A stretch of 64,000 nt of DNA, from contig JAKEFB010000059.1 of the NCBI GenBank assembly GCA_022616275.1, positions 1 through 64,000 of the forward strand. The letters are read 5' to 3'. A program made the position numbers and the translations under genes. The notes under the pieces were generated by a model that saw nothing but the letters and a program-made list of their open reading frames with translations, searched no databases and was not told where the DNA came from. Source of the DNA: Chloroflexota bacterium (GTDB taxonomy: Bacteria; Chloroflexota; Anaerolineae; Promineifilales; Promineifilaceae). The first letter of the stretch is position 1. Every line of letters begins with the position of its first letter. This document shows positions 1 to 64,000 of the stretch, one piece after another.

Positions 1-14
1 AACCTGCGGGGTTT
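1..14. repeat. right half of a truncated hairpin repeat
   Basis: The first 14 bases read AACCTGCGGGGTTT, identical to the 3' arm of the perfect hairpin at 59067-59100 and close to the one at 2663-2695. The left arm lies outside the window. It probably ends the gene upstream of the first coding region. Confidence 0.55.
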
Positions 15-66
15 ACCTGGGCGAAAATTTGTCACCTTCCCGGCCATGAGATAGCATGGCGGTTCG

Positions 67-1947
67 ATGAATAGCCAGTTAGAACGATACCGGCCGTTGT
101 GGGAGCATCTACACCAGGGATGGTTGAAACGATGGCTGTTTCTAATCCTTGGTGGGGTGGCGTTGTTCAGTTGCCGGCAGCAAGGGGAAGCGCCGCTGGT
201 GGTGACCCAGGTGACGATGGTCGAAGGGCAAGAGGTCATCGTGACCCGCGTGGTGCGCCAGACAGTCCAGGTCCAGGCCACGCCCGTGGCGACCGAGTCG
301 CCCAGCCCGGTGGAGCTGGACATCAGCTTCAGTGGGACGTTTTCGCGCCTGGATCCGCAGGTGGTCGAAGATGAGAATGCCATAGATATTATTGAGAACA
401 TTTTTGTCGGTCTGACGCGCTTTAACCACCAGGCGGTTACCATTGAGCCGGCCCTGGCTACGGAATGGCAGGTGAGCGACGATGGGCTGACCTGGACCTT
501 TCACCTGCGCGACGACATTTTTTGGGTGCAGGCGGTGGTCAGCGAAACAGCCCTCGGTTCGATTCGGGGAATGGCGGTCGAGCCGCTACGGCCGGTCGTG
601 GCCGGCGACGTGGTCTATGCCATTCAACGGGCCTGCGACCCGCGCACCCGGACCCCGGACGTATTTATCCTGTTTATTATTGAGGGGTGCGAGGCGGTGC
701 ATGGACTGGCTCCTGAGGCGGTGACGCCGGAGGCGCTGGCTATAGTGGGGGCGCGCGCCGCCAACGACACAACCCTGGAAGTCCGCTTGCAGCAGCCGGC
801 CGCCTATTTCCTGGCCATTACGACGATGTGGCCGCTGCGGCCGGTCCCGGCCGATGTCGTGGCGGCGTTGGCGGCCGGGGAAGAGGCCTGGGATTCGCCG
901 GAAAACATTGTGACCAGTGGGCCGTTTGTTCTTAGCCCACGTTCTTCTTCCGGGGCGCGCACTGTTTTGCATCGCAACCCTTACTGGCCCTTGCCTTTTC
1001 ACGGCAACGTGGAGGTAGTTAACGTTTTTCATCTGGAGAGTGAAACGGACGCCTACCTGTTGTGGCAGGACCGCAACCTGGACCTGAGCCCCGTGCCGTT
1101 GGCGGAACAGACTAATATCGTCAACCAATATGCCTCCCGCCTGGACCTGGCGCCGACGCAGGCGGTTTTTTACCTGGCCTATAATTTTGACAGCCCGGTC
1201 TTCAGCGTGCCGGCCGTGCGCCGGGCCTTTGGCGCGGCGATTGACCGGGAGCGGCTGGTCCGGGAGGTGCAGGGCGGCCGGGCGCTGCCGATGCGCCACT
1301 TTGCGCCGCCAGGGGTCATTGGCGCGCCGCCTGTTGGGGAAGTCGGCGCCGGATATTTCCCCGACCACGCCCGGGCGCAAATGGCGACCAGCGGCTTTGC
1401 CGATTGCCGGCTGATGCCGCCCGTCACCTACCTGGTCAGTTCCTCTGACCTGGCCCTGCAACAGGCCGAGTTGCTGCGCGAGATGTGGAACGAGGAATTG
1501 GGTTGCCTGGAGGAGCAAATTATCGTTGAGCAGGTCCAGTTTGGCACGCTGCTGGCTCACACCCGTCCTGACGCCGGGGCGGTGCGGCCGGATATGTGGG
1601 ACCTGGGCTGGGCCTCGTATTACCCTGACGAAAACAACTGGGTGGGCGAAGTGCTCCATTGCCAGGACAGTGAAAACCGGCAGAGACGGCCGTGCAGCCA
1701 GGTAGACGACCTAATCCGTAGCGTAGCCGCCAACCACAACCTGGGCGAGCGCTGGGAGTTGTATCGCCAGATCGAGCGGCTCTTTTTTGCCGAAGACGGG
1801 ATAGAGCCCTTTACGCCGCTGTACGCGCCGGCCAATTACGTCCTGCGCCACCCCTGGCTGGTCTATACCCCGGCCCTCTTTGGCGGCGAGCAGTACGATA
1901 CGTATTATATTGACCCGGAAATCAAGGAGCTGGAACGTAGCCGTTAG
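67..1947 (+). CDS. peptide-type ABC transporter substrate-binding lipoprotein (family 5)
   Basis: This 626-residue protein looks like an extracytoplasmic solute-binding protein of the oligopeptide/nickel family 5. The typical opening of the mature domain (FSGTFSRLDPQ, then NIFVGLTRF, EPALATEW and GLTWTFHLRDDIFW) is followed by a family-like lobe with AVRRAFGAAIDRERLV. The N-terminus has a hydrophobic stretch ending in a lipobox-like LFSC, so Cys36 is the likely lipidated residue; Phe at -2 is unusual. The annotated ATG gives a 22-residue charged lead; an in-frame TTG at 124 would give a more ordinary signal peptide, and neither has a strong ribosome site. No permease or ATPase gene is visible here, so partners may lie upstream of the window or be unlinked. 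Family confident, substrate unknown. Confidence 0.85.
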   Translation: MNSQLERYRPLWEHLHQGWLKRWLFLILGGVALFSCRQQGEAPLVVTQVTMVEGQEVIVTRVVRQTVQVQATPVATESPSPVELDISFSGTFSRLDPQVVEDENAIDIIENIFVGLTRFNHQAVTIEPALATEWQVSDDGLTWTFHLRDDIFWVQAVVSETALGSIRGMAVEPLRPVVAGDVVYAIQRACDPRTRTPDVFILFIIEGCEAVHGLAPEAVTPEALAIVGARAANDTTLEVRLQQPAAYFLAITTMWPLRPVPADVVAALAAGEEAWDSPENIVTSGPFVLSPRSSSGARTVLHRNPYWPLPFHGNVEVVNVFHLESETDAYLLWQDRNLDLSPVPLAEQTNIVNQYASRLDLAPTQAVFYLAYNFDSPVFSVPAVRRAFGAAIDRERLVREVQGGRALPMRHFAPPGVIGAPPVGEVGAGYFPDHARAQMATSGFADCRLMPPVTYLVSSSDLALQQAELLREMWNEELGCLEEQIIVEQVQFGTLLAHTRPDAGAVRPDMWDLGWASYYPDENNWVGEVLHCQDSENRQRRPCSQVDDLIRSVAANHNLGERWELYRQIERLFFAEDGIEPFTPLYAPANYVLRHPWLVYTPALFGGEQYDTYYIDPEIKELERSR

Positions 1948-2656
1948 TTTTCTGGCCGAGGGCGCGGCCGCCTGGGGGCTGGAGTTGACGGCCGGCCAGT
2001 TGGCTCACTTTGCCCGCTACCAGGAGCTGCTGCTGGCCTGGAATGAGCGGCTGAACCTGACGGCCATTACCGGGCCGGCCGACATCCAGGTGCGCCACTT
2101 CCTCGACTCCCTGAGCTGTACCCTGGTAACCGGGGACCTGACCGGGCAACGAGTGGTGGACGTGGGGGCGGGGGCCGGCTTCCCAGGGTTGCCGCTCAAG
2201 ATTCTCTATCCCGGCCTGCAACTGGTGTTGGTGGAGAGCGTGGTCAAGAAGACCCGGTTCCTGGAAGCCGTGGTGGCCGACCTGGGCTTACAAGACGTGG
2301 CCATCCTGGCCGAGAGGGCCGAGACGTTGGGCCAGCAGGCCACGCACCGGGGCCGCTACGATTGGGCTGTGGCCCGGGCGGTGGCGGCCATGGCTGTGCT
2401 GGCCGAGTATTTGTTACCTCTGTGCCGGCCGGGCGGCCGGATGCTGGCCCAGAAAGGGCCGGGCGCGGCCGAGGAAACGCAGGCTGCGGCCGAGGCTATC
2501 CGGCTGCTGGGAGGTGGCCCAGCCAGCCTCCACGCCGTTCGCCTGCCCGGCCGGGAGGAAGGGCGTGTCCTGGTAGTAGTGGAGAAAGTAGGGGAGACGC
2601 CGGCCCGCTATCCGCGCCGGCCGGGAATACCGGCCAAGCGGCCGCTGGGTGGGTAA
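1880..2656 (+). CDS. rsmG: 16S rRNA (guanine527-N7)-methyltransferase RsmG
   Basis: RsmG methylates N7 of G527 in 16S rRNA using S-adenosylmethionine. The sequence shows the family N-terminal pattern (YQELLLAWNERLNLTAIT), the SAM-binding glycine motif VVDVGAGAGFPG followed by LPLKILYP, and the later RAVAAMAVLAEYLLPLCRPGG segment. The length of 258 residues is slightly above the usual size of about 240. The only in-frame ATG (1880) lies inside the end of the preceding gene, a 68-base overlap; no better start exists close to the conserved region, so translation is probably coupled to the upstream gene or begins at a rare codon. A perfect hairpin follows the stop directly. Confidence 0.93.
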   Translation: MAASSTIRIILTRKSRSWNVAVSFLAEGAAAWGLELTAGQLAHFARYQELLLAWNERLNLTAITGPADIQVRHFLDSLSCTLVTGDLTGQRVVDVGAGAGFPGLPLKILYPGLQLVLVESVVKKTRFLEAVVADLGLQDVAILAERAETLGQQATHRGRYDWAVARAVAAMAVLAEYLLPLCRPGGRMLAQKGPGAAEETQAAAEAIRLLGGGPASLHAVRLPGREEGRVLVVVEKVGETPARYPRRPGIPAKRPLGG

Positions 2657-2662
2657 CGCAAA

Positions 2663-2695
2663 AGACCCCGCAGGTTTTGGAAACCTGCGGGGTCT
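2663..2695. terminator. perfect hairpin between convergent rsmG and the response-regulator gene
   Basis: A 15-base perfect inverted repeat (arm AGACCCCGCAGGTTT) with a 3-base loop starts 6 bases after the rsmG stop. It lies between two convergent genes and could serve both strands. There is no long T tract. The same arm core recurs at 59067-59100 and at the window's left edge, so it is also a dispersed repeat. Confidence 0.6.
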
Positions 2696-2717
2696 ACGAC
2701 GAAGACCTGCGGGGCTG

Positions 2718-4676
2718 CTACGGCAGTGGTATCCGCCTGATTTGGGCCTGGTAGAGGACCTGGGGATTGGCTTTGCCCTTCAAGGCCACCGGCCCCATCG
2801 AGCGAAAGGGCACGCGGTGGACGAGTTCCGGCCAGCCGTCTGCCAGGGCATTGTACATGACTTCCGAAATGACGATCTGGCCATCTTCGGCAATTTCCAC
2901 CAGCCGGTGGCCGGTGTTCACCGTCTCGCCGACCATAGCAAAGTTCATGCGCATTTCTGCGCCGACGTTGCCGACCACCACCTCACCCTGGTCCAGGCCA
3001 ATGCCCAGGCCAAGCTTGGCCCCCACCTGGGCATGCCACTTGTGCCGCAGTTCGTCGAAGCGGCTCTGCATCTTTACCGCCGTCAGCAAGGCCCGGTGCG
3101 GGGCGTCCGGCTGGTCAAAGGGGACGTTGAAGCCGACGAGCATTTCATCGCCCACCAGGTCGAAGATAGTCCCATCAAATTCGTGGACGATGTCGGTCAT
3201 ATTGGCGAAGAATTCGTTCAGCAACTGAATGGCGGTGTTGGCTTCTACCTGGATAATCAGAGGGGTAGAATCGCGCAAATCGGCAAACAGAACCACAACC
3301 TGGCGGCGTTCCCGCCGGGCAAACAGGCCGGGTTCGTGGGAGAGCACGTGTTCCACCAGCCGGGGACCCATGTAGCGGGAGAAGGTGTCTTTAACCAGTT
3401 GTTTTTCCCGCCGCTCCTGGCCCAGCCGCAACTCTTCGACGCGCTTCAGCTCGGTAATGTCCTGCATCACGGCCACATAGCCCACGCCCTGGATTGGGGA
3501 AACACTGACGTAGAGATAGCGGTTGTTGGCCAGGGCAATTTCCTGAGTGACCGGCCGTTCGTTGGCCTTGACAAACTGGGAAACCAATGCTTCCAATTCC
3601 GGCACCTGGCGTAAAGAGCGGCCGGTGACCTGGCTGGCACCCAACTCAAAGAAGCGCTCGGCCGCCTGGTTCAGGAGGGAAATGCGCCAGTGTTCGTCGG
3701 TGGTGATAATGGCGTCGTTAGATTGGGCCAGGATGGCTTGCAGCTTGCGGCGCTGCTCGTCAATTTCGGCAAAGAGGTAGGCATTTTCAATGGCGGCCGT
3801 GGTCTGCGCCCCAATGGTCTCGACCAGGGACAGGTGTTCCGGCATAAAGTAGTCCGGTTCGGGGTGGATAAGCAGCATGACGCCGACGATGCGGTTGGCC
3901 CGGGACAGGGGAATGCCGATAACCGAACCGGCCGGTTCCTCGTCGTCGGGCAGGGTGACCCAGCGTTCATCATGGCGAGCGTCGTTGATAATTTCACCCC
4001 GGTTGTGGCGAATGAGCCAGCCGGCCAGGCCCCGGCTGAGCACTTCGTAGGTCACGGTGCGCTCGACCTTGGCTTCTCCGCCGGCCCGAATCTGGATTTT
4101 GTGGGTGACTTCGGCCTTTTCGTTCAACAGAAGAATGCTACCCTTGGCGGCGCCCACGGCGGCCCGGGTGTGAGTGATAATCTCCCGCATCATCTGGGTC
4201 AAATCCAGGTGGGCCATTGTCGCCCGGCTAACGTCGTAGAGCAACTGGAGGTGATTGCGTTCCTCTTCCAGCCGGTCGCGGGCTCGCTTCAGTTGAAGCA
4301 GTGCCCGGACACGCACCAACAATTCTTCGCGGTGGTGGGGGCGGGAGAGGAATTCGTCAGCCCCAGCTTCAATGCCTTGAATGCGGTATTCCACGTCTCG
4401 CAGGGCGGTGACGATAATTACCGGAATGAGGGCAGTTTCAGGGTCGCTCTTTAGCCGCTTGCAGACTTCGAAGCCGCTCAGCCGGGGCATCATCACGTCC
4501 AGCAGGATGAGGTCGGGCTTTTTCTCTTTGGCAACCTCCAGCCCATCAATGCCATCGCTGGCTTGCAGGATGGCGTAGCCCTTCATTTTGAGCTGGGAAG
4601 AGAGCAGCAGACGATTATCCTCACTGTCGTCAACAATGAGGATCTTGGCCGGGGTTTGAAATGCGGCTCCAGTCAT
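2718..4676 (-). CDS. response regulator with GAF, PAS and class III nucleotide cyclase domains
   Basis: The 652-residue protein has a receiver domain at about 10-130 (acidic pocket VDDSED, phospho-acceptor Asp60 in LILLDVMMP), a GAF domain at about 150-300, a PAS domain at about 310-420 and a class III adenylate/guanylate cyclase domain at about 455-645. The cyclase carries both metal-binding aspartates in FADLRDST and the GDEML segment. The receiver Lys that normally precedes Pro (as in KP) is Arg here (FLSRP), which may alter signalling. It lies 24 bases downstream of recF on the same strand and may be co-transcribed with it. It is a soluble protein, expected to make cAMP or cGMP in response to phosphorylation and small-molecule binding; the partner kinase is not identifiable. 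Confidence 0.88.
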   Translation of the reverse strand: MTGAAFQTPAKILIVDDSEDNRLLLSSQLKMKGYAILQASDGIDGLEVAKEKKPDLILLDVMMPRLSGFEVCKRLKSDPETALIPVIIVTALRDVEYRIQGIEAGADEFLSRPHHREELLVRVRALLQLKRARDRLEEERNHLQLLYDVSRATMAHLDLTQMMREIITHTRAAVGAAKGSILLLNEKAEVTHKIQIRAGGEAKVERTVTYEVLSRGLAGWLIRHNRGEIINDARHDERWVTLPDDEEPAGSVIGIPLSRANRIVGVMLLIHPEPDYFMPEHLSLVETIGAQTTAAIENAYLFAEIDEQRRKLQAILAQSNDAIITTDEHWRISLLNQAAERFFELGASQVTGRSLRQVPELEALVSQFVKANERPVTQEIALANNRYLYVSVSPIQGVGYVAVMQDITELKRVEELRLGQERREKQLVKDTFSRYMGPRLVEHVLSHEPGLFARRERRQVVVLFADLRDSTPLIIQVEANTAIQLLNEFFANMTDIVHEFDGTIFDLVGDEMLVGFNVPFDQPDAPHRALLTAVKMQSRFDELRHKWHAQVGAKLGLGIGLDQGEVVVGNVGAEMRMNFAMVGETVNTGHRLVEIAEDGQIVISEVMYNALADGWPELVHRVPFRSMGPVALKGKANPQVLYQAQIRRIPLP

Positions 4677-4700
4677 AGTTTCCTCGCCTCCCCTGTGTTG

Positions 4701-5942
4701 TCAGGCTGCGGCCGGCTGTTGCCTGTCTACTAAGACGCGGCCGTTTTGAACGGTCATCGTCGTGGCCTGGTTCAGGAACTCTTCTGTAAACATGCCTGGG
4801 TCGGTAGCGGTTAAAATGGCCTGGCTGACGCTCTGAACGGCGTTGAGCAATAAAGCCCGGCGTTGTTCGTCTAGCTCGGCAACCACTTCGTCCAGCAGTA
4901 AAATAGGTGTTTCGCCGGTTTCGGCCGTCATCCAGTTAATTTCCGCCAGTTTAAGTCCCAGGATGGCGCTCCGTTGCTGCCCACGCGAACCGTAACTGCT
5001 CAGGTCGCGGCCATTCACCCAGAAGCGCCAGTCGTCGCGGTGCGGGCCGACGTGGGTCATGCCGCTGGCAATTTCAACCGGCTGGAGTTCGGCAAGAGCC
5101 TGATGAAAGCGTTCGGTCACCTGGGCCAGGCCGGCCTGTTCGGCCAGCCAACCAGCCAATTCGATCGCCTGCTGGACGGTATCCTCGTCACTCCGGCCGG
5201 AGTTGGCGGCGAAAAGCCGGGGGAGGTAATTCAAGCGAATCGTCTCGCGGCCGTCGGTCAGCTCTTCGTAATGGATGCGCTGCGCCTGGCGGGCCAGGCT
5301 GGCCACAAAAGTCGCCCGTCGAGTGAACAGGTAGCTGCCCAGGTCTACCAGCTTTTCGGTGAAGACGGGCAGCACGTCACGTCCTTTGCCGCTCTCGGCA
5401 ATGCGGCGCAACAGGGCATTTCGCTGCTCAAGCACTTTATTGTAGGTAGAGAGGTTGTGGCAGTAAATAGGATCTACCTGGCAGAGAGTAATATCCAGGT
5501 AGCGCCGCCGCCGGGATGGTGGGCCGGTGATCAGTTGGACATCCTGGGGTAGAAAGAGGACAGCCCGCAGGTTGCCCAAGAGGTCCATTAGTCGCACCTT
5601 GCGACGCTCGACCAGGGCTTCACGCCGGAAGGTGAACTGGCCGCGCTGGTACTCTTTGATCAACCGGATTTCGATGTGGTGCAGGTCGTCCCTGGTGGAG
5701 AGCTGGGCTACCAGACGGCCGACGACGACGTTCTCCGTGGGCTGGTCCGCTTCCCAGTTGATGAGCTGGTGGTCCTGTTCTACGTGTGGCGAGCGGGCGG
5801 TGGCCAGGTAATAGATGGCTTCCAGTAAGTTGGTCTTGCCCTGGGCGTTGGCTCCATGAAGCAAGACCGGTCCGGCCGGGAAGTCGAGTTCAAGGCGGCC
5901 ATAGTTACGGAAACTGGTGAGGGAGAGGTGGTTAATATGCAT
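4701..5942 (-). CDS. recF: DNA replication and repair protein RecF
   Basis: RecF is an SMC-like ATPase that helps load RecA at single-strand gaps with RecO and RecR. The 413-residue protein starts with the family signature MHINHLSLTSFRNYGRLELDFP, then the Walker A segment HGANAQGKTNLLEAIYYLAT and, near the C-terminus, SSYGSRGQQRSAILGLKLAE and the Walker B segment ILLLDEVVAELD. Length is slightly above the usual 360-375 owing to small insertions in the middle. dnaA, dnaN and gyrB, frequent neighbours elsewhere, are absent. The cyclase response regulator follows after 24 bases. Confidence 0.95.
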   Translation of the reverse strand: MHINHLSLTSFRNYGRLELDFPAGPVLLHGANAQGKTNLLEAIYYLATARSPHVEQDHQLINWEADQPTENVVVGRLVAQLSTRDDLHHIEIRLIKEYQRGQFTFRREALVERRKVRLMDLLGNLRAVLFLPQDVQLITGPPSRRRRYLDITLCQVDPIYCHNLSTYNKVLEQRNALLRRIAESGKGRDVLPVFTEKLVDLGSYLFTRRATFVASLARQAQRIHYEELTDGRETIRLNYLPRLFAANSGRSDEDTVQQAIELAGWLAEQAGLAQVTERFHQALAELQPVEIASGMTHVGPHRDDWRFWVNGRDLSSYGSRGQQRSAILGLKLAEINWMTAETGETPILLLDEVVAELDEQRRALLLNAVQSVSQAILTATDPGMFTEEFLNQATTMTVQNGRVLVDRQQPAAA

Positions 5943-5991
5943 GATTCTGTTAAAAGGGCCGCCCTACAATCTATACTTGACAAGGCGACAA

Positions 5992-6014
5992 GGTGACAAA
6001 GTCACTTTGTCACC
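5992..6014. repeat. perfect hairpin, arm GGTGACAAAG
   Basis: Ten-base perfect arms (GGTGACAAAG / CTTTGTCACC) with a 3-base loop lie 50 bases upstream of the recF start. The sequence just before it (ACAAGGCGACAAGGTGACAAAG) is a run of imperfect direct repeats of the same word, and the word GTCACC recurs near base 31. It is an intergenic repeat of unknown role. Confidence 0.5.
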
Positions 6015-6084
6015 GTGCTGAGTATAGCTGGCTAATATTAGCATATGCTGGCTGGTAACGCACCTTTGGTGTAGGGGCGCGATG

Positions 6085-6112
6085 GTAGGGGCACGATACA
6101 TCGTGCCCCTAC
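6085..6112. repeat. perfect hairpin, arm GTAGGGGCACGA
   Basis: Twelve-base perfect arms (GTAGGGGCACGA / TCGTGCCCCTAC) enclose a 4-base loop. A partial direct copy (GTAGGGGCGCGA) precedes it at 6071. This GTAGGGGCACGA element type is common as an intergenic repeat in environmental genomes; its role here is unknown. Confidence 0.5.
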
Positions 6113-6267
6113 AGAAGGTTGGCAGGTTTGCCCTCAACATGTTATTCTAGAGGTCTTAGGTTCGGCCGCAGCCGGTTTTCCCCTGAGTGGGGCCGGGGGC
6201 AGCGGCCGGGCCACGCGCGTAATCGTGCGTGCCGTAGACTTTTGAAATTGCAATCAAGGAGCATCAT

Positions 6268-7158
6268 ATGACTGAAGGAGGCGCCTCCCCGAGCCGCCCG
6301 GCGGCTTCGCCATTGCGGCTGATTGTCGCCCTACTCATCGTTTTCATCTTGCCTCTGGCCCTGGGACTGTACCTGGCTCCACGCCTGGTGCCCCGGCCAA
6401 AAATCGGCGTCGTCCGCCTGAGTTACGACATTGTGGACGTGACGGCGTTTGAGATTATTGAACAACTCGATTATGCCCGCACCCACGACGACGTCAAGGC
6501 GGTGGTGCTGATCATCAACAGCCCTGGCGGCTCGGCCGCTTACAGCGAGGAGTTGTACCTGGACGTTTTAAACACCCGGCAAGAGATGCCGGTCGTGGCC
6601 ACGGTGGATTTGCTGGCGGCCAGCGGTGCCTATTATATGGCTGTGGCGGCCGATATGATTTACGCTAAGCCGACCTCCAGCGTGGGCAGCATTGGCGTTA
6701 TTGCCTTTGCCCCAGAGGACCCCTTCCTGGAAGAAGATCTGATTACCACTGGCCCCTACAAGGCCTTTGGCGGCACGCGAGACGGCATGATCCGCCAGAT
6801 TGAAATGGCGAAGTTCTCCTTTTTGGAAGCGGTAAGCACCGGCCGGGGGGATCGGCTGGTCGTAGATGTCGCTTTCCTCTCGCGGGCCGAGATTTTTACC
6901 GGCATCCAGGCCCAGGAAATGGGCCTGATTGATGGCCTGTCATCCACCGACGGCGCTATTCAGGAGGCGGCCAGGCTGGCCGGGATTAAGGACTACGAGG
7001 TCGTCGAGCTGTATCCGCTGGCTTTTCCTGAACAATTTCCCAGCGGGGCGACCGGTTACCGGCCACCGGTCATCGATCCCCAGGCGCTCTGGGCTATGCC
7101 CGCCGAGCAGCCGGTTGGGCCGCATTTTCGTTACGTAGACCCTTCGGTTGTGCGGTGA
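6268..7158 (+). CDS. S49 family serine peptidase (SppA-like signal peptide peptidase)
   Basis: S49 peptidases degrade signal peptides in the membrane with a Ser/Lys dyad. The 296-residue protein has one N-terminal membrane segment (about 17-37, LIVALLIVFILPLALGLYLA), the oxyanion region VLIINSPGGSAAYSEEL, the nucleophile region LAASGAYYMAVAADMIYAKP with the catalytic Ser in SGAYY, and SSVGSIGVI. The general-base Lys is probably the one in GPYKAFG. Length matches the short 36 kDa-type SppA. Start is supported by AAGGAG ten bases upstream. It precedes a secreted protein gene on the same strand. Confidence 0.88.
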   Translation: MTEGGASPSRPAASPLRLIVALLIVFILPLALGLYLAPRLVPRPKIGVVRLSYDIVDVTAFEIIEQLDYARTHDDVKAVVLIINSPGGSAAYSEELYLDVLNTRQEMPVVATVDLLAASGAYYMAVAADMIYAKPTSSVGSIGVIAFAPEDPFLEEDLITTGPYKAFGGTRDGMIRQIEMAKFSFLEAVSTGRGDRLVVDVAFLSRAEIFTGIQAQEMGLIDGLSSTDGAIQEAARLAGIKDYEVVELYPLAFPEQFPSGATGYRPPVIDPQALWAMPAEQPVGPHFRYVDPSVVR

Positions 7159-7164
7159 GTTATT

Positions 7165-7228
7165 GGTAATTAGGTAATTGGGTAATTTGGTAATTACCAA
7201 TTACTCAATTACTCAATTACCAATTACC
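7165..7228. repeat. A/T-rich imperfect hairpin of GGTAATT units
   Basis: Tandem GGTAATT-type words on the left face their reverse complements (CAATTACC, CAATTACT) on the right, giving a long imperfect stem between the S49 peptidase and the next gene. Its low GC contrasts sharply with its surroundings. It ends just before the ribosome site of the downstream gene. Confidence 0.5.
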
Positions 7229-7249
7229 CTCTTTAAGGAGCACTTATCT

Positions 7250-9565
7250 ATGCGCCGAGTTATTAGCCTTTTCCTGCTACTTCTGGTTATGTTCGCGCTT
7301 TTCGTCGGGCCGTCGGCCGTGCGTTACGTCCGTTTCCATCGCCTGGGTGGCGCGGATCGAGAGATGCCGCCGGCCTACCAGCCGGAGAATATCCCGGCCC
7401 GTGTGCCCACGCCGCCGGCCAATAATTTTGTGGATAACCCCGACATGGGGCAGGGGTTGGTGCTGCTGGACCTGGCTCACGCCAACGATTTTGCCCTGGA
7501 CGAGGTCAGTTACCTGGATAGCCGCCTGGCAGCACGGGGCTTTGAGCTGGTCCCCTTTGACGGTGGAGACCTGGCTAACGCCTTACGGCCGGTAAACGGC
7601 TACATCGTCATAGCCCCACTGGCAACTTATACCGCCGACGAGATCCAGGCCGTGGCCGAATTTGTAGACCGGGGCGGCCGGCTGCTGATGGTGGGCGATC
7701 CGACCCGCTTCACGCTGACTTTTGAGGAAAACCTCTTCACCTTCAGCTTTACCGTGGACGACGACGAAATTCCACTCAATAGCCTGGCCAATGCCTTTGA
7801 TATCGTCTTTAACGGCGATTATCTCTATAACACGGTAAAGAACGAAGGGAATTTCCGCAATATCGTTCTGGAGAATAGTGGCTTTGCCGAGGATAGCACG
7901 CTGACCAATGAACTGGAGACGCTGGCCTTTTATGGCAGCCACTCCCTCCAGGTGGGGGCCAGCGGCCGGGCGCTGTTGACGGCCGACGACAATACCTGGT
8001 CTTCGGCCACCGACCGGGCGGGTGGGCTGGTTGTGGCCGCACTGACGGCCGGCGACCGGGTTCTGGCCGTGGGCGATATAGATTTTCTCTCGGACCCTTA
8101 TTACACCGTTTACGACAACAGCCAGTTTATTGCCCGATTGGCCGATTTTCTGACCGACTCTGGCCGTGGTTTTGTTCTGGCCGACTTCCCTTACTTCTTC
8201 CGGCCGGAAGTGGACCTGGTCTATGTGGGTGATCCTGACCTGGGGTCGGACGCTTTTGACGAAATCATCGCCCTCCAGGAAGCGTTCCGCCGCACCGAGC
8301 ACAGGGCACAACTGGCCGACGAGCCGGCCGCAGACCACGACGTTATCTACCTGGGCCTTTATAACCAGGCCGAGGAGCTGGCCGATATATTGGAGGCGGC
8401 CGGCGCCACCCTGGTGATTGATCCGCCGATTGAGGAGCCACAAGAAGGAGAGGAACCGGAGGAAGAAACGGCCGAAGAGGAAGCCGGCACTCGCCGTATT
8501 GAGTCGGGCCTGGGCAATATCCAGATGTCGGGGACAGCCCTCATCTTGCTCCATGAGGCTGACGGCCGGCGCAACGTCATCGTCCTGGCGGCCAGTAGCG
8601 AGGGGCTGGAGAGTGTCCTCGACCGCCTGCTGAATGTTATACCCATGAACGCCGATTACGCTATGGACGATTGCCTGCTGCAAGGCGGCCTGGCGCTCTG
8701 CCCGACCGACGTAGCCGACGAGGCGGTCGAGTTCCAGTTGGAGACCGGTGGGGCGCCGGACGTGGACACGGGCGGCGGCGACGGCGGCGATGGTGGCGAT
8801 GGTGGCGATGGTGGCGATGCCGGCCGGGTAGAGAAGGGAGCCATTGCCCTGGGCGAGACGGTGGAGGATTCCCTGGACGCTGCCGAACAGCACGCCTGGA
8901 CCTTCAGCGAGGGGCCGATTGTCATTAACATCATTCTCCAGGGCGGGGAGAACCTGGATGGTGTGTTGGAGTTGTACGATCCTGATGGCATCCTGATCTC
9001 TTCGGCCGATTCCAGCTTTAGCGGCGGCGAAGAGCGGCTGGGTGGGGTTGACATTCCCGACGACGGCGAGTACACCATTGTCGTCCGCGATTTCTTTGAC
9101 GATGGCGGCGATTACACGCTGACGGTGGAAGAAGGCTCTCCCGAAGACGCGGCCATCCAGGAACAGGGCGAGCTGGCCATCGGTGAGGAAGTTAGCGGTG
9201 TGGTCGAGGCGGAAAGGATCCACGCCTGGACGTTGACTGTCGAAGAGCCGATAGCGGTTAATATCATCCTGCAAAGTGGGGAAGACCTGGACGGCGTGCT
9301 GGCCCTGGTGGACACGGAAGGCGTGCCGATTAACGTGGTGGATGACACATTAGAGGGCGGTGAAGAACGGCTGGATAATGTGAGTTTAGCCGAGCCGGGT
9401 GAGTATACTGTGTGGGTAGCAGACTACGCCGACGACGGCGGATCTTACACGCTGGTTGTGGAACTGGCCGAGGCGGCCGGGGCTCCCCAGGACAGCCGCT
9501 ACACAGCCGCGCCGGCCGGTCCCGTGGCGTTGCTGCCGGAGAAAAGTCTCAGAGGTAACTTGTAG
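7250..9565 (+). CDS. secreted protein with DUF4350-like domain and two PPC domains
   Basis: The preferred start is the ATG at 7250, directly after AAGGAG, giving 771 residues and a clean N-terminal hydrophobic anchor (RRVISLFLLLLVMFALFVGP). The first half resembles GldG/DUF4350-type glutamine-amidotransferase-like domains (YIVIAPLATYTADEIQAVAEF, then GGRLLMVGDPTRF). An acidic linker and a Gly-Asp low-complexity stretch encoded by GGCGAT repeats (about 8769-8820) lead to two tandem bacterial pre-peptidase (PPC) domains, recognisable by HAWTFSEGPIVINIILQGG and HAWTLTVEEPIAVNIILQSG. No peptidase domain is present. Function is unknown; an extracellular binding or scaffold role is an inference. 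Confidence 0.7.
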   Translation: MRRVISLFLLLLVMFALFVGPSAVRYVRFHRLGGADREMPPAYQPENIPARVPTPPANNFVDNPDMGQGLVLLDLAHANDFALDEVSYLDSRLAARGFELVPFDGGDLANALRPVNGYIVIAPLATYTADEIQAVAEFVDRGGRLLMVGDPTRFTLTFEENLFTFSFTVDDDEIPLNSLANAFDIVFNGDYLYNTVKNEGNFRNIVLENSGFAEDSTLTNELETLAFYGSHSLQVGASGRALLTADDNTWSSATDRAGGLVVAALTAGDRVLAVGDIDFLSDPYYTVYDNSQFIARLADFLTDSGRGFVLADFPYFFRPEVDLVYVGDPDLGSDAFDEIIALQEAFRRTEHRAQLADEPAADHDVIYLGLYNQAEELADILEAAGATLVIDPPIEEPQEGEEPEEETAEEEAGTRRIESGLGNIQMSGTALILLHEADGRRNVIVLAASSEGLESVLDRLLNVIPMNADYAMDDCLLQGGLALCPTDVADEAVEFQLETGGAPDVDTGGGDGGDGGDGGDGGDAGRVEKGAIALGETVEDSLDAAEQHAWTFSEGPIVINIILQGGENLDGVLELYDPDGILISSADSSFSGGEERLGGVDIPDDGEYTIVVRDFFDDGGDYTLTVEEGSPEDAAIQEQGELAIGEEVSGVVEAERIHAWTLTVEEPIAVNIILQSGEDLDGVLALVDTEGVPINVVDDTLEGGEERLDNVSLAEPGEYTVWVADYADDGGSYTLVVELAEAAGAPQDSRYTAAPAGPVALLPEKSLRGNL

Positions 9566-9578
9566 CCACTAGTGCCTG

Positions 9579-9611
9579 GCCTTCTCCTGGAGGTGACATC
9601 CAGGAGAAGGC
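9579..9611 (+). promoter_or_regulatory. hairpin carrying an AGGAGAAGG word upstream of the sulfatase-like gene
   Basis: Arms GCCTTCTCCTGG and CCAGGAGAAGGC are perfect 12-mers with a 9-base loop. The right arm contains AGGAGAAGG, the only purine-rich ribosome-site-like sequence before the ATG at 9622. It could end the upstream gene, or mask ribosome access to the downstream one; spacing to the ATG (about 12-15 bases) is longer than usual. Confidence 0.4.
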
Positions 9612-9621
9612 TGGTAAGCCT

Positions 9622-11208
9622 ATGCAACAACCCGACATTATTTTTATTGTGCTGGATACCCAGCGGGTTGACCGGCTGGGTTGTTACGGCTACCAGGCTC
9701 GTGAGCCTGGGGCCTCGATTACTCCCAACCTCGACGCCTTTGCCGGCCGGGGAGCGCTCTTTGAACAGGCCGTTGCCCCGGCCCAGTGGACCATTCCCAG
9801 CCATGCGTCCCTGTTTACCGGGCTTTACCCCACGGCTCACCAGGTGACCCAGTCCAACCACAGCCTGGGGCCGGACCGGCCGCACCTGGCCGAGGTGTTG
9901 CGGGCGGCCGGCTACCAGACCATTGGCTTTTGCAATAACCCGCTGGTCGGCATTCTCAACAACGGTTTTAAGCGGGGATTCCAGACCTTCTACAATTACG
10001 GCGGGGCGATTCCCAGTCTGCCACAAGACTCGACCTCGTTGCCCTGGCCGGTGGACAGGCTGCTGGAAGGGTATACCCAGTTCCTGCGCCGCATCTCTTA
10101 TCCCATCCAGAATTTCTTCGGCCGCTCCGACCTGGCTTTCCGCGTTTCGCTGAACGCCTGGCTGACGCCTTTATGGTCGAAAATGGCCAATTTCAAAGGG
10201 CAGAACGAGCGCTCGGTGCGAGACGTGGACCACTTTTTGCAGGAGCGAGAAAAACGGCCGGACCGCCGTCCACTTTTCCTGTTCCTGAACCTGATGGAAA
10301 CGCACCTGCCGTTCTGGCCGCCGGGTGAGTTCGTGGATCGGGTGGCCCCTTATATGCGCACCGACCGGGAAGCGCGGACGATTATGCGCCGCTGGAACCG
10401 GGAGGCATATCGCTGGGCAGCGCCGTTGGGCGAGCCGTTGGGCGAACTAGAGAGCCGGGTTCTAAACGACATGTATGACGCCGAAGTGGCTTACCAGGAC
10501 GATTACCTGGGCCGGCTGCTGACGACCTTGCAGGAGAGAGCCAACGCCGGCAATACGCTGACTGTTATGGTGGCCGATCACGGCGATGGGCTGGGCGACC
10601 ACCAGTTCTTTGGCCACGCCTTCATCGCTTACCAGGAGCTGGTCCACGTGCCGCTTATTCTACACTGGCCGCAGCGGCTGCCGCCCGGGCGGCGCCTGGC
10701 CGGCCCGGTGAGCACCCGGCGCATTTACCACACGGTCCTGGACGCCGCCGGCCCGCTGCCGGCCGGGGCCGGCCAGCTCGATCCGGTGGAAGTACACGGG
10801 CTGACGCTATTGGAGACGGTCCACGGTCGCGACCCGGAACAAAACACCGCCTTTGCCGAAATTTACCCGCCGCTCAACCTGGCTCGCGCCGTCCAGCATC
10901 GCCAGCCGGAGCTATTGGAGCGCTTCCGCTGTATGGTCATGCGGCGGGCAGTAGTGAAAAACGATTGGAAGCTCATCCACGTCTCGGAGTGGCCGGACGA
11001 GCTGTTTGACCTGGCCGAGGACCCGTTGGAACTCACCAACCGGCTGCCGGAACGGCCGGCCGAAACAGCCAGCCTGAGCCAGGAGATCAACCGCCTGGCC
11101 CACCTGGCCGAGGCGCAGCGGGAGCGCCTGGCGGCCGGGGCCAGCCTGGACCTGGAGGCCGATGAGCATTTGTTGCAACGCCTGCAGGGGTTGGGGTATA
11201 TTGAATAA
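9622..11208 (+). CDS. sulfatase-fold (alkaline phosphatase superfamily) hydrolase or transferase
   Basis: The 528-residue protein has the fold's metal-site start (IVLDTQRVDRLGCYGY), a nucleophile region WTIPSHASLFTGLYP, and the later metal motif VADHGDGLGDHQFFGH. In true sulfatases the nucleophile position is Cys or Ser followed by xPSR and matured to formylglycine; here it is Thr57 (TIPSH), so formylglycine maturation is not possible at this site. Thr nucleophiles are known in phosphoethanolamine and phosphoglycerol transferases of this superfamily. No signal peptide or membrane segment is obvious. The product is therefore more likely a phospho- or sulfo-ester enzyme of a divergent group than a classical sulfatase. 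Confidence 0.82.
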   Translation: MQQPDIIFIVLDTQRVDRLGCYGYQAREPGASITPNLDAFAGRGALFEQAVAPAQWTIPSHASLFTGLYPTAHQVTQSNHSLGPDRPHLAEVLRAAGYQTIGFCNNPLVGILNNGFKRGFQTFYNYGGAIPSLPQDSTSLPWPVDRLLEGYTQFLRRISYPIQNFFGRSDLAFRVSLNAWLTPLWSKMANFKGQNERSVRDVDHFLQEREKRPDRRPLFLFLNLMETHLPFWPPGEFVDRVAPYMRTDREARTIMRRWNREAYRWAAPLGEPLGELESRVLNDMYDAEVAYQDDYLGRLLTTLQERANAGNTLTVMVADHGDGLGDHQFFGHAFIAYQELVHVPLILHWPQRLPPGRRLAGPVSTRRIYHTVLDAAGPLPAGAGQLDPVEVHGLTLLETVHGRDPEQNTAFAEIYPPLNLARAVQHRQPELLERFRCMVMRRAVVKNDWKLIHVSEWPDELFDLAEDPLELTNRLPERPAETASLSQEINRLAHLAEAQRERLAAGASLDLEADEHLLQRLQGLGYIE

Positions 11209-11243
11209 GGACTGAGCAGAGTTGGCAAGGCCAACTCCGAGGA

Positions 11244-11300
11244 CTGAGGACTGAGTACCCCTAGCACTCAGTCCTCAGAACTCAGTCCTCAGCACTTTTT
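11244..11300 (+). terminator. hairpin of CTGAGGACTGAGT units with a T run
   Basis: CTGAGGACTGAGT (11244-11256) pairs perfectly with ACTCAGTCCTCAG (11266-11278), which is repeated once more as AACTCAGTCCTCAG before a run of five T at 11296-11300. A smaller hairpin (GAGTTGG / CCAACTC) precedes it. It probably ends the sulfatase-like transcript. Confidence 0.55.
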
Positions 11301-11316
11301 CGGGAGAGGAAGGTAG

Positions 11317-12222
11317 ATGCTAGACTTTTTACAAATTGACCCGGTAGCCTTTGAGATTCCTATCGGGGATGGGTTTCCCATTTACTGGTATGGCATTATT
11401 GTGACCGTCGGCATTGCCATTGGGGCGTGGTGGGCCGGCCGGGAAATTGAGCGGCGAGGCGGCAACCCGGACGAGCTGTACAACGGCCTGTTGATTGTCG
11501 TCATTGCCGGTTACGCCTTTGCCCGGCTGTGGTACGTACTCCAGGAGGTGATTGCCGGCCGGGGCGCCCAGTACGATTCATTTCTGGACGTCGTCAACGT
11601 TCGTGCCGGGGGGGCGAATATCCTGGGCGGCTTTATTGGCGCAGCGTTGGTGGCTTACATCTACATCCGCTGGCGCCGCCTGAACTTCTGGCAGTACGCC
11701 GACGTGGCCGGCCCGGCCGTTCTCATTGCCCAGGCTATCGGCCGGTGGGGTAACTTCATTAACCAGGAATTATACGGCCCGCCAACCACGCTGCCCTGGG
11801 GCATCCTCATTGACATTCCCAGCCGCATTGGCCCCTACGCCGACTTGCAGCAATACCCCGAGACGACCCGCTTCCACCCGACCTTTTTGTACGAGTCGTT
11901 GTGGCTGCTGGCCGGTTTTATCCTCCTCCTCTACCTGAACCGGCGCTACCGGGAGCAGTGGAAGCCGGGCACGTTGTTTGGCGCCTTTCTGATCTGGTGG
12001 GGCGGCGGCCGGGCCTGGATTGAATTTTTCCGGCCGGACCAGCCGACCATCGGCAACACGCCCATCACCTACTCCATGATTGTCGCCGTGCTCCTGGCCC
12101 TGGCTGGCGTTTACATCTTGCTGCACCTGTATAATAAGCTGCCGGAGAACGCCCGAATGGCCCGCCGTCGCCGCCGCCGCGTCCGCAAGCCCCGGCCGCG
12201 CCGCGACCCCGAACTCGAATAG
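11317..12222 (+). CDS. lgt: prolipoprotein diacylglyceryl transferase
   Basis: Lgt transfers diacylglycerol from phosphatidylglycerol to the lipobox cysteine of prolipoproteins in the inner membrane. The 301-residue protein has the family N-terminus (FEIPIGDGFPIYWYGIIV), several membrane segments, the conserved GRWGNFINQELYG signature at about residue 142-154, HPTFLYESLW, and the C-terminal GRAWIEFFRPD. The C-terminus ends in a strongly basic tail (RRRRRRVRKPRPRR), probably cytoplasmic. The start follows a GGGAGAGGAAGG ribosome site. Many lipoproteins in this window depend on it. Confidence 0.95.
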   Translation: MLDFLQIDPVAFEIPIGDGFPIYWYGIIVTVGIAIGAWWAGREIERRGGNPDELYNGLLIVVIAGYAFARLWYVLQEVIAGRGAQYDSFLDVVNVRAGGANILGGFIGAALVAYIYIRWRRLNFWQYADVAGPAVLIAQAIGRWGNFINQELYGPPTTLPWGILIDIPSRIGPYADLQQYPETTRFHPTFLYESLWLLAGFILLLYLNRRYREQWKPGTLFGAFLIWWGGGRAWIEFFRPDQPTIGNTPITYSMIVAVLLALAGVYILLHLYNKLPENARMARRRRRRVRKPRPRRDPELE

Positions 12223-12252
12223 ATTGGCCTCGTGCGCGTTTTTTTGTAATAA

Positions 12253-13746
<1,494 letters not shown>

Positions 13747-13794
13747 GAGGGGGGATTGGAGATTAGAGATTGGGGTGGGCGTTAGAGTTAGATT

Positions 13795-13827
13795 AACCGG
13801 CCGGACCTGAGTCCGGCCGGTTTTGTT
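13795..13827 (+). terminator. rho-independent terminator of guaB
   Basis: A perfect 12-base stem (AACCGGCCGGAC / GTCCGGCCGGTT) with a CTGA loop is followed by TTGTT. It lies about 50 bases after the guaB stop and is the most classical terminator in the window. Confidence 0.85.
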
Positions 13828-13858
13828 AGAGATAGTGGCAGTTTAATTCAGGAGTTTG

Positions 13859-14086
13859 ATGGAACGGTCTAACCTCTTATGGGTTCACTCGAATGGCGGG
13901 CCACTGATTCTTTTGTCCGAGCATTTGCTCAACTATTGGGACGGCATAAATCCCCCAAAGGACGGCCGACAAATCGAGGCAACGTTTCGTTGGGGCCCAC
14001 ACAGCGCGGCCACCGACTATGATCGCGCCTGTGACGTTTCTGACTATATGGGGCTGTTAGAGGTCGGACCTGGCGCAGCTCTATAA
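13859..14086 (+). pseudogene. truncated Imm21-family immunity protein
   Basis: The 75-residue reading frame starts at an ATG behind an AGGAG site. It matches the N-terminal half of Imm21-type immunity proteins: LLWVHSNGGPLILL, then W-x-G, TDYDRACDVSDYMGLLEVG and PGAAL, where the family normally continues with a VLGDEP-like segment. Instead it stops at 14086, exactly where a second gene's sequence begins in another frame (see next entry). I infer a deletion that removed the C-terminal half of this gene and the start of the next. Family assignment is from memory of conserved words, not from a search. Confidence 0.65.
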
Positions 14087-14684
14087 CCCGCCGGCCAGGG
14101 AGTTTGCGCTGGTGGACGTGCCGCCGATGCAGTTCATTATGATTGACGGGAAAGGGGACCCGAATACCTCGCAGGAGTACGTGGCGGCGCTGGCGGCGCT
14201 TTACGCCGTGGCCTACACGCTCAAGTTTATGAGCAAACAGGAGCTGGGCCGGGATTACGGCGTCCCGCCGCTGGAGGGGCTGTGGTGGGCGTCGGATATG
14301 AGCGTATTCGCGCCGGACCAGACGGACAGAGACGCCTGGCAGTGGACGATGATGATTATGACGCCGGAGTGGATCAGGCTTGAGCAGTTCGCTGGGGCGG
14401 TGGAGGCAGCGCGGCGCAAGAAGAGCCCGCCGGAGCTGGATCACGTGCGCCTGGAGACGTTTCACGAAGGGCTGTCGGTACAGATCTTGCACGTTGGTCC
14501 TTACTCGGTCGAGGGTCCGACCATTGCCCGGCTGCATGGCGAGTACCTGCCGCAGCACGGCCTGGTCGAGAATGGCAAACACCACGAGGTCTACCTGGGC
14601 GACCCCAGGCGCACCGCGCCGGAAAAGCTCAAGACGGTTCTCCGCCAACCTGTCCGTATCGCTGCGAAGAACGTTATGGGCTGA
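14064..14684 (+). pseudogene. GyrI-like small-molecule-binding protein, start region lost
   Basis: From 14064 the frame reads SDLAQLYNPPAREFALVDVP and continues through FIMIDGKGDPNTSQEYVAAL, ALYAVAYTLKF and the C-terminal YLGDPRRTAPEKLKT, the pattern of stand-alone GyrI-like/DUF4180-type binding proteins of about 200 residues. An in-frame TAG at 14058-14060 and no ATG upstream mean the normal start is missing; the first usable codon is GTG at 14112, which would drop about 16 conserved residues. The gene may still be translated from that GTG (190 residues) or by reinitiation after the Imm21 fragment. All other family positions look intact, so loss is recent. Confidence 0.65.
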
Positions 14685-14791
14685 CCTTTTCTCTGCGTTT
14701 TTGTCCCCTGTTGTCGTGGCATTAAATCCCTTTTTTGGCCTGCTTCTGGCGGGAAATGTGGTATAATCGGTGGCTGGAATGAGGAGGTCTG

Positions 14792-14872
14792 ATGGCGGCC
14801 GTCGTGGCGCTTGGGGCCTCTATTGTGTGTACTTATCTACGTTTCTACGTTAACAAAACGGCCGGGCAGTAG
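14792..14872 (+). CDS. possible 26-residue hydrophobic peptide
   Basis: An ATG behind a strong AGGAGG site opens a 26-codon frame (starts MAAVVALGASIVCTYLRFYV, ends TAG). A TATAAT word lies at 14762-14767, a reasonable -10 distance from the ribosome site, but no good -35 is visible. The peptide could span a membrane once. No homologue is recognised, and chance cannot be excluded in such a short frame. Confidence 0.3.
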   Translation: MAAVVALGASIVCTYLRFYVNKTAGQ

Positions 14873-14930
14873 GGCACAAACTATTGTGCTCCTACCCTCC
14901 GACTGCCTTGCCCAACCAGGAATGTGAAGG

Positions 14931-15116
14931 ATGACCAAAGGAAAAGTACAACTGACCGAAGAACAGCAGAAGCGCAACCAGGGGATCCTGGACCGTCTTG
15001 AAGCGGACAAGAGGCGGCTTTTTGAAGAGACACGGGCGCTGCAGCAGCAGTACCGCCATGAAATCAAAAGCCAACGACCCAACGGCCAGATGGGTGAAGA
15101 AACCAGCGGAGAGTAG
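14931..15116 (+). CDS. small charged hypothetical protein, predicted coiled coil
   Basis: The 61-residue product is almost entirely hydrophilic and helical: LTEEQQKRNQGILDRLEADK followed by RRLFEETRALQQQYRHEIK suggests one amphipathic or coiled-coil helix. The ATG at 14931 is preceded by AAGGATG, a modest ribosome site. It sits 85 bases before purB on the same strand and may be co-transcribed with it. No family recognised. Confidence 0.5.
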   Translation: MTKGKVQLTEEQQKRNQGILDRLEADKRRLFEETRALQQQYRHEIKSQRPNGQMGEETSGE

Positions 15117-15201
15117 CGGCGCAGGGGGAGTATAAAAACAGCCTATTACTCAAAGTGACCGGGTGGAGCGCTGCCCAGAAGGCGACACGGGAGGGTAAAA
15201 C

Positions 15202-16599
15202 ATGGATTTCGGGCACGAGACCTTTATTTCGCCGTTTACCTGGCGCTACGGCAGCGCCGATATGCGCCACCTCTGGTCGGAAGTCCATAAGCGGCGGCTG
15301 ATGCGGCAGGTCTGGCTGGCCCTGGCCACCGCCCAGCACAAGGCCAGCCTGGTCACGGCCGAACAACTGGCCGACCTGCAACGCCAGGTGGAGAACGTAG
15401 ATATCGGTCGGGCGCTGGAGATTGAGCAGGAAACGCGCCACGACGTCATGGCCGAAATCCAGGCCTACGCCGAGCAGTGCCCGGTTGGCGGTGGGATTAT
15501 CCACTGGGGAGCGACCAGCGCCGACATTACCGATAACGTGGACGTGCTCCGCATCCGCCAGGCGGCCGGCCTGCTGGAAAGGCGCCTGAAAGAGGTGTTG
15601 GGCCGCCTGGCCGGCCGCATTGAGGCCACGGCCCACCGGCCGGTGATGGCCTATACTCACATCCAGCCGGCCGAGCCGACGACGTTGGGCTACCGCTTCG
15701 CCGTTTACGCCCAGGACTTGCTGGAGGACCTGGAGGACTTACAGGGGCTGATCGCCGGCTTGCGGGGTAAAGGCTTGAAGGGAGCAGTGGGAACCCAGGC
15801 CAGCTTCCAGGAAATCTTACAAGGCACGGAGATGAGCCCGGCCGAGATGGAGGCAGAAGCGATGGCTCTCCTGGACCTGCCCTATTTCCCCATTGCTACC
15901 CAGACCTACACCCGCCAGCAAGATTTGCGGGTGCTGCACGTGCTGGCCGGCCTGGCTGCCTCGCTGCACAAATTTGCCCTGGACTTCCGGGTGCTGCAAT
16001 CGCCGCCTTTTGGCGAGTGGGCCGAGCCGTTCGGCCGGCGGCAGGTTGGCTCTTCGGCTATGCCTTTCAAACGCAACCCGGTTAACACGGAAAATATTTG
16101 CTCCCTGGCCCGGACCGTGGCCGGACTGCCGGCCGTGGCCTGGGACAACGCCAGCCAGGCCATCCTGGAACGCAGCCTGGATGATTCGGCCAACCGCCGC
16201 CTGTTCCTGCCGGAGGCCTTCCTGGCGACCGAGGAAATGCTTCTCAAGACGGCCGAGGTGCTGGAGGGCATGGTCCTGGACGAAAAGGCGATGGCCGAGA
16301 ACCTGGCCCGTTACGGACCGTTTGCCGCCACGGAACGGGTGCTGATGGCCCTGGTGGCGGCCGGAGCCAGCCGCCAGGATGGGCACGAGTGGATCCGTCA
16401 GGCCAGCCTGCGAGCCTGGGAGGCGCTGCGCCAGGGCCAGGCCAATACCCTGGCGGATTTGCTGGCGGCCGACGCCGAGGTTAACCGTTATCTGCCGGCC
16501 GACCGGGTGCGGGAGTTGATGGCGGCCGAGAGGCACGTGGGCACGGCCGGCGAGCGAGCGGCTGCCTTTGCCCGTGCTGTGCGGGAAGCCATTGCCTGA
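15202..16599 (+). CDS. purB: adenylosuccinate lyase
   Basis: PurB splits SAICAR and adenylosuccinate, releasing fumarate, in purine synthesis. The 465-residue protein shows the helical fumarase/lyase-superfamily layout: HDVMAEIQAYAEQCP, the histidine-bearing IHWGATSADITDN, MAYTHIQPAEPTTLGYR and the signature loop GSSAMPFKRNPVNTEN with the catalytic Ser. The start follows GGGAGGG. The leader between 15117 and 15201 was inspected for a riboswitch without a convincing match. Confidence 0.95.
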   Translation: MDFGHETFISPFTWRYGSADMRHLWSEVHKRRLMRQVWLALATAQHKASLVTAEQLADLQRQVENVDIGRALEIEQETRHDVMAEIQAYAEQCPVGGGIIHWGATSADITDNVDVLRIRQAAGLLERRLKEVLGRLAGRIEATAHRPVMAYTHIQPAEPTTLGYRFAVYAQDLLEDLEDLQGLIAGLRGKGLKGAVGTQASFQEILQGTEMSPAEMEAEAMALLDLPYFPIATQTYTRQQDLRVLHVLAGLAASLHKFALDFRVLQSPPFGEWAEPFGRRQVGSSAMPFKRNPVNTENICSLARTVAGLPAVAWDNASQAILERSLDDSANRRLFLPEAFLATEEMLLKTAEVLEGMVLDEKAMAENLARYGPFAATERVLMALVAAGASRQDGHEWIRQASLRAWEALRQGQANTLADLLAADAEVNRYLPADRVRELMAAERHVGTAGERAAAFARAVREAIA

Positions 16600-16634
16600 G
16601 GCTTACTTTAGGGCTTCGCGCAGGACTGGAACTT

Positions 16635-17765
<1,131 letters not shown>

Positions 17766-17781
17766 GTATCTAACAATAAAC

Positions 17782-17862
17782 GCGAATGGCGCAAATAGGC
17801 GAATGGCGCGAATTTCTATTCATAAAAATATTCGCGGCATTCGTCACATTTGCGGGATTCGC
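17782..17862. repeat. long imperfect hairpin between galT and galK
   Basis: The left arm at 17782-17813 (words GCGAATGGCGCAAAT, GCGAATGGCGCGAAT) is the imperfect reverse complement of the right arm at 17830-17862 (ATTCGCGGCATTCG, TTTGCGGGATTCGC). The loop is A/T rich. This ATTCG/GCGAAT word family is a common intergenic repeat in environmental genomes. Its position inside the gal operon could weaken galK expression. Confidence 0.55.
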
Positions 17863-17871
17863 GATAAAAAC

Positions 17872-18924
<1,053 letters not shown>

Positions 18925-18945
18925 TCACTGAAGCATTGCATCGAA

Positions 18946-19094
18946 TTAACGCGATGCGTATAGCCACTCGTAATCAGCGTGTTGGTCGTAGAGGCTGGCG
19001 ATTTTACCGCCCCAGGCCGGGATAACGACCAGGGACAGCCGCTCGCCGGCCAGGCCGGCAGGCCCTTGAATTGAATCTCTTGTAAATCCATCAT
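18946..19094 (-). pseudogene. remnant of an aldose-1-epimerase-like (galM-type) gene
   Basis: Read on the minus strand, ATG near 19091-19094 begins MDLQEIQFKGLPAW; after a one-frame shift the text continues RLSLVVIPAWGGKIASLYDQ and HADYEWLYASR before TAA at 18946-18948. This resembles the first 45 or so residues of aldose-epimerase-like proteins (LxxVxxPxxGGKIASL...EWL). The rest of the gene is gone. Its location just upstream of galT, in the same direction, fits a decayed galM. The match is by eye only. Confidence 0.5.
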
Positions 19095-19193
19095 TAGAGG
19101 CAGGAAAGAATGAGAGCGGCGGCTGTAATCCAGCTCTGCAGACGGCGTCGTATCGTTCTCATTGGCGCAATAGCCAATTCGCGGACCTAGCTA

Positions 19194-20501
19194 TTAACCT
19201 TCCAACAGCAACTGCTCTGGGTCCTCAATTAGTTCCTTGATCCGCACCAGGAATTGAACGGCCTCCCGGCCGTCTACAATGCGGTGGTCGTAGCTAAGGG
19301 CCAGGTACATCATCGGCCGGATGACGACTTCGCCGTTCAGGGCGACCGGCCGTTCTTCGATTTTGTGCAGGCCGAGGATGCCAACCTGCGGCGGGTTGAG
19401 GATGGGGGTGCTAAGCAGGGAGCCGAAGACGCCGCCGTTGGTGATGGTGAAGGTCCCGCCGCGCAAATCTTCCAGGGACAACGTGCCCTCGCGGGCCTTG
19501 TCGGCAAACTCCTTGATGGCCTGCTCGATGCCGGCGAAGGTCATCCGGTCGGCGTCGCGCAGCACAGGCACGACCAGCCCTTCTTCCACGCCCACGGCAA
19601 TACCGATGTCGTAGTACTGTTTGAGGATCATGTCGTCGCCGTCAATTTCGGCATTGAGTTGGGGGAAGGCTTTCAGCGCGCCGATGCTGGCCTTGACGAA
19701 GAAGGACATGAAGCCCAGCTTGATGCCGTGCCGCTGCTGGAACGTTTCCTGGCGGCGTTTGCGCAGACCCATGACGGCGCTCATATCCACTTCGTTGAAG
19801 GTGGTCAGCATGGCGGCGTTGTGTTGGGCCTCGACCAGACGGCGGGCAATGGTCCGGCGGCGGCGGGACATGCGCAGGCGCTCTTCGCGCCGGCCGGCGG
19901 TGGGCTGGGCGGCCGGGGCGGGGGCTGTAGCCGGTTCGGGGGCCGGCCGGGCTGGAGCAGGTTCGGCCACTGGTGGCGCAACCACCGGCTGTTCAGGCGC
20001 TTTTTCGGTGGGTGGTTCGGCCGTCTGTTGTTCCAGGTATTCCTGAACGTCTTGCTTGGTGATCCGGCCGCCGGCCCCGCGGCCGGGGACCTGGGCCAGG
20101 TCCACGCCCTGTTCCTGGGCCAGCCGCCGGGCGACCGGGGTAACGCGCTCCTTTTCTTCGGCCGGTGGTTGAGGTGGCGCTTCCGGCCTGGTTGCGGCGG
20201 CCGGTTCTTCTTTCCGGGCTGGGGCGGCCTGGCCAGCCTGCCGGCCGTCGGCCGAGGGCTGGCCGCCGGCCTCAATCAGGCCCAGGGTGTCGCCCACGGC
20301 CACGTCTTCCCCCTGTTGTTTTTCGATTTTGGCCAGGACGCCGGCCGTTTCGGCGCCCACCTCGACGTCTACTTTGTCTGTTTCCAGGACGACCAACAGG
20401 TCGCCCACGGCAACGGTATCGCCCTCTTTCTTGAGCCACTCACCTACAGTGGCCTCGACAACCGATTCACCCATCTGTGGTACACGGATCTTTGTGGTCA
20501 T
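19194..20501 (-). CDS. sucB: dihydrolipoyllysine succinyltransferase, 2-oxoglutarate dehydrogenase E2
   Basis: E2 carries succinyl groups on lipoyl-lysine and transfers them to CoA. The 435-residue protein has a lipoyl domain (lysine in [12 protein letters not shown] at about 43), a Pro/Ala-rich linker, a peripheral-subunit-binding domain ([20 protein letters not shown]) and a C-terminal catalytic domain ending in [17 protein letters not shown] with the active-site His and Asp. It follows sucA and a small lipoprotein gene in the same direction. Confidence 0.93.
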
Positions 20502-20529
20502 CTTTCTTTCTCGTTACTTCGTCCAAAAC

Positions 20530-21118
20530 TTATGGTTCGGCCGCACAGGTCAATTCAATGCTGTCAACAATCTCTTCAGCCTCAGTGTTTAATTGTTCAC
20601 TATTGCCTTTGTAAAGGTATACCATTGCAAAGTTGTTGGGACACTTTATGGCGCGCATATCAACTGTTTGAAATATATCTGGGTCTTGAACGCCAACCTG
20701 GTTTAGGGAGGAATCTTCTGGCAACGACATCGTTGGTATCAGGATGGTAGCTGTTGCTACTTCGTAATCTTCATTTTCCATTTTCGTTGGCTCTTGAACG
20801 ATGGTCACTGAATTTAGATGATAACGGGTACGTAGTCTATCTATATTTACTTCTAACTCTTGCTCTGAAACGTAAGGCAAAGGAGAAAGAGCAATACCTA
20901 TAATGACAATGAGAACCCTGTCCTTGTTCCACAATCCCCTTTCACTTTTCAACACAATCGAACGACTTCGTGCATCGGATTCCACACGCCAGCCTCTCGG
21001 TTTCTCGAAGCTTATGCCAAACTCAGCGTCTTCATAAAATTGTTTGGGTGATGTCGAACTACAACCTGATACAACCAAAAGCATCAAGAATAGCAAACAT
21101 AACTGATAACTATTATGC

Positions 21119-21129
<11 letters not shown>
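20530..21129 (-). CDS. lipoprotein of unknown function inside the suc operon
   Basis: Choosing the TTG at 21129 gives a 199-residue product with an ideal lipoprotein signal: RVKHNSYQ, a hydrophobic core, then lipobox VVSGC. A GAGGAA ribosome site lies at proper distance, and the TTG overlaps the sucA stop by 11 bases, so translation is probably coupled. The mature part has FEKPRGWRVESDARSRSIVL and resembles PsbP/DUF1795-like folds only loosely. Base composition is clearly lower in GC than sucA and sucB, hinting at insertion of a foreign gene. Function unknown. Confidence 0.7.
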
Positions 21130-23890
<2,761 letters not shown>

Positions 23891-23932
23891 GTGGCTATTG
23901 TACATGAGGCTGGGGTGACTATCCACCCGCGT

Positions 23933-24052
23933 CAACCTCCCGGAGGTTCTAGCGATGGTCGCTGGGCAGCCCGGCGCAATCGCCAACCTCCGGGAGGTTC
24001 TAGCGATGGTCGCTGGGCAGCCCGGCGCAATCGCCAACCTCCGGGAGGTTCT
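23933..24052. repeat. 51-base tandem repeat, 2.4 copies, built on a palindrome
   Basis: Units begin at 23933, 23984 and 24035 with a strict 51-base period. Each opens with the 15-base palindrome AACCTCCCGGAGGTT or its variant AACCTCCGGGAGGTT and continues with TAGCGATGGTCGCTGGGCAG and CCCGGCGCAATCGCC; the third copy breaks off after the palindrome. The array fills the gap between the oxygenase gene and sucA, just upstream of sucA. The same palindrome core forms the hairpin at 57598-57630. Confidence 0.85.
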
Positions 24053-25176
24053 CAGATGGGCTGGCGGAGGGTGGCCGGAATGGTAAATAACGGCCGGTTG
24101 CCGCCCCGCTCTATTTTGACCAGCTCCTGCACCAGGGCATAGCTGAACCACTGCAACAATTTGCTGCCCCGGGGGTGGCGGTGGACGAACCGGCCGGCAA
24201 TCCACCAGTATAGCTCCTCAAGCCACAATAAGAGCACCGTCCAGTTGGAGCGGGGCACGCCCAGCATATCGGCTACCGGCTTATCAATGCTGTGGCGAAT
24301 GGTCGTCCTCGGCAGGCCGTCAAACAGTTTGCCGGGCGTTTGAGTGACCATAAAGTCCAGCAAGGCTTTGGTCAATTCGACCCCGGCCTCGCTGGGCGCC
24401 ATTTGCCGGTTGAAGATGGTGCTGGCCAGATCGTAAGCCTCGGCCACACCGGCCGGCAGCAGCTCCGGCCGGATGCCCAGGTTGTGCCCAACGACCTTCC
24501 AGGTGTGCAGATAGGCGGCCTCCTCGTCGGCCGTTACCGGGATGTGAAAGCGTTTCAGGCCCAGGAGGACCTGGATGGAGAAGGTCATCAACGTCCCGGC
24601 CAGGTCTTCCTGGTTGATGGGCATACCCCAGGCCGGGTCCCACTGCTCCTGCCAGGTGGGCACGTATTCAATCGTGTGGCGAATGGCGGCGTGCATCAGC
24701 CGCACTTTCTGGATGGAGGGAATGGCCCGGCCGTGGGGCTTGAAGGCGCCGGGAGCCATGACGTTCAAAATGAACTGGGCCGTTTCAAAAATCCGACGGT
24801 CCACGTGGTTGGTCAGACGCTGGGTGAGGTAGAGCACCTGGGCGCCTTTGCCGGCGGCGTAGGCGCTGGGCAGCGAGGCGCAAAAGAGGAGGGTAACGAT
24901 GCTGGTCCAATGCAGGTCAAAGAACGCGCCACCCTGTTCGATCATGGCCAGGTCGGCCCACTCGGGCAGGTGGGCGGTCTGCTCCAGGTAGTCGTGAATG
25001 GTAGGAGGCAGGTCGTCGAGAATGATCTCTTCATTTTCGACCAGGCTGCGCATGATTTTGTTGAGGTGGGGAATACCGTAGCTTTCGACAGCCGTGGTAA
25101 TGACGGCGTCGGCCAGCGGATCACCCACCTGGCGCATTTCGTCCAGCAATTGATTGGTCCAGCGATTGGTTGGCAC
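24052..25176 (-). CDS. MpaB/rubber-oxygenase family (DUF2236) protein
   Basis: The 374-residue protein matches the ER-bound oxygenase MpaB / latex-clearing-protein-like catalytic domain family: an N-terminal region with GDPLADAVI, HLPEWADLAMIEQGGAFF, the heme-site region RRIFETAQFILNVMAPGAF with KVRLMHAAIRH, and NQEDLAGTLMTFS. Family members bind b-type heme through His and carry out oxygenase or peroxidase reactions, though most are uncharacterised. No signal peptide. The end of the gene abuts the 51-base tandem repeats. Confidence 0.8.
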   Translation of the reverse strand: MPTNRWTNQLLDEMRQVGDPLADAVITTAVESYGIPHLNKIMRSLVENEEIILDDLPPTIHDYLEQTAHLPEWADLAMIEQGGAFFDLHWTSIVTLLFCASLPSAYAAGKGAQVLYLTQRLTNHVDRRIFETAQFILNVMAPGAFKPHGRAIPSIQKVRLMHAAIRHTIEYVPTWQEQWDPAWGMPINQEDLAGTLMTFSIQVLLGLKRFHIPVTADEEAAYLHTWKVVGHNLGIRPELLPAGVAEAYDLASTIFNRQMAPSEAGVELTKALLDFMVTQTPGKLFDGLPRTTIRHSIDKPVADMLGVPRSNWTVLLLWLEELYWWIAGRFVHRHPRGSKLLQWFSYALVQELVKIERGGNRPLFTIPATLRQPI

Positions 25177-25252
25177 GTTGTATCCTCCCTGATATGGCTT
25201 GTTGAGAAACGAAACGACGCCTTTATTATACGCTTAAGAACCCGCTTTCGGG

Positions 25253-25374
25253 AGTGCCTGGCACGGGGCAATTGGTGGTAGATTGTCCAACGTGGCTCTG
25301 CCCCGTGCCAGGCACTTGGGGAGGGGCAAACGGTGGTAGATCATCCAGAGTGGTTCTGCCCCGTGCCAGGCACT
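25253..25374. repeat. 58-base direct duplication with inverted GTGCCTGGCACGGGGC arms
   Basis: AGTGCCTGGCACGGGGC (25253-25269) is the exact reverse complement of GCCCCGTGCCAGGCACT at 25300-25316; a second copy of the latter lies 58 bases further at 25358-25374. The sequences between (GGTGGTAGAT..TCCA..GTGG.TCTG) are also duplicated with substitutions. The second copy ends on the stop codon of the WYL gene. A related hairpin occurs at 60766-60798. Confidence 0.8.
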
Positions 25375-26339
25375 TAGGGAGATTCCCCTTCCCCGGCCGC
25401 CAGCAAGGCAATACGAGCGGCCAGTTTTTGCAACGCCTGGCGCAGCTCGGCCGGCTGCCGTACCTGGAACGAACAGTCCAGGCCGGCCAGGAAGTGGGCA
25501 AACCAGGGCAGGCTTTGCACGTAGCAGCGCAGGGCCAACCCTCCGGCCTCCTCAGCCAACGTGCCTAACGCGGGAGGGACTTGTTGCCGGGCGCCGGCCG
25601 CGTCGGTCTGCAGCAGGACGTCAATAGCCCAGATTCCAGGCGTCGTCGCCAGGGCCTGGTTGACGTGGGCCAGGGGGTCGAAGTCGGCCGGCCGGGTAAA
25701 GGTTGTCTGGCAACAGGTGGCGGCCAGCACCCGGTCCAGCCGGAAGGTGCGCAGACCCTGTCGCAGGTGGCAGTAGCCGGGCAGATACCAGAAGCCGGCC
25801 CGGTAGACCAGGCCGTAAGGGTCCACCAGGCGGGTGGTTGCTTCGTCGTTCCAGGCCTGGTATTGCAGCCGGAGCTGCCGCCCCTCCTCGATGGCCAGGC
25901 TAACCGTGAGGATAGCTTCGCCGGTCGGGTCTGTCCGGGCCAGGGGCAGATCCAGGACCAGGACACTCTGCAGCGCCTGGAGTTGAGCCCGCAATGGGGC
26001 CGGCAGCACCCGCTCCAGCTTGGCCGCCGCCCCATTGACGGCCACCGGGTCCACGCCCAGCCCCAGCCGCCGGGCCAGCAACAAACCCAGGGCCAGCGCC
26101 AGCGCTTCCCGGTCGTTGAACATCAGCGGCGGCAGCTTGAAGCCCGGCCGGAGGCGATAGCCGCCATAGCGCCCTCGTTCAGCCTCAATGGGCAGGCCCA
26201 TGTCTTGCAGCATAGTGACGTAGCGGCGCACCGTCCGTTCGTCCACTTCCAGCCGGCGGGCCAGCTCCTGGCCGCTCAACTGGGGATGTAATTGGAGGAG
26301 TTCCAGGATGGTGAGGAGACGGGTAGTGGGTTGGTACAT
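25374..26339 (-). CDS. WYL-domain transcriptional regulator with HTH_11
   Basis: The 321-residue protein has an N-terminal winged helix (TRLLTILELLQLHPQLSGQE then LARRLEVDERTVRRYVTMLQ), a linker and a WYL domain (LRLQYQAWNDEATTRLVDPY, GFWYLPGYCHLRQGLRTFRL, DRVL), as in YafY/DeoR-type regulators that sense ligands through WYL. It is divergent from a dienelactone-hydrolase-like gene, with only 69 bases between the starts, so it probably controls that gene and itself. Confidence 0.88.
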   Translation of the reverse strand: MYQPTTRLLTILELLQLHPQLSGQELARRLEVDERTVRRYVTMLQDMGLPIEAERGRYGGYRLRPGFKLPPLMFNDREALALALGLLLARRLGLGVDPVAVNGAAAKLERVLPAPLRAQLQALQSVLVLDLPLARTDPTGEAILTVSLAIEEGRQLRLQYQAWNDEATTRLVDPYGLVYRAGFWYLPGYCHLRQGLRTFRLDRVLAATCCQTTFTRPADFDPLAHVNQALATTPGIWAIDVLLQTDAAGARQQVPPALGTLAEEAGGLALRCYVQSLPWFAHFLAGLDCSFQVRQPAELRQALQKLAARIALLAAGEGESP

Positions 26340-26408
26340 AGCTTAATCAGGATCGATTATGCCCGCTTTTGGGTGTAAACTCAAGTCTAAAACAAGGAGC
26401 GTTTGACG

Positions 26409-27092
26409 ATGATTAACTTTCCAACCGAAACTGCGCCGACCGGCGGCTACCTGGCATTACCGGAAGGAGGGCAAGGGCCAGGCGTTCTGGTCCTGCACGC
26501 CTGGTGGGGGTTGACCGGGTTCTTCAAGGAATTCTGTGACCGGCTGGCCGGGGAGGGGTTTGTCGTCCTGGCGCCGGACCTTTACGGCAACGGGGCCACG
26601 GCCGAGACGATTGCCGAAGCTGAGGAACTTATCGGCCGGCAGGAGTTCGAGGCCACGCAGGCTGTTGCCCTTGGCGCAGTAGACTATTTACGCAATCACC
26701 CGGCCGTTCAGGGTGACAAGATCGGCGTCGTTGGTTTTTCGATGGGGGCAGCCTGGGCGATGTTGCTGGCCGCCGTTTTCAAACCGGCCGACGTGGGGGC
26801 GGTGGCCATCTTTTACGGCATTGAATCGAGTATCGAGTGGGACGATTTTGCCAGGACGAAGGCGGCGTTCCTGGGCCATTTTGCGGAGAACGACCCGTAC
26901 GAGTCGTTGGAAACCATCCGCCAGACGGAAGCCGAAATCAAAAAAGCCGGCCGGCCGGTTACCTTCCACGTTTACCCTGGCACGGGCCACTGGTTTTTCG
27001 AGAGTAACCGGCCGGACGCCTACAACGCCGCCGCTGCCCAACTGGCCTGGGAGCGGACGTTAGCCTTTTTGCACCACTCCCTACATGCCTAA
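26409..27092 (+). CDS. dienelactone hydrolase family alpha/beta hydrolase
   Basis: The ATG at 26409 follows AAGGAG and gives 227 residues. The protein has the family start (GYLALPEGGQGPGVLVLHAWWGL), the nucleophile elbow VGFSMGAAWAM, in which the usual dienelactone hydrolase Cys is Ser, and the C-terminal His in YPGTGHWFFE. Substrate is unknown; Ser in place of Cys points away from true dienelactone hydrolase activity. It is divergent from the WYL regulator and convergent with the membrane-repeat gene, whose stop lies within it (27081-27092 overlap). Confidence 0.85.
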   Translation: MINFPTETAPTGGYLALPEGGQGPGVLVLHAWWGLTGFFKEFCDRLAGEGFVVLAPDLYGNGATAETIAEAEELIGRQEFEATQAVALGAVDYLRNHPAVQGDKIGVVGFSMGAAWAMLLAAVFKPADVGAVAIFYGIESSIEWDDFARTKAAFLGHFAENDPYESLETIRQTEAEIKKAGRPVTFHVYPGTGHWFFESNRPDAYNAAAAQLAWERTLAFLHHSLHA

Positions 27093-28571
27093 CAAAATGG
27101 GCAGCGTCAGGGCGATGGCCACGACGAGGACCCACAGCGCCGGGGCCGAGGTGAGGATTTGTTCGCGGCGGCGGGCAATGCGGGCGGCTTCGGCCTGGCT
27201 GCGGGAAACCCACCACGGCCGGCCGGCCGCCTCCAACCGGTAAAAGACCACACTCAGCCCGGCCCCATAGGCCAGGTGGCCGACCACGGCCGGGAAGGCC
27301 TCGGCGGCCGCGGCCACGCTCCATTGCGGCGTGCTGCCGAGCAGGGCCGGCAGGAGCGTCAGCGGCCCCAACACCCACCACACAAAGCCGTAAGAGACGC
27401 CCCAGCCCACAGCCGAGCCCAGGTCGTAACTCTGGCGGCGGAACAGCAGGCCGTAGCTCATGCCGATTAGGGCGGCAATGGCCAGGTGGACGATAAAACC
27501 GGCCAGGGGTGACACGGCCCCAACCAGGCGAGCCACGGTAGGCAGGAAGCCAATCTGGACCATGACCACGGTGAATAACAGCCCACCCACCAGGCCGGCG
27601 GCCGCGCCCTGCCCCAGCGCCCGCAACCCTTGCGTTCCGGCCCCTTCGTGATGGTAGCGGCCGACATCTTCGGCCAGGAGGAATTCGACCAGGCGATGGA
27701 ACCACTGGTAGAGGAGGGCCACGGCCGCGCCAAAAAGCAGAAAGCCGGGCAGAGACGGGAAATCGGTTCGCGTCGCCGCCAGCGACCAGGCCAGGCCGTC
27801 GCCGTTGAGCAGGGGGATGAGCGTGCGCGCCCCGGCTATCCACCAGAAGAAGCCGTAGACGACGCCGCGTACCAACCCTGCGCCGGCCGCGCCAAAAGGC
27901 CTGGGATAGAGCCAGGCGTAACCCAGGCCGGCCAGCAGGCCAATCAGCAGCGTTATGAGCCAGGCCGCCGGGCGAGAATCGCGCAGCGTGTCGCCAAGCA
28001 TGGCCCCCATGCCGGCCAGGTGGCCCTGGGCGTCGAGCATGAGACCCAGAAGCCAGGCGGCCAGCAGGCCGGCGACCGCCCCGCGCAATAACGGGCCGGA
28101 CCAGGCGCCGCCGGCCGGTCCACGCCGCAAAGCCGCCATAACCAGCCCGGTTCCAGAACCGTAGATAAAGTGCCCCAATAAGGAAGGGAAGGCATCCTGG
28201 GCGGCGTGGACTTCCCAGGTTACGGGCCGGCCGAGGAGCAGCGGCAAGAGGGTCAGCGGGCCAATAACCCACCAAGCCAGACCATAAGCCAGGCCCCAGA
28301 AGAGGGTCTCGCCGGCGCCCGGCCGCTGCCGCCAGACCAGCCAGCCAAAACCGGCCCCAACCAGGACGGCAATGGCCAGGTGGACCAGGAAACCGGCCAG
28401 GGCGGAATCGGCCCGGACCAACAGGGCAATCGTCGGCAGCAGCCCTAGCTGGGACATGGCCGCGCCAAACAACAGCCCGCCCACCAGCCCGGCAGCCGCG
28501 CCGGGCAGGAGCGCATTTTTCAACAAATTATCCTGGCCTCCTGGCGTTTTGGCGCCAACTTCCTCATTCAT
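27081..28571 (-). CDS. integral membrane protein with three copies of a four-helix repeat
   Basis: Starting at the ATG at 28571 (overlapping the upstream stop by 8 bases) the protein has 496 residues made of three tandem units of about 150. Each unit repeats GAAAGLVGGLLF, GLLPTIALLVRADSALAGF, VHLAIAVLVGAGFG, YGLAWWVIGPLTLLPLLLG and SLLGHFIYGSGTG with variation. A fourth copy forms the N-terminus of the neighbouring NDH-2 gene. The shared unit suggests interaction between the two products in the membrane. I know of no assigned function for the repeat. Confidence 0.75.
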   Translation of the reverse strand: MNEEVGAKTPGGQDNLLKNALLPGAAAGLVGGLLFGAAMSQLGLLPTIALLVRADSALAGFLVHLAIAVLVGAGFGWLVWRQRPGAGETLFWGLAYGLAWWVIGPLTLLPLLLGRPVTWEVHAAQDAFPSLLGHFIYGSGTGLVMAALRRGPAGGAWSGPLLRGAVAGLLAAWLLGLMLDAQGHLAGMGAMLGDTLRDSRPAAWLITLLIGLLAGLGYAWLYPRPFGAAGAGLVRGVVYGFFWWIAGARTLIPLLNGDGLAWSLAATRTDFPSLPGFLLFGAAVALLYQWFHRLVEFLLAEDVGRYHHEGAGTQGLRALGQGAAAGLVGGLLFTVVMVQIGFLPTVARLVGAVSPLAGFIVHLAIAALIGMSYGLLFRRQSYDLGSAVGWGVSYGFVWWVLGPLTLLPALLGSTPQWSVAAAAEAFPAVVGHLAYGAGLSVVFYRLEAAGRPWWVSRSQAEAARIARRREQILTSAPALWVLVVAIALTLPILLGM

Positions 28572-30297
28572 ATGGCAAGTGGTCTGAATCGGTGACGGCC
28601 GCCGGGGCCGTGTCGGCCGTGAGCACAATATCGCGGGGAAAGAAGATGTCCAGCAGCCAATCCAACAGCACCCGGACTTTCTTTTCTAGGCCGGGCAGTT
28701 TGCCCAGGTAAACGCCGCGCCACAGCAACCAGGCCAGCAGGCCGGAGAAGCGGCGGCCCATAATCTCGGCCGCCCCGGTGCGATGGCCCAGGGCTACCAG
28801 CAGGCCAATGGTCTTGAAACGAAACGGTTTGGCCGGCCGGCCCTGAAAGGCAGCCAGGATGTTGTCGGCCGCGGTTTTACCCTCGCGCAAGGCGTGCTGG
28901 GCTGTTGGTGGGTAAAAGCCGCCGTGGCTATACGGGTTGGGAATCACGGCGCAATCGCCCACAGCCCAAACGTTGGCCAGCCCTTTCACCTGCAAGGTTT
29001 CGTCGGCCAGCACCGCGCCGCGCCGGTCGTGTTCACCGGGCAGGCCGGCCAGCAGCGGGTTGGGCTGGTTGCCGGCCGTCCAGATGATGGTCTGGGTGGG
29101 AATGGCAGCGCCGTCCTCGAGCAGCACGGCCCCAGCCGTGGCTCCCGATACCCGGGCATTAAGGACAAACTCGACGCCCCGCGCCTGCAATTTGCGCAGC
29201 GAGTAATTGGCCAGCGCCGGGCTTAGCTCCGGCAAAATCCGGTCGCGCGAGTGGACGAGGACGAAACGCAGCGCTTCCGGCTCGACGTGGGGATAGTAGC
29301 GCAAGACGCTGTGAACCAGGTCGAACAGCTCGGCAATCATTTCCGTGCCGGCAAAGCCGGCCCCGGCGACGACAAAAGTCAACAGGCGCTGCCGTTCGGC
29401 CGGGTCCGGCTCGACGTCGGCCCGTTCCAACGTAGCCAGGACATGGTTGCGCAGCCGGGTGGCGTCTTCCAACGTTTTCAGGTTGAAGGCGTGCTCGGCC
29501 ATGCCGGGCAGATCGTAGTAATGGGGTACAGAACCCAGGGCCAAGACCAGATGATCGTAGGCCAGCGTCTCCAGGGGAAGGCCTGGCCCGGCCTGGAGGC
29601 AGACGGTCTGGTTCGTTGTGTCAATGGCGGTGACGGCCGCGCGGAGAAAGCGGGTGTGAGGGCAGGCGGCGCGAACCGGGGCGCTAATGTGTTGTGGCTC
29701 CAGGGCGCCGGAGGCAACTTCGGCCAGCATGGGGGTAAAGAGCAGGTAGTTGCTCTGGCTGACCAGCGTTACCTGCAGGTTCTGGTCGCGGGCCGCCGCT
29801 TTTTCCAGCCGTTGGGCGGCGCTGACGCCGCCAAAGCCGCCACCCAGGATGACGACGCGCCGGGGTGTCGCGGCGGCCGGAGCCACGACCGCCGGCGACC
29901 GGCGATAGAGGAGTGGGGCTAGGTAGTAAAAGCTGAACCCGGTCAGGCCGCCATAGACCAGGTAGCCAACCAGGTTAAAGAAAGCCGCGCCGGCCTCGAC
30001 CAGCGTCCAGCCTGGCCCCTGGCCGGCCAGCAGCGGCGCCAGGGTCAAGGGTCCTACCCCCCACCACAAGAGGCCATAGAGAACGCCGCTACTGATAGCG
30101 GCGGCGTAACTTTCCGGCCGGTGGCCAAAGATAAGGCCAAACCCGGCGCCCAGCAGGGCAGACAGGAGCAGGTGGGGCAATAGAGCGGCCGGGCCGGCCA
30201 TCATTCCCTGGTTCAGCAGCGCCCAACCGGAGACCGTCCCCCCAACTAGGCCGGCCGCTGCGCCCGCTAGGGCTTCGTCGCGCCACAAAGAGGACAT
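28564..30297 (-). CDS. type II NADH dehydrogenase-like protein with N-terminal membrane domain
   Basis: Residues 1 to about 138 form the same four-helix membrane unit seen three times in the next gene (GLVGGTVSGWALLNQGM, SALLGAGFGLIF, YGLLWWGVGPLTLAPLLAG). From about 146 it is an NDH-2/FAD-dependent pyridine nucleotide-disulphide oxidoreductase: FAD loop VVILGGGFGGVSAAQRLEK, NADH loop VVAGAGFAGTEMIAELFDL, and ANVWAVGDCAVIPNPY. NDH-2 enzymes pass electrons from NADH to quinone without pumping protons. Ordinary NDH-2 enzymes of about 430 residues lack this extra N-terminal domain. Confidence 0.85.
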   Translation of the reverse strand: MSSLWRDEALAGAAAGLVGGTVSGWALLNQGMMAGPAALLPHLLLSALLGAGFGLIFGHRPESYAAAISSGVLYGLLWWGVGPLTLAPLLAGQGPGWTLVEAGAAFFNLVGYLVYGGLTGFSFYYLAPLLYRRSPAVVAPAAATPRRVVILGGGFGGVSAAQRLEKAAARDQNLQVTLVSQSNYLLFTPMLAEVASGALEPQHISAPVRAACPHTRFLRAAVTAIDTTNQTVCLQAGPGLPLETLAYDHLVLALGSVPHYYDLPGMAEHAFNLKTLEDATRLRNHVLATLERADVEPDPAERQRLLTFVVAGAGFAGTEMIAELFDLVHSVLRYYPHVEPEALRFVLVHSRDRILPELSPALANYSLRKLQARGVEFVLNARVSGATAGAVLLEDGAAIPTQTIIWTAGNQPNPLLAGLPGEHDRRGAVLADETLQVKGLANVWAVGDCAVIPNPYSHGGFYPPTAQHALREGKTAADNILAAFQGRPAKPFRFKTIGLLVALGHRTGAAEIMGRRFSGLLAWLLWRGVYLGKLPGLEKKVRVLLDWLLDIFFPRDIVLTADTAPAAVTDSDHLPYE

Positions 30298-30363
30298 GGT
30301 AGGCTACAACAGCCTGAAGGAAGCGGCGTTTGTCGGCAAAAATCCACGTTCCATTTTCTTTAC

Positions 30364-31047
30364 CTACTGGAGGGTCGCTGTGGCGAAGACGACCTGGAAG
30401 GGGACGCAGTAGATGACGATGCTCTGGTATGGGGACAGGTCTACCTCGGCCGGGATGTCGTAGTTCTGGTCGCCGAGGTTGCCTTTGAGGGAGCCCAGGT
30501 CCACGTAATCTGAACCAACGTCGGCGCTGCCGGCCGGGGCGGGGTTTTTGACCAGGATGACGTGCAGGTCCGGCCCGTTGGTGACGTTGAAGTTCTCCAG
30601 GCGCAGCACCCGGCCGCCATCGGGCAACTGGTAGATGGTGGCATTGCCCGACCCCTGATGGAAGTCGTCGGCCCCGGCGAACTGGCCCTGAGCCAGCGCC
30701 ACCGGCTCGGCCGCTGCGGAGGGCATCGTTTCCTCCATCGCCTTGTCCGACATGACCGCAGCGGCCGCGGCGTCCACCCTCTCGCCAACTTCGGCCCGTT
30801 CTTCCGGCGATAGGCCGGCCAGGTCGGCCTCGCCGGGCATGGCCGCCAGAAATTCCGCTTCCATGGTCGCCTTCTCTTCCGGCGACATGGCCTCCATCTC
30901 CGCCTGGCTGGGCGCTTCAAAGGGGAACGCTTCGTCCACCTTATTGTCAATGAACAGGGGAGAAGCCAGATACCAGCCGGCCGCCCCGACGATAATCAGG
31001 CCGACAAGCCCGGCCACAACAAGCAACGGCAAGGCGCGATTTTTCAT
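30364..31047 (-). CDS. membrane-anchored DM13-domain protein
   Basis: The 227-residue protein has an N-terminal membrane anchor (ALPLLVVAGLVGLIIVGAAG), an acidic, helical middle (about 40-115), and a C-terminal DM13 domain: GQFAGADDFHQGSGNATIYQ, LRLENFNVTNGPDLHVIL, and the conserved Cys in VIYCVPFQVVFATA. DM13 domains are proposed to handle redox or metal chemistry outside the membrane. It is upstream of the NDH-2 fusion gene on the same strand, separated by 66 bases, and may share its transcript. Confidence 0.85.
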   Translation of the reverse strand: MKNRALPLLVVAGLVGLIIVGAAGWYLASPLFIDNKVDEAFPFEAPSQAEMEAMSPEEKATMEAEFLAAMPGEADLAGLSPEERAEVGERVDAAAAAVMSDKAMEETMPSAAAEPVALAQGQFAGADDFHQGSGNATIYQLPDGGRVLRLENFNVTNGPDLHVILVKNPAPAGSADVGSDYVDLGSLKGNLGDQNYDIPAEVDLSPYQSIVIYCVPFQVVFATATLQ

Positions 31048-31251
31048 GGTTCAAACCTCCTGGGATCAGAGATATTGGCGTCATGGTGCGGTATAGTTGT
31101 TATTACCGGCTTACACAAAGATTGCGAGTTTATTAAAGGGGGTAAGGGGAGAATCGTCCTATTGAAGCAAGACCTCGTTTTGATCCATACTAGAGTACTA
31201 GGGCTGTTGGCGGTTATTGATATCTAGTTGCATAACAAAGGAGTACCACAT

Positions 31252-32901
31252 ATGAATAAGCCCATAAAGTTCCCATTCATGTTGTTGGCCATCATTCTAT
31301 TATTGGGGATCAGTGGGGGGCAATGGCACTTCTCTCGCGCCGATCAGGCGCTTTTTCTGGTGCAGGCCGAAAGCGCCCAGGCGGCGGCGCAAATTGTCTA
31401 CCAGCACGGGGGCCAGGTCAAAGAAACGCTACCAATCATCAATGCCGTCTCGGCCGCCCTCTCCCCCAGGCAGGCGGCCGCCCTTTCGTCTGACAGCCGG
31501 GTCAGCCGGGTCTACCACAACACCGCCGTAACTGTCGCCGGCAATGGCACGCCAGCGGCCGACTTTCCCCAGGTGGTCGGCGCGGACCAGGTCTGGGCCC
31601 AAGGCGTTGACGGCGAGGGGATCGCCGTCGCCATCGTGGACACGGGGATTGACTACAGCGGCAGCGGGTCGCAGGTCATCGCCCGCTACGACGCGCTCGA
31701 TAACGGCTCGCCGCGCAAAGACCCGCATGGGCACGGCTCGTTTTTGTCCGGGATAATCGCCAACCGGCAGCAGGACGCCAACGGCTACCTGGGCATTGCG
31801 CCAGGGGTAGAGTTGGTGGACGTCCGAGTAATGGACGCCGAGGGCAAGGGAACTTACGCCGACGTGCTGGAGGGGTTGAACTGGGTACTGGCCAACGAGG
31901 ACACCTACAACATCCGGATCGTGAACCTGTCCCTGGTCGGCGGCGTCAACAGCCCCTACTGGGCCGATCCCCTCAACCAGGCCGTCGAGGTTCTCTGGGA
32001 CGCCGGGATCGTCGTCGTCGTTGCCGCCGGTAACGACGGCCCCGACCCGCTGACGATTGCCTCGCCGGCCAATAACCCGTTCGTGATCACCGTCGGGTCG
32101 TTTACTGACAACTTCACGCCGGCCGACGATAGCGACGATTTCGTTACCCCCTTCAGCGGGGCCGGCCCGACGGAAACCGGATTTGTCAAGCCCGACGTCA
32201 TTGCCCCCGGGGCGCACATCGTTTCGACGATGAAACCTGATATGACCTGGGCCGGCCAGCATCCCGACGATCACATTCAGGGCCAATACTACCGGGCGGC
32301 CGGCACCTCCACCTCGGCCGCCATTACCTCCGGCGTGGTTGCCCTCATGCTCCAGCAGCACCCGGCCATGACCCCCAACCAGGCCAAATTCACCCTCATG
32401 GACTCGGCCAGGCCGGCGGTTTATCCCAACAATAGCCTGGTCTGGGCCATTTTGCAGCAGGGCGCCGGCCGGATTTGGGCGCCGGAGGCTGTCTTTGGCG
32501 ACCACGCCGGCGAAGCCAACGCCAATATGACGCCTGGTGAGTTCTACGTTGGCCCTGTTGTCTACCGGGATGGGGCCTTCCGCATCGTGGACGAGGACGG
32601 CAACGAACCAGCCTGGGCTGGTGGCTACACCTGGTCCGGCGGCTACACCTGGTCCGGCGGCTACACCTGGTCGGGCGGCTACACCTGGTCCGGCGGCTAC
32701 ACCTGGTCCGGCGGCTACACCTGGTCCGGCAGCACAGTATGGGAACCCTGGTCGGAAGGAGACCTGTGGCAAAGCGGCTATACCTGGTCGGGGATCTACG
32801 GCTGGCCAGGCGGCTACACCTGGTCGGGCGGCTACACCTGGTCGGGCGGCTACACCTGGTCGGGCGGCTACACCTGGTCCGGCCTCTTACCATCTGATTA
32901 G
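31252..32901 (+). CDS. secreted S8 subtilisin-like serine protease with GGYTWS repeats
   Basis: The ATG at 31252 follows AAAGGAG and yields 549 residues: a signal peptide (FPFMLLAIILLLGISGG), a prodomain, and a peptidase S8 domain with Asp130 (VAIVDTGIDY), His161 (HGHGSFLSGI) and Ser353 (GTSTSAAITSG). The oxyanion Asn lies in VAAGNDGPD. The C-terminus is a run of GGYTWS units: six perfect copies, a divergent stretch, then four more. Such Trp/Tyr/Gly repeats could bind cell wall or self-associate, an inference. Ends LLPSD. Confidence 0.93.
   Translation: MNKPIKFPFMLLAIILLLGISGGQWHFSRADQALFLVQAESAQAAAQIVYQHGGQVKETLPIINAVSAALSPRQAAALSSDSRVSRVYHNTAVTVAGNGTPAADFPQVVGADQVWAQGVDGEGIAVAIVDTGIDYSGSGSQVIARYDALDNGSPRKDPHGHGSFLSGIIANRQQDANGYLGIAPGVELVDVRVMDAEGKGTYADVLEGLNWVLANEDTYNIRIVNLSLVGGVNSPYWADPLNQAVEVLWDAGIVVVVAAGNDGPDPLTIASPANNPFVITVGSFTDNFTPADDSDDFVTPFSGAGPTETGFVKPDVIAPGAHIVSTMKPDMTWAGQHPDDHIQGQYYRAAGTSTSAAITSGVVALMLQQHPAMTPNQAKFTLMDSARPAVYPNNSLVWAILQQGAGRIWAPEAVFGDHAGEANANMTPGEFYVGPVVYRDGAFRIVDEDGNEPAWAGGYTWSGGYTWSGGYTWSGGYTWSGGYTWSGGYTWSGSTVWEPWSEGDLWQSGYTWSGIYGWPGGYTWSGGYTWSGGYTWSGGYTWSGLLPSD
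32620..32880 (+). repeat. 18-base coding tandem repeats for GGYTWS
   Basis: Six 18-base units (GGCGGCTACACCTGGTCC, with TCG/TCC variation) fill 32620-32727 and four more fill 32809-32880. The spacer between encodes a relaxed version (WEPWSEGDLWQSGYTWSGIY). The units are nearly identical in DNA, so slippage should change copy number readily. Confidence 0.9.
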
Positions 32902-32914
32902 TACTTACCTCAGG

Positions 32915-32949
32915 AGAGGTGACTGTCACTTTCAGTGACAGTCACCTCT
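32915..32949. terminator. perfect 16-base hairpin after the subtilase
   Basis: Arms AGAGGTGACTGTCACT and AGTGACAGTCACCTCT are perfect, with a TTC loop. The hairpin lies 14 bases after the subtilase stop and 36 bases before the next start. There is no T tract, so it may be an attenuator, a transcript-end stabiliser or a terminator. Confidence 0.6.
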
Positions 32950-32985
32950 GCAAACGGCGCTCTTGATGGTACAATCTAGGGAATC

Positions 32986-34461
32986 ATGCGGCCCAGAGAG
33001 TTGTTGTACAAGGCCTACTTCCTGGCAGTTTCTGTTTTAGGAATATCGCTCGTCTTATGGGGCATAAGCCAGATTCCCACCAGCCCCCAACCGCTCACGC
33101 TGCTCCTTTTGGTTTTACTGGCGGCCGCGGCCGAGAGCACAGCGACGATCACGCTGCAGGGGATTGATTTCTCGGTCAGCACCGTCGTCAGCCTGGCGGC
33201 GGCCGGGTTGTACGGGCCGTCGGCGGCTACGGTCGTCGTGGCCGGCTCACAACTTGCCCTGTGGCGGCTGATGCCGGACAAACCGGGTTGGCGGGTTGGC
33301 TTGCGCCGGCTGGCCTTTAACCTGGGGATGCAAAGCCTGGTCATGTTCCTGGCCGGCGCGGTTTTTGCGCAGGTGACGGAGTGGCTGGCGGCCTCGCCCA
33401 TTCTCGGCCAGACCATCCCCTGGCTTCTGGCGGCGGCCGTAGCCGACCAACTGAACCTGTGGATGGTCATCGCTATCCTCTATTTGCAGCGAGGCGTCCG
33501 GCCGTTGGAGGTCTGGCGGGAGAGTCGTTGGGCCGTTCCCATCAACGTCCTGGTGACCGGCGTTGGCGGAGGCATCCTGGCCTTTGCCGTCCGGGAACTG
33601 GAGTTATTGGGGGTGGTCCTCGTCTTTCTGCCGATTCTGGCCTCGGCTTATGCCTTTCGCCTGTACCTGGACCGCACCCAAAAGAAAATGGCCGAATTGG
33701 AAGGGCTGATCCGGCTGCGAACAGAGGCACTGGAGGAAGCCAACGTCCGGCTGGCAGAGACCAACGTGGAACTGGCCCAGCGGGAGGAGGAAAAGAACGC
33801 TTTTCTGGCCATCTTGACCCACGACATGCGCGCCCCGCTGACCAGCATTTACGGCTTCGCCCAGTTAATCCTCAGAGAGCCAGAGATGGACCCGGCCGAG
33901 CGCGAGCGGATGCTCAAGGTCATCGTCCGTGCCCAGGCCTCCCTCCTGGAAATGGCCAATAACATCCTGGAATTGCGCCAACTGGAATCAGGCGCGGCCA
34001 TCCTCCTGGAGCAGGAAAATTTTGACCTGATTGAACTCATTGCCGAAGTGATCGAATCGGCCGAAAGCCTGGCGGTGGAGAAGGGCATTGGCTTGTGGCA
34101 GCGAGGTGACATGGAGCCGATTTTTATCCGGGCCGACCGGTCGAAGCTGCGGCGGGTCATCACCAACCTGGTCTCCAATGCGATTAAATACACGCTGGAA
34201 GGACAGGTCTCCGTAACGGCCAAAATGAACGGCTATTGTGTGATCGTTGACATTCAAGATACAGGTTATGGCATTCCGGCCGAGGACTTGCCTTACATCT
34301 TCGAGCCTTTCCGGCGTGTCAGGAAGCACGAAACCCGGGCCGTCGGCACCGGCCTGGGGCTGACGATTGTCAAAAGCCTGGTCGAGGCGCACGGGGGAAC
34401 TATCGAAGTGGCCAGCCAGGAGGGGGTCGGCAGCACTTTCTCCATTGAGTTGCCGATCTAA
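32986..34461 (+). CDS. membrane sensor histidine kinase
   Basis: The 491-residue protein has about seven N-terminal membrane helices (to about residue 230), a helical coiled-coil linker (LIRLRTEALEEANVRLAETN), a HisKA domain with the phospho-acceptor His in LAILTHDMRAPLTSIYGFAQ, and an HATPase domain with N box VITNLVSNAIKYTLEG, DTGYGIPAEDLPYIFEPFRR and GTGLGLTIVKSLVEAHGG. The membrane part resembles 7TM-type sensor regions without a visible extracellular domain. No receiver gene is adjacent; the nearest is at 39462. It differs in kinase core from the two kinases downstream. Confidence 0.9.
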   Translation: MRPRELLYKAYFLAVSVLGISLVLWGISQIPTSPQPLTLLLLVLLAAAAESTATITLQGIDFSVSTVVSLAAAGLYGPSAATVVVAGSQLALWRLMPDKPGWRVGLRRLAFNLGMQSLVMFLAGAVFAQVTEWLAASPILGQTIPWLLAAAVADQLNLWMVIAILYLQRGVRPLEVWRESRWAVPINVLVTGVGGGILAFAVRELELLGVVLVFLPILASAYAFRLYLDRTQKKMAELEGLIRLRTEALEEANVRLAETNVELAQREEEKNAFLAILTHDMRAPLTSIYGFAQLILREPEMDPAERERMLKVIVRAQASLLEMANNILELRQLESGAAILLEQENFDLIELIAEVIESAESLAVEKGIGLWQRGDMEPIFIRADRSKLRRVITNLVSNAIKYTLEGQVSVTAKMNGYCVIVDIQDTGYGIPAEDLPYIFEPFRRVRKHETRAVGTGLGLTIVKSLVEAHGGTIEVASQEGVGSTFSIELPI

Positions 34462-34752
34462 CACGACCTGTAATGCTATGGCTGGTCTCCCGGCCGAGCT
34501 ACCTCCCAGCCGTTCGTATCCTCAGATGCGAACGCCTCCGTCCGTCAAATCAGGACATCTATCCCAGGGACAGATATCCTAATTCATTTCAAATGGTTTT
34601 TCCTATAATTCTAATTGATCTCTCTCAACTTGTAGCCACTTCGCACTCAATTTCATTTAAAGTTTAGCCACCGTCACTTGCCGCCCAGAGAACGGCCGGG
34701 CAAGAATTGTATTGCCTGCCTGGACAAGCAGTCCCAGGGAGGGGAGGTTCTT

Positions 34753-35751
34753 ATGAAAACCCAATTAACCCGCTTTTTACCCTTCGTCGTTTTGTTCGCC
34801 CTGTGGTCGGTGGCCTGCACGGCCGCGCCGCAGCCCACACCGGCCGCGTCCGCTGAGCCGTTAAAGGTCAGTTGGAACCTGTGGCCGGGAACCTATCCAC
34901 TCGTCATTGGCCATGAGCGGGGGCTGTTTGAGAAGCATGGTGTCCGGGTGGAGCCGGTGTTTATCGGTACCAGCTACTCGACAATTATTTCCGACTTTGC
35001 CGCCGGGAAACTTGACGGCGCTTCCTTCGTCCTGGGCGATCTACTGACCGTCGCCATAGAGACAGACGTTAAAGCAGTCATGGTAACAGATACCTCCGAC
35101 GGCGCGGACCAGGTGCTGGCAACCGCGGACATTGCCACCCCGGCCGACCTGCGGGGCAAGAGCGTTGGGGCAAACTTTGGCACCTTCAGCGAGCTGTTCG
35201 TCCGGACCATGCTGGAGGCCAATGGACTGACGATCAACGACGTTAACCTGGTGGATATGGATGGGGAAGCCGTGCTGGATGGAATGTCCGGTACCATCCA
35301 GGCTGGGCATACCTGGGAACCGTACACGTCACAGGGTATTGCCCAGGGATACCACGTCATCTTTTCGACGGCCGATACCCCTGGCCTCATTACCAACGTC
35401 CTGGCCTTTCACACGGAGCTGATTGAAGAACGCCCTGAAGCGGTGCGGGCTTTCGTGGCCGCCTGGTTTGAAACTATAGAGTGGTGGCAGGCCCACCCGG
35501 CCGAGGGCAACGCCATTATTGCCGAGGCGGCCGGATTGAAACCAGAAGAAGTTTCGACGGAGGGTGTCAGGTTTCTCGACGCGGCCGATAATCTCCTGGC
35601 TTTTGCCCCCGGAACCGACCATACCTCGGCCTACTTTTCGGCTCAAAGCTACCTTGAGTTTTTCAGCAGCGTTGGGGTACTGACCAGCGCGCCCGATTTT
35701 GAAAAGCTGTTCGAGGCTTCTTTCATCAAGGAATTTAACCAGGCGCAATAG
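34753..35751 (+). CDS. NitT/TauT-type (SsuA/NMT1-like) substrate-binding lipoprotein, paralogue 1
   Basis: The ATG at 34753 follows GGGGAGG and gives 332 residues, the same length as the paralogue at 38391. A lipoprotein signal ends in SVACT. The binding fold shows VSWNLWPGTYPLVIGHERGL, FEKHGVRVEPVFIG, LDGASFVLGD, the lobe-2 region ADLRGKSVGANFGTFSELFV and IQAGHTWEPYTSQG. Family members bind nitrate, sulfonates, taurine or thiamine precursors for ABC import, but no permease or ATPase gene is near. A membrane kinase follows immediately (35 bases). The preceding 291 bases (34462-34752) showed no coding feature. Confidence 0.88.
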   Translation: MKTQLTRFLPFVVLFALWSVACTAAPQPTPAASAEPLKVSWNLWPGTYPLVIGHERGLFEKHGVRVEPVFIGTSYSTIISDFAAGKLDGASFVLGDLLTVAIETDVKAVMVTDTSDGADQVLATADIATPADLRGKSVGANFGTFSELFVRTMLEANGLTINDVNLVDMDGEAVLDGMSGTIQAGHTWEPYTSQGIAQGYHVIFSTADTPGLITNVLAFHTELIEERPEAVRAFVAAWFETIEWWQAHPAEGNAIIAEAAGLKPEEVSTEGVRFLDAADNLLAFAPGTDHTSAYFSAQSYLEFFSSVGVLTSAPDFEKLFEASFIKEFNQAQ

Positions 35752-35786
35752 GGACTACTGCACACTTTAACTCAGGGAAGTTTGTT

Positions 35787-38381
35787 GTGTTTACTCCTGA
35801 CCGGCAACTCGTCACCGAGCGCGGCCAACAGAAGCAAGGGCCACTGCAAATCGTGGCCAGTTGTGCCGTTACCAGCGTGGTGTTGGTGCTTGGCGACGTT
35901 TACCAGATCGTGCATAGCATGGCCTGGCAAACGCTGGGGTTTACGGCCCTGTCGCTTATCTTGCTGGCTGCCTCGCTGTTCAGCCTGAGGCTTATGCGGC
36001 GGGGCCAAGTCAACCGGGGTGGCCTGATCCTGAGCTTCACCATGTTCCTTCTTGCCCTGGCCATACCCATCCTGGCGGCCGGCGTGGGCCTGCTGGTGGC
36101 CCTGGTGCTTTTTATCCTCACCCTGTTCCTGGCGATGCAGGTGGCCACCCCCGGGCAGCTTTCCTGGTTAGTGGTCCTGAGCATCCTGGTTGGCCTGGCA
36201 GCGGTGTTGATTGACCTGTATCAGCCACCGACACAACTGGCCAGCGAGGTTTCCAGCCGCTTCATCACCGCCGTAGCCATCGTTCTGGTTGCAGCCGCCA
36301 TTTTTTTAGTCGTCCGCCAATTCAAACAGTACCCCCTGTCAACGAAACTGATCATCGTTGCTTTGAGCCTGGCTCTCATTCCGCTGATCTTTGTTGGGGT
36401 AGTCAGCAGCCGGTCTACCCGGGCGGCGCTGGAGGCCGGCGCCAACCAGGCCCTCTTTGCCGCTGCTTCAGAAACGGCGGCCAGCCTGGATGCCTTTCTC
36501 GGGGCCAACCTGGACGCGATTCGCATTGAGGCCCAACTGCCCCAGTTCGGCGAGTACCTGAGCCTGCCGGCTGAGGAACGGCCGGGCAGCCCGGAGGAAG
36601 CGGACGTCGCCCAAATCCTGCGCGCCCTGGGCCGCAAAAACGCCATAGACATCTCCTCTTACGCCCTGTTAGACCTCCAGGGCATGGTCCTGGTAGACAC
36701 CTTTGCCTCAGACATTGGCCGCGATGAATCTGGCAACAGTTATTTCCTGACGCCACTGCAAACCAGCCTACCTTACGTCTCGCCGGTCGAGCTGTCGCCG
36801 ACGACCGGGAACAGCTCTTTATACTTCAGCAGCCCGGTCCGCGACGCCAGGGGCCAAATCGTCGGCCTGTTGCGGGCGCGCTACGAAGCCAGCGCCTTGC
36901 AGCGAATTGTCAGCCAGAAGTCCGGCCTGCTGGGCGAGGGATCGTTCGCCATTTTGCTGGATGAGAACCACATCTTCCTGGCTCACGGCGACGAGCCGGA
37001 ACTTGTCTTGAAAACGGTTGCCCCGCTCCCCGCAGCCCGCCTGGCGGTGTTACAGGGCGAACGGCGTTTGCCGCTGGGGGCGGCGGCCGACCTGTCGGCC
37101 AACCTGCTTGATTTTGAGCAAGACCTGGCCAGGAGTGGGCCTCAGCTATTCTTTGCGACGCATATCTATGCTGGCGCCGGCCTTCCTGCGGAGGAAGCAG
37201 ACCGCGACCAGGTAGCGGTTACAACCATGCAAACCCAGCCATGGTGGGTGGCCTTTGTCCAGCCAAGAGCGGCGTTCCTGACCGCGATTACCGTTCAGAC
37301 GCAGACGGCGATGCTGGTGGCCCTGGGAACGGCCGGGATAGTGGCCATCCTGGCCGGCGCGCTGGCCCAATTCTTATCCCGGCCAATCGTCCAAATGACG
37401 GCGGCCGCCCGGCGGGTGGCTGACGGCCACCTGGACGTGTACGTGCCCATCCGCGCCGACGACGAAATCGGCGCGCTGGCGCTGGCCTTCAACATGATGG
37501 CCGCCCAACTGCGCGATTTGATCGGCTCCCTGGAGCACCAGGTGGAAGAACGAACGGAAGACCTGCGCCTGATCAACATGGAGTTAATGGAGTCCTACCA
37601 GGCGCTGCGAGAGAACCAGGCCAAGCTGTTGACGGCCGAAAAGATGGCCTCGCTGGGCCGGCTAACGGCCGGTATCGCCCACGAGATGAACACGCCCCTG
37701 GCGGCGGTGCGCGCCTCGCTGAGCGAGTTGGATAAGCTAACCGTCGAGTACCAGGAGTCCATCGGCGACCTAGAGGTTGAACCCGGCGACCACCAGGAAA
37801 TTGCCCGCGAGATGCGCCAGGCGATCCGCTTAGCCGACAGCGCGGCCGAACGGGCGGCCGGCTTCGTGCGCAGCATTAAGACCCAGACCCGCGACCGTTC
37901 CTCTGAAGAGCGGCGACATTTTGACGCCGTGCCGGTGACGCAAGAGGCGCTGCTGCTCTTGCACCATGCCCTGCAGCAGGGTGATTGCTCGGTCGAATTT
38001 GAGCCGGGAGAGCCGCACATAGAACTGTATGGCTCACCGGGTCGTTTTGCCCAGGTGGTGACCAACCTGGTCAGCAACGCGATTGATGCCAGCGCCGCCA
38101 ACGGCGGGGCCATCACCGTCCGGCTGAGACGGAACCCGGAAGGGGTCAGCCTGGAAGTCAGCGACGATGGGGTTGGCATTGTGCCGGAAAATATGAGCCG
38201 GATTTTTGAGCCGATGTTCACGACGAAGCCGTTTGGCCAGGGCACGGGGTTGGGCCTGACTATCGTCCACGACATCGTTACCGGCGAGTTTGGCGGCACC
38301 ATTGAGGTCTCCAGCCAGCCGGGACTGGGCGCTGTTTTTCAACTTCAGTTCCCTGATAGGAATAATCCAGATGGTTTATAG
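35787..38381 (+). CDS. membrane histidine kinase with extracellular Cache-like domain and HAMP
   Basis: The GTG at 35787 follows AGGGAAG and gives 864 residues. There are about six N-terminal membrane helices (about 20-175), a further helix (LIIVALSLALIPLIFVGVVS), a large extracellular Cache-like sensor (about 215-500, with FLGANLDAIRIEAQLPQFGE, SSYALLDLQGMVLVDTF and SSPVRDARGQIVGLLRAR), a second membrane helix, a HAMP domain (RPIVQMTAAARRVADGHLDV), a coiled coil, then HisKA with His in GRLTAGIAHEMNTPLAAV and an HATPase core (FTTKPFGQGTGLGLTIVHD). It sits between two binding-protein genes, which are obvious candidate ligand presenters. Confidence 0.9.
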   Translation: MFTPDRQLVTERGQQKQGPLQIVASCAVTSVVLVLGDVYQIVHSMAWQTLGFTALSLILLAASLFSLRLMRRGQVNRGGLILSFTMFLLALAIPILAAGVGLLVALVLFILTLFLAMQVATPGQLSWLVVLSILVGLAAVLIDLYQPPTQLASEVSSRFITAVAIVLVAAAIFLVVRQFKQYPLSTKLIIVALSLALIPLIFVGVVSSRSTRAALEAGANQALFAAASETAASLDAFLGANLDAIRIEAQLPQFGEYLSLPAEERPGSPEEADVAQILRALGRKNAIDISSYALLDLQGMVLVDTFASDIGRDESGNSYFLTPLQTSLPYVSPVELSPTTGNSSLYFSSPVRDARGQIVGLLRARYEASALQRIVSQKSGLLGEGSFAILLDENHIFLAHGDEPELVLKTVAPLPAARLAVLQGERRLPLGAAADLSANLLDFEQDLARSGPQLFFATHIYAGAGLPAEEADRDQVAVTTMQTQPWWVAFVQPRAAFLTAITVQTQTAMLVALGTAGIVAILAGALAQFLSRPIVQMTAAARRVADGHLDVYVPIRADDEIGALALAFNMMAAQLRDLIGSLEHQVEERTEDLRLINMELMESYQALRENQAKLLTAEKMASLGRLTAGIAHEMNTPLAAVRASLSELDKLTVEYQESIGDLEVEPGDHQEIAREMRQAIRLADSAAERAAGFVRSIKTQTRDRSSEERRHFDAVPVTQEALLLLHHALQQGDCSVEFEPGEPHIELYGSPGRFAQVVTNLVSNAIDASAANGGAITVRLRRNPEGVSLEVSDDGVGIVPENMSRIFEPMFTTKPFGQGTGLGLTIVHDIVTGEFGGTIEVSSQPGLGAVFQLQFPDRNNPDGL

Positions 38382-38390
38382 GAGAGTGGC

Positions 38391-39389
38391 GTGAACATCC
38401 GACTTATGCGCTTTGTGCCCCTTGCTGTTTTGTCCGTCCTGTGGCTGGCGGCCTGCACGGCCACACCGTGGCCAACCCCGGCCGCGGCCGCCGAACCGCT
38501 CAGGGTGAGCTGGAACCCGTGGCCTGGGAGTTATCCGCTCATCATTGGCCACCAGCGAGGGTTGTTCGAGAAGCATGGCGTCCAGGTGGAGCCTGTGTTT
38601 ATCAGTACGGCCTATTCGGCGAGTATTTCAGATTTTACAGCCAATAAGCTTGACGGCGCCTCGCTCGCCCTGGGAGACCTGCTGCCCATTGCCACGCGAA
38701 CAGATGTCAAGGCCGTCCTGGTGACGGACGTTTCCACTGGCGCAGACCAGGTGCTGGCGACGGCGGACATTACCACCCCGGCCGACCTGCGGGGCAAACG
38801 CGTCGGGGCCATTCTGGGCACATTCAGCGAAGTATTCGTCCGGGCGATGTTAGAAGCAAACAGCCTGACGACTGGCGATGTCGAACTGGTCAACGTGAGT
38901 GAAGCGGCCCTGCTGGAAGAAATGCCGGATACCATTCAAGCGGGCCATACCTGGGAGCCATATACTTCAGAAGGTCTTGCCCGGGGCTATCACGCCATCT
39001 TTTCGACGGCAGACACCCCTGGTCTCATTGCCGGCGTTCTGGCTTTCCATACTTCAGTGATTGAAGAGCGCCCGGAAGGGATTCAAGCCTTCGTAGCCGC
39101 CTGGTTTGAAGCTGTTGAATGGTGGCAGGCGCACCCCCAGGAGGGCAATATCATCGTTGCCGAGGCGGCCGGGTTAAAGCCGGAGGAGATTACGATAGAG
39201 GGCCTTGACCTGGCCGGCCACGAAGATAACCTCCGCGCTTTTGCCCCTGGCAGCGATTACACGTCCGTCTACTTTTCAGCCCAAAGTTACCTTGAGTTTT
39301 TTATTGGTCTTGGTATCTTGACCAGCGCACCCGACCCTGAAGCGCTATTTGAGCCTTCTTTCATGATGGAATATAGACGGGCGCGCTAG
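38391..39389 (+). CDS. NitT/TauT-type substrate-binding lipoprotein, paralogue 2
   Basis: GTG at 38391 follows AGGAGAG, nine bases after the upstream kinase stop, so the genes are one transcript. The 332-residue product is collinear with the protein encoded at 34753 (shared VSWNPWPGSYPLIIGHQRGL, FEKHGVQVEPVFIS, IQAGHTWEPYTSEG, AAGLKPEEITIEG) with a lipobox LAACT. Differences cluster in the LVNVSEAALLEEMPD and entry regions, so the ligand may differ. It also lacks cognate permease genes. Confidence 0.88.
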   Translation: MNIRLMRFVPLAVLSVLWLAACTATPWPTPAAAAEPLRVSWNPWPGSYPLIIGHQRGLFEKHGVQVEPVFISTAYSASISDFTANKLDGASLALGDLLPIATRTDVKAVLVTDVSTGADQVLATADITTPADLRGKRVGAILGTFSEVFVRAMLEANSLTTGDVELVNVSEAALLEEMPDTIQAGHTWEPYTSEGLARGYHAIFSTADTPGLIAGVLAFHTSVIEERPEGIQAFVAAWFEAVEWWQAHPQEGNIIVAEAAGLKPEEITIEGLDLAGHEDNLRAFAPGSDYTSVYFSAQSYLEFFIGLGILTSAPDPEALFEPSFMMEYRRAR

Positions 39390-39461
39390 CATGTAGACAA
39401 ACCAGGTTGGTTAAGTTGACCTGGAATAACAGGAGTTCATTCCTCGACAGGAGTAATCAAG

Positions 39462-40940
39462 ATGGCTCGTAAAACAAAAACCCCTCAGGCCTCTGGCCAG
39501 ACCATTTTGCTGGTAGACGATGATCTCAATTACCTGGAGGTCTGTCAGCGTTTGCTGGAACGGGAGGGGCACGAGGTCTTGACGGCGATGAATGGTTCTG
39601 AGGCGCTTAGACGCCTTCAGCAGGAACATGTGGACCTTTTGCTGCTGGATTACTATATGCCTGGCATGACCGGTGAGGAGGTTGTCACCCAACTGCGCCA
39701 ATCGAACCGGTACATCCAGGTCGTTTTGCAAACCGGCTACGCCAGCGAACAGCCACCCCGCGAATTATTGCGCCGTTTAGACATCCAGGGTTATTACGAC
39801 AAGAGCGAAGGGCCGGACAAGCTGCTGCTGTGGGCGGACGTCGGTCTCAAAGCAGCCTACACGGTGCAGTTGCTGTATAAGAGCCGCCAGGGTCTGCGCT
39901 ACATTCTTGAGGTGACGCCAGACCTGCACAAGATCCAGCCCCTGGAAGACTTGCTGCAGGGCATTTTGTGGCAGGTGGCCGGCCTCTTAGGGGCGATGAA
40001 TACTTTTTTGGCAGTGGTGGAAGACGGCGGCATTTTTCTATCCGGGTCGGAAGAAACAGAAAGTTTCCTGGCGATGGCTGAAGAGAACGCAGAGTTGATT
40101 ATCCGGGCAAGCACCGGACGTTTTAACAATTGTGAGAGGGTAGACGCCTGCCTGGAGGCAGAAAAGGTTGGGGCAATCTATCAGGTCATGCAACATGGGG
40201 TAATTGAAACTGTGCAGTCTACGACGATCGTGCCTTTGCGGGTCGGTGAACTAACGGTCGGGATTATTTACCTGGACCGGCCGATTGTAGTGGAGCGTGA
40301 TGTTGAACTGCTGTCTATCTTTGCCAACCAGGCGGCCGTGGCCATTCACAACGTCCAGTTGTACGAAATGGCTACGCTTGACCCGCTCACCGGCGTCTAC
40401 GTGCGCCGCTTCTTTGAACAATCGTTGCAGCGCGAACTCCGGATCGCCTTCCGCTCCCAGCAGCCCATTGCGCTGTTGATCGCCGATTTAGACGGCTTGA
40501 AGCGAATTAACGACACCCTTGGCCACCTGGCCGGGGACCAGATGTTGGCAGCGTTAGGGAAGGTCTTGCGCCAGGCCACCCGCAGCACGGATATTGTCGG
40601 CCGGTATGGCGGTGATGAGTTTGTCCTCCTTCTCCCGCAAACCGACGTTGAGGGTGCGCAGCGGGTTGGCGAGCGGATATTCGCTCTGGTGGAGGAGATG
40701 AAGGCCAAAGACCCACACAATCCGGCCGGCTTACAGGTGAGCCTGGGTCTGAGCGTCCTGGTGCCCCCCACCTTTTCATTGGCAGAAATACCACGCCCCA
40801 CACCTTATTCTTACTATGACTCTATGGCTCAAATTTTGATCCTCCGCGCCGATAAAGCGCTGTACCAGGCGAAGAAAGAGGGTGGTAATCACTTATGCAT
40901 GGCTGACCCGGTTGAATGGCAACCCGTACGGCAACTATAG
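39462..40940 (+). CDS. response regulator with GAF and GGDEF (diguanylate cyclase) domains
   Basis: The 492-residue protein has a receiver at about 13-130 (VDDD acidic pocket, Asp63 in LLLLDYYMPGM, Lys in YYDKSEG), a GAF domain at about 145-290, and a GGDEF domain at about 300-480 beginning MATLDPLTGVYVRRFFEQ. The active motif RYGGDEFVLLLP is intact, and the inhibitory I-site RSTD lies exactly five residues before GGDEF, so product inhibition by cyclic-di-GMP is expected. It is the only receiver protein in this five-gene group and the likely target of its kinases. Confidence 0.93.
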   Translation: MARKTKTPQASGQTILLVDDDLNYLEVCQRLLEREGHEVLTAMNGSEALRRLQQEHVDLLLLDYYMPGMTGEEVVTQLRQSNRYIQVVLQTGYASEQPPRELLRRLDIQGYYDKSEGPDKLLLWADVGLKAAYTVQLLYKSRQGLRYILEVTPDLHKIQPLEDLLQGILWQVAGLLGAMNTFLAVVEDGGIFLSGSEETESFLAMAEENAELIIRASTGRFNNCERVDACLEAEKVGAIYQVMQHGVIETVQSTTIVPLRVGELTVGIIYLDRPIVVERDVELLSIFANQAAVAIHNVQLYEMATLDPLTGVYVRRFFEQSLQRELRIAFRSQQPIALLIADLDGLKRINDTLGHLAGDQMLAALGKVLRQATRSTDIVGRYGGDEFVLLLPQTDVEGAQRVGERIFALVEEMKAKDPHNPAGLQVSLGLSVLVPPTFSLAEIPRPTPYSYYDSMAQILILRADKALYQAKKEGGNHLCMADPVEWQPVRQL

Positions 40941-40962
40941 GGTATCTCAAATCGAGGAAGCA

Positions 40963-42441
40963 ATGAACTTCACAAAACTCAGGCAGTGGCTGGCCCCACC
41001 GGTCTTTGCCGACGAAGAACAAACACGGATTGCCGGCCTGCTCAACACCATTTTATTAAGCTCCCTGGCGGCCGTGCTTACTCTTTCCCCGGTGTTTATT
41101 CTTCTTGATGAGCGGTTATTCTACCGATTGGCTAATTTAGCCATGAGCGCAACAACGCTGTTCCTGGCCTTAAGCCTGCTGTTCCTCGTACGTCGTGGCC
41201 ACGTTCAGGCGGCCAGTGTGTTGTTGTCGGTCATGTTCCTATTTATCATCACTCTCAGCGTTTATTTGTTTGGCGGCCTTGCCAGCCCGATCGCCAGCAG
41301 TTATATCGTGATTATCGTTACCGCCGGCCTGCTGCTGGGAGGCCGGGCAGCGATCATTTTTGCTCTGTTAAGTATGCTGCTACTCCTGGGGGTAGGCTGG
41401 GTCTTAGACGGTGGCACCCTGACATCGGGCACCTTTAGCTCCTGGATACTCTATGTTGTCATTGAAGGCCTGATGGCAGCCGTGCTGCGCCTGGTATTAA
41501 ACAGCATTCAAAGCACCCTGGAGCGCGCCCGCCGCAACGAACGGGCCCTGGCCGAAAGCAACCGTGAGTTACAGGCCATCCAGGCTTCCCTCGGGCAGCG
41601 CGTTACCGAGCGCACCCGGGCGCTGCAAGAGGTCAATACGGCGTTGTCGGAGTCGTACTATGCCCTCCAAGAGAACCAGGCCAGGCTGTTGATTTCGGAA
41701 AAAATGGCTTCCCTGGGCCGGCTGACGGCCGGCGTGGCCCACGAGATCAACACGCCGCTGGCGGCCGTCCGCGCCTCGCTGGCCGAACTGGATAAGCTGG
41801 CCCTGGAATACCAGGACTCCATTGGCGACCAGGAAGTCGAGCCTGGCGACCACCAGGAAATTGCCCAGGAAATGCGCGAGACGATCCGGCGGGCCAGTAG
41901 CGCGGCCGAGCGAGCGGCCGGCTTTGTGCGCAGTATGAAAACGCAGACACGCAACCACTCCACCGAAGAAAAGCAGCCTTTCAACGCCGTGCCGGTCGCC
42001 CAAGAAGCGCTCCTGCTTCTGCAGCATGCCCTGCGCCAGACTGGCTGCACCCTGGCCTTTGAACCGGAAAGCCAGGAGATAGAACTGTACGGCTCGCCCG
42101 GCCGGTTTGCCCAGGTAGTGACCAACTTAGCCAGCAACGCCATTGACGCCAGCGCCGCCAATGGGGGGGGACCGGTCATTGTGCGGTTGAGGCGTGAGGC
42201 AGATGGGGTGAGCTTGCAGGTCAGCGATTATGGCGTGGGCATCGCGCCTGAGAATATCAGCAGAATCTTTGAGCCGATGTTCACGACCAAGCCGTTTGGC
42301 GAGGGCACCGGGCTGGGTTTAACCATCGTTCACGACATCGTCGTAGGCGAGTTTGGCGGGACCATCGAGGTCTCCAGCCAGCCGGAGCTGGGGACTGTGT
42401 TTCAACTCCATTTTCCGAAGGCGAGCCATGAGAACGACTGA
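40963..42441 (+). CDS. membrane histidine kinase, close relative of the Cache kinase
   Basis: Start at ATG 40963 (GAGGAAG just upstream) gives 492 residues, 22 bases after the response regulator. About six membrane helices (about 20-190; LIVVI-type stretches such as IASSYIVIIVTAGLLLGG) and a coiled coil precede a HisKA domain with His in GRLTAGVAHEINTPLAAV and an HATPase domain (IFEPMFTTKPFGEGTGLGLT). The catalytic half is nearly identical to that of the 35787 kinase, but the extracellular Cache and HAMP regions are absent. It probably signals to the same regulator. Confidence 0.9.
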   Translation: MNFTKLRQWLAPPVFADEEQTRIAGLLNTILLSSLAAVLTLSPVFILLDERLFYRLANLAMSATTLFLALSLLFLVRRGHVQAASVLLSVMFLFIITLSVYLFGGLASPIASSYIVIIVTAGLLLGGRAAIIFALLSMLLLLGVGWVLDGGTLTSGTFSSWILYVVIEGLMAAVLRLVLNSIQSTLERARRNERALAESNRELQAIQASLGQRVTERTRALQEVNTALSESYYALQENQARLLISEKMASLGRLTAGVAHEINTPLAAVRASLAELDKLALEYQDSIGDQEVEPGDHQEIAQEMRETIRRASSAAERAAGFVRSMKTQTRNHSTEEKQPFNAVPVAQEALLLLQHALRQTGCTLAFEPESQEIELYGSPGRFAQVVTNLASNAIDASAANGGGPVIVRLRREADGVSLQVSDYGVGIAPENISRIFEPMFTTKPFGEGTGLGLTIVHDIVVGEFGGTIEVSSQPELGTVFQLHFPKASHEND

Positions 42442-42654
42442 TAACGCCCGAATCCCGTACCCTATTCGTCAGCCAGCCCTCCTGGCGAACCCGATCAACT
42501 TGCGCTACACTTGACAGTAGCGGAGCAGTGAGCCAATAGGCACACTGCTGAAAGGAGTGGCCTGGGGATGGGTGGCGGTTGCCTCCTGGCCAGTTGGTTT
42601 GTCTATCCCATCTGCCAGTATGAAATCTTCTTGATGGAAAGGAGCTTGAACCAC

Positions 42655-45138
42655 ATGAAACGCTATCGTTTAGCCTGGCTATTAGCCCTGGCGGCCGGCC
42701 TGGCGCTGCTGGCCGGCTGGTTAGGTTTAGCGGCCGAGGCCCGCGCCGCCTTTGTAAGTCCGAAGCCTGGGCAGCCTGCCCTTGCAGGTGATGCCAGGCT
42801 CACCGGCGACCTGACCGAATTGCCGCTGCTTAATCAGGCCGGCGGCGCGGTGAACGCTGTCACCCGCGCCGGCAGCTATAGTTATATAGGCCATGGGCCA
42901 CGAGTTGTAGTGCTGGATACCACGACCAACCCGGCCGAACCGCAGGTTATTGGCTACAGTTCGCCTCTAGATGCGGTAGTTTCTGACCTATTCCAGCAGG
43001 GCAGCATACTTTACGCGCTCGGCGGTGGGAACCTGACTCTCTTAAACGTGAGCAACCCGGCCAGCCCGATGCCTGTTGGTTTTTACGATACTCCTGGCGT
43101 AGGCGTCAACATCGTCGTTTCCGGGACGCTGGCCTACATTGCCGAACGGCAAATATGGACCGGAACGACGTTCGAGTATGGCGGGCTGCGGATCCTGGAC
43201 GTGAGTGACCCAACCAATCCGGTTGAGCTGGGCTACTTTGACAGTGATGGTTCGGCCGACGCTGTGGCCGTCCTGGGCAATTACGCCTACCTGGGCAAAA
43301 CCAGCGGGACAGTGGAAGTGGTGGTGCTGAACGTCAGCAACCCGGCCAACCCTGTTGAGGTCAATGACCTGAACACGAACGGCAGCGTACGCGGCCTGGC
43401 CCTGGCTAACAATTACCTTTACGTGGCTCAAAGCAGCCAGGATTTGACTGTTTACAGCCTGGCTAATCCGGCCGCCCCAGCCTTCGCCGGCAATTACGTG
43501 GTCATTGGTACGCCTGGCGATCTGACCGTAGACAACGACCGTGCCTACGTCACGGCCGGCACGGCCGGGGTGCGCATCCTGAACGTGGCCGATCCGGCGA
43601 ACATCAGTGAAGTAGCTGCCTACGACGTGCCGGGTCCCGAGATGGCGGTAAGGGTATCTACCGGCAGCGGCCAGGTGCAGGTGGCCTATCACAACCTGGG
43701 GTTGCGCCTGATCAATCCCAACGACGCCAGCCTGCTGGGTGTCTATGAATATCTCAGCTACCCGGCGTCCATTGGCGCTGCCGGCGGTTACATTTACCTG
43801 ACTGACGCCGGCGATGGGCTGCGAGTCTTGGACCTGGCCGACCCTCTGAATCCCACCCCGGCCGGTATCTACCCCACGGCTGCCCCGCTAGGTGATTTTG
43901 TCATTGAAGGTAGTTATCTCTACCTGGCCGCCGGTTTTAACGGCCTCTGGGTGTTAGACCTGGGCAACCCGTTGACGCCAACCCTGCTGGGCAGCTACAA
44001 CAGCCCCGACATCGCCACTGACGTCGTTCTCTCCAGCACCGTGGCGTATCTGAATGACAACTCAGGCGGATTACGCCTGGTAAACGTCGCCAATCCGGCT
44101 ATGCCCACCGAGTTGGGGTTTTATGACCCCGGCTCTGTAGATGACGTTGCGGTGACGGGCCACTATGCGGCCGTGGCCGCCGGTTCCAATGGACTGCGCC
44201 TGGTGGACGTCGCCAACCCATCTACCCCGACGGAAGTGGGTTTCTATGCCACCACCAATGACGCCGACGCGGTGGCCGTCTATGGCAATTATGCCTACCT
44301 GGCGGAAGCGGTTGTTGGCATTCACGTCCTGGACATCAGCAACCCCATGAGCCCCACCCTGATGGCAACGCTGCCCCTTACCTGGACCTTCGCCAGCCTG
44401 GACGTTATTAACGACCAATACCTGGCCGCGCTGGGGTCGGAGTTGAGTTCGGTAGGGCCGGGGAATATGATGCTTTACGATCTAAACAACGCGGCCGCGC
44501 CCGACCCGGTCGGCTACGGCCGCGTTGCTGACCGGGCGCAGGATGTTTTATGGCTTGACAACCGTTTCTACCTGGCTACAGGTCCTAGCGGGCTGCATAT
44601 ACTGGGCGGGCTGCGCGGCGTGGTGGCCACGAATGACAGCCCCACCGCACTAGGGAGCGCCACCACCCTGACGGCAACCGTCTATGGTGGCGGTGGCCCC
44701 TACACCATCACCTGGACCTTTGGAGATGGCGGCCAGGGCAGCGGAGCGGTCGCCAACCATACCTACGCCAGCGCCGGGCAGTACACGGCCGTGGCCGTGG
44801 CCAGCAGCGTAACCGAAACGTTTACCGCCACCACCACCGTCTTTGTGCAGACGCCGGTGAGTGGCCTGGCGGCGACAAGCAATAGCCCAACCACCCTGGG
44901 CAGCACGACCTTCTTCACCGCCAGCATAACAGCCGGGGATAGCGTCAATTACCAATGGGAGTTCGGCGATGGAGGGCAGGGCAGCGGCATGAACACCAGC
45001 CATACCTACGCCGCAATTGGCGTTTACACGGCAACAGTGACAGCCACGAACGCCGTCAGCAGCGCCACGGCGACGACTGTTGTCACAGTGGTGGAGCCGG
45101 GTTGGACGGTTTACCTGCCGCTTACCCGGCGGAATTAA
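42655..45138 (+). CDS. secreted LVIVD-repeat beta-propeller protein with two PKD domains
   Basis: The ATG at 42655, ten bases after AAAGGAG, gives 827 residues with a signal peptide (RLAWLLALAAGLALLAGWLG). About 12 LVIVD-type repeats follow, each with a pattern such as LLNVSNPASPMPVGFYDTPG or LRILDVSDPTNPVELGYFD, which together should form one or two beta-propellers. Two PKD domains follow (YTITWTFGDGGQGSGAVANH, NYQWEFGDGGQGSGMNTSH). The C-terminus ends WTVYLPLTRRN, a type of tail common in secreted Chloroflexota proteins. Likely cell-surface or extracellular; ligand unknown. Confidence 0.85.
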   Translation: MKRYRLAWLLALAAGLALLAGWLGLAAEARAAFVSPKPGQPALAGDARLTGDLTELPLLNQAGGAVNAVTRAGSYSYIGHGPRVVVLDTTTNPAEPQVIGYSSPLDAVVSDLFQQGSILYALGGGNLTLLNVSNPASPMPVGFYDTPGVGVNIVVSGTLAYIAERQIWTGTTFEYGGLRILDVSDPTNPVELGYFDSDGSADAVAVLGNYAYLGKTSGTVEVVVLNVSNPANPVEVNDLNTNGSVRGLALANNYLYVAQSSQDLTVYSLANPAAPAFAGNYVVIGTPGDLTVDNDRAYVTAGTAGVRILNVADPANISEVAAYDVPGPEMAVRVSTGSGQVQVAYHNLGLRLINPNDASLLGVYEYLSYPASIGAAGGYIYLTDAGDGLRVLDLADPLNPTPAGIYPTAAPLGDFVIEGSYLYLAAGFNGLWVLDLGNPLTPTLLGSYNSPDIATDVVLSSTVAYLNDNSGGLRLVNVANPAMPTELGFYDPGSVDDVAVTGHYAAVAAGSNGLRLVDVANPSTPTEVGFYATTNDADAVAVYGNYAYLAEAVVGIHVLDISNPMSPTLMATLPLTWTFASLDVINDQYLAALGSELSSVGPGNMMLYDLNNAAAPDPVGYGRVADRAQDVLWLDNRFYLATGPSGLHILGGLRGVVATNDSPTALGSATTLTATVYGGGGPYTITWTFGDGGQGSGAVANHTYASAGQYTAVAVASSVTETFTATTTVFVQTPVSGLAATSNSPTTLGSTTFFTASITAGDSVNYQWEFGDGGQGSGMNTSHTYAAIGVYTATVTATNAVSSATATTVVTVVEPGWTVYLPLTRRN

Positions 45139-45146
45139 GGAGAGCA

Positions 45147-45183
45147 GGGTAAACGGGTGGAGTACAGCTCCACCCGTTTACCC
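45147..45183. terminator. bidirectional hairpin between convergent genes
   Basis: Perfect 16-base arms (GGGTAAACGGGTGGAG / CTCCACCCGTTTACCC) with a 5-base loop lie between the propeller gene and the convergent hydrolase gene. The right arm overlaps the hydrolase stop codon (45178-45180), so it could end both transcripts. Confidence 0.7.
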
Positions 45184-45852
45184 TTTGAGGTGTTCCTGGA
45201 ACCATTCGCGTGCCAGGCGGGCAACTTCTTCCAGCGCGCCAGGCTCCGCGAACAGGTGAGTCGCGCCGGGGATAATCTCCAGCTTCTTTTTCGTACGTAA
45301 CTGGACCAGGGCGGTCCGGTTCATGCCGATGACAGGAATGTCCTCGCCGCCGACGATGAGCAGCGTTGGCGCTTCAACCTGGTGCAGAATCGGCATAGCC
45401 AGGTCCGGCCGGCCGCCACGAGAGACGACGGCTTTGACCACGTCGGGACGGTAGGCGGCGGCCATCAGGGCAGCGGCCGCGCCGGTGCTGGCCCCAAAGT
45501 AGCCAATGCCAAAGTCCGCTGCGCCGGGTTGCCGCAGGAGCCAATCGGTAGCTGCGACCACCCGGCGGGCCAGGAGGTCAATGTCAAAGCGAAGGTGGCG
45601 CGTCTGCAAATCTATGGCCTCTTCTTCGGGCGTCAATAAGTCGAACAACAGGGTAGCAAGCCCACCTTTGCGTAGCGTCCGGGCCACCGCCTGGTTTCGC
45701 GCGCTGCGGCGGCTGCTGCCGCTGCCGTGGGCAAACAGGACAATGCCCTCGGCTCCCTGCGGAATACCGAGGTTGCCTTCCAGGGTAACTGAATCGGCTT
45801 CGACCCGGACTGACTGATCTTCAATACCTTCTCTCAACAGTAGCTTATTCAT
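45178..45852 (-). CDS. dienelactone hydrolase-like alpha/beta hydrolase
   Basis: The 224-residue protein has the fold landmarks GIVLFAHGSGSSRRSARNQA, the nucleophile elbow IGYFGASTGAAAALMAA (Ser in GAST), the Asp region LLIVGGEDIPVIGMNR and the final His in PGATHLFAEPGALEEVARLA. This subgroup is typically encoded next to, or fused with, a phosphoribosyltransferase-like protein, as here with the gene at 45916. The two are separated by 63 bases. The biological reaction of the pair is unknown. Confidence 0.88.
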   Translation of the reverse strand: MNKLLLREGIEDQSVRVEADSVTLEGNLGIPQGAEGIVLFAHGSGSSRRSARNQAVARTLRKGGLATLLFDLLTPEEEAIDLQTRHLRFDIDLLARRVVAATDWLLRQPGAADFGIGYFGASTGAAAALMAAAYRPDVVKAVVSRGGRPDLAMPILHQVEAPTLLIVGGEDIPVIGMNRTALVQLRTKKKLEIIPGATHLFAEPGALEEVARLAREWFQEHLKG

Positions 45853-45915
45853 CTTTTTATCACTGTGTCAGATGTTTGGCGCCAAGTAAACGAGCTTTAG
45901 CCTTGCCAAAGCCTG

Positions 45916-46590
45916 CTACGTAACACTTGATACTTGATACTTGACACCTGACACTGGCACCCGGCGGAGAAGGGACTTGACCTCTTCGTCTGTGGTCTGG
46001 CTGAAGTTTTGATACCAGAGACCAACACCGTAGAAAGGCTGCGGTGTTTCGGCGCAGACAATCTCATCCACCTCGTCTTCAAAGCGCTCGCACGTCTCTG
46101 GCGCGGCCGTGGGCACGGCGACGACGACGGCCGCCGGGTCCTGGGCGCGCACGCCGGCCACGGCGGCGCGCATGCTGGCCCCAGTGGCCAGGCCATCGTC
46201 TACCAGGATAACGGTCCGGCCGCTAAGCGCTACTTTCGGCCGGTCGCCTCGATAAGCGCGCTCGCGCCGTTCCAGCTCTTGCTGTTCTCGCCGGGCCACG
46301 ACATCCACCACCTGATTGGGAATTTCCAGGGCCTGGACAATATCTTCGTTGATGACCCGTACTCCGCCGGAGGCAATGGCGCCCATGGCCAGTTCCTCGT
46401 GGCCGGGCACGCCCAGCTTGCGCACCAGGAAAATATCCAGGGGCGCATTGAGGGCCTGGGCCACCTCAAAAGCGACGGGCACACCGCCGCGTGGTAGGGC
46501 CAGGACGACCACGTCGGAGCGCCCGGCGTAGTGAGGCAACTCCTGGGCCAGCCGCCGGCCGGCGTCCTGGCGATCTCTAAATAAAGCCAT
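45916..46590 (-). CDS. phosphoribosyltransferase family protein
   Basis: The start at 46590 (GAGGTG upstream) gives 224 residues. Type I phosphoribosyltransferase features are present: FRDRQDAGRRLAQELPHY, VVLALPRGGVPVAFEVAQAL and the PRPP loop VILVDDGLATGASMRAAV. The group is uncharacterised but is co-encoded with dienelactone hydrolase-like proteins in many genomes. The last dozen codons (VPVSGVKYQVSSVT) are written in a dispersed ATACTTGAT/GTGTCAAG-type repeat, so the natural C-terminus was probably replaced by repeat sequence. Confidence 0.85.
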   Translation of the reverse strand: MALFRDRQDAGRRLAQELPHYAGRSDVVVLALPRGGVPVAFEVAQALNAPLDIFLVRKLGVPGHEELAMGAIASGGVRVINEDIVQALEIPNQVVDVVARREQQELERRERAYRGDRPKVALSGRTVILVDDGLATGASMRAAVAGVRAQDPAAVVVAVPTAAPETCERFEDEVDEIVCAETPQPFYGVGLWYQNFSQTTDEEVKSLLRRVPVSGVKYQVSSVT

Positions 46591-46903
46591 CTTACACCTC
46601 CGTTCCGCCATTCTTCATTGCTGCCGGCGAACAGGCATGAGCGCCTGGTACTCTTTTTTATAGCACCACAATCCTATTTTTTGGCTTGAGGACTGAGGAG
46701 TGGGAGCCAAATGGCATTGAGGGCCAGCTCAGCCAGGGCGTTATGAGATAGGACTTAGGTTGCTCCTGACTTTTTCTTGAACCTTTTACGGTCTTTAGAC
46801 TGGTCTGATTATAGCACATGAACTCGACGTTGTGGACGATACTCGCCTATGTTAGAATGCCGCCAGTTGATTTCAAGCGTTTCTCATAAAAGGAGAGTAG
46901 ATC
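46591..46903. other. 313-base divergent intergenic region
   Basis: The region separates the phosphoribosyltransferase (minus) from the clostripain-like lipoprotein (plus). GC content is lower than its surroundings. A plausible promoter for the plus gene is listed separately. No reading frame of note and no hairpin longer than about 8 bases was found. Confidence 0.5.
46830..46858 (+). promoter_or_regulatory. candidate sigma-70-type promoter of the C11 peptidase gene
   Basis: TTGTGG (46830-46835) and TAGAAT (46853-46858) are separated by 17 bases. The -10 matches five of six consensus positions; the -35 matches only the TTG. Transcription would start near 46865, some 40 bases before the GTG start. 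Confidence 0.4.
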
Positions 46904-49228
46904 GTGCTTCCTATGACAATCATTGGTCGTATACTGCGTTTTTGGCCTGGCAGGCAACACAGACGCCGGGCATGGCGGCCGTTGCTCGTTTTCCTGGCCG
47001 TCCTGGCCGTGCTGGTGGCCTGCGGCGACGAGCCGGAGGAGGCCGGCCCGACCCCGGCCGGTGGGCCAACCACTGTGCCAGACACTCCCACCGACACACC
47101 CGCGGCGGCCGGCCCGGCCGTGGAGTCGGCCGGGCAGACGTGGCTGGTGATGCTCTACCAGGACGCCGACGACCAGGTGCTGGAAAAGGACATTTACCTG
47201 GACCTGAACGAGGCCGAGCTAATCGGCTCTAACGATCAGGTCCACGTCGTCTCTTTGATTGACCGCTACGGCCAGGGGTTTCAAGGACCGGAGAACTGGA
47301 CCGGGGCCAGGCGCTTTTATTTGACCCAGGACGACGACGTGAACGTCGTCAACTCCCCCGGCGAAGACCTGGGCGAGATCAACATGGCCGACGCCCAGAC
47401 GCTCATTGATTTCGTTACCTGGGCCATAGCCAATTACCCGGCTGATAAGCACGCCCTCATTCTCTCCGACCACGGCCTGGGCTGGCCCGGCGGCTGGAGC
47501 GACGCCGACTCCGGCGGCCAGGGCGGCGACGACGTCGCCTTTGCCCAGGAGAGCGGCGACGGCCTGTACCTGATGGAACTGGACGCGGCCCTGGCAGAGA
47601 TCCGCAGCCAGACCGGCCTGGAGAAGTTTGAATTGATCGGCTTCGACGCCTGCCTGATGGGCCACATCGAAGTCTTCAGCGCCATGGCCCCCCACGCCCG
47701 CTACGCCGTGGCCTCGCAGGAAGTGGAGCCGGCCGTGGGCTGGGCTTACGCCGCTATTTTGCAGGCGCTGACCGACAACCCCGAGATGGACGGCGCGGAG
47801 CTGGCCCAGGTTATCGTGGACAGCTACATTGACGAAGACGTCTGGATTGCCAACGAGGAGTTCCGGGGAGGCTTTGAGATAGACAAGGGCGGCTTTGAGA
47901 TTGATAAGGGCGGACTGGAGATCGCCCGCTACGGCTTTGGCACCGGCCAGACGGCTGAGGAAATCGCTCAGGCGTTAAAACAGGATACCACCCTGGCGGC
48001 CGTAGATTTGAGCCTCATGCCCGATTTGCTGCAAGGGCTGGACAACCTGGCTTATGCCCTCAACACCCTGGACCAGGGGGCTGTGGCCGAAATTCGCACT
48101 TATACCCAGCCTTACACCAACGTCTTTGGCGACAACCTTGGCCTGCCTTCGGCCTACGTTGACCTGGGCAGCTTTGCCGCCCTGGCGGCCGAATGGAGCG
48201 AGGACGACCAGGTGGCGGCCGAGGCCGAGGCGCTGCTGGCGCTCATGGACCAGGCCATCATTGCTGAAGAGCACGGCCCCAGCAAGGCCGGCGCCACCGG
48301 GTTGTCCATTTACTTCCCCACGTCCGGCCTGTACTTCGACAGCCCGACCGGCGAATACAACTCTTACGCCACCATCGCCGGCCGCTTTGCCGAAGAGACG
48401 AGGTGGGACGAGTTCCTGGTGGCCCACTACACCGACCAGTTCCTGGAACCGGACCAGGAGGTTGACCTGAACGCCGAGGTCTACCTGCCCTGGGCGACGG
48501 AAATAGAGATTACCCCCTTTGAGCTGTCGGCCGAGTCAATTACCCTGGACGAATCCATCACCATCGAGACGACCGTCACCGGCGACAACCTTGGCTACAT
48601 TTACTTCTTTGTCGGTTGGGTGGAGGAGGAAAATGCAGACGAGGAGTTGCTCTGGATTGCCGATATGGACTACGTCGTCGGCGAGGACGTCCAGCAGTTC
48701 GGCGGCCTGACTTATCCTGACTGGAGTGGCAGCGGCAGCGGAGAAGTGCAGATTGAGTGGGAGTGGTTGCCGGTGGTCTACGGCATTGACGACGGAACGA
48801 ACGTTGCCTACGCCCTGTTTTACCCCGAGGTCTTCGGCGCCTCGCCGGAGGAAAATATTTACAGCGTAGACGGCGTCTATACCTTCACCGACAGCGGCGA
48901 ACAGCGCTACGCCCGGCTGTACTTCCGCTTTGGCGAGCTGATCAAGGTCGTCGGCTTTACTGGCGAAGAGGGCAGCGGCGCACCGCGTGAAATTACCCCC
49001 CAGATTGGCGACGAATTTACCGTCCTGGACCAGTATATTGTCACCGACATCAGCACCGAGGAAGAGGATTTCTTCAGCGTCGAAGGGGATACGCTGGTCT
49101 TTGGCGCGGAGAACTTCACCTGGGTAGAGCTGCCGGCCCCGGGTGGCTACTATTGGATTGGCTTTATCGCCGAGGATCTGGACGGTAATTACTACGAATG
49201 GTACGAGTTAATTGAGGTGGTAGAGTAG
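46904..49228 (+). CDS. clostripain-family (C11) cysteine peptidase lipoprotein
   Basis: GTG start behind AAAGGAGAG; 774 residues. The signal ends in a lipobox-like LVACG. The catalytic domain shows WLVMLYQDADDQVLEKDIYL, the catalytic His in LILSDHGLGWPGGW and the catalytic Cys in GFDACLMGHIEVFSAM. A short internal repeat (GGFEIDKGGFEIDKGGLEI, about 47866-47925) lies between the two halves. The C-terminal third is beta-rich and acidic (VFGASPEENIYSVDGVY) without a recognised family. C11 peptidases cleave after Arg or Lys. The last 37 bases overlap the convergent cyclase gene. Confidence 0.88.
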   Translation: MLPMTIIGRILRFWPGRQHRRRAWRPLLVFLAVLAVLVACGDEPEEAGPTPAGGPTTVPDTPTDTPAAAGPAVESAGQTWLVMLYQDADDQVLEKDIYLDLNEAELIGSNDQVHVVSLIDRYGQGFQGPENWTGARRFYLTQDDDVNVVNSPGEDLGEINMADAQTLIDFVTWAIANYPADKHALILSDHGLGWPGGWSDADSGGQGGDDVAFAQESGDGLYLMELDAALAEIRSQTGLEKFELIGFDACLMGHIEVFSAMAPHARYAVASQEVEPAVGWAYAAILQALTDNPEMDGAELAQVIVDSYIDEDVWIANEEFRGGFEIDKGGFEIDKGGLEIARYGFGTGQTAEEIAQALKQDTTLAAVDLSLMPDLLQGLDNLAYALNTLDQGAVAEIRTYTQPYTNVFGDNLGLPSAYVDLGSFAALAAEWSEDDQVAAEAEALLALMDQAIIAEEHGPSKAGATGLSIYFPTSGLYFDSPTGEYNSYATIAGRFAEETRWDEFLVAHYTDQFLEPDQEVDLNAEVYLPWATEIEITPFELSAESITLDESITIETTVTGDNLGYIYFFVGWVEEENADEELLWIADMDYVVGEDVQQFGGLTYPDWSGSGSGEVQIEWEWLPVVYGIDDGTNVAYALFYPEVFGASPEENIYSVDGVYTFTDSGEQRYARLYFRFGELIKVVGFTGEEGSGAPREITPQIGDEFTVLDQYIVTDISTEEEDFFSVEGDTLVFGAENFTWVELPAPGGYYWIGFIAEDLDGNYYEWYELIEVVE

Positions 49229-52200
49229 GCCTGGACGATAGCGCGGTGAATGGCGACGCCATCCAGGAAGGCCTGCCGGAGGGTGGCGTCGCTGATTCTG
49301 ACCGCCTGCTCCTGTAGCAGGCGGTGGGCCGCCTGGAGAATTTCTCCGGCCCGGCCGTCGTTGGCTGCCGCCAGCGCCCGGTAACAGGTCAAATAGACCC
49401 GGTATGGCTCGTCCACACCGTCCAGGGTGTTGTTTGCTAGGTAAGCCAGGATCTCCTCGACGTGGGCCAGCGCCTGGGCTGGCGCCAGGCTGGCCAGGGC
49501 CACGGCCGCCAGGCCGGCCAGGGGCTCGGTGGCCATGTTAGGCTGGTCCAGCTCGCGCCTGATTTTCAAGGCAGCCTGGTAGCTGACCGTCGCTTCCCCT
49601 GCCTGTCCCAGGCTCAACTGGGCGTGCCCCAAATAGTTGAGCGCTTCCGCCTCGACGTGGCGGGCGCCAATGGCCTGGCTGATTTGGACGGCCTGGTAGC
49701 AGGTGGCCATAGCCGTTTCGTCGTCGCCCAGGTAGTGAAACAACAGCCCCAGGTTGGCCAGCGCCAGGCTCTCCGGTTGTTGGTAGCCTAACTCCCGATA
49801 GCGGCCGACCGCCTGCTCGAAATAAGCCCGGGCCGCGGCCAGGTCGCCCTGATTGCGGGCGACAATGCCCAGGTTGCCCAGAACCATGCCTTCGCCGTGC
49901 CGGTCGCCAATTTCCTGCTTAATCCGCCGTGACTGCTCGAAGTAAGCCCGTGCGCCGCCATAGTCGCCCTGGTACATGGTCGCTACGCCCAGGTTGGTCA
50001 GCACGTCGCTCTCGTCCAGCCGGTTGCCGATGACCTGGCTCAGGCGCATGGCCTGTTCGTAGTAGCGCCGGGCGGCCGGGTAATCCCCCTGATTGCGGGC
50101 GATGATACCCAGGTTTTGTAGCGTGGCGCTTTCGCCTGGCCGGTCTTCCACCGCCCGGTACAGGTATAGCGCCTGCTCATTGTAGGCGGCCGCCTCGGTA
50201 TATTTGCCCTGGTGGCGGGCCAGACCGCCCAGGTTGCGCAGGCTGTCGGCTTCCACCCGGCCGTAGCCGCCCTGGTGAGCCAGGGCCAGGGCTTGCTCCA
50301 GGTGTATCTGGGCCGGCTCGTACTCACCCTGGCGCCAGAGGGCGCGCCCCCAAAACCAGTGGCCTACGGCCTGGTTATAGTCGTCGCCGCTGGCCTGACC
50401 CAGGCCAACTGCCTGCCTGGCGGCGGCAATCGTCGCCGCGTAATCGCCGGTGACGTCGGCGTAGTTGGCCAGACGTAGCGCCACCTCAGCCCGCCGGCCG
50501 CCGTCCAGGGCGTCCGCCAGGGCCGCCAGGTCGGCCAGGTCCTGCGCCTGGGCCTGGCGCTCGCCGCGCACGTCGTAGACCTTTTCCCGGCTCAATAACA
50601 AGTCGTAGCTGGCTTCCTGGTCGCCGGCCGGAGCCAGCTTGAGGGCCCGGCTGAAATAGGCGATCGCTTCGGCGTTGGCGAACTGGCGCGCCGCCCGCTC
50701 CCCGGCCCGCCGCAAGTAGACGGCCGCTTCGGCCGCTTCCCCGGCCAGCTCCAGGTGGTCGCCCATCTGGCCGGCGTACTCGTCTGCCCGCTCGCCGGCG
50801 CGCCGGCGCAGCCACTCGGCCACCTGGCCGTGGTAGACCCGCCGCAGCCGCTTCAGCACGCTCTCATAGGTGACGTCGCGCAAAATGGCGTGCTTAAAGG
50901 TGTAGGCCCGCGCCCCGGCCAGGCCCGCTTCGGCCTGGTCAAAGACGATCTCCCGGCTCTGCAGGGCCGCCAATCGTTGCCTGGCGCTATCCATGCCGGG
51001 TAGAGCATCAGCCGGGGCCGGGTCGCCTGGCGAGAGATAGGCCACGGCTTCGTCCCAGAAAACGCGCCCGACGACGGAGGCCCGCTGTAACGTCTCCCGC
51101 TCGGCCGGAGGCAGGGCATCCAGCCGGGCCTGCAACACGCCGGTCAGGGTGGGCGGGACCCGGATTTCGGCCAGCCGTTCCATGGCCACCTGCCACTGTT
51201 CTTCTCCTTTAACGATGACGCCGTCTTCCAGGAGCATTTTAATCAGCTCTTCGACGTAGAACGGGTTGCCTTCGGCCCCTTTGACGATTAGATCGCGCAG
51301 CTTGTCCGGGACCTGGTCCACCTGGCGCAGAATTTCCAGCACCAGGCGCTGGCTATCCTCCGGCGAGAGCCGCCTCAGCCGCAACTGCTGGTAAATAGAC
51401 TGCTCCACTCCCCAGTCCGGCCGCCGCTCGAACAGGGAGGGGCGAGCGGCGCAGAGGACTAACAGCCGCTGCGCCGGCGTGGCCAGGGCCAGTTGGTTGA
51501 GCACGTCTAGCGAGCTGTCGTCGGCCCAGTGAATGTCTTCCAATAAGATAACGGCCGGCGCAGCGGCGGCAACGGTCTTGAAGTACTCCACCAGGTAGAT
51601 CAGCGCCCGGTCGTATAGTTGCCGGGCATCGTCCACTACGCCCTGCAGGTAAGGGCTGTCACTAAAGTCCAAGCCGAGCAACTGGCCGATAAAATGGGCT
51701 TGCATTCGCGCCGTCGCCTCGTCTGCCGCGCGCCGGCTGAATACCTGGCCCAGGCACGCTTCCAGCTTTTGCCGGGCCAGAGCGGGCTGGTCGCCGGCCT
51801 GGATGTGGCAGCGAAAGGTACACAGGTCGCGAATGAGGGCGTAGGGCAGGTTTTGCATGTCCGGCTCGGCCCGGCCGACGAACCGTTCCGGCCGGCCCGG
51901 CCGCTGGGCCAGCCAGGCGTCGAACTCGCGCAGCAAGCGGGACTTGCCCACCCCGGCCTCGGCCACCAGGGTAATGACCTGGCGCTGGCCCTGTTCGGCG
52001 GCCGCCTGGTAGGCTTCCTGCAAAAATGCCAGCTCCGCCTGCCGGCCGATGAGCGGCGTGCCCAGGCCTTCAATGCCCCGGCCGGGGGCCTGGAAGGTGC
52101 GCGGCTTTTCCCGCTGCACCAGGTAGACCTGCACCGGCTGGGACTTGCCCTTGACCATGACCGGCTCCAGGGGTTGTAGATCGAACCCGCCCTGAACGTA

Positions 52201-52938
52201 GCGGTAGGTGTTGTGCGAAATGAGGATGCCGCCGGCCGGGGCGGCCTGTTCCATGCGCGCCGCCAGGTTAATGGCGTCGCCCATGGCCGTGTATTCCACG
52301 CGCATGTCCGTGCCCACCTCGCCGACGACGACCAGCCCGGTGTTAATGCCGACCCGGACGTTGAAGCCGCTAATCCCTCGTTGCCGTTCCAGGCGGGCGG
52401 CGAACCCTTTGGCCCCGGCCAGGATGTCCAGCGCGGCGCGGCAGGCGCGAATGGGATCGTCTTCGTGGGCCACCGGCGCGCCGAAGAAGGCCAGAATGGC
52501 GTCGCCCATCAGCCGGGCCAGGGTGCCTTCGTGGCGGTAGATCGGCTCAATGAGCACGTCAAAAACGTCGTCCATGATCTCCATAACCTCTTCCGGGTCC
52601 ATCGTCTCGGCCATGGCTGTCGAGCCTTTGACGTCGGAGAAGAGGATGGTCACCACCCGCCGTTCGGCTTCGACCCGGCCGTGGGAAGTCAGAAGCTTGT
52701 CGGCGTAGGCCTGGGGGACCAGCCGCTTGAGACGCTCGGCCAACGGGTCGGCCGGCGGGGGTGGAGGAGGCGGTGGTGGCGGCGCGCTACCGAGCCTGGA
52801 ACCGCACTTGGGGCAGAAGGCAAAGTCAAGCGGGGCCTGAAAGCCACATTGCTGGCAGCTTTGCTGGAGCGTCGTGCCACATTTGGGGCAAAAGGCAAAG
52901 TCGGGCGGGCAGGCGTAGTTACACTTTGGACAGTTCAT
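49192..52938 (-). CDS. zinc-ribbon, class III cyclase, AAA ATPase and TPR signalling protein
   Basis: The start at 52938 gives 1248 residues. Two zinc ribbons open the protein (Cys3/6/17/20 and Cys28/31/42/45), followed by a run of ten or more prolines, a class III cyclase domain (about 85-275; TILFSDVKGSTAMAE and LMGDAILAFFGAP), a STAND-type AAA ATPase with P-loop VAEAGVGKSRLL and ILLEDIHWADDSSLDVLNQL, and many TPR-like repeats (LGIIARNQGDYPAARRYYEQ and similar). This resembles LuxR/AfsR-related regulators with an attached cyclase. It may make cAMP under ATPase/TPR control; its partners are unknown. Confidence 0.9.
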   Translation of the reverse strand: MNCPKCNYACPPDFAFCPKCGTTLQQSCQQCGFQAPLDFAFCPKCGSRLGSAPPPPPPPPPPADPLAERLKRLVPQAYADKLLTSHGRVEAERRVVTILFSDVKGSTAMAETMDPEEVMEIMDDVFDVLIEPIYRHEGTLARLMGDAILAFFGAPVAHEDDPIRACRAALDILAGAKGFAARLERQRGISGFNVRVGINTGLVVVGEVGTDMRVEYTAMGDAINLAARMEQAAPAGGILISHNTYRYVQGGFDLQPLEPVMVKGKSQPVQVYLVQREKPRTFQAPGRGIEGLGTPLIGRQAELAFLQEAYQAAAEQGQRQVITLVAEAGVGKSRLLREFDAWLAQRPGRPERFVGRAEPDMQNLPYALIRDLCTFRCHIQAGDQPALARQKLEACLGQVFSRRAADEATARMQAHFIGQLLGLDFSDSPYLQGVVDDARQLYDRALIYLVEYFKTVAAAAPAVILLEDIHWADDSSLDVLNQLALATPAQRLLVLCAARPSLFERRPDWGVEQSIYQQLRLRRLSPEDSQRLVLEILRQVDQVPDKLRDLIVKGAEGNPFYVEELIKMLLEDGVIVKGEEQWQVAMERLAEIRVPPTLTGVLQARLDALPPAERETLQRASVVGRVFWDEAVAYLSPGDPAPADALPGMDSARQRLAALQSREIVFDQAEAGLAGARAYTFKHAILRDVTYESVLKRLRRVYHGQVAEWLRRRAGERADEYAGQMGDHLELAGEAAEAAVYLRRAGERAARQFANAEAIAYFSRALKLAPAGDQEASYDLLLSREKVYDVRGERQAQAQDLADLAALADALDGGRRAEVALRLANYADVTGDYAATIAAARQAVGLGQASGDDYNQAVGHWFWGRALWRQGEYEPAQIHLEQALALAHQGGYGRVEADSLRNLGGLARHQGKYTEAAAYNEQALYLYRAVEDRPGESATLQNLGIIARNQGDYPAARRYYEQAMRLSQVIGNRLDESDVLTNLGVATMYQGDYGGARAYFEQSRRIKQEIGDRHGEGMVLGNLGIVARNQGDLAAARAYFEQAVGRYRELGYQQPESLALANLGLLFHYLGDDETAMATCYQAVQISQAIGARHVEAEALNYLGHAQLSLGQAGEATVSYQAALKIRRELDQPNMATEPLAGLAAVALASLAPAQALAHVEEILAYLANNTLDGVDEPYRVYLTCYRALAAANDGRAGEILQAAHRLLQEQAVRISDATLRQAFLDGVAIHRAIVQAYSTTSINSYHS

Positions 52939-53109
52939 GGCTGGGTTCAATTGTAGCTTATGATTCTGAATTAGGGGTACAATCCGGCCGCGTGTAAGAT
53001 CCAGGAAGAGATCAAATAAAACCGGCGTGGTTTGGGCGATTATTTTACAAGCTGCCCTGATTTGGTATGATGTAGGCGTAAGCATATCATGACGAGAAGG
53101 TGATGAAGA

Positions 53110-53535
53110 ATGACGTTATATACTGTCGCCTTACCAGAATCACTTTACCGCAGGCTGCAAAAGCAAGCTGATGCGGAACGTCGCTCAGTAGATGAAATCA
53201 TCCAACAGGTATTAACGCGCCAATTGCCTCCAACTGTACCTGTTGAAGATGATTTGCCCCCCTTATTACGGGAGGAATTACTGGCAATGGAGCACCTATC
53301 CGATGCAGCTTTGTTATTGTTGGCACGAAGTACTTTGACGAAAGAGCAGCTGGATGAAATGGACCGCCTGCGGGGAATTGCGGCGGAACGCCGACCGACA
53401 GCGGAGGAACAAGAACGGCAGCAAGCATTGTTAAGAGAGTACGATGAAACAATCTTGCGGCGCGCCCACGCGGCAATGTTGCTCAGCAGTCGAGGATATG
53501 ATATGTCTGATCCGGCCGTATTGAAGCAACCGTGA
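53110..53535 (+). CDS. ribbon-helix-helix-like protein paired with an HNH nuclease
   Basis: The 141-residue protein opens with a short strand and two helices (LYTVALPESLYRRLQKQADA, then ERRSVDEIIQQVLTRQLP), a layout like ribbon-helix-helix DNA-binding antitoxins. The rest is helical and charged (LTKEQLDEMDRLRGIAAERR) and is not recognised. The stop overlaps the next gene's GTG start by four bases (GTGA), so the two proteins are made together. GC content is lower than in neighbouring genes. An antitoxin role is an inference only. Confidence 0.65.
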   Translation: MTLYTVALPESLYRRLQKQADAERRSVDEIIQQVLTRQLPPTVPVEDDLPPLLREELLAMEHLSDAALLLLARSTLTKEQLDEMDRLRGIAAERRPTAEEQERQQALLREYDETILRRAHAAMLLSSRGYDMSDPAVLKQP

Positions 53536-53957
53536 GCAAAACAAGAATCTCGAAAGAGCTGCGTGACAGAGTAGCCAAGTCAGCCAAATATCGTTGTGGT
53601 TACTGCCAGACTCAAGAAATAGTTATTGGTATGCCATTGGTGGTTGACCACATCATACCAGAGAAAGCCGGAGGAAGATCTGAAGAAAGTAATTTATGGT
53701 CGGCCTGCCGCCGTTGCAATGAGTATAAAGGAGACCAAACCACTGCCATAGACCCAGAAACAGGCCAGGAGGTACCGCTATTTAATCCTCGCACCCAAGC
53801 ATGGTCAGACCATTTTTTCTGGGATGATAATGGTACTTTGATTGTTGGACTGACCCCAATTGGTCGCGCCACTGTAGTAGCTCTTAATTTGAATAATGAA
53901 TACGCCGTTCGCTCACGCCGCCGTTGGGTGAGCGTGGGCTGGCATCCGCCACAGTAA
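53532..53957 (+). CDS. HNH endonuclease
   Basis: The 141-residue product contains a full HNH core: CGYCQTQEIVIGMPLVVDHI (first His), IPEKAGGRSEESNLWSACRR (Asn), CNEYKGDQT, with CxxC pairs (CGYC, CRRC) for structural zinc. The C-terminal part (GTLIVGLTPIGRATVVALNL) is typical of small stand-alone HNH proteins. It starts on a GTG overlapping the upstream stop. Small HNH proteins are found in restriction, mobile-element and toxin contexts; here no methylase or integrase is near. Confidence 0.88.
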   Translation: MSKTRISKELRDRVAKSAKYRCGYCQTQEIVIGMPLVVDHIIPEKAGGRSEESNLWSACRRCNEYKGDQTTAIDPETGQEVPLFNPRTQAWSDHFFWDDNGTLIVGLTPIGRATVVALNLNNEYAVRSRRRWVSVGWHPPQ

Positions 53958-54083
53958 GATCCTCGGCGCTCACCTCTTGGAAATAAAGGAAAGCGGGTAT
54001 AATTATCTAAGGGGTAGTACTAGAGTCCAGGATAAGCAGCGGTCGGAATCCTGGATGCCGGTTTGCGGTGGCAGCGGTGGTGA

Positions 54084-57000
54084 ATGGACCCAAAAAAAGT
54101 TGTTGGCGGCCGGTTTGAAATTGAGGACCCTGACCGGGAACTATTGGGCCAGGGTGGTATTGGCATTGTCTACCGGGGTCTGGACTGCCAGACGAACCAG
54201 ACGGTGGCCATTAAGGTGCTTAAGCCCCACCTGGTGACCAGCCAGCCGGACCTGGTGGCCCGCTTTATTCGTGAGGGGGAAGCCCTGCGCCAGCTCAACC
54301 ACCCCAGTATCGTCAAGATGATTGCTGCCATCCAGGAGGAGGAGCAGTACTACCTGGTCATGGAATACGTCGGTGGCGGCTCGCTGGCCGAGCTGCTGAA
54401 AAGGGAAGTTACCCTGCCCATTCCCCAGGTGGTGGAGATCGCCCTCGACCTGGCCGACGCCCTGACCCGCGCCCACCGGTTGGGTATCATTCACCGCGAT
54501 CTCAAGCCGGCCAACGTCTTGCTGGCCGAGGACGGCACGCCCCGGCTGACGGATTTTGGCGCGGCCCGGCTGCAGGATGGCGCCCGCCTGACCCAATTCG
54601 GAACGGTGTTGGGGACGCGCGATTACCTGAGCCCGGAGGTTTGTAGCGGGAGACAGTTGGACGAGCGGGCCGACATTTGGGCCCTGGGCGTCATGATCTA
54701 CGAGATGCTGACCGGAGGGCGGCCGTTTAGCGGGCTATCGCTGCAGGCCGTGCTCCAGGCCATTCTCTACGAGCCGACGCCGGACCCGGCCCGCTTCCGG
54801 CCGGACGTGCCCGACGCCCTGGCCGACCTGGTCTACCGGATGCTGACTAAAGACCCCCAGGAACGTATTCCCAGCGCCCGCCTGGTGGGGGCCGAATTGG
54901 AGGCTTTGCTCAAGGGGTGGGATACGCCCTCCCGCCCGGCGCACCGGCCGATTATCCCCTACCCGGAGGAGCGCTTTGCCACGCCAACTTCTTCTCAAGT
55001 GGGCGTGCGCCACCATAACCTGCCGGCCCAGACCACGCCGTTTGTAGGGCGCACCCGTGAGCTGGCCGAGCTGGACCGGCTGCTGAACGACCCGGGCGGA
55101 CGGCTGGTCACTATTCTTGGCCCTGGCGGCATGGGCAAAACGCGGCTGGCCCTCCAGGCGGCCGAGGAACAACTGGAACGTTTTGACCACGGCGTTTACT
55201 TTGTACCCCTGGCGTCCCTCCAGGCTGGCGCCGGCCTGGCCCCGGCGGTGGCCGAGGCCCTGGACTTTGCCTTCAGCCAGGAGGGCGGCCCGGCCTGGCA
55301 ACAGTTGCTCGATTATCTGCGCGAAAAACAGTTGCTCCTGATCCTGGATAACTTTGAGCACCTGCTGGAAAGCGCCGGGGTGGTGAGCGAATTGCTACAA
55401 ACGGCGCCTCATGTTAAGTTGTTGGTCACCTCCCGCATCCGGCTTAACGTCCAGGGCGAGCAACTGTACCAACTGGACGGGTTAAGTTTCCCCCAGGATT
55501 CGGCCCAGATGCGCTGGGAGACGGCCGAGGATGGCCTGGCCTACAACGCGGTCGAGTTATTTGTCCAGAGCGCCCGGCGGGTTCGCCCCACCTTTAACCT
55601 GGCGGACGACAACTGGCCGGATGTGGCCCGCATTTGCCGGCTGGTAGAAGGAGTCCCGTTGGGCGTCATCCTGGCTGCCGGCTGGGTGGAAGTGCTGTCG
55701 CCGGCCGAAGTAGCCGACGAGATTAACCAGGGGCTGGACTTCCTGGCTACGGAACTGCAGGACGTGCCGGAACGGCAGCGCAGCATGCGGGCGGTTCTTG
55801 ATTACTCCTGGAATTTACTCAATGAACGCGAACAACACCTCTTTTCTCGCCTGGCGGTTTTTCGGGGCGGCTTTACCCGGGAAGCGGCCCAGGCGGTCAC
55901 CGGCGTGTCACTGCGGGAATTGATGGCCCTGGTCAATAAGTCGCTGCTCCAGCGCAGCCCTACCGGCCGGTACGAGGTCCACGAATTACTGCGCCAGTAC
56001 GCGGCCGAAAAACTGGAGCAACTATCCACGGCCGTCACGGCGCACGACCGGCACAGCGCCTACTTTTGCGAGCTGCTGAAACGGTTGCGGCCTGAGTTGC
56101 GCGATGGTCGCCAGGTAGCGGCCCTGGCCCAACTCGACCTCGAGGCTGAGAATTGCCGGGCAGCCTGGTTTTGGGCCGTTTTGCAACAGGAGGTGGACCG
56201 CTTGATTGGGGCGGCGAGCAGCCTGAGCCTGTTTTACGAGTATCACAATCGCTACGAGGATGGGCTGGCCGTTTCTAAAACGGCCAGCAGCCGGCTGGCC
56301 ACGCCGACCTCGGCCGTGGCCCAGGCGCTACGGGGCAAGGTGCTGGTCTGGCAGGCGTTTTTTAATCGCCGGCTGGGACAGGGTGAGGCAGCCAGAGAAT
56401 GCCTGGCCCAGGCCCAGCCGTTGTTAGACGCAGCCGAAGCAGCCGGCCAGGAAGTGCGCTGGGACCGGACATTTCTGCTGGCGGAGTTGGGGCGGAACCT
56501 CCAGGCAGTTGACCGGCAACGGGCGCTGCACTATTTTGCCGAAAGCCTGTCTCTGGCCGAGTCTATCGGCGACGATTGGGAAATAGCCAACTCCCTCATC
56601 TATCTCGGGCGGGCAGCGATTGACGTGGGCGATTACGATCAGGCGCGCCAGCAGCTCGAAAGAAGCCAGAGTCTGTTCCAGGGGTTGGGCGATCCCAGAG
56701 GGATGGCCAGAACGTTGAATGGCCTGGGGGTGATTGCCCTCATTCAAGGGCGCATAGAAGAAGCTGAGCGGCTGCTGCGGCAAAGCTTTACGCTGTCCCA
56801 GGAACTTGGCGATAAAACGGCTATTGCCAGCCGCCTGTTTAATCTGGGGACGGCCATTATCCTGGAGGGCCGCTTTATCGAGGCCCACGAGATGTTTGAA
56901 GAGAGTATTGACATTTACCGGGAGTTGGGCATCCGGGAGGGCCTGGCCCTGTCCACCGCCTGTCTCGTCGTCGTCGAGACGCACATGGGCCGTTACGACG

Positions 57001-57578
57001 AAGGCAGCGCCTTAGGTCGAAAAGGGCTGGCCCTTTCCCGGGAAATTAACTCACCCCGGGGCATCAGCCTGTGCTTGCTTGCGCTTAGCGCCGGGCCCCT
57101 GTGCCGGGGAGCATACCTGGAGGCGCGCGAGCTGTTGCTGGAGGGCATTGACATTTACCGGCACACAGACGTGCAAAATGAGTTTGGCATCGCCCTGGCC
57201 TGTCTGGGAGAAACGTATCACCGGTTGGGCGAACTGGCCGAGGCGCGGCCGTACCTGGCCGAGGCCATACAGGTCAGCATCAATATCCGCAGTTTCTGGC
57301 CCCTGACCTTTGCGGTGGCCGCGGCCGCCTCATTTGCCGCCAGCTCAGGCGACCCGGAACGGGCAGTCGAGCTGTATGCCCTGGCGTCGCGCCACCCTCT
57401 GGTGCAGCATTCCCAGGTTATGGCCGAGATGTTCGGCCGTCACGTTGCCGAACAGTCTGCCCATCTGCCCCCCGAACTGGTGGCCGCCGCCCAAACGCGC
57501 GGCCGGGCTCGCAGTTGGTGGATGACCGCGGCCGAATTGGCGGCCGAGTTGGCTCAGGACTCTGCTAGAGACCGGTAA
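54084..57578 (+). CDS. Ser/Thr protein kinase fused to NB-ARC-like ATPase and TPRs
   Basis: The 1164-residue protein has a Hanks-type kinase at 1-275 (GQGGIGIVYRG loop, Lys44 in VAIK, Asp139 in HRDLKPAN, Asp157 in DFGAARL), a linker, a STAND ATPase at about 318-620 (VGRTRELAELDR, P-loop GPGGMGKTR with Lys352, LLILDNFEHLLESAG), and TPR-like repeats to about 1130 (ARTLNGLGVIALIQGRIEEA). The start ATG is weakly supported (GGTGGTG upstream). With the zinc-ribbon cyclase gene 1 kb away, this makes two large STAND proteins with different enzymatic heads. A membrane segment is absent, so both are cytoplasmic. Confidence 0.92.
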   Translation: MDPKKVVGGRFEIEDPDRELLGQGGIGIVYRGLDCQTNQTVAIKVLKPHLVTSQPDLVARFIREGEALRQLNHPSIVKMIAAIQEEEQYYLVMEYVGGGSLAELLKREVTLPIPQVVEIALDLADALTRAHRLGIIHRDLKPANVLLAEDGTPRLTDFGAARLQDGARLTQFGTVLGTRDYLSPEVCSGRQLDERADIWALGVMIYEMLTGGRPFSGLSLQAVLQAILYEPTPDPARFRPDVPDALADLVYRMLTKDPQERIPSARLVGAELEALLKGWDTPSRPAHRPIIPYPEERFATPTSSQVGVRHHNLPAQTTPFVGRTRELAELDRLLNDPGGRLVTILGPGGMGKTRLALQAAEEQLERFDHGVYFVPLASLQAGAGLAPAVAEALDFAFSQEGGPAWQQLLDYLREKQLLLILDNFEHLLESAGVVSELLQTAPHVKLLVTSRIRLNVQGEQLYQLDGLSFPQDSAQMRWETAEDGLAYNAVELFVQSARRVRPTFNLADDNWPDVARICRLVEGVPLGVILAAGWVEVLSPAEVADEINQGLDFLATELQDVPERQRSMRAVLDYSWNLLNEREQHLFSRLAVFRGGFTREAAQAVTGVSLRELMALVNKSLLQRSPTGRYEVHELLRQYAAEKLEQLSTAVTAHDRHSAYFCELLKRLRPELRDGRQVAALAQLDLEAENCRAAWFWAVLQQEVDRLIGAASSLSLFYEYHNRYEDGLAVSKTASSRLATPTSAVAQALRGKVLVWQAFFNRRLGQGEAARECLAQAQPLLDAAEAAGQEVRWDRTFLLAELGRNLQAVDRQRALHYFAESLSLAESIGDDWEIANSLIYLGRAAIDVGDYDQARQQLERSQSLFQGLGDPRGMARTLNGLGVIALIQGRIEEAERLLRQSFTLSQELGDKTAIASRLFNLGTAIILEGRFIEAHEMFEESIDIYRELGIREGLALSTACLVVVETHMGRYDEGSALGRKGLALSREINSPRGISLCLLALSAGPLCRGAYLEARELLLEGIDIYRHTDVQNEFGIALACLGETYHRLGELAEARPYLAEAIQVSINIRSFWPLTFAVAAAASFAASSGDPERAVELYALASRHPLVQHSQVMAEMFGRHVAEQSAHLPPELVAAAQTRGRARSWWMTAAELAAELAQDSARDR

Positions 57579-57597
57579 CAGTTCTTCGCATCTTCCT

Positions 57598-57633
57598 AAC
57601 CTCCCGGAGGGTCAGACCCTCCGGGAGGTTTTG
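57598..57633 (+). terminator. hairpin terminator of the kinase-STAND gene
   Basis: Perfect 14-base arms (AACCTCCCGGAGGG / CCCTCCGGGAGGTT) with a TCAGA loop are followed by TTTG, 20 bases after the stop. The arm core matches the palindrome in the 51-base tandem repeats at 23933-24052. Confidence 0.7.
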
Positions 57634-57762
57634 CTACGGCCGGTGTGACCAACATATATCCCTCATTTGTATCTGGGACACATAGTTTTGGAGAAGTATG
57701 CTGGCTATTGTAGGGTGGGCTTTTCGCCCTTGGACTTCAGTTTTACCAATAGGAGGTAAACG

Positions 57763-58272
57763 ATGCATCTAGAAACACTTCACGACCTGTTTGTCGAACA
57801 ACTTCAAGACCTTCATAGCGCCGAAAACCAGCTTGTCGAGGCCTTGCCGAAAATGGCCAGGGCCGCGTCCAACGACGAGCTGAAGCGGGCTTTTGAAGAC
57901 CACCTCAGACAGACCCGGACCCACGTCCAGCGGTTGGAGCAAATCTTCGACGACCTGGGCCTCAGCCACAACGGCAAGAAATGCAAGGGGATGGAGGGCC
58001 TGCTCAAAGAAGGCAACGAAATGATCGAGCACGAAGCCGCGCCTGAGGTCAAGGACGCCGGGCTGATTGCAGCAGCGCAGCGGGTAGAGCATTACGAGAT
58101 TTCCGCCTATGGGACGGTGCGGACGTACGCCGACCAACTGCGATATGACGAGACGGCCGACACGCTCCAAACTACCCTGGACGAAGAGGGAGAAACCGAC
58201 AAGAAACTGACCAAAATAGCCACCGGTATAGGCATCTCTGGGATGGGAATTAACGTCAAAGCCGAAATGTAA
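57763..58272 (+). CDS. DUF892 (YciE/YciF-like) ferritin-like protein
   Basis: The 169-residue protein starts behind an excellent AGGAGG site and matches DUF892: LHDLFVEQLQDLHSAENQLV, EALPKMARAASNDELKRAFE, CKGMEGLLKEGNEMIEHEA and AAQRVEHYEISAYGTVRTYA. The fold is a four-helix bundle with Glu/His residues that can bind two iron atoms; related Salmonella proteins bind metal and act in stress. It is monocistronic, with a hairpin after the stop. Confidence 0.9.
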   Translation: MHLETLHDLFVEQLQDLHSAENQLVEALPKMARAASNDELKRAFEDHLRQTRTHVQRLEQIFDDLGLSHNGKKCKGMEGLLKEGNEMIEHEAAPEVKDAGLIAAAQRVEHYEISAYGTVRTYADQLRYDETADTLQTTLDEEGETDKKLTKIATGIGISGMGINVKAEM

Positions 58273-58286
58273 CTTTCTCCAAAAAC

Positions 58287-58319
58287 AAACCCCGTAGGTC
58301 TCGAAGACCTACGGGGTTT
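58287..58319. terminator. perfect hairpin after the DUF892 gene
   Basis: Arms AAACCCCGTAGGTCT and AGACCTACGGGGTTT are perfect 15-mers with a CGA loop. It lies 14 bases after the DUF892 stop and 15 bases before the end of the convergent gene. Arm ends match the CCCCGCAGG family. Confidence 0.65.
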
Positions 58320-58334
58320 AATCAGGGTGGCGAC

Positions 58335-58868
58335 TCAGGGGAGCCGAACGCTAATGCCGGAATTGGGACCGGCGGGGATACCCAGTTCCGGTACCTCACC
58401 AGGATGGCTGCGTAAGTCCTCCAGCAATTCAACAGGGTCAATGGTTGTCTCTATCAGGGCCTCCGATTCCGGCCGGGGGGTATCCACCGGCTTGGCCCGG
58501 TAGACGACCAGTTCCTCAACCCCTTCCTCAATCGCCCGGCGGCAGAGGGCGCGAATGTAGTAGCGGTTAAACTCGCTTTCGGCCAGGGTCTGGCCGGCCG
58601 TAACGGGGACAGTTACGACGGTGTAGCCTCCTTTGGGGTTGCGCCGGTCCATCGTCCGGCCAATTCGCCGCTGGCTGTTCAACTGCTCGGCCAGCCATTC
58701 TACATCACCCGTTTCCATCGCTTCACGCAGCAGGTTGGGGTAGTCCCGTACACCTTGCCCGCTCAGCACCGGGCTGATGTGCAACTGGTTGCGGGCACTA
58801 TCGTACTCCAGCTCTTCCACCATCAATTGCCGGGTACGTTCGTCCAAATCATATAAACGCAGTGACAT
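58335..58868 (-). CDS. hypothetical protein
   Basis: This 177-residue protein is not recognised. Notable segments are LDERTRQLMVEELEYDSARN, QLHISPVLSGQGVRDYPNLL and GGYTVVTVPVTAGQTLAESE, suggesting a mixed alpha/beta soluble fold with no signal peptide or membrane helix. A weak GGAGATG site precedes the ATG. It is convergent with the DUF892 gene. The family may occur across distant bacteria, but I cannot name one. Confidence 0.6.
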   Translation of the reverse strand: MSLRLYDLDERTRQLMVEELEYDSARNQLHISPVLSGQGVRDYPNLLREAMETGDVEWLAEQLNSQRRIGRTMDRRNPKGGYTVVTVPVTAGQTLAESEFNRYYIRALCRRAIEEGVEELVVYRAKPVDTPRPESEALIETTIDPVELLEDLRSHPGEVPELGIPAGPNSGISVRLP

Positions 58869-59125
58869 TACCGGTACATCTCCTTTTTGATAGCTATCAG
58901 CTTTTAGCTATCAGCTTTCAGTAGATCGCCTGGAGAGGTGGGCAGCTTGCCCGCCTCGGCGGACAGAATGTCCACGTTTCCAGCGCATTTCGATCCACTA
59001 ATTTTACCATAGCTGGCAACTATTTGCTCAAGAGTGTACAGGAGGGGAGCACTTCAATTTTGGGGAAAACCCCGCAGGTTTTCGGAAACCTGCGGGGTTT
59101 GGGTCATCTGCGTCCAACCGGCGTG
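58869..59125. other. intergenic region with TAGCTATCAGCTTT repeats and a hairpin
   Basis: The region holds two to three copies of TAGCTATCAGCTTT-like words (58889-58920), a smaller inverted repeat around 58935-58965, and the perfect CCCCGCAGG hairpin listed separately. No gene was recognised. Confidence 0.5.
59067..59100. terminator. perfect hairpin after the Rieske-glutamate synthase gene
   Basis: Arms AAACCCCGCAGGTTT and AAACCTGCGGGGTTT are perfect 15-mers with a 4-base loop. It lies 25 bases past the 3' end of the minus-strand gene at 59126. The same element occurs at 2663-2695 and, as a half, at 1-14. Confidence 0.6.
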
Positions 59126-60703
59126 TTACCCCCGGTATTCGGCGGCGTGGGGAATGCGACCATATTGGGCCAAGGCCATATCTAACGTGACCAGGTCGTT
59201 TTTGTTCAGCTCGCGAACGTGGCGGTGGCCCATCATCCGGCAAAAGTCCAGCAGTTCAGTCTCGGTGGCCTGCAGGAAGTTGACCAGCCGCTGGGCGCTG
59301 ATTTGAATGTCGAAACGGTTGCGCAGCTCCGACCGCTGGGTAGCTATGCCCACCGGGCAGGTATTGTTGTGGCAGGCCCGGTATTGCTGGCAGCCGATGG
59401 CCATCATGGCCGCGGTGGCGATGGCGACGCAATTGGCCCCTAAGGCCAGCGCCTTGGCAAAATCGGCCGGAGTGCGCAGGCCGCCGGTGGCCACCAGGGT
59501 CACGTCGTCGTAGCCGTGCTCGTCCAGCCAGCGCCGGGCGCGGGGAATGGCGTAGACCAGAGGCACGCAAATATTGTCTTTGACGTGGATGGGCGCCGCC
59601 CCGGTGCCGCCGCCCCGGCCGTCAATGGTGACAAAGTCAAAGCCACAAGTCATGGCTGCTTCCAGGTCGCGCTCGATGTGGCTGGCGGCCATCTTGGCCC
59701 CAATCGGCCCGTCCACTTTCGTGCGCAGTTCTTCGATCCGCGCCTTCAAGTCGTCCAGGGAGTGCAGGTCCGGGAAGCGCGACGGGGAGTGGACCTCCAC
59801 GCCGGCCGGAACGCCGCGCACGGCGGCAATTTCGGCGGTGACCTTGTGAGCCGGCAGGATGCCACCCAACCCGGCCTTGGCGCTCTGGCCGAACTTAAAG
59901 TCAATACCGGTGGCTTTGCGGACGTTTTCTTCGTTAAAGCCAAAGTAGCCGGAAGCCATTTCAAAGATGTAGTCGCCGGCCGCCGCGCGTTCCATCGGGT
60001 GCATGCCGCCTTCGCCGGAGCAGATGGCCGTGCCAAAACGGCGTGCGCCTGTGGCCATGGCCGTCTTGCTTTCCGGGCTCAACGAGCCATAGCTCATGTG
60101 GCTGACGTAGACAGGAATACGCAGCCGGATTGGTTTCCTGGCCCGGGGACCGACGACGCAGGTCAGGTCTACCGGCTCGTCGTCCAGTAGCGGCAGGCTG
60201 GCCACCTGGCCGGGCAGAAACAACAGGCTGTCAAAGCCAGGCAACCGCTGGTCGGTACGCATGGCCTCCAGCTTTTTACCCTTGCCCCTGGCCAGGTAAT
60301 GGACGTAGCTCATCGTCTCTTCCCGGTCGTCAAACGGCCGGCGCCACTTGGCCAGGTAGTCGTCGTACTCTTTCGGCTCGCTGGGGACGTCGTGCTCGCT
60401 CAAGTAGATCTTCCCATCCTGGACGGTGACGGGGTAGGTGTCTACCCGGTCCAGGGTGTTGTAGCGGGAAATGCCGGTGCGAACGTCAAAATCCCAACCG
60501 TGCAGCGGGCAGATCAGGTCCGAGCCTTGCAAATGGCCGTCGCCCAGTTGCCCGCCACGATGGGGGCAGCGGTTGTTGACGGCGTAATACCTGCCTTCGT
60601 AGTTGCACAAGGCAATGTCCACGTTATTGACTGTGGTCGTCATCACCGTACCTGGCGGGCACTGATCCACCGTAGCGACTTGAACGAGGCCATTCACATT
60701 CAT
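59126..60703 (-). CDS. Rieske [2Fe-2S] domain fused to glutamate synthase-type FMN domain
   Basis: Start at ATG 60703, eight bases after GGAGG; 525 residues. Residues to about 100 form a Rieske ferredoxin (CPHRGGQLGDGHL and CPLHGWDF, that is C-x-H and C-x2-H). The rest is a glutamate synthase-like FMN domain: YVSHMSYGSLSPESKTAMAT, GGGGTGAAPIHVKDN and the 3Fe-4S motif CQQYRACHNNTCPVGIATQR. It lacks glutaminase and NADPH domains of true glutamate synthase. Proteins of this archaeal-type family can act as electron-accepting oxidoreductases of unsettled substrate. The Rieske domain suggests an oxygenase- or cytochrome-type electron donor. Confidence 0.9.
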   Translation of the reverse strand: MNVNGLVQVATVDQCPPGTVMTTTVNNVDIALCNYEGRYYAVNNRCPHRGGQLGDGHLQGSDLICPLHGWDFDVRTGISRYNTLDRVDTYPVTVQDGKIYLSEHDVPSEPKEYDDYLAKWRRPFDDREETMSYVHYLARGKGKKLEAMRTDQRLPGFDSLLFLPGQVASLPLLDDEPVDLTCVVGPRARKPIRLRIPVYVSHMSYGSLSPESKTAMATGARRFGTAICSGEGGMHPMERAAAGDYIFEMASGYFGFNEENVRKATGIDFKFGQSAKAGLGGILPAHKVTAEIAAVRGVPAGVEVHSPSRFPDLHSLDDLKARIEELRTKVDGPIGAKMAASHIERDLEAAMTCGFDFVTIDGRGGGTGAAPIHVKDNICVPLVYAIPRARRWLDEHGYDDVTLVATGGLRTPADFAKALALGANCVAIATAAMMAIGCQQYRACHNNTCPVGIATQRSELRNRFDIQISAQRLVNFLQATETELLDFCRMMGHRHVRELNKNDLVTLDMALAQYGRIPHAAEYRG

Positions 60704-60765
60704 TTCATTTCCTCCCTGATCCAATTAACTGACAAAACCGTGAGCTAAAGTATATCATGCCGCCC

Positions 60766-60798
60766 AGGGGCCAGGCACTTTTGAAGTGCCTGGCCCCT
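60766..60798. repeat. perfect hairpin, arm AGGGGCCAGGCACTT
   Basis: Fifteen-base perfect arms (AGGGGCCAGGCACTT / AAGTGCCTGGCCCCT) with a TTG loop lie between two minus-strand genes; a second small hairpin (CCAGGA / TCCTGG) at 60799-60820 overlaps the sugar dehydrogenase stop. The GTGCCTGGC core is shared with the 25253-25374 repeats. Confidence 0.65.
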
Positions 60799-60807
60799 CC
60801 AGGAATT

Positions 60808-62175
60808 TTACTTTTCCTGGTCAACGACCGGCAGAAACATGAAGTCGCTTGGCGTTGGTGTAATGGTGGGCGTGGTGGTCGGCGTGCTGGTGCTGGTAAC
60901 TGTTGGTGTTGTCGAAGGGGTCGGTGTAATGACGATGGTATTTTCCTCCAGACGGTAGACAATGCCGCCAATATCTACGACGTAAAGCTCGCCGTTGAGG
61001 TCCTCGGCAAAAGCGACGTAACTGAAGGGCTCGGTCAGGTTGGTGTGGAGAGTGGGCGTCCACGTGCTGCCGTTGTAGGCCAGGTCCCAGAAGTTGCCGC
61101 TGCAATAATCGGCCAGCAGGTAGCGGCCGACCATGGCCGGGTACGTGCTGCCACGATAAACGTAACCGCCAATGACGGTGCAATTACTGCCGCTGTGGCT
61201 GTACTCAAAAATGGGGAAAGTATAGTTGCCAATTGGCCCGCAGCCGGTGGTGTTATAAGGGTGGTTGCCCTCGTAGCAACGCCAGCCATAATTCTCGCCG
61301 CCGGTCGAGGCGGCCGGTTGAAAATCAATCTCCTCCCAGCTTCCCTGGCCCACGTCGCCGATAAAGAAATCGTCGGTCAGCCGGTCAAAGCTGGAGCGCC
61401 AGGGGTTGCGCAGGCCAATGGCCCAGATTTCGTCACACGTGCCTCCGGCGCCATCGTTGAGCGGGTTGCTGGTGGGGACGGTGTAGTTGCCCGTTCCCAG
61501 CCCCACGCAATCCGGCGGGTCGCCGGGGCCGTTGTCCACGTCAATGCGGCTGACCTTGCCCAGCAGCAGCGTGAGGTTTTGGGCATTGTTGCTGGTGTCG
61601 CCGGCGCCGCCGCCATCGCCCATAGGAATGTAGAGATAGCCGTCCGGGCCAAAGAGGATGTGGCCGGCGTTGTGGTTCCAATTCGGGTCAAGGATGGTGA
61701 GTAAAATTTCTTCGCTGTCGGGGTCAGCCACGTTGGGGTCGGCCGTGACGCTGAAGCGGGAGATGCGGCTCCGCCGCGTGCCGCTGGTGGTGTTGGTGTA
61801 GTTAACGTAGAAATAGCCGTTGTTGGCGTAGTCGGGGTGGAAGACCAGCCCCAACAGGCCCTCTTCAGAGTCGCTATCGTCTACCCGGTCGGTAATGTCC
61901 AGGAAAGGCGTTGGCAGCACCGTGCCGTTGGACTGGATGACCTTAATACGCCCGGCTCGCTCGACGGCAAACAGCCGGCTGTCGCCGGCGTTGGCCAGGC
62001 CAACCGGGCCGGAGAGGCCGGTGGCAAAAGGGTCCAGGCTCAAGTCCAGCGTTCCCCCGGAAGAGCCGGTCCCGGCCGGATTGGCCAGCACGGCGGCGCT
62101 GCAGGCGCTGACCACCACGGCCGCCAGGAAGAGAAGGGGCAAAGAATACCAGGGAAGAGCGACAAGTCGTTTCAT
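60808..62175 (-). CDS. PQQ-type glucose/sorbosone dehydrogenase family lipoprotein
   Basis: ATG at 62175 behind GGAG gives 455 residues. Signal with lipobox VVSACS. The beta-propeller family pattern is seen: ATGLSGPVGLANAGDSRLFA, VERAGRIKVI, EEGLLGLVFHPDYANNGYFY, ILFGPDGYLYIPMGDGGGAG and NYGWRCYEGNHPYNTTGCGP. A Thr/Pro-rich linker precedes a short tail FMFLPVVDQEK. Members oxidise sugars with PQQ, but many uncharacterised members lack proof of activity. Substrate unknown. Confidence 0.9.
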   Translation of the reverse strand: MKRLVALPWYSLPLLFLAAVVVSACSAAVLANPAGTGSSGGTLDLSLDPFATGLSGPVGLANAGDSRLFAVERAGRIKVIQSNGTVLPTPFLDITDRVDDSDSEEGLLGLVFHPDYANNGYFYVNYTNTTSGTRRSRISRFSVTADPNVADPDSEEILLTILDPNWNHNAGHILFGPDGYLYIPMGDGGGAGDTSNNAQNLTLLLGKVSRIDVDNGPGDPPDCVGLGTGNYTVPTSNPLNDGAGGTCDEIWAIGLRNPWRSSFDRLTDDFFIGDVGQGSWEEIDFQPAASTGGENYGWRCYEGNHPYNTTGCGPIGNYTFPIFEYSHSGSNCTVIGGYVYRGSTYPAMVGRYLLADYCSGNFWDLAYNGSTWTPTLHTNLTEPFSYVAFAEDLNGELYVVDIGGIVYRLEENTIVITPTPSTTPTVTSTSTPTTTPTITPTPSDFMFLPVVDQEK

Positions 62176-62218
62176 CAATTACTCCTTCTGAAAACCATCA
62201 ACTATCAATTGCCAACTA

Positions 62219-62647
62219 TCAACCATCAACCCCTTCCACCAGATTAGCCTTCAGGAGAAGGCGCAGCGAATCAGGGATGGGAATGGTCTGGTCGCGCTCG
62301 TAGTCGTACGTGACCATGACCGTTTTGCCCAGGGCCACCAGCCGGCCGCCCTCAGCCTCAATCTGGTAGACCAGGTCAAAACTTTTGCCGCCCAGGCGGG
62401 AAACGCCCAGGCCAATGCGCAGCCGCTCGCCAAAGTGGGCGGCCGACTTGAAGGCGCAGGTGGCTTCGGCCAGGATAACCGGCAGCTCTTTGGGGTGGGC
62501 CAGGTTGAGCAATCGGGCGAAGAACCGGGTGCGGGTGGTTTCCATGTAGGTGAAGTAGACGGCGTTATTGACGTGGCCCATGACGTCCAGGTCGCGAAAG
62601 ACAACCTCGACGGTCTCATGAAAGGGAAAAGCATCTATTGGCAACAT
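62219..62647 (-). CDS. YbgC/4HBT-type acyl-CoA thioesterase
   Basis: The 142-residue hotdog-fold protein contains the YbgC-like motif FRDLDVMGHVNNAVYFTYME with the active-site Asp and HVNN segment, followed by HPKELPVILAEATCAFKSAA and LRIGLGVSRLGGKSFDLVYQ. Length matches the family. The 3' end lies in a repeat-rich stretch (AACTATCAA words, 62190-62235). It is divergent from a partial membrane gene, with 51 bases between the starts. Confidence 0.9.
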   Translation of the reverse strand: MLPIDAFPFHETVEVVFRDLDVMGHVNNAVYFTYMETTRTRFFARLLNLAHPKELPVILAEATCAFKSAAHFGERLRIGLGVSRLGGKSFDLVYQIEAEGGRLVALGKTVMVTYDYERDQTIPIPDSLRLLLKANLVEGVDG

Positions 62648-62698
62648 GGCTCATCCTTTGGTTCTGGCGCTTGGGCAGCGTAGAATGTATCCCATCTG

Positions 62699-64000
62699 AT
62701 GAAAGTAAGCGAATTACAATCTGCGTTTCGTTCTACGCTCCGGCCGGGGTTGAGCCTGGTCAACGAAAAAACCGTCCTGTGGGCCCTAGCCCTCCTGGGA
62801 CTGGTCGCCTACGGCGGGCTGGCCGGAATCCACCTGGCCCACGGCACGCTGCGCGCCGGCCAGACGCCGGCCACGCTGGCCTGGTACGCCCTGGCCTTCC
62901 TGGCTTACGCCGGCGCGCTGGCCTGGGTGGAACGGCGCGGCCGGATTGCCGGGGGTCTGCTGTGGGGGATGGCCGTGGCCTACCGCCTGATTTTGCTTTT
63001 AACCACGCCAACCCTCTCCGACGACGTCTATCGCTACATCTGGGACGGCCACGTGGCCAATCACGGCGTTAGCCCTTACGCCTACGCCCTGAACGCGCCG
63101 GAACTGGACAGCCTGGACGTGCCCCAGCGGGCCCTGGCCAACAATACCTGGATGGCCAGCCCTTACCTGCCGGCCGCCCAGTTTGTTTTTGCCGGCCTGA
63201 CCCGGCTTTTCCCTTTATATCCGATCTTTTTCCAGGCGGCGATGGTCATTTTTGACCTGGCGGCCGTGGCCCTGATCGGCCGGCTGCTGGTCGCGGCCGG
63301 GCTGCCCTGGCGGCGCGTCCTGGTCTACGCCTGGAACCCGCTGGTGGTGGTGGAAGTGGCCCACGGGGCGCACGTGGACGCCTGGATGGTTTTGCTGGTG
63401 CTGCTGGGGGTGTGGTTGGCGCTGAGGGTGGACGACAGACGCGTGTCCAGGGCGAAGCCTGGACACGCGACGGACGACGAGGGGTGGACGGCGGACGACG
63501 GACGATGGACGATGGATGATGGGCGGCGGAGTGCGGGCGCCTGGGTGGTGGCCCCTGTTTTTCTGGCGCTGGCGACGCTGACCAAGCTGTTGCCGGGGCT
63601 GCTCCTGGTGGTGCTGTTCTGGCGCTGGCGGTGGCGGCCGCTCATTGTTTATAGCCTGGTAACGGCCGGGTTGCTGCTGCCGGCCGGGCTGCGGGCTGGC
63701 TGGGGGCTGGCCGGGCCACTGGGTGGGACGGGCCTCTTTGGCGCGCTGCGCATTTACGGCGACCAGTGGAACTTTAACAGCGGCCTGTTTCACTGGTTGG
63801 AGGTGGCGCTGCATAAGGTGGCCATAGCCGAGGCCAACGCTCTGGCCAAAGCCATCGTTGGCCTGGCCATGCTGGTACTCTTGTTGTTGACCTGGTGGTT
63901 GGCCAGCCGCTGCGCCGCGCCGCGAGCAGCCCTGCGGCTGATGGCCATACCGCTGGCGGCCTACGTCTTGTTGACGACGACCGTCCACCCCTGGTACCTG
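62699..64000 (+). CDS. multi-pass membrane glycosyltransferase-like protein, 3' end outside window
   Basis: The frame opens at ATG 62699 and stays open for 434 codons to the window edge. It shows at least eight membrane helices and the GT-C-type sequence style: RLILLLTTPTLSDDVYRYIW, DGHVANHGVSPYAYALNAPE, VYAWNPLVVVEVAHGAHVD, WVVAPVFLALATLTKLLPGL and QWNFNSGLFHWLE. DD in TLSDDVYRY is likely the catalytic acidic pair. This is a mannosyl-/DUF2029-like polyprenol-sugar-using family. A low-complexity insert (63427-63537) interrupts a loop. Start has weak ribosome-site support. Confidence 0.8.
   Translation, partial: MKVSELQSAFRSTLRPGLSLVNEKTVLWALALLGLVAYGGLAGIHLAHGTLRAGQTPATLAWYALAFLAYAGALAWVERRGRIAGGLLWGMAVAYRLILLLTTPTLSDDVYRYIWDGHVANHGVSPYAYALNAPELDSLDVPQRALANNTWMASPYLPAAQFVFAGLTRLFPLYPIFFQAAMVIFDLAAVALIGRLLVAAGLPWRRVLVYAWNPLVVVEVAHGAHVDAWMVLLVLLGVWLALRVDDRRVSRAKPGHATDDEGWTADDGRWTMDDGRRSAGAWVVAPVFLALATLTKLLPGLLLVVLFWRWRWRPLIVYSLVTAGLLLPAGLRAGWGLAGPLGGTGLFGALRIYGDQWNFNSGLFHWLEVALHKVAIAEANALAKAIVGLAMLVLLLLTWWLASRCAAPRAALRLMAIPLAAYVLLTTTVHPWYL
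63427..63537 (+). repeat. repeat inserted in frame in the membrane protein gene
   Basis: A perfect 12-base hairpin (CGCGTGTCCAGG / CCTGGACACGCG, 63440-63469) is followed by GGACGATGGA-type words to about 63530. The coding frame continues through it without a stop, producing a charged, low-complexity stretch (rich in Asp, Arg and Trp) between two membrane helices. The DNA resembles intergenic repeats rather than protein-coding sequence. Confidence 0.7.

Follow-up and report, generated by a model that had tools for sequence, protein, structure and literature searches.

The window, meaning the whole 64-kb stretch of DNA that was analyzed, carries a run of five plus-strand genes at positions 34753 to 42441, separated in order by gaps of 35, 9, 72, and 22 bases. 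The run is made up of the following features.

34753-35751, plus strand: SBP1, an NMT1/THI5-type solute-binding protein (SBP) of 332 amino acids, from Pfam and predicted fold
35787-38381, plus strand: HK1, GTG start, 864 amino acids, with a multi-TM segment, dCache ectodomain, TM, HAMP, HisKA, and HATPase_c
36420-37301, plus strand: dCache domain of HK1, extracytoplasmic, about residues 212 to 505, candidate docking site for SBP1 and SBP2
38391-39389, plus strand: SBP2, GTG start, 332 amino acids, a paralogue of SBP1
39462-40940, plus strand: REC-DUF3369-GGDEF response regulator, 492 amino acids, from Pfam and motifs
40963-42441, plus strand: HK2, 492 amino acids, a multi-TM segment fused to an HK1-like kinase core, without dCache

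The starts used for SBP1 and HK2 lie later than those of the longest open reading frames (34678 and 40882, respectively). The gene calls agree with the initial annotation, which had described five adjacent plus-strand genes in one run, and the tight spacings that it reported, 9 and 22 bases, were measured as such.

Both SBPs match NMT1 and NMT1_2 above the Pfam cut-off and are 70% identical to each other over 332 residues, which bears out their description as two paralogous NitT/TauT-type binding lipoproteins. Cys22 of SBP1, nearly invariant across 65 relatives, is the putative lipid anchor by the lipobox rule. The predicted structure of SBP1 has a type II SBP fold (pLDDT 93.6), in keeping with the NMT1/NitT-TauT type given to both proteins by the profiles, and the nearest solved structure is TauA. 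The predicted TauA/SsuA-like fold fixes no ligand.

Pfam identifies dCache_1 (47.6 bits; cut-off, 45), HAMP, HisKA, and HATPase_c in HK1, and neither GGDEF nor EAL. Hydropathy and a model of the dCache with its flanking helices place the ectodomain between TM segments, and the dCache_1 match above cut-off, together with the double-Cache fold, makes HK1 a dCache receptor. The nearest solved folds are DctB, PctA, and Tlp3, the titles of which show small ligands in the dCache; because DctB and PctA bind ligand directly, the HK1 dCache may also sense alone. When solved structures were searched by sequence with the sensor alignment, mainly HAMP and membrane parts were matched. One structure, 5ere, was considered as a natural SBP-dCache fusion, being a 540-residue extracellular receptor the later part of which aligns with the dCache. 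It was absent from the three listings obtained with SBP queries and was also set aside as support because its dCache is listed with cytosine in a passage of PMC8694187.

HK2 contains HisKA and HATPase_c, with a PilS-like 6TM match below cut-off and no dCache match by Pfam, and its hydropathy profile revealed no room for a large extracytoplasmic domain. The two histidine kinases are related, as first described: their cytoplasmic parts are 73% identical over 290 residues, and a search of the genome with the HK2 core (E ≤ 1e-30) returned only HK2 itself and HK1 (79% identical). The multi-TM part of HK1 resembles those of other Chloroflexota receptors; that of HK2 had no match among 44 sequences. 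HK2 lacks the dCache that recurs in the SBP partners and is therefore more likely to supply a second input than to act as a receptor for the SBPs. The original proposal that the SBPs present ligand to both kinases can thus be kept for HK1, in view of the conserved pairing and the separate SBP branch (both below), and dropped for HK2, where nothing supports docking in a protein without dCache.

The regulator encoded between SBP2 and HK2 matches REC, DUF3369 (65 bits), and GGDEF in Pfam, as well as GAF_2 (28.7). Its REC site is kept (acidic residues 19 to 21, D63, T91, and K114), and an RxxD I-site at 374 lies five residues before the GGDEF motif at 383; with the Asp, Lys, GGDEF, and RxxD features in place, it is a predicted diguanylate cyclase of the REC-GGDEF type. 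REC, GGDEF, and an intact I-site were therefore named correctly at the outset, and the GAF domain named with them gives way to DUF3369, which matches better.

A scan with an ATPase motif and with a permease HMM constructed for this analysis tagged no ABC permease or ATPase gene in the 64-kb window, in line with the initial annotation; the permease and ATPase genes that accompany the SBP of a NitT/TauT ABC transporter are thus missing from the run. The nearest permease-domain matches on the contig form a pair at 68.4 to 69.8 kb. An SBP_bac_5 protein is encoded at positions 67 to 1947, again with no permease gene tagged in the window. Among 45 loci of more distant NMT1 SBPs that served as controls (29 from the family search and 16 from the class search, all short at 2 to 4 kb), 38 carried tags for a permease or an ABC ATPase, and an HK1-type sensor was found in none. 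In a careful tree of 72 SBPs, one branch, with support of 96/94, splits sensor-linked from ABC-linked proteins, and a quick tree of 93 SBPs likewise has one change between the two. The quick tree left out SBPs shorter than 230 or longer than 450 amino acids (hence the 540-residue kind), L154, L147, and 17 cyanobacterial loci; the careful tree omitted a further eight rows along with most members of a single distant ABC-linked group. Both sample relatives of SBP1, and within this sample the single split speaks for one recruitment of the sensor-linked SBPs, which fits the earlier suggestion that the binding proteins were recruited as ligand presenters. One cyanobacterial locus (L038) received both tags; the ATPase gene in question lies 1.5 kb upstream and appears by eye to be of an unrelated energy-coupling type.

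It could still be argued that the SBPs serve an ABC transporter encoded elsewhere and that their neighborhood is coincidental. The genome has 101 permease-domain matches, one of them beside an NMT1 SBP (contig C106); in L067, genes for an ABC ATPase and a permease are found 1.4 to 4.5 kb upstream of the SBP gene, separated from it by a gene on the opposite strand; and L197, where the receptor comes after a complete NMT1 ABC operon, shows that members of the receptor family can occur in a real transport operon. However, the C106 system comes with an SBP of its own (30% identity to SBP1), and both the control loci without HK1-type sensors and the separate branch of sensor-linked SBPs argue against a distant transporter, which we regard as highly unlikely. 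The SBPs of the run look like former transporter parts that now probably pass a signal to a membrane sensor controlling cyclic-di-GMP.

Among 53 genomes of the family, close relatives of the SBPs were found in this genome only (next best E value, 1.7e-13). In the class, 29 of 397 genomes match the SBP at E ≤ 1e-20, and 13 of these (this genome and those of L080 to L091) have a sensor-type SBP by score and gene context. We assembled 61 related loci, 46 from a pattern scan of genome contigs (which gave at least 46) and 15 from the class; many come from related cyanobacteria, and the counts are not independent events. As in the window, a receptor gene lies downstream of the SBP gene in 56 of the 61, at a distance of at most 100 bases in 48 of the 56; the receptor is broken or shortened in two of these (L061 and L068), and the other five loci (L038, L040, L046, L077, and L147) are fragmented or reach a contig edge. 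This strong conservation of the SBP-receptor pairing extends well past this genome. The five-gene order, a search for which had been suggested as a check, was not seen in the 61 loci; other class matches were viewed as short loci only.

Pfam searches of 57 partners, HK1 included, at E ≤ 0.001 detected HAMP in 53 and dCache_1 in 51 (some below cut-off), followed by varied outputs: HATPase_c in 23, GGDEF in 19, response regulator in 15, SpoIIE in 3, and HD in 1. Partners that were itemized (10 and 3) include GAF-ended proteins, kinases with receivers, SpoIIE phosphatases, and one PAS-GAF-HD protein. Because the sensor end stays while the output changes, the ectodomain is the most likely partner of the SBP. 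The cyclic-di-GMP output proposed initially is strengthened by the recurrence of GGDEF, either fused, as in the 19 partners (for the most part related sequences from cyanobacteria), or encoded separately behind the sensor kinase, as at 5 of the 12 kinase-type loci from cyanobacteria (L058, L064, L065, L067, and L069). The window, with its kinase and separate GGDEF gene, matches the latter layout. Pfam confirmed both REC and GGDEF for L064, L065, and L069; in L041, REC is accompanied by an incomplete GGDEF. A complete GGDEF gene was not seen next to the kinase in 7 of the 12 loci, some of which reach a contig edge.

Sensor matches are weak (69 to 85 bits) in L072 from Pseudomonadota, which has no dCache_1 match, and in the archaeal loci L075, L076, and L078, and are no better than those of ordinary dCache genes of this genome, which score 45 to 116 bits. 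In L079, L144, and L152, the SBPs adjoin kinases without a sensor match. Since matches elsewhere are weak or absent, the same receptor subfamily is shown only for Chloroflexota, Cyanobacteriota, and L055, a Sorangium assembly; in Pseudomonadota and archaea there is just an SBP beside a membrane kinase. The archaeal SBP relatives (Nitrosopumilus-type) lie directly before a membrane histidine kinase weakly like the HK1 sensor.

SBP genes are repeated in tandem ahead of a single receptor gene in L035, L037, L048, and L052; at positions 7916 to 14668 of L037 (Trichocoleus), four tandem copies are followed by one dCache-GAF-kinase receptor. A gene of about 260 amino acids lies between SBP and sensor in L140 (10720-11583), L141 (8190-8978), and L146 (8148-8939). 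In L140, its product belongs to the Cyclase family (PF04199) and begins like a lipoprotein, so that the ligand may be made or altered extracellularly. Mirror-tree distances of SBPs and sensors correlate (r of 0.94 for 33 pairs, 0.97 for 17 cyanobacterial pairs, and 0.74 for 15 Chloroflexota pairs), but we give this no weight because linked genes share history. Promoter and terminator scans of the DNA gave results near chance.

At four-fold sites, SBP1 and SBP2 differ by 0.43 (129 sites) and the two kinase cores by 0.42 (114 sites). As the SBPs (70% identity) and the kinase cores (73%) have diverged alike, a single duplication of an SBP-kinase unit would explain both, and we read HK2 as having come to carry another membrane part after that duplication. 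Equal divergence, as if a unit had been copied, is also what two parallel pairs would leave, SBP1 with HK1 and SBP2 with HK2, the latter acting through its multi-TM segment; the SBPs of L144 and L152, which lie beside kinases without a sensor match, would provide parallels. This arrangement appears quite improbable, given that the HK2 profile offers no large extracytoplasmic domain, that the regulator gene sits between SBP2 and HK2, and that dCache is present in 51 of 57 partners.

We then viewed the receptor family from the other side, by its neighbors. A search with the sensor alignment at E ≤ 1e-60 hit 55 of the 397 class genomes at 74 places or more, with at most four candidates scored per genome; of the 74, 14 are in SBP1-type loci, 41 in 40 further loci that were examined, and 19 outside the loci covered. 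Another kind of SBP is a neighbor gene in 16 of the 40 further loci (11 of 20 in the first batch and 5 of 20 in the second), and no recognized SBP neighbor was seen in the remaining 24. The neighbors are other NMT1 proteins (L188 and, with ABC genes, L197), SBP_bac_8 (L190), Bmp (L191, L192, and L224), Peripla_BP_6 (L198, L217, and also L192), SBP_bac_1 (L194, L195, L220, and L222), SBP_bac_5 (L199, L204, and L205), and PBP_like_2 (L225). By chance, about 0.7 SBP neighbors would be expected for 40 receptors with two neighbors each, versus the 16 observed; this estimate uses about 65 SBPs (34 SBP_bac_8, 19 SBP_bac_5, 8 Peripla_BP_6, and few NMT1) among an assumed 7,500 genes of this genome and counts those kinds only. 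The SBP kinds found as neighbors, which span both SBP structural clans, cluster on the receptor tree, with 12 changes versus a shuffled mean of about 21 and none of 200 shufflings as low; the receptors beside SBP_bac_5, SBP_bac_1, and Bmp form one clade each. The receptors of SBP1-type SBPs do not (at least three changes; AU P value of 0.027). Since the SBP1-type SBPs form one clade and their receptors several, partners have probably been exchanged. The receptor tree left out the same 17 cyanobacterial loci and sensors below 250 bits (L072, L075, L076, and L078), and its careful version one more row.

In this genome, dCache_1 was found at ten places, seven above cut-off. SBP neighbors were seen by eye at all three dCache genes of contigs C260 and C150 versus none of the seven other dCache_1 places. 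Contig C150 holds a second array (L210, G000:C150:24000-40000, 3000-16001) of a dCache receptor, an NMT1 SBP, a dCache receptor, an SBP_bac_8 protein, and a protein of 1,977 amino acids, with no permease match in the array stretch. From such neighborhoods one might tentatively go further and see in the dCache family a general docking receptor, around the dCache-HAMP core of which input and output evolve independently, with exchangeable SBPs of six or seven Pfam families (NMT1, SBP_bac_1, SBP_bac_5, SBP_bac_8, Bmp, Peripla_BP_6, and PBP_like_2) and exchangeable outputs (kinase, cyclase, phosphatase, and HD-type); we hold this wider view to be possible, although somewhat doubtful.

The same data bear on whether the dCache senses its ligand directly, with the SBPs just concentrating or buffering ligand near the membrane or being co-regulated without contact. 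The small ligands held by the DctB, PctA, and Tlp3 dCache structures and the 24 receptor loci with no SBP neighbor are what direct sensing would predict, but the pairing persists through changes of output and phylum, tandem SBPs stand before one receptor in the four loci named above, and the same position is repeatedly taken by SBPs of unrelated families. We therefore judge direct sensing to be unlikely. We favor, with moderate confidence, a reading in which the REC-GGDEF protein is driven by HK1, on the dCache of which the SBPs dock, and HK2 adds a second input. As lipoproteins located outside the cytoplasmic membrane, SBP1 and SBP2 would capture a small solute and attach to the HK1 ectodomain; docking would alter the HAMP-coupled kinase activity of HK1, which would phosphorylate the REC domain of the regulator encoded two genes downstream and so set cyclic-di-GMP synthesis, with the I-site giving product feedback. 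HK2 would act on the same regulator in response to another signal, perceived through the membrane segment of HK2 itself. Docking, ligand dependence, phosphotransfer, and response direction are inferred here from gene content, order, conservation, SBP separation, and the duplicate cores.

In LuxP-LuxQ of Vibrio, an SBP is docked on the Cache-type ectodomain of a kinase, as we propose for the window; the system differs in SBP family, ligand (AI-2), and relay (to LuxU/LuxO), and is likened here by description. TorT-TorS is an SBP-activated sensor kinase as well. LuxP-LuxQ is mentioned in a passage of PMC12410723, and LuxQ is listed as a Cache without ligand in PMC8694187. Passages of PMC9602780 and PMC11113362 describe SBP genes that often adjoin sensor kinase genes, as in the window, and at least 13 SBP families reported to activate receptors; BctC-BctE is an example (PMC9602780). 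In Vibrio cholerae, NspS-MbaA also consists of an adjoining SBP gene and membrane receptor gene, with cyclic-di-GMP governed by the ligand state of NspS; however, according to PMC8967002, NspS binds polyamines and MbaA is a fused GGDEF-EAL receptor, unlike HK1, whereas the window combines a kinase with SBPs of the NMT1 type and with a REC-GGDEF protein encoded by a gene of its own. NasS-NasT shares the turn of a nitrate-transporter-type binding protein from transport to signaling, but NasS is predicted to be cytoplasmic and controls the RNA-binding protein NasT rather than a membrane receptor (PMC3795266).

SBP-driven receptors are already known as a kind, as excerpts of PMC9602780, PMC11113362, and PMC8967002 make clear, and have so far been studied mostly one by one. 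Term searches of a collection of open-licence papers listed no account of NMT1-type SBPs paired with dCache receptors; the pairing is a variant that is widespread and in which both ends can apparently be exchanged. A passage of a 2022 review of cyclic-di-GMP sensing names SBP_bac_3 as the only periplasmic-binding-protein domain family studied there (PMC8846402); the statement refers to domains that form part of the enzymes themselves, and NspS-MbaA adds another case. If true, a route to GGDEF fed by an NMT1 protein would be a new input class for cyclic-di-GMP networks. Chloroflexota, Cyanobacteriota, and the myxobacterial assembly offer a natural series in which the sensor is kept and the output changed, or the receptor kept and the SBP kind changed, which makes testable how unrelated binding proteins could address one ectodomain; the SBP clade extends to Pseudomonadota and archaea with other kinases.

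Just upstream of the run, the window encodes a protein that looks subtilase-like by eye and has many GGYTWSGG repeats (31228-32901), then a membrane histidine kinase (32986-34461). A similar-looking pair is found in the same genome, in L209 from position 9313.
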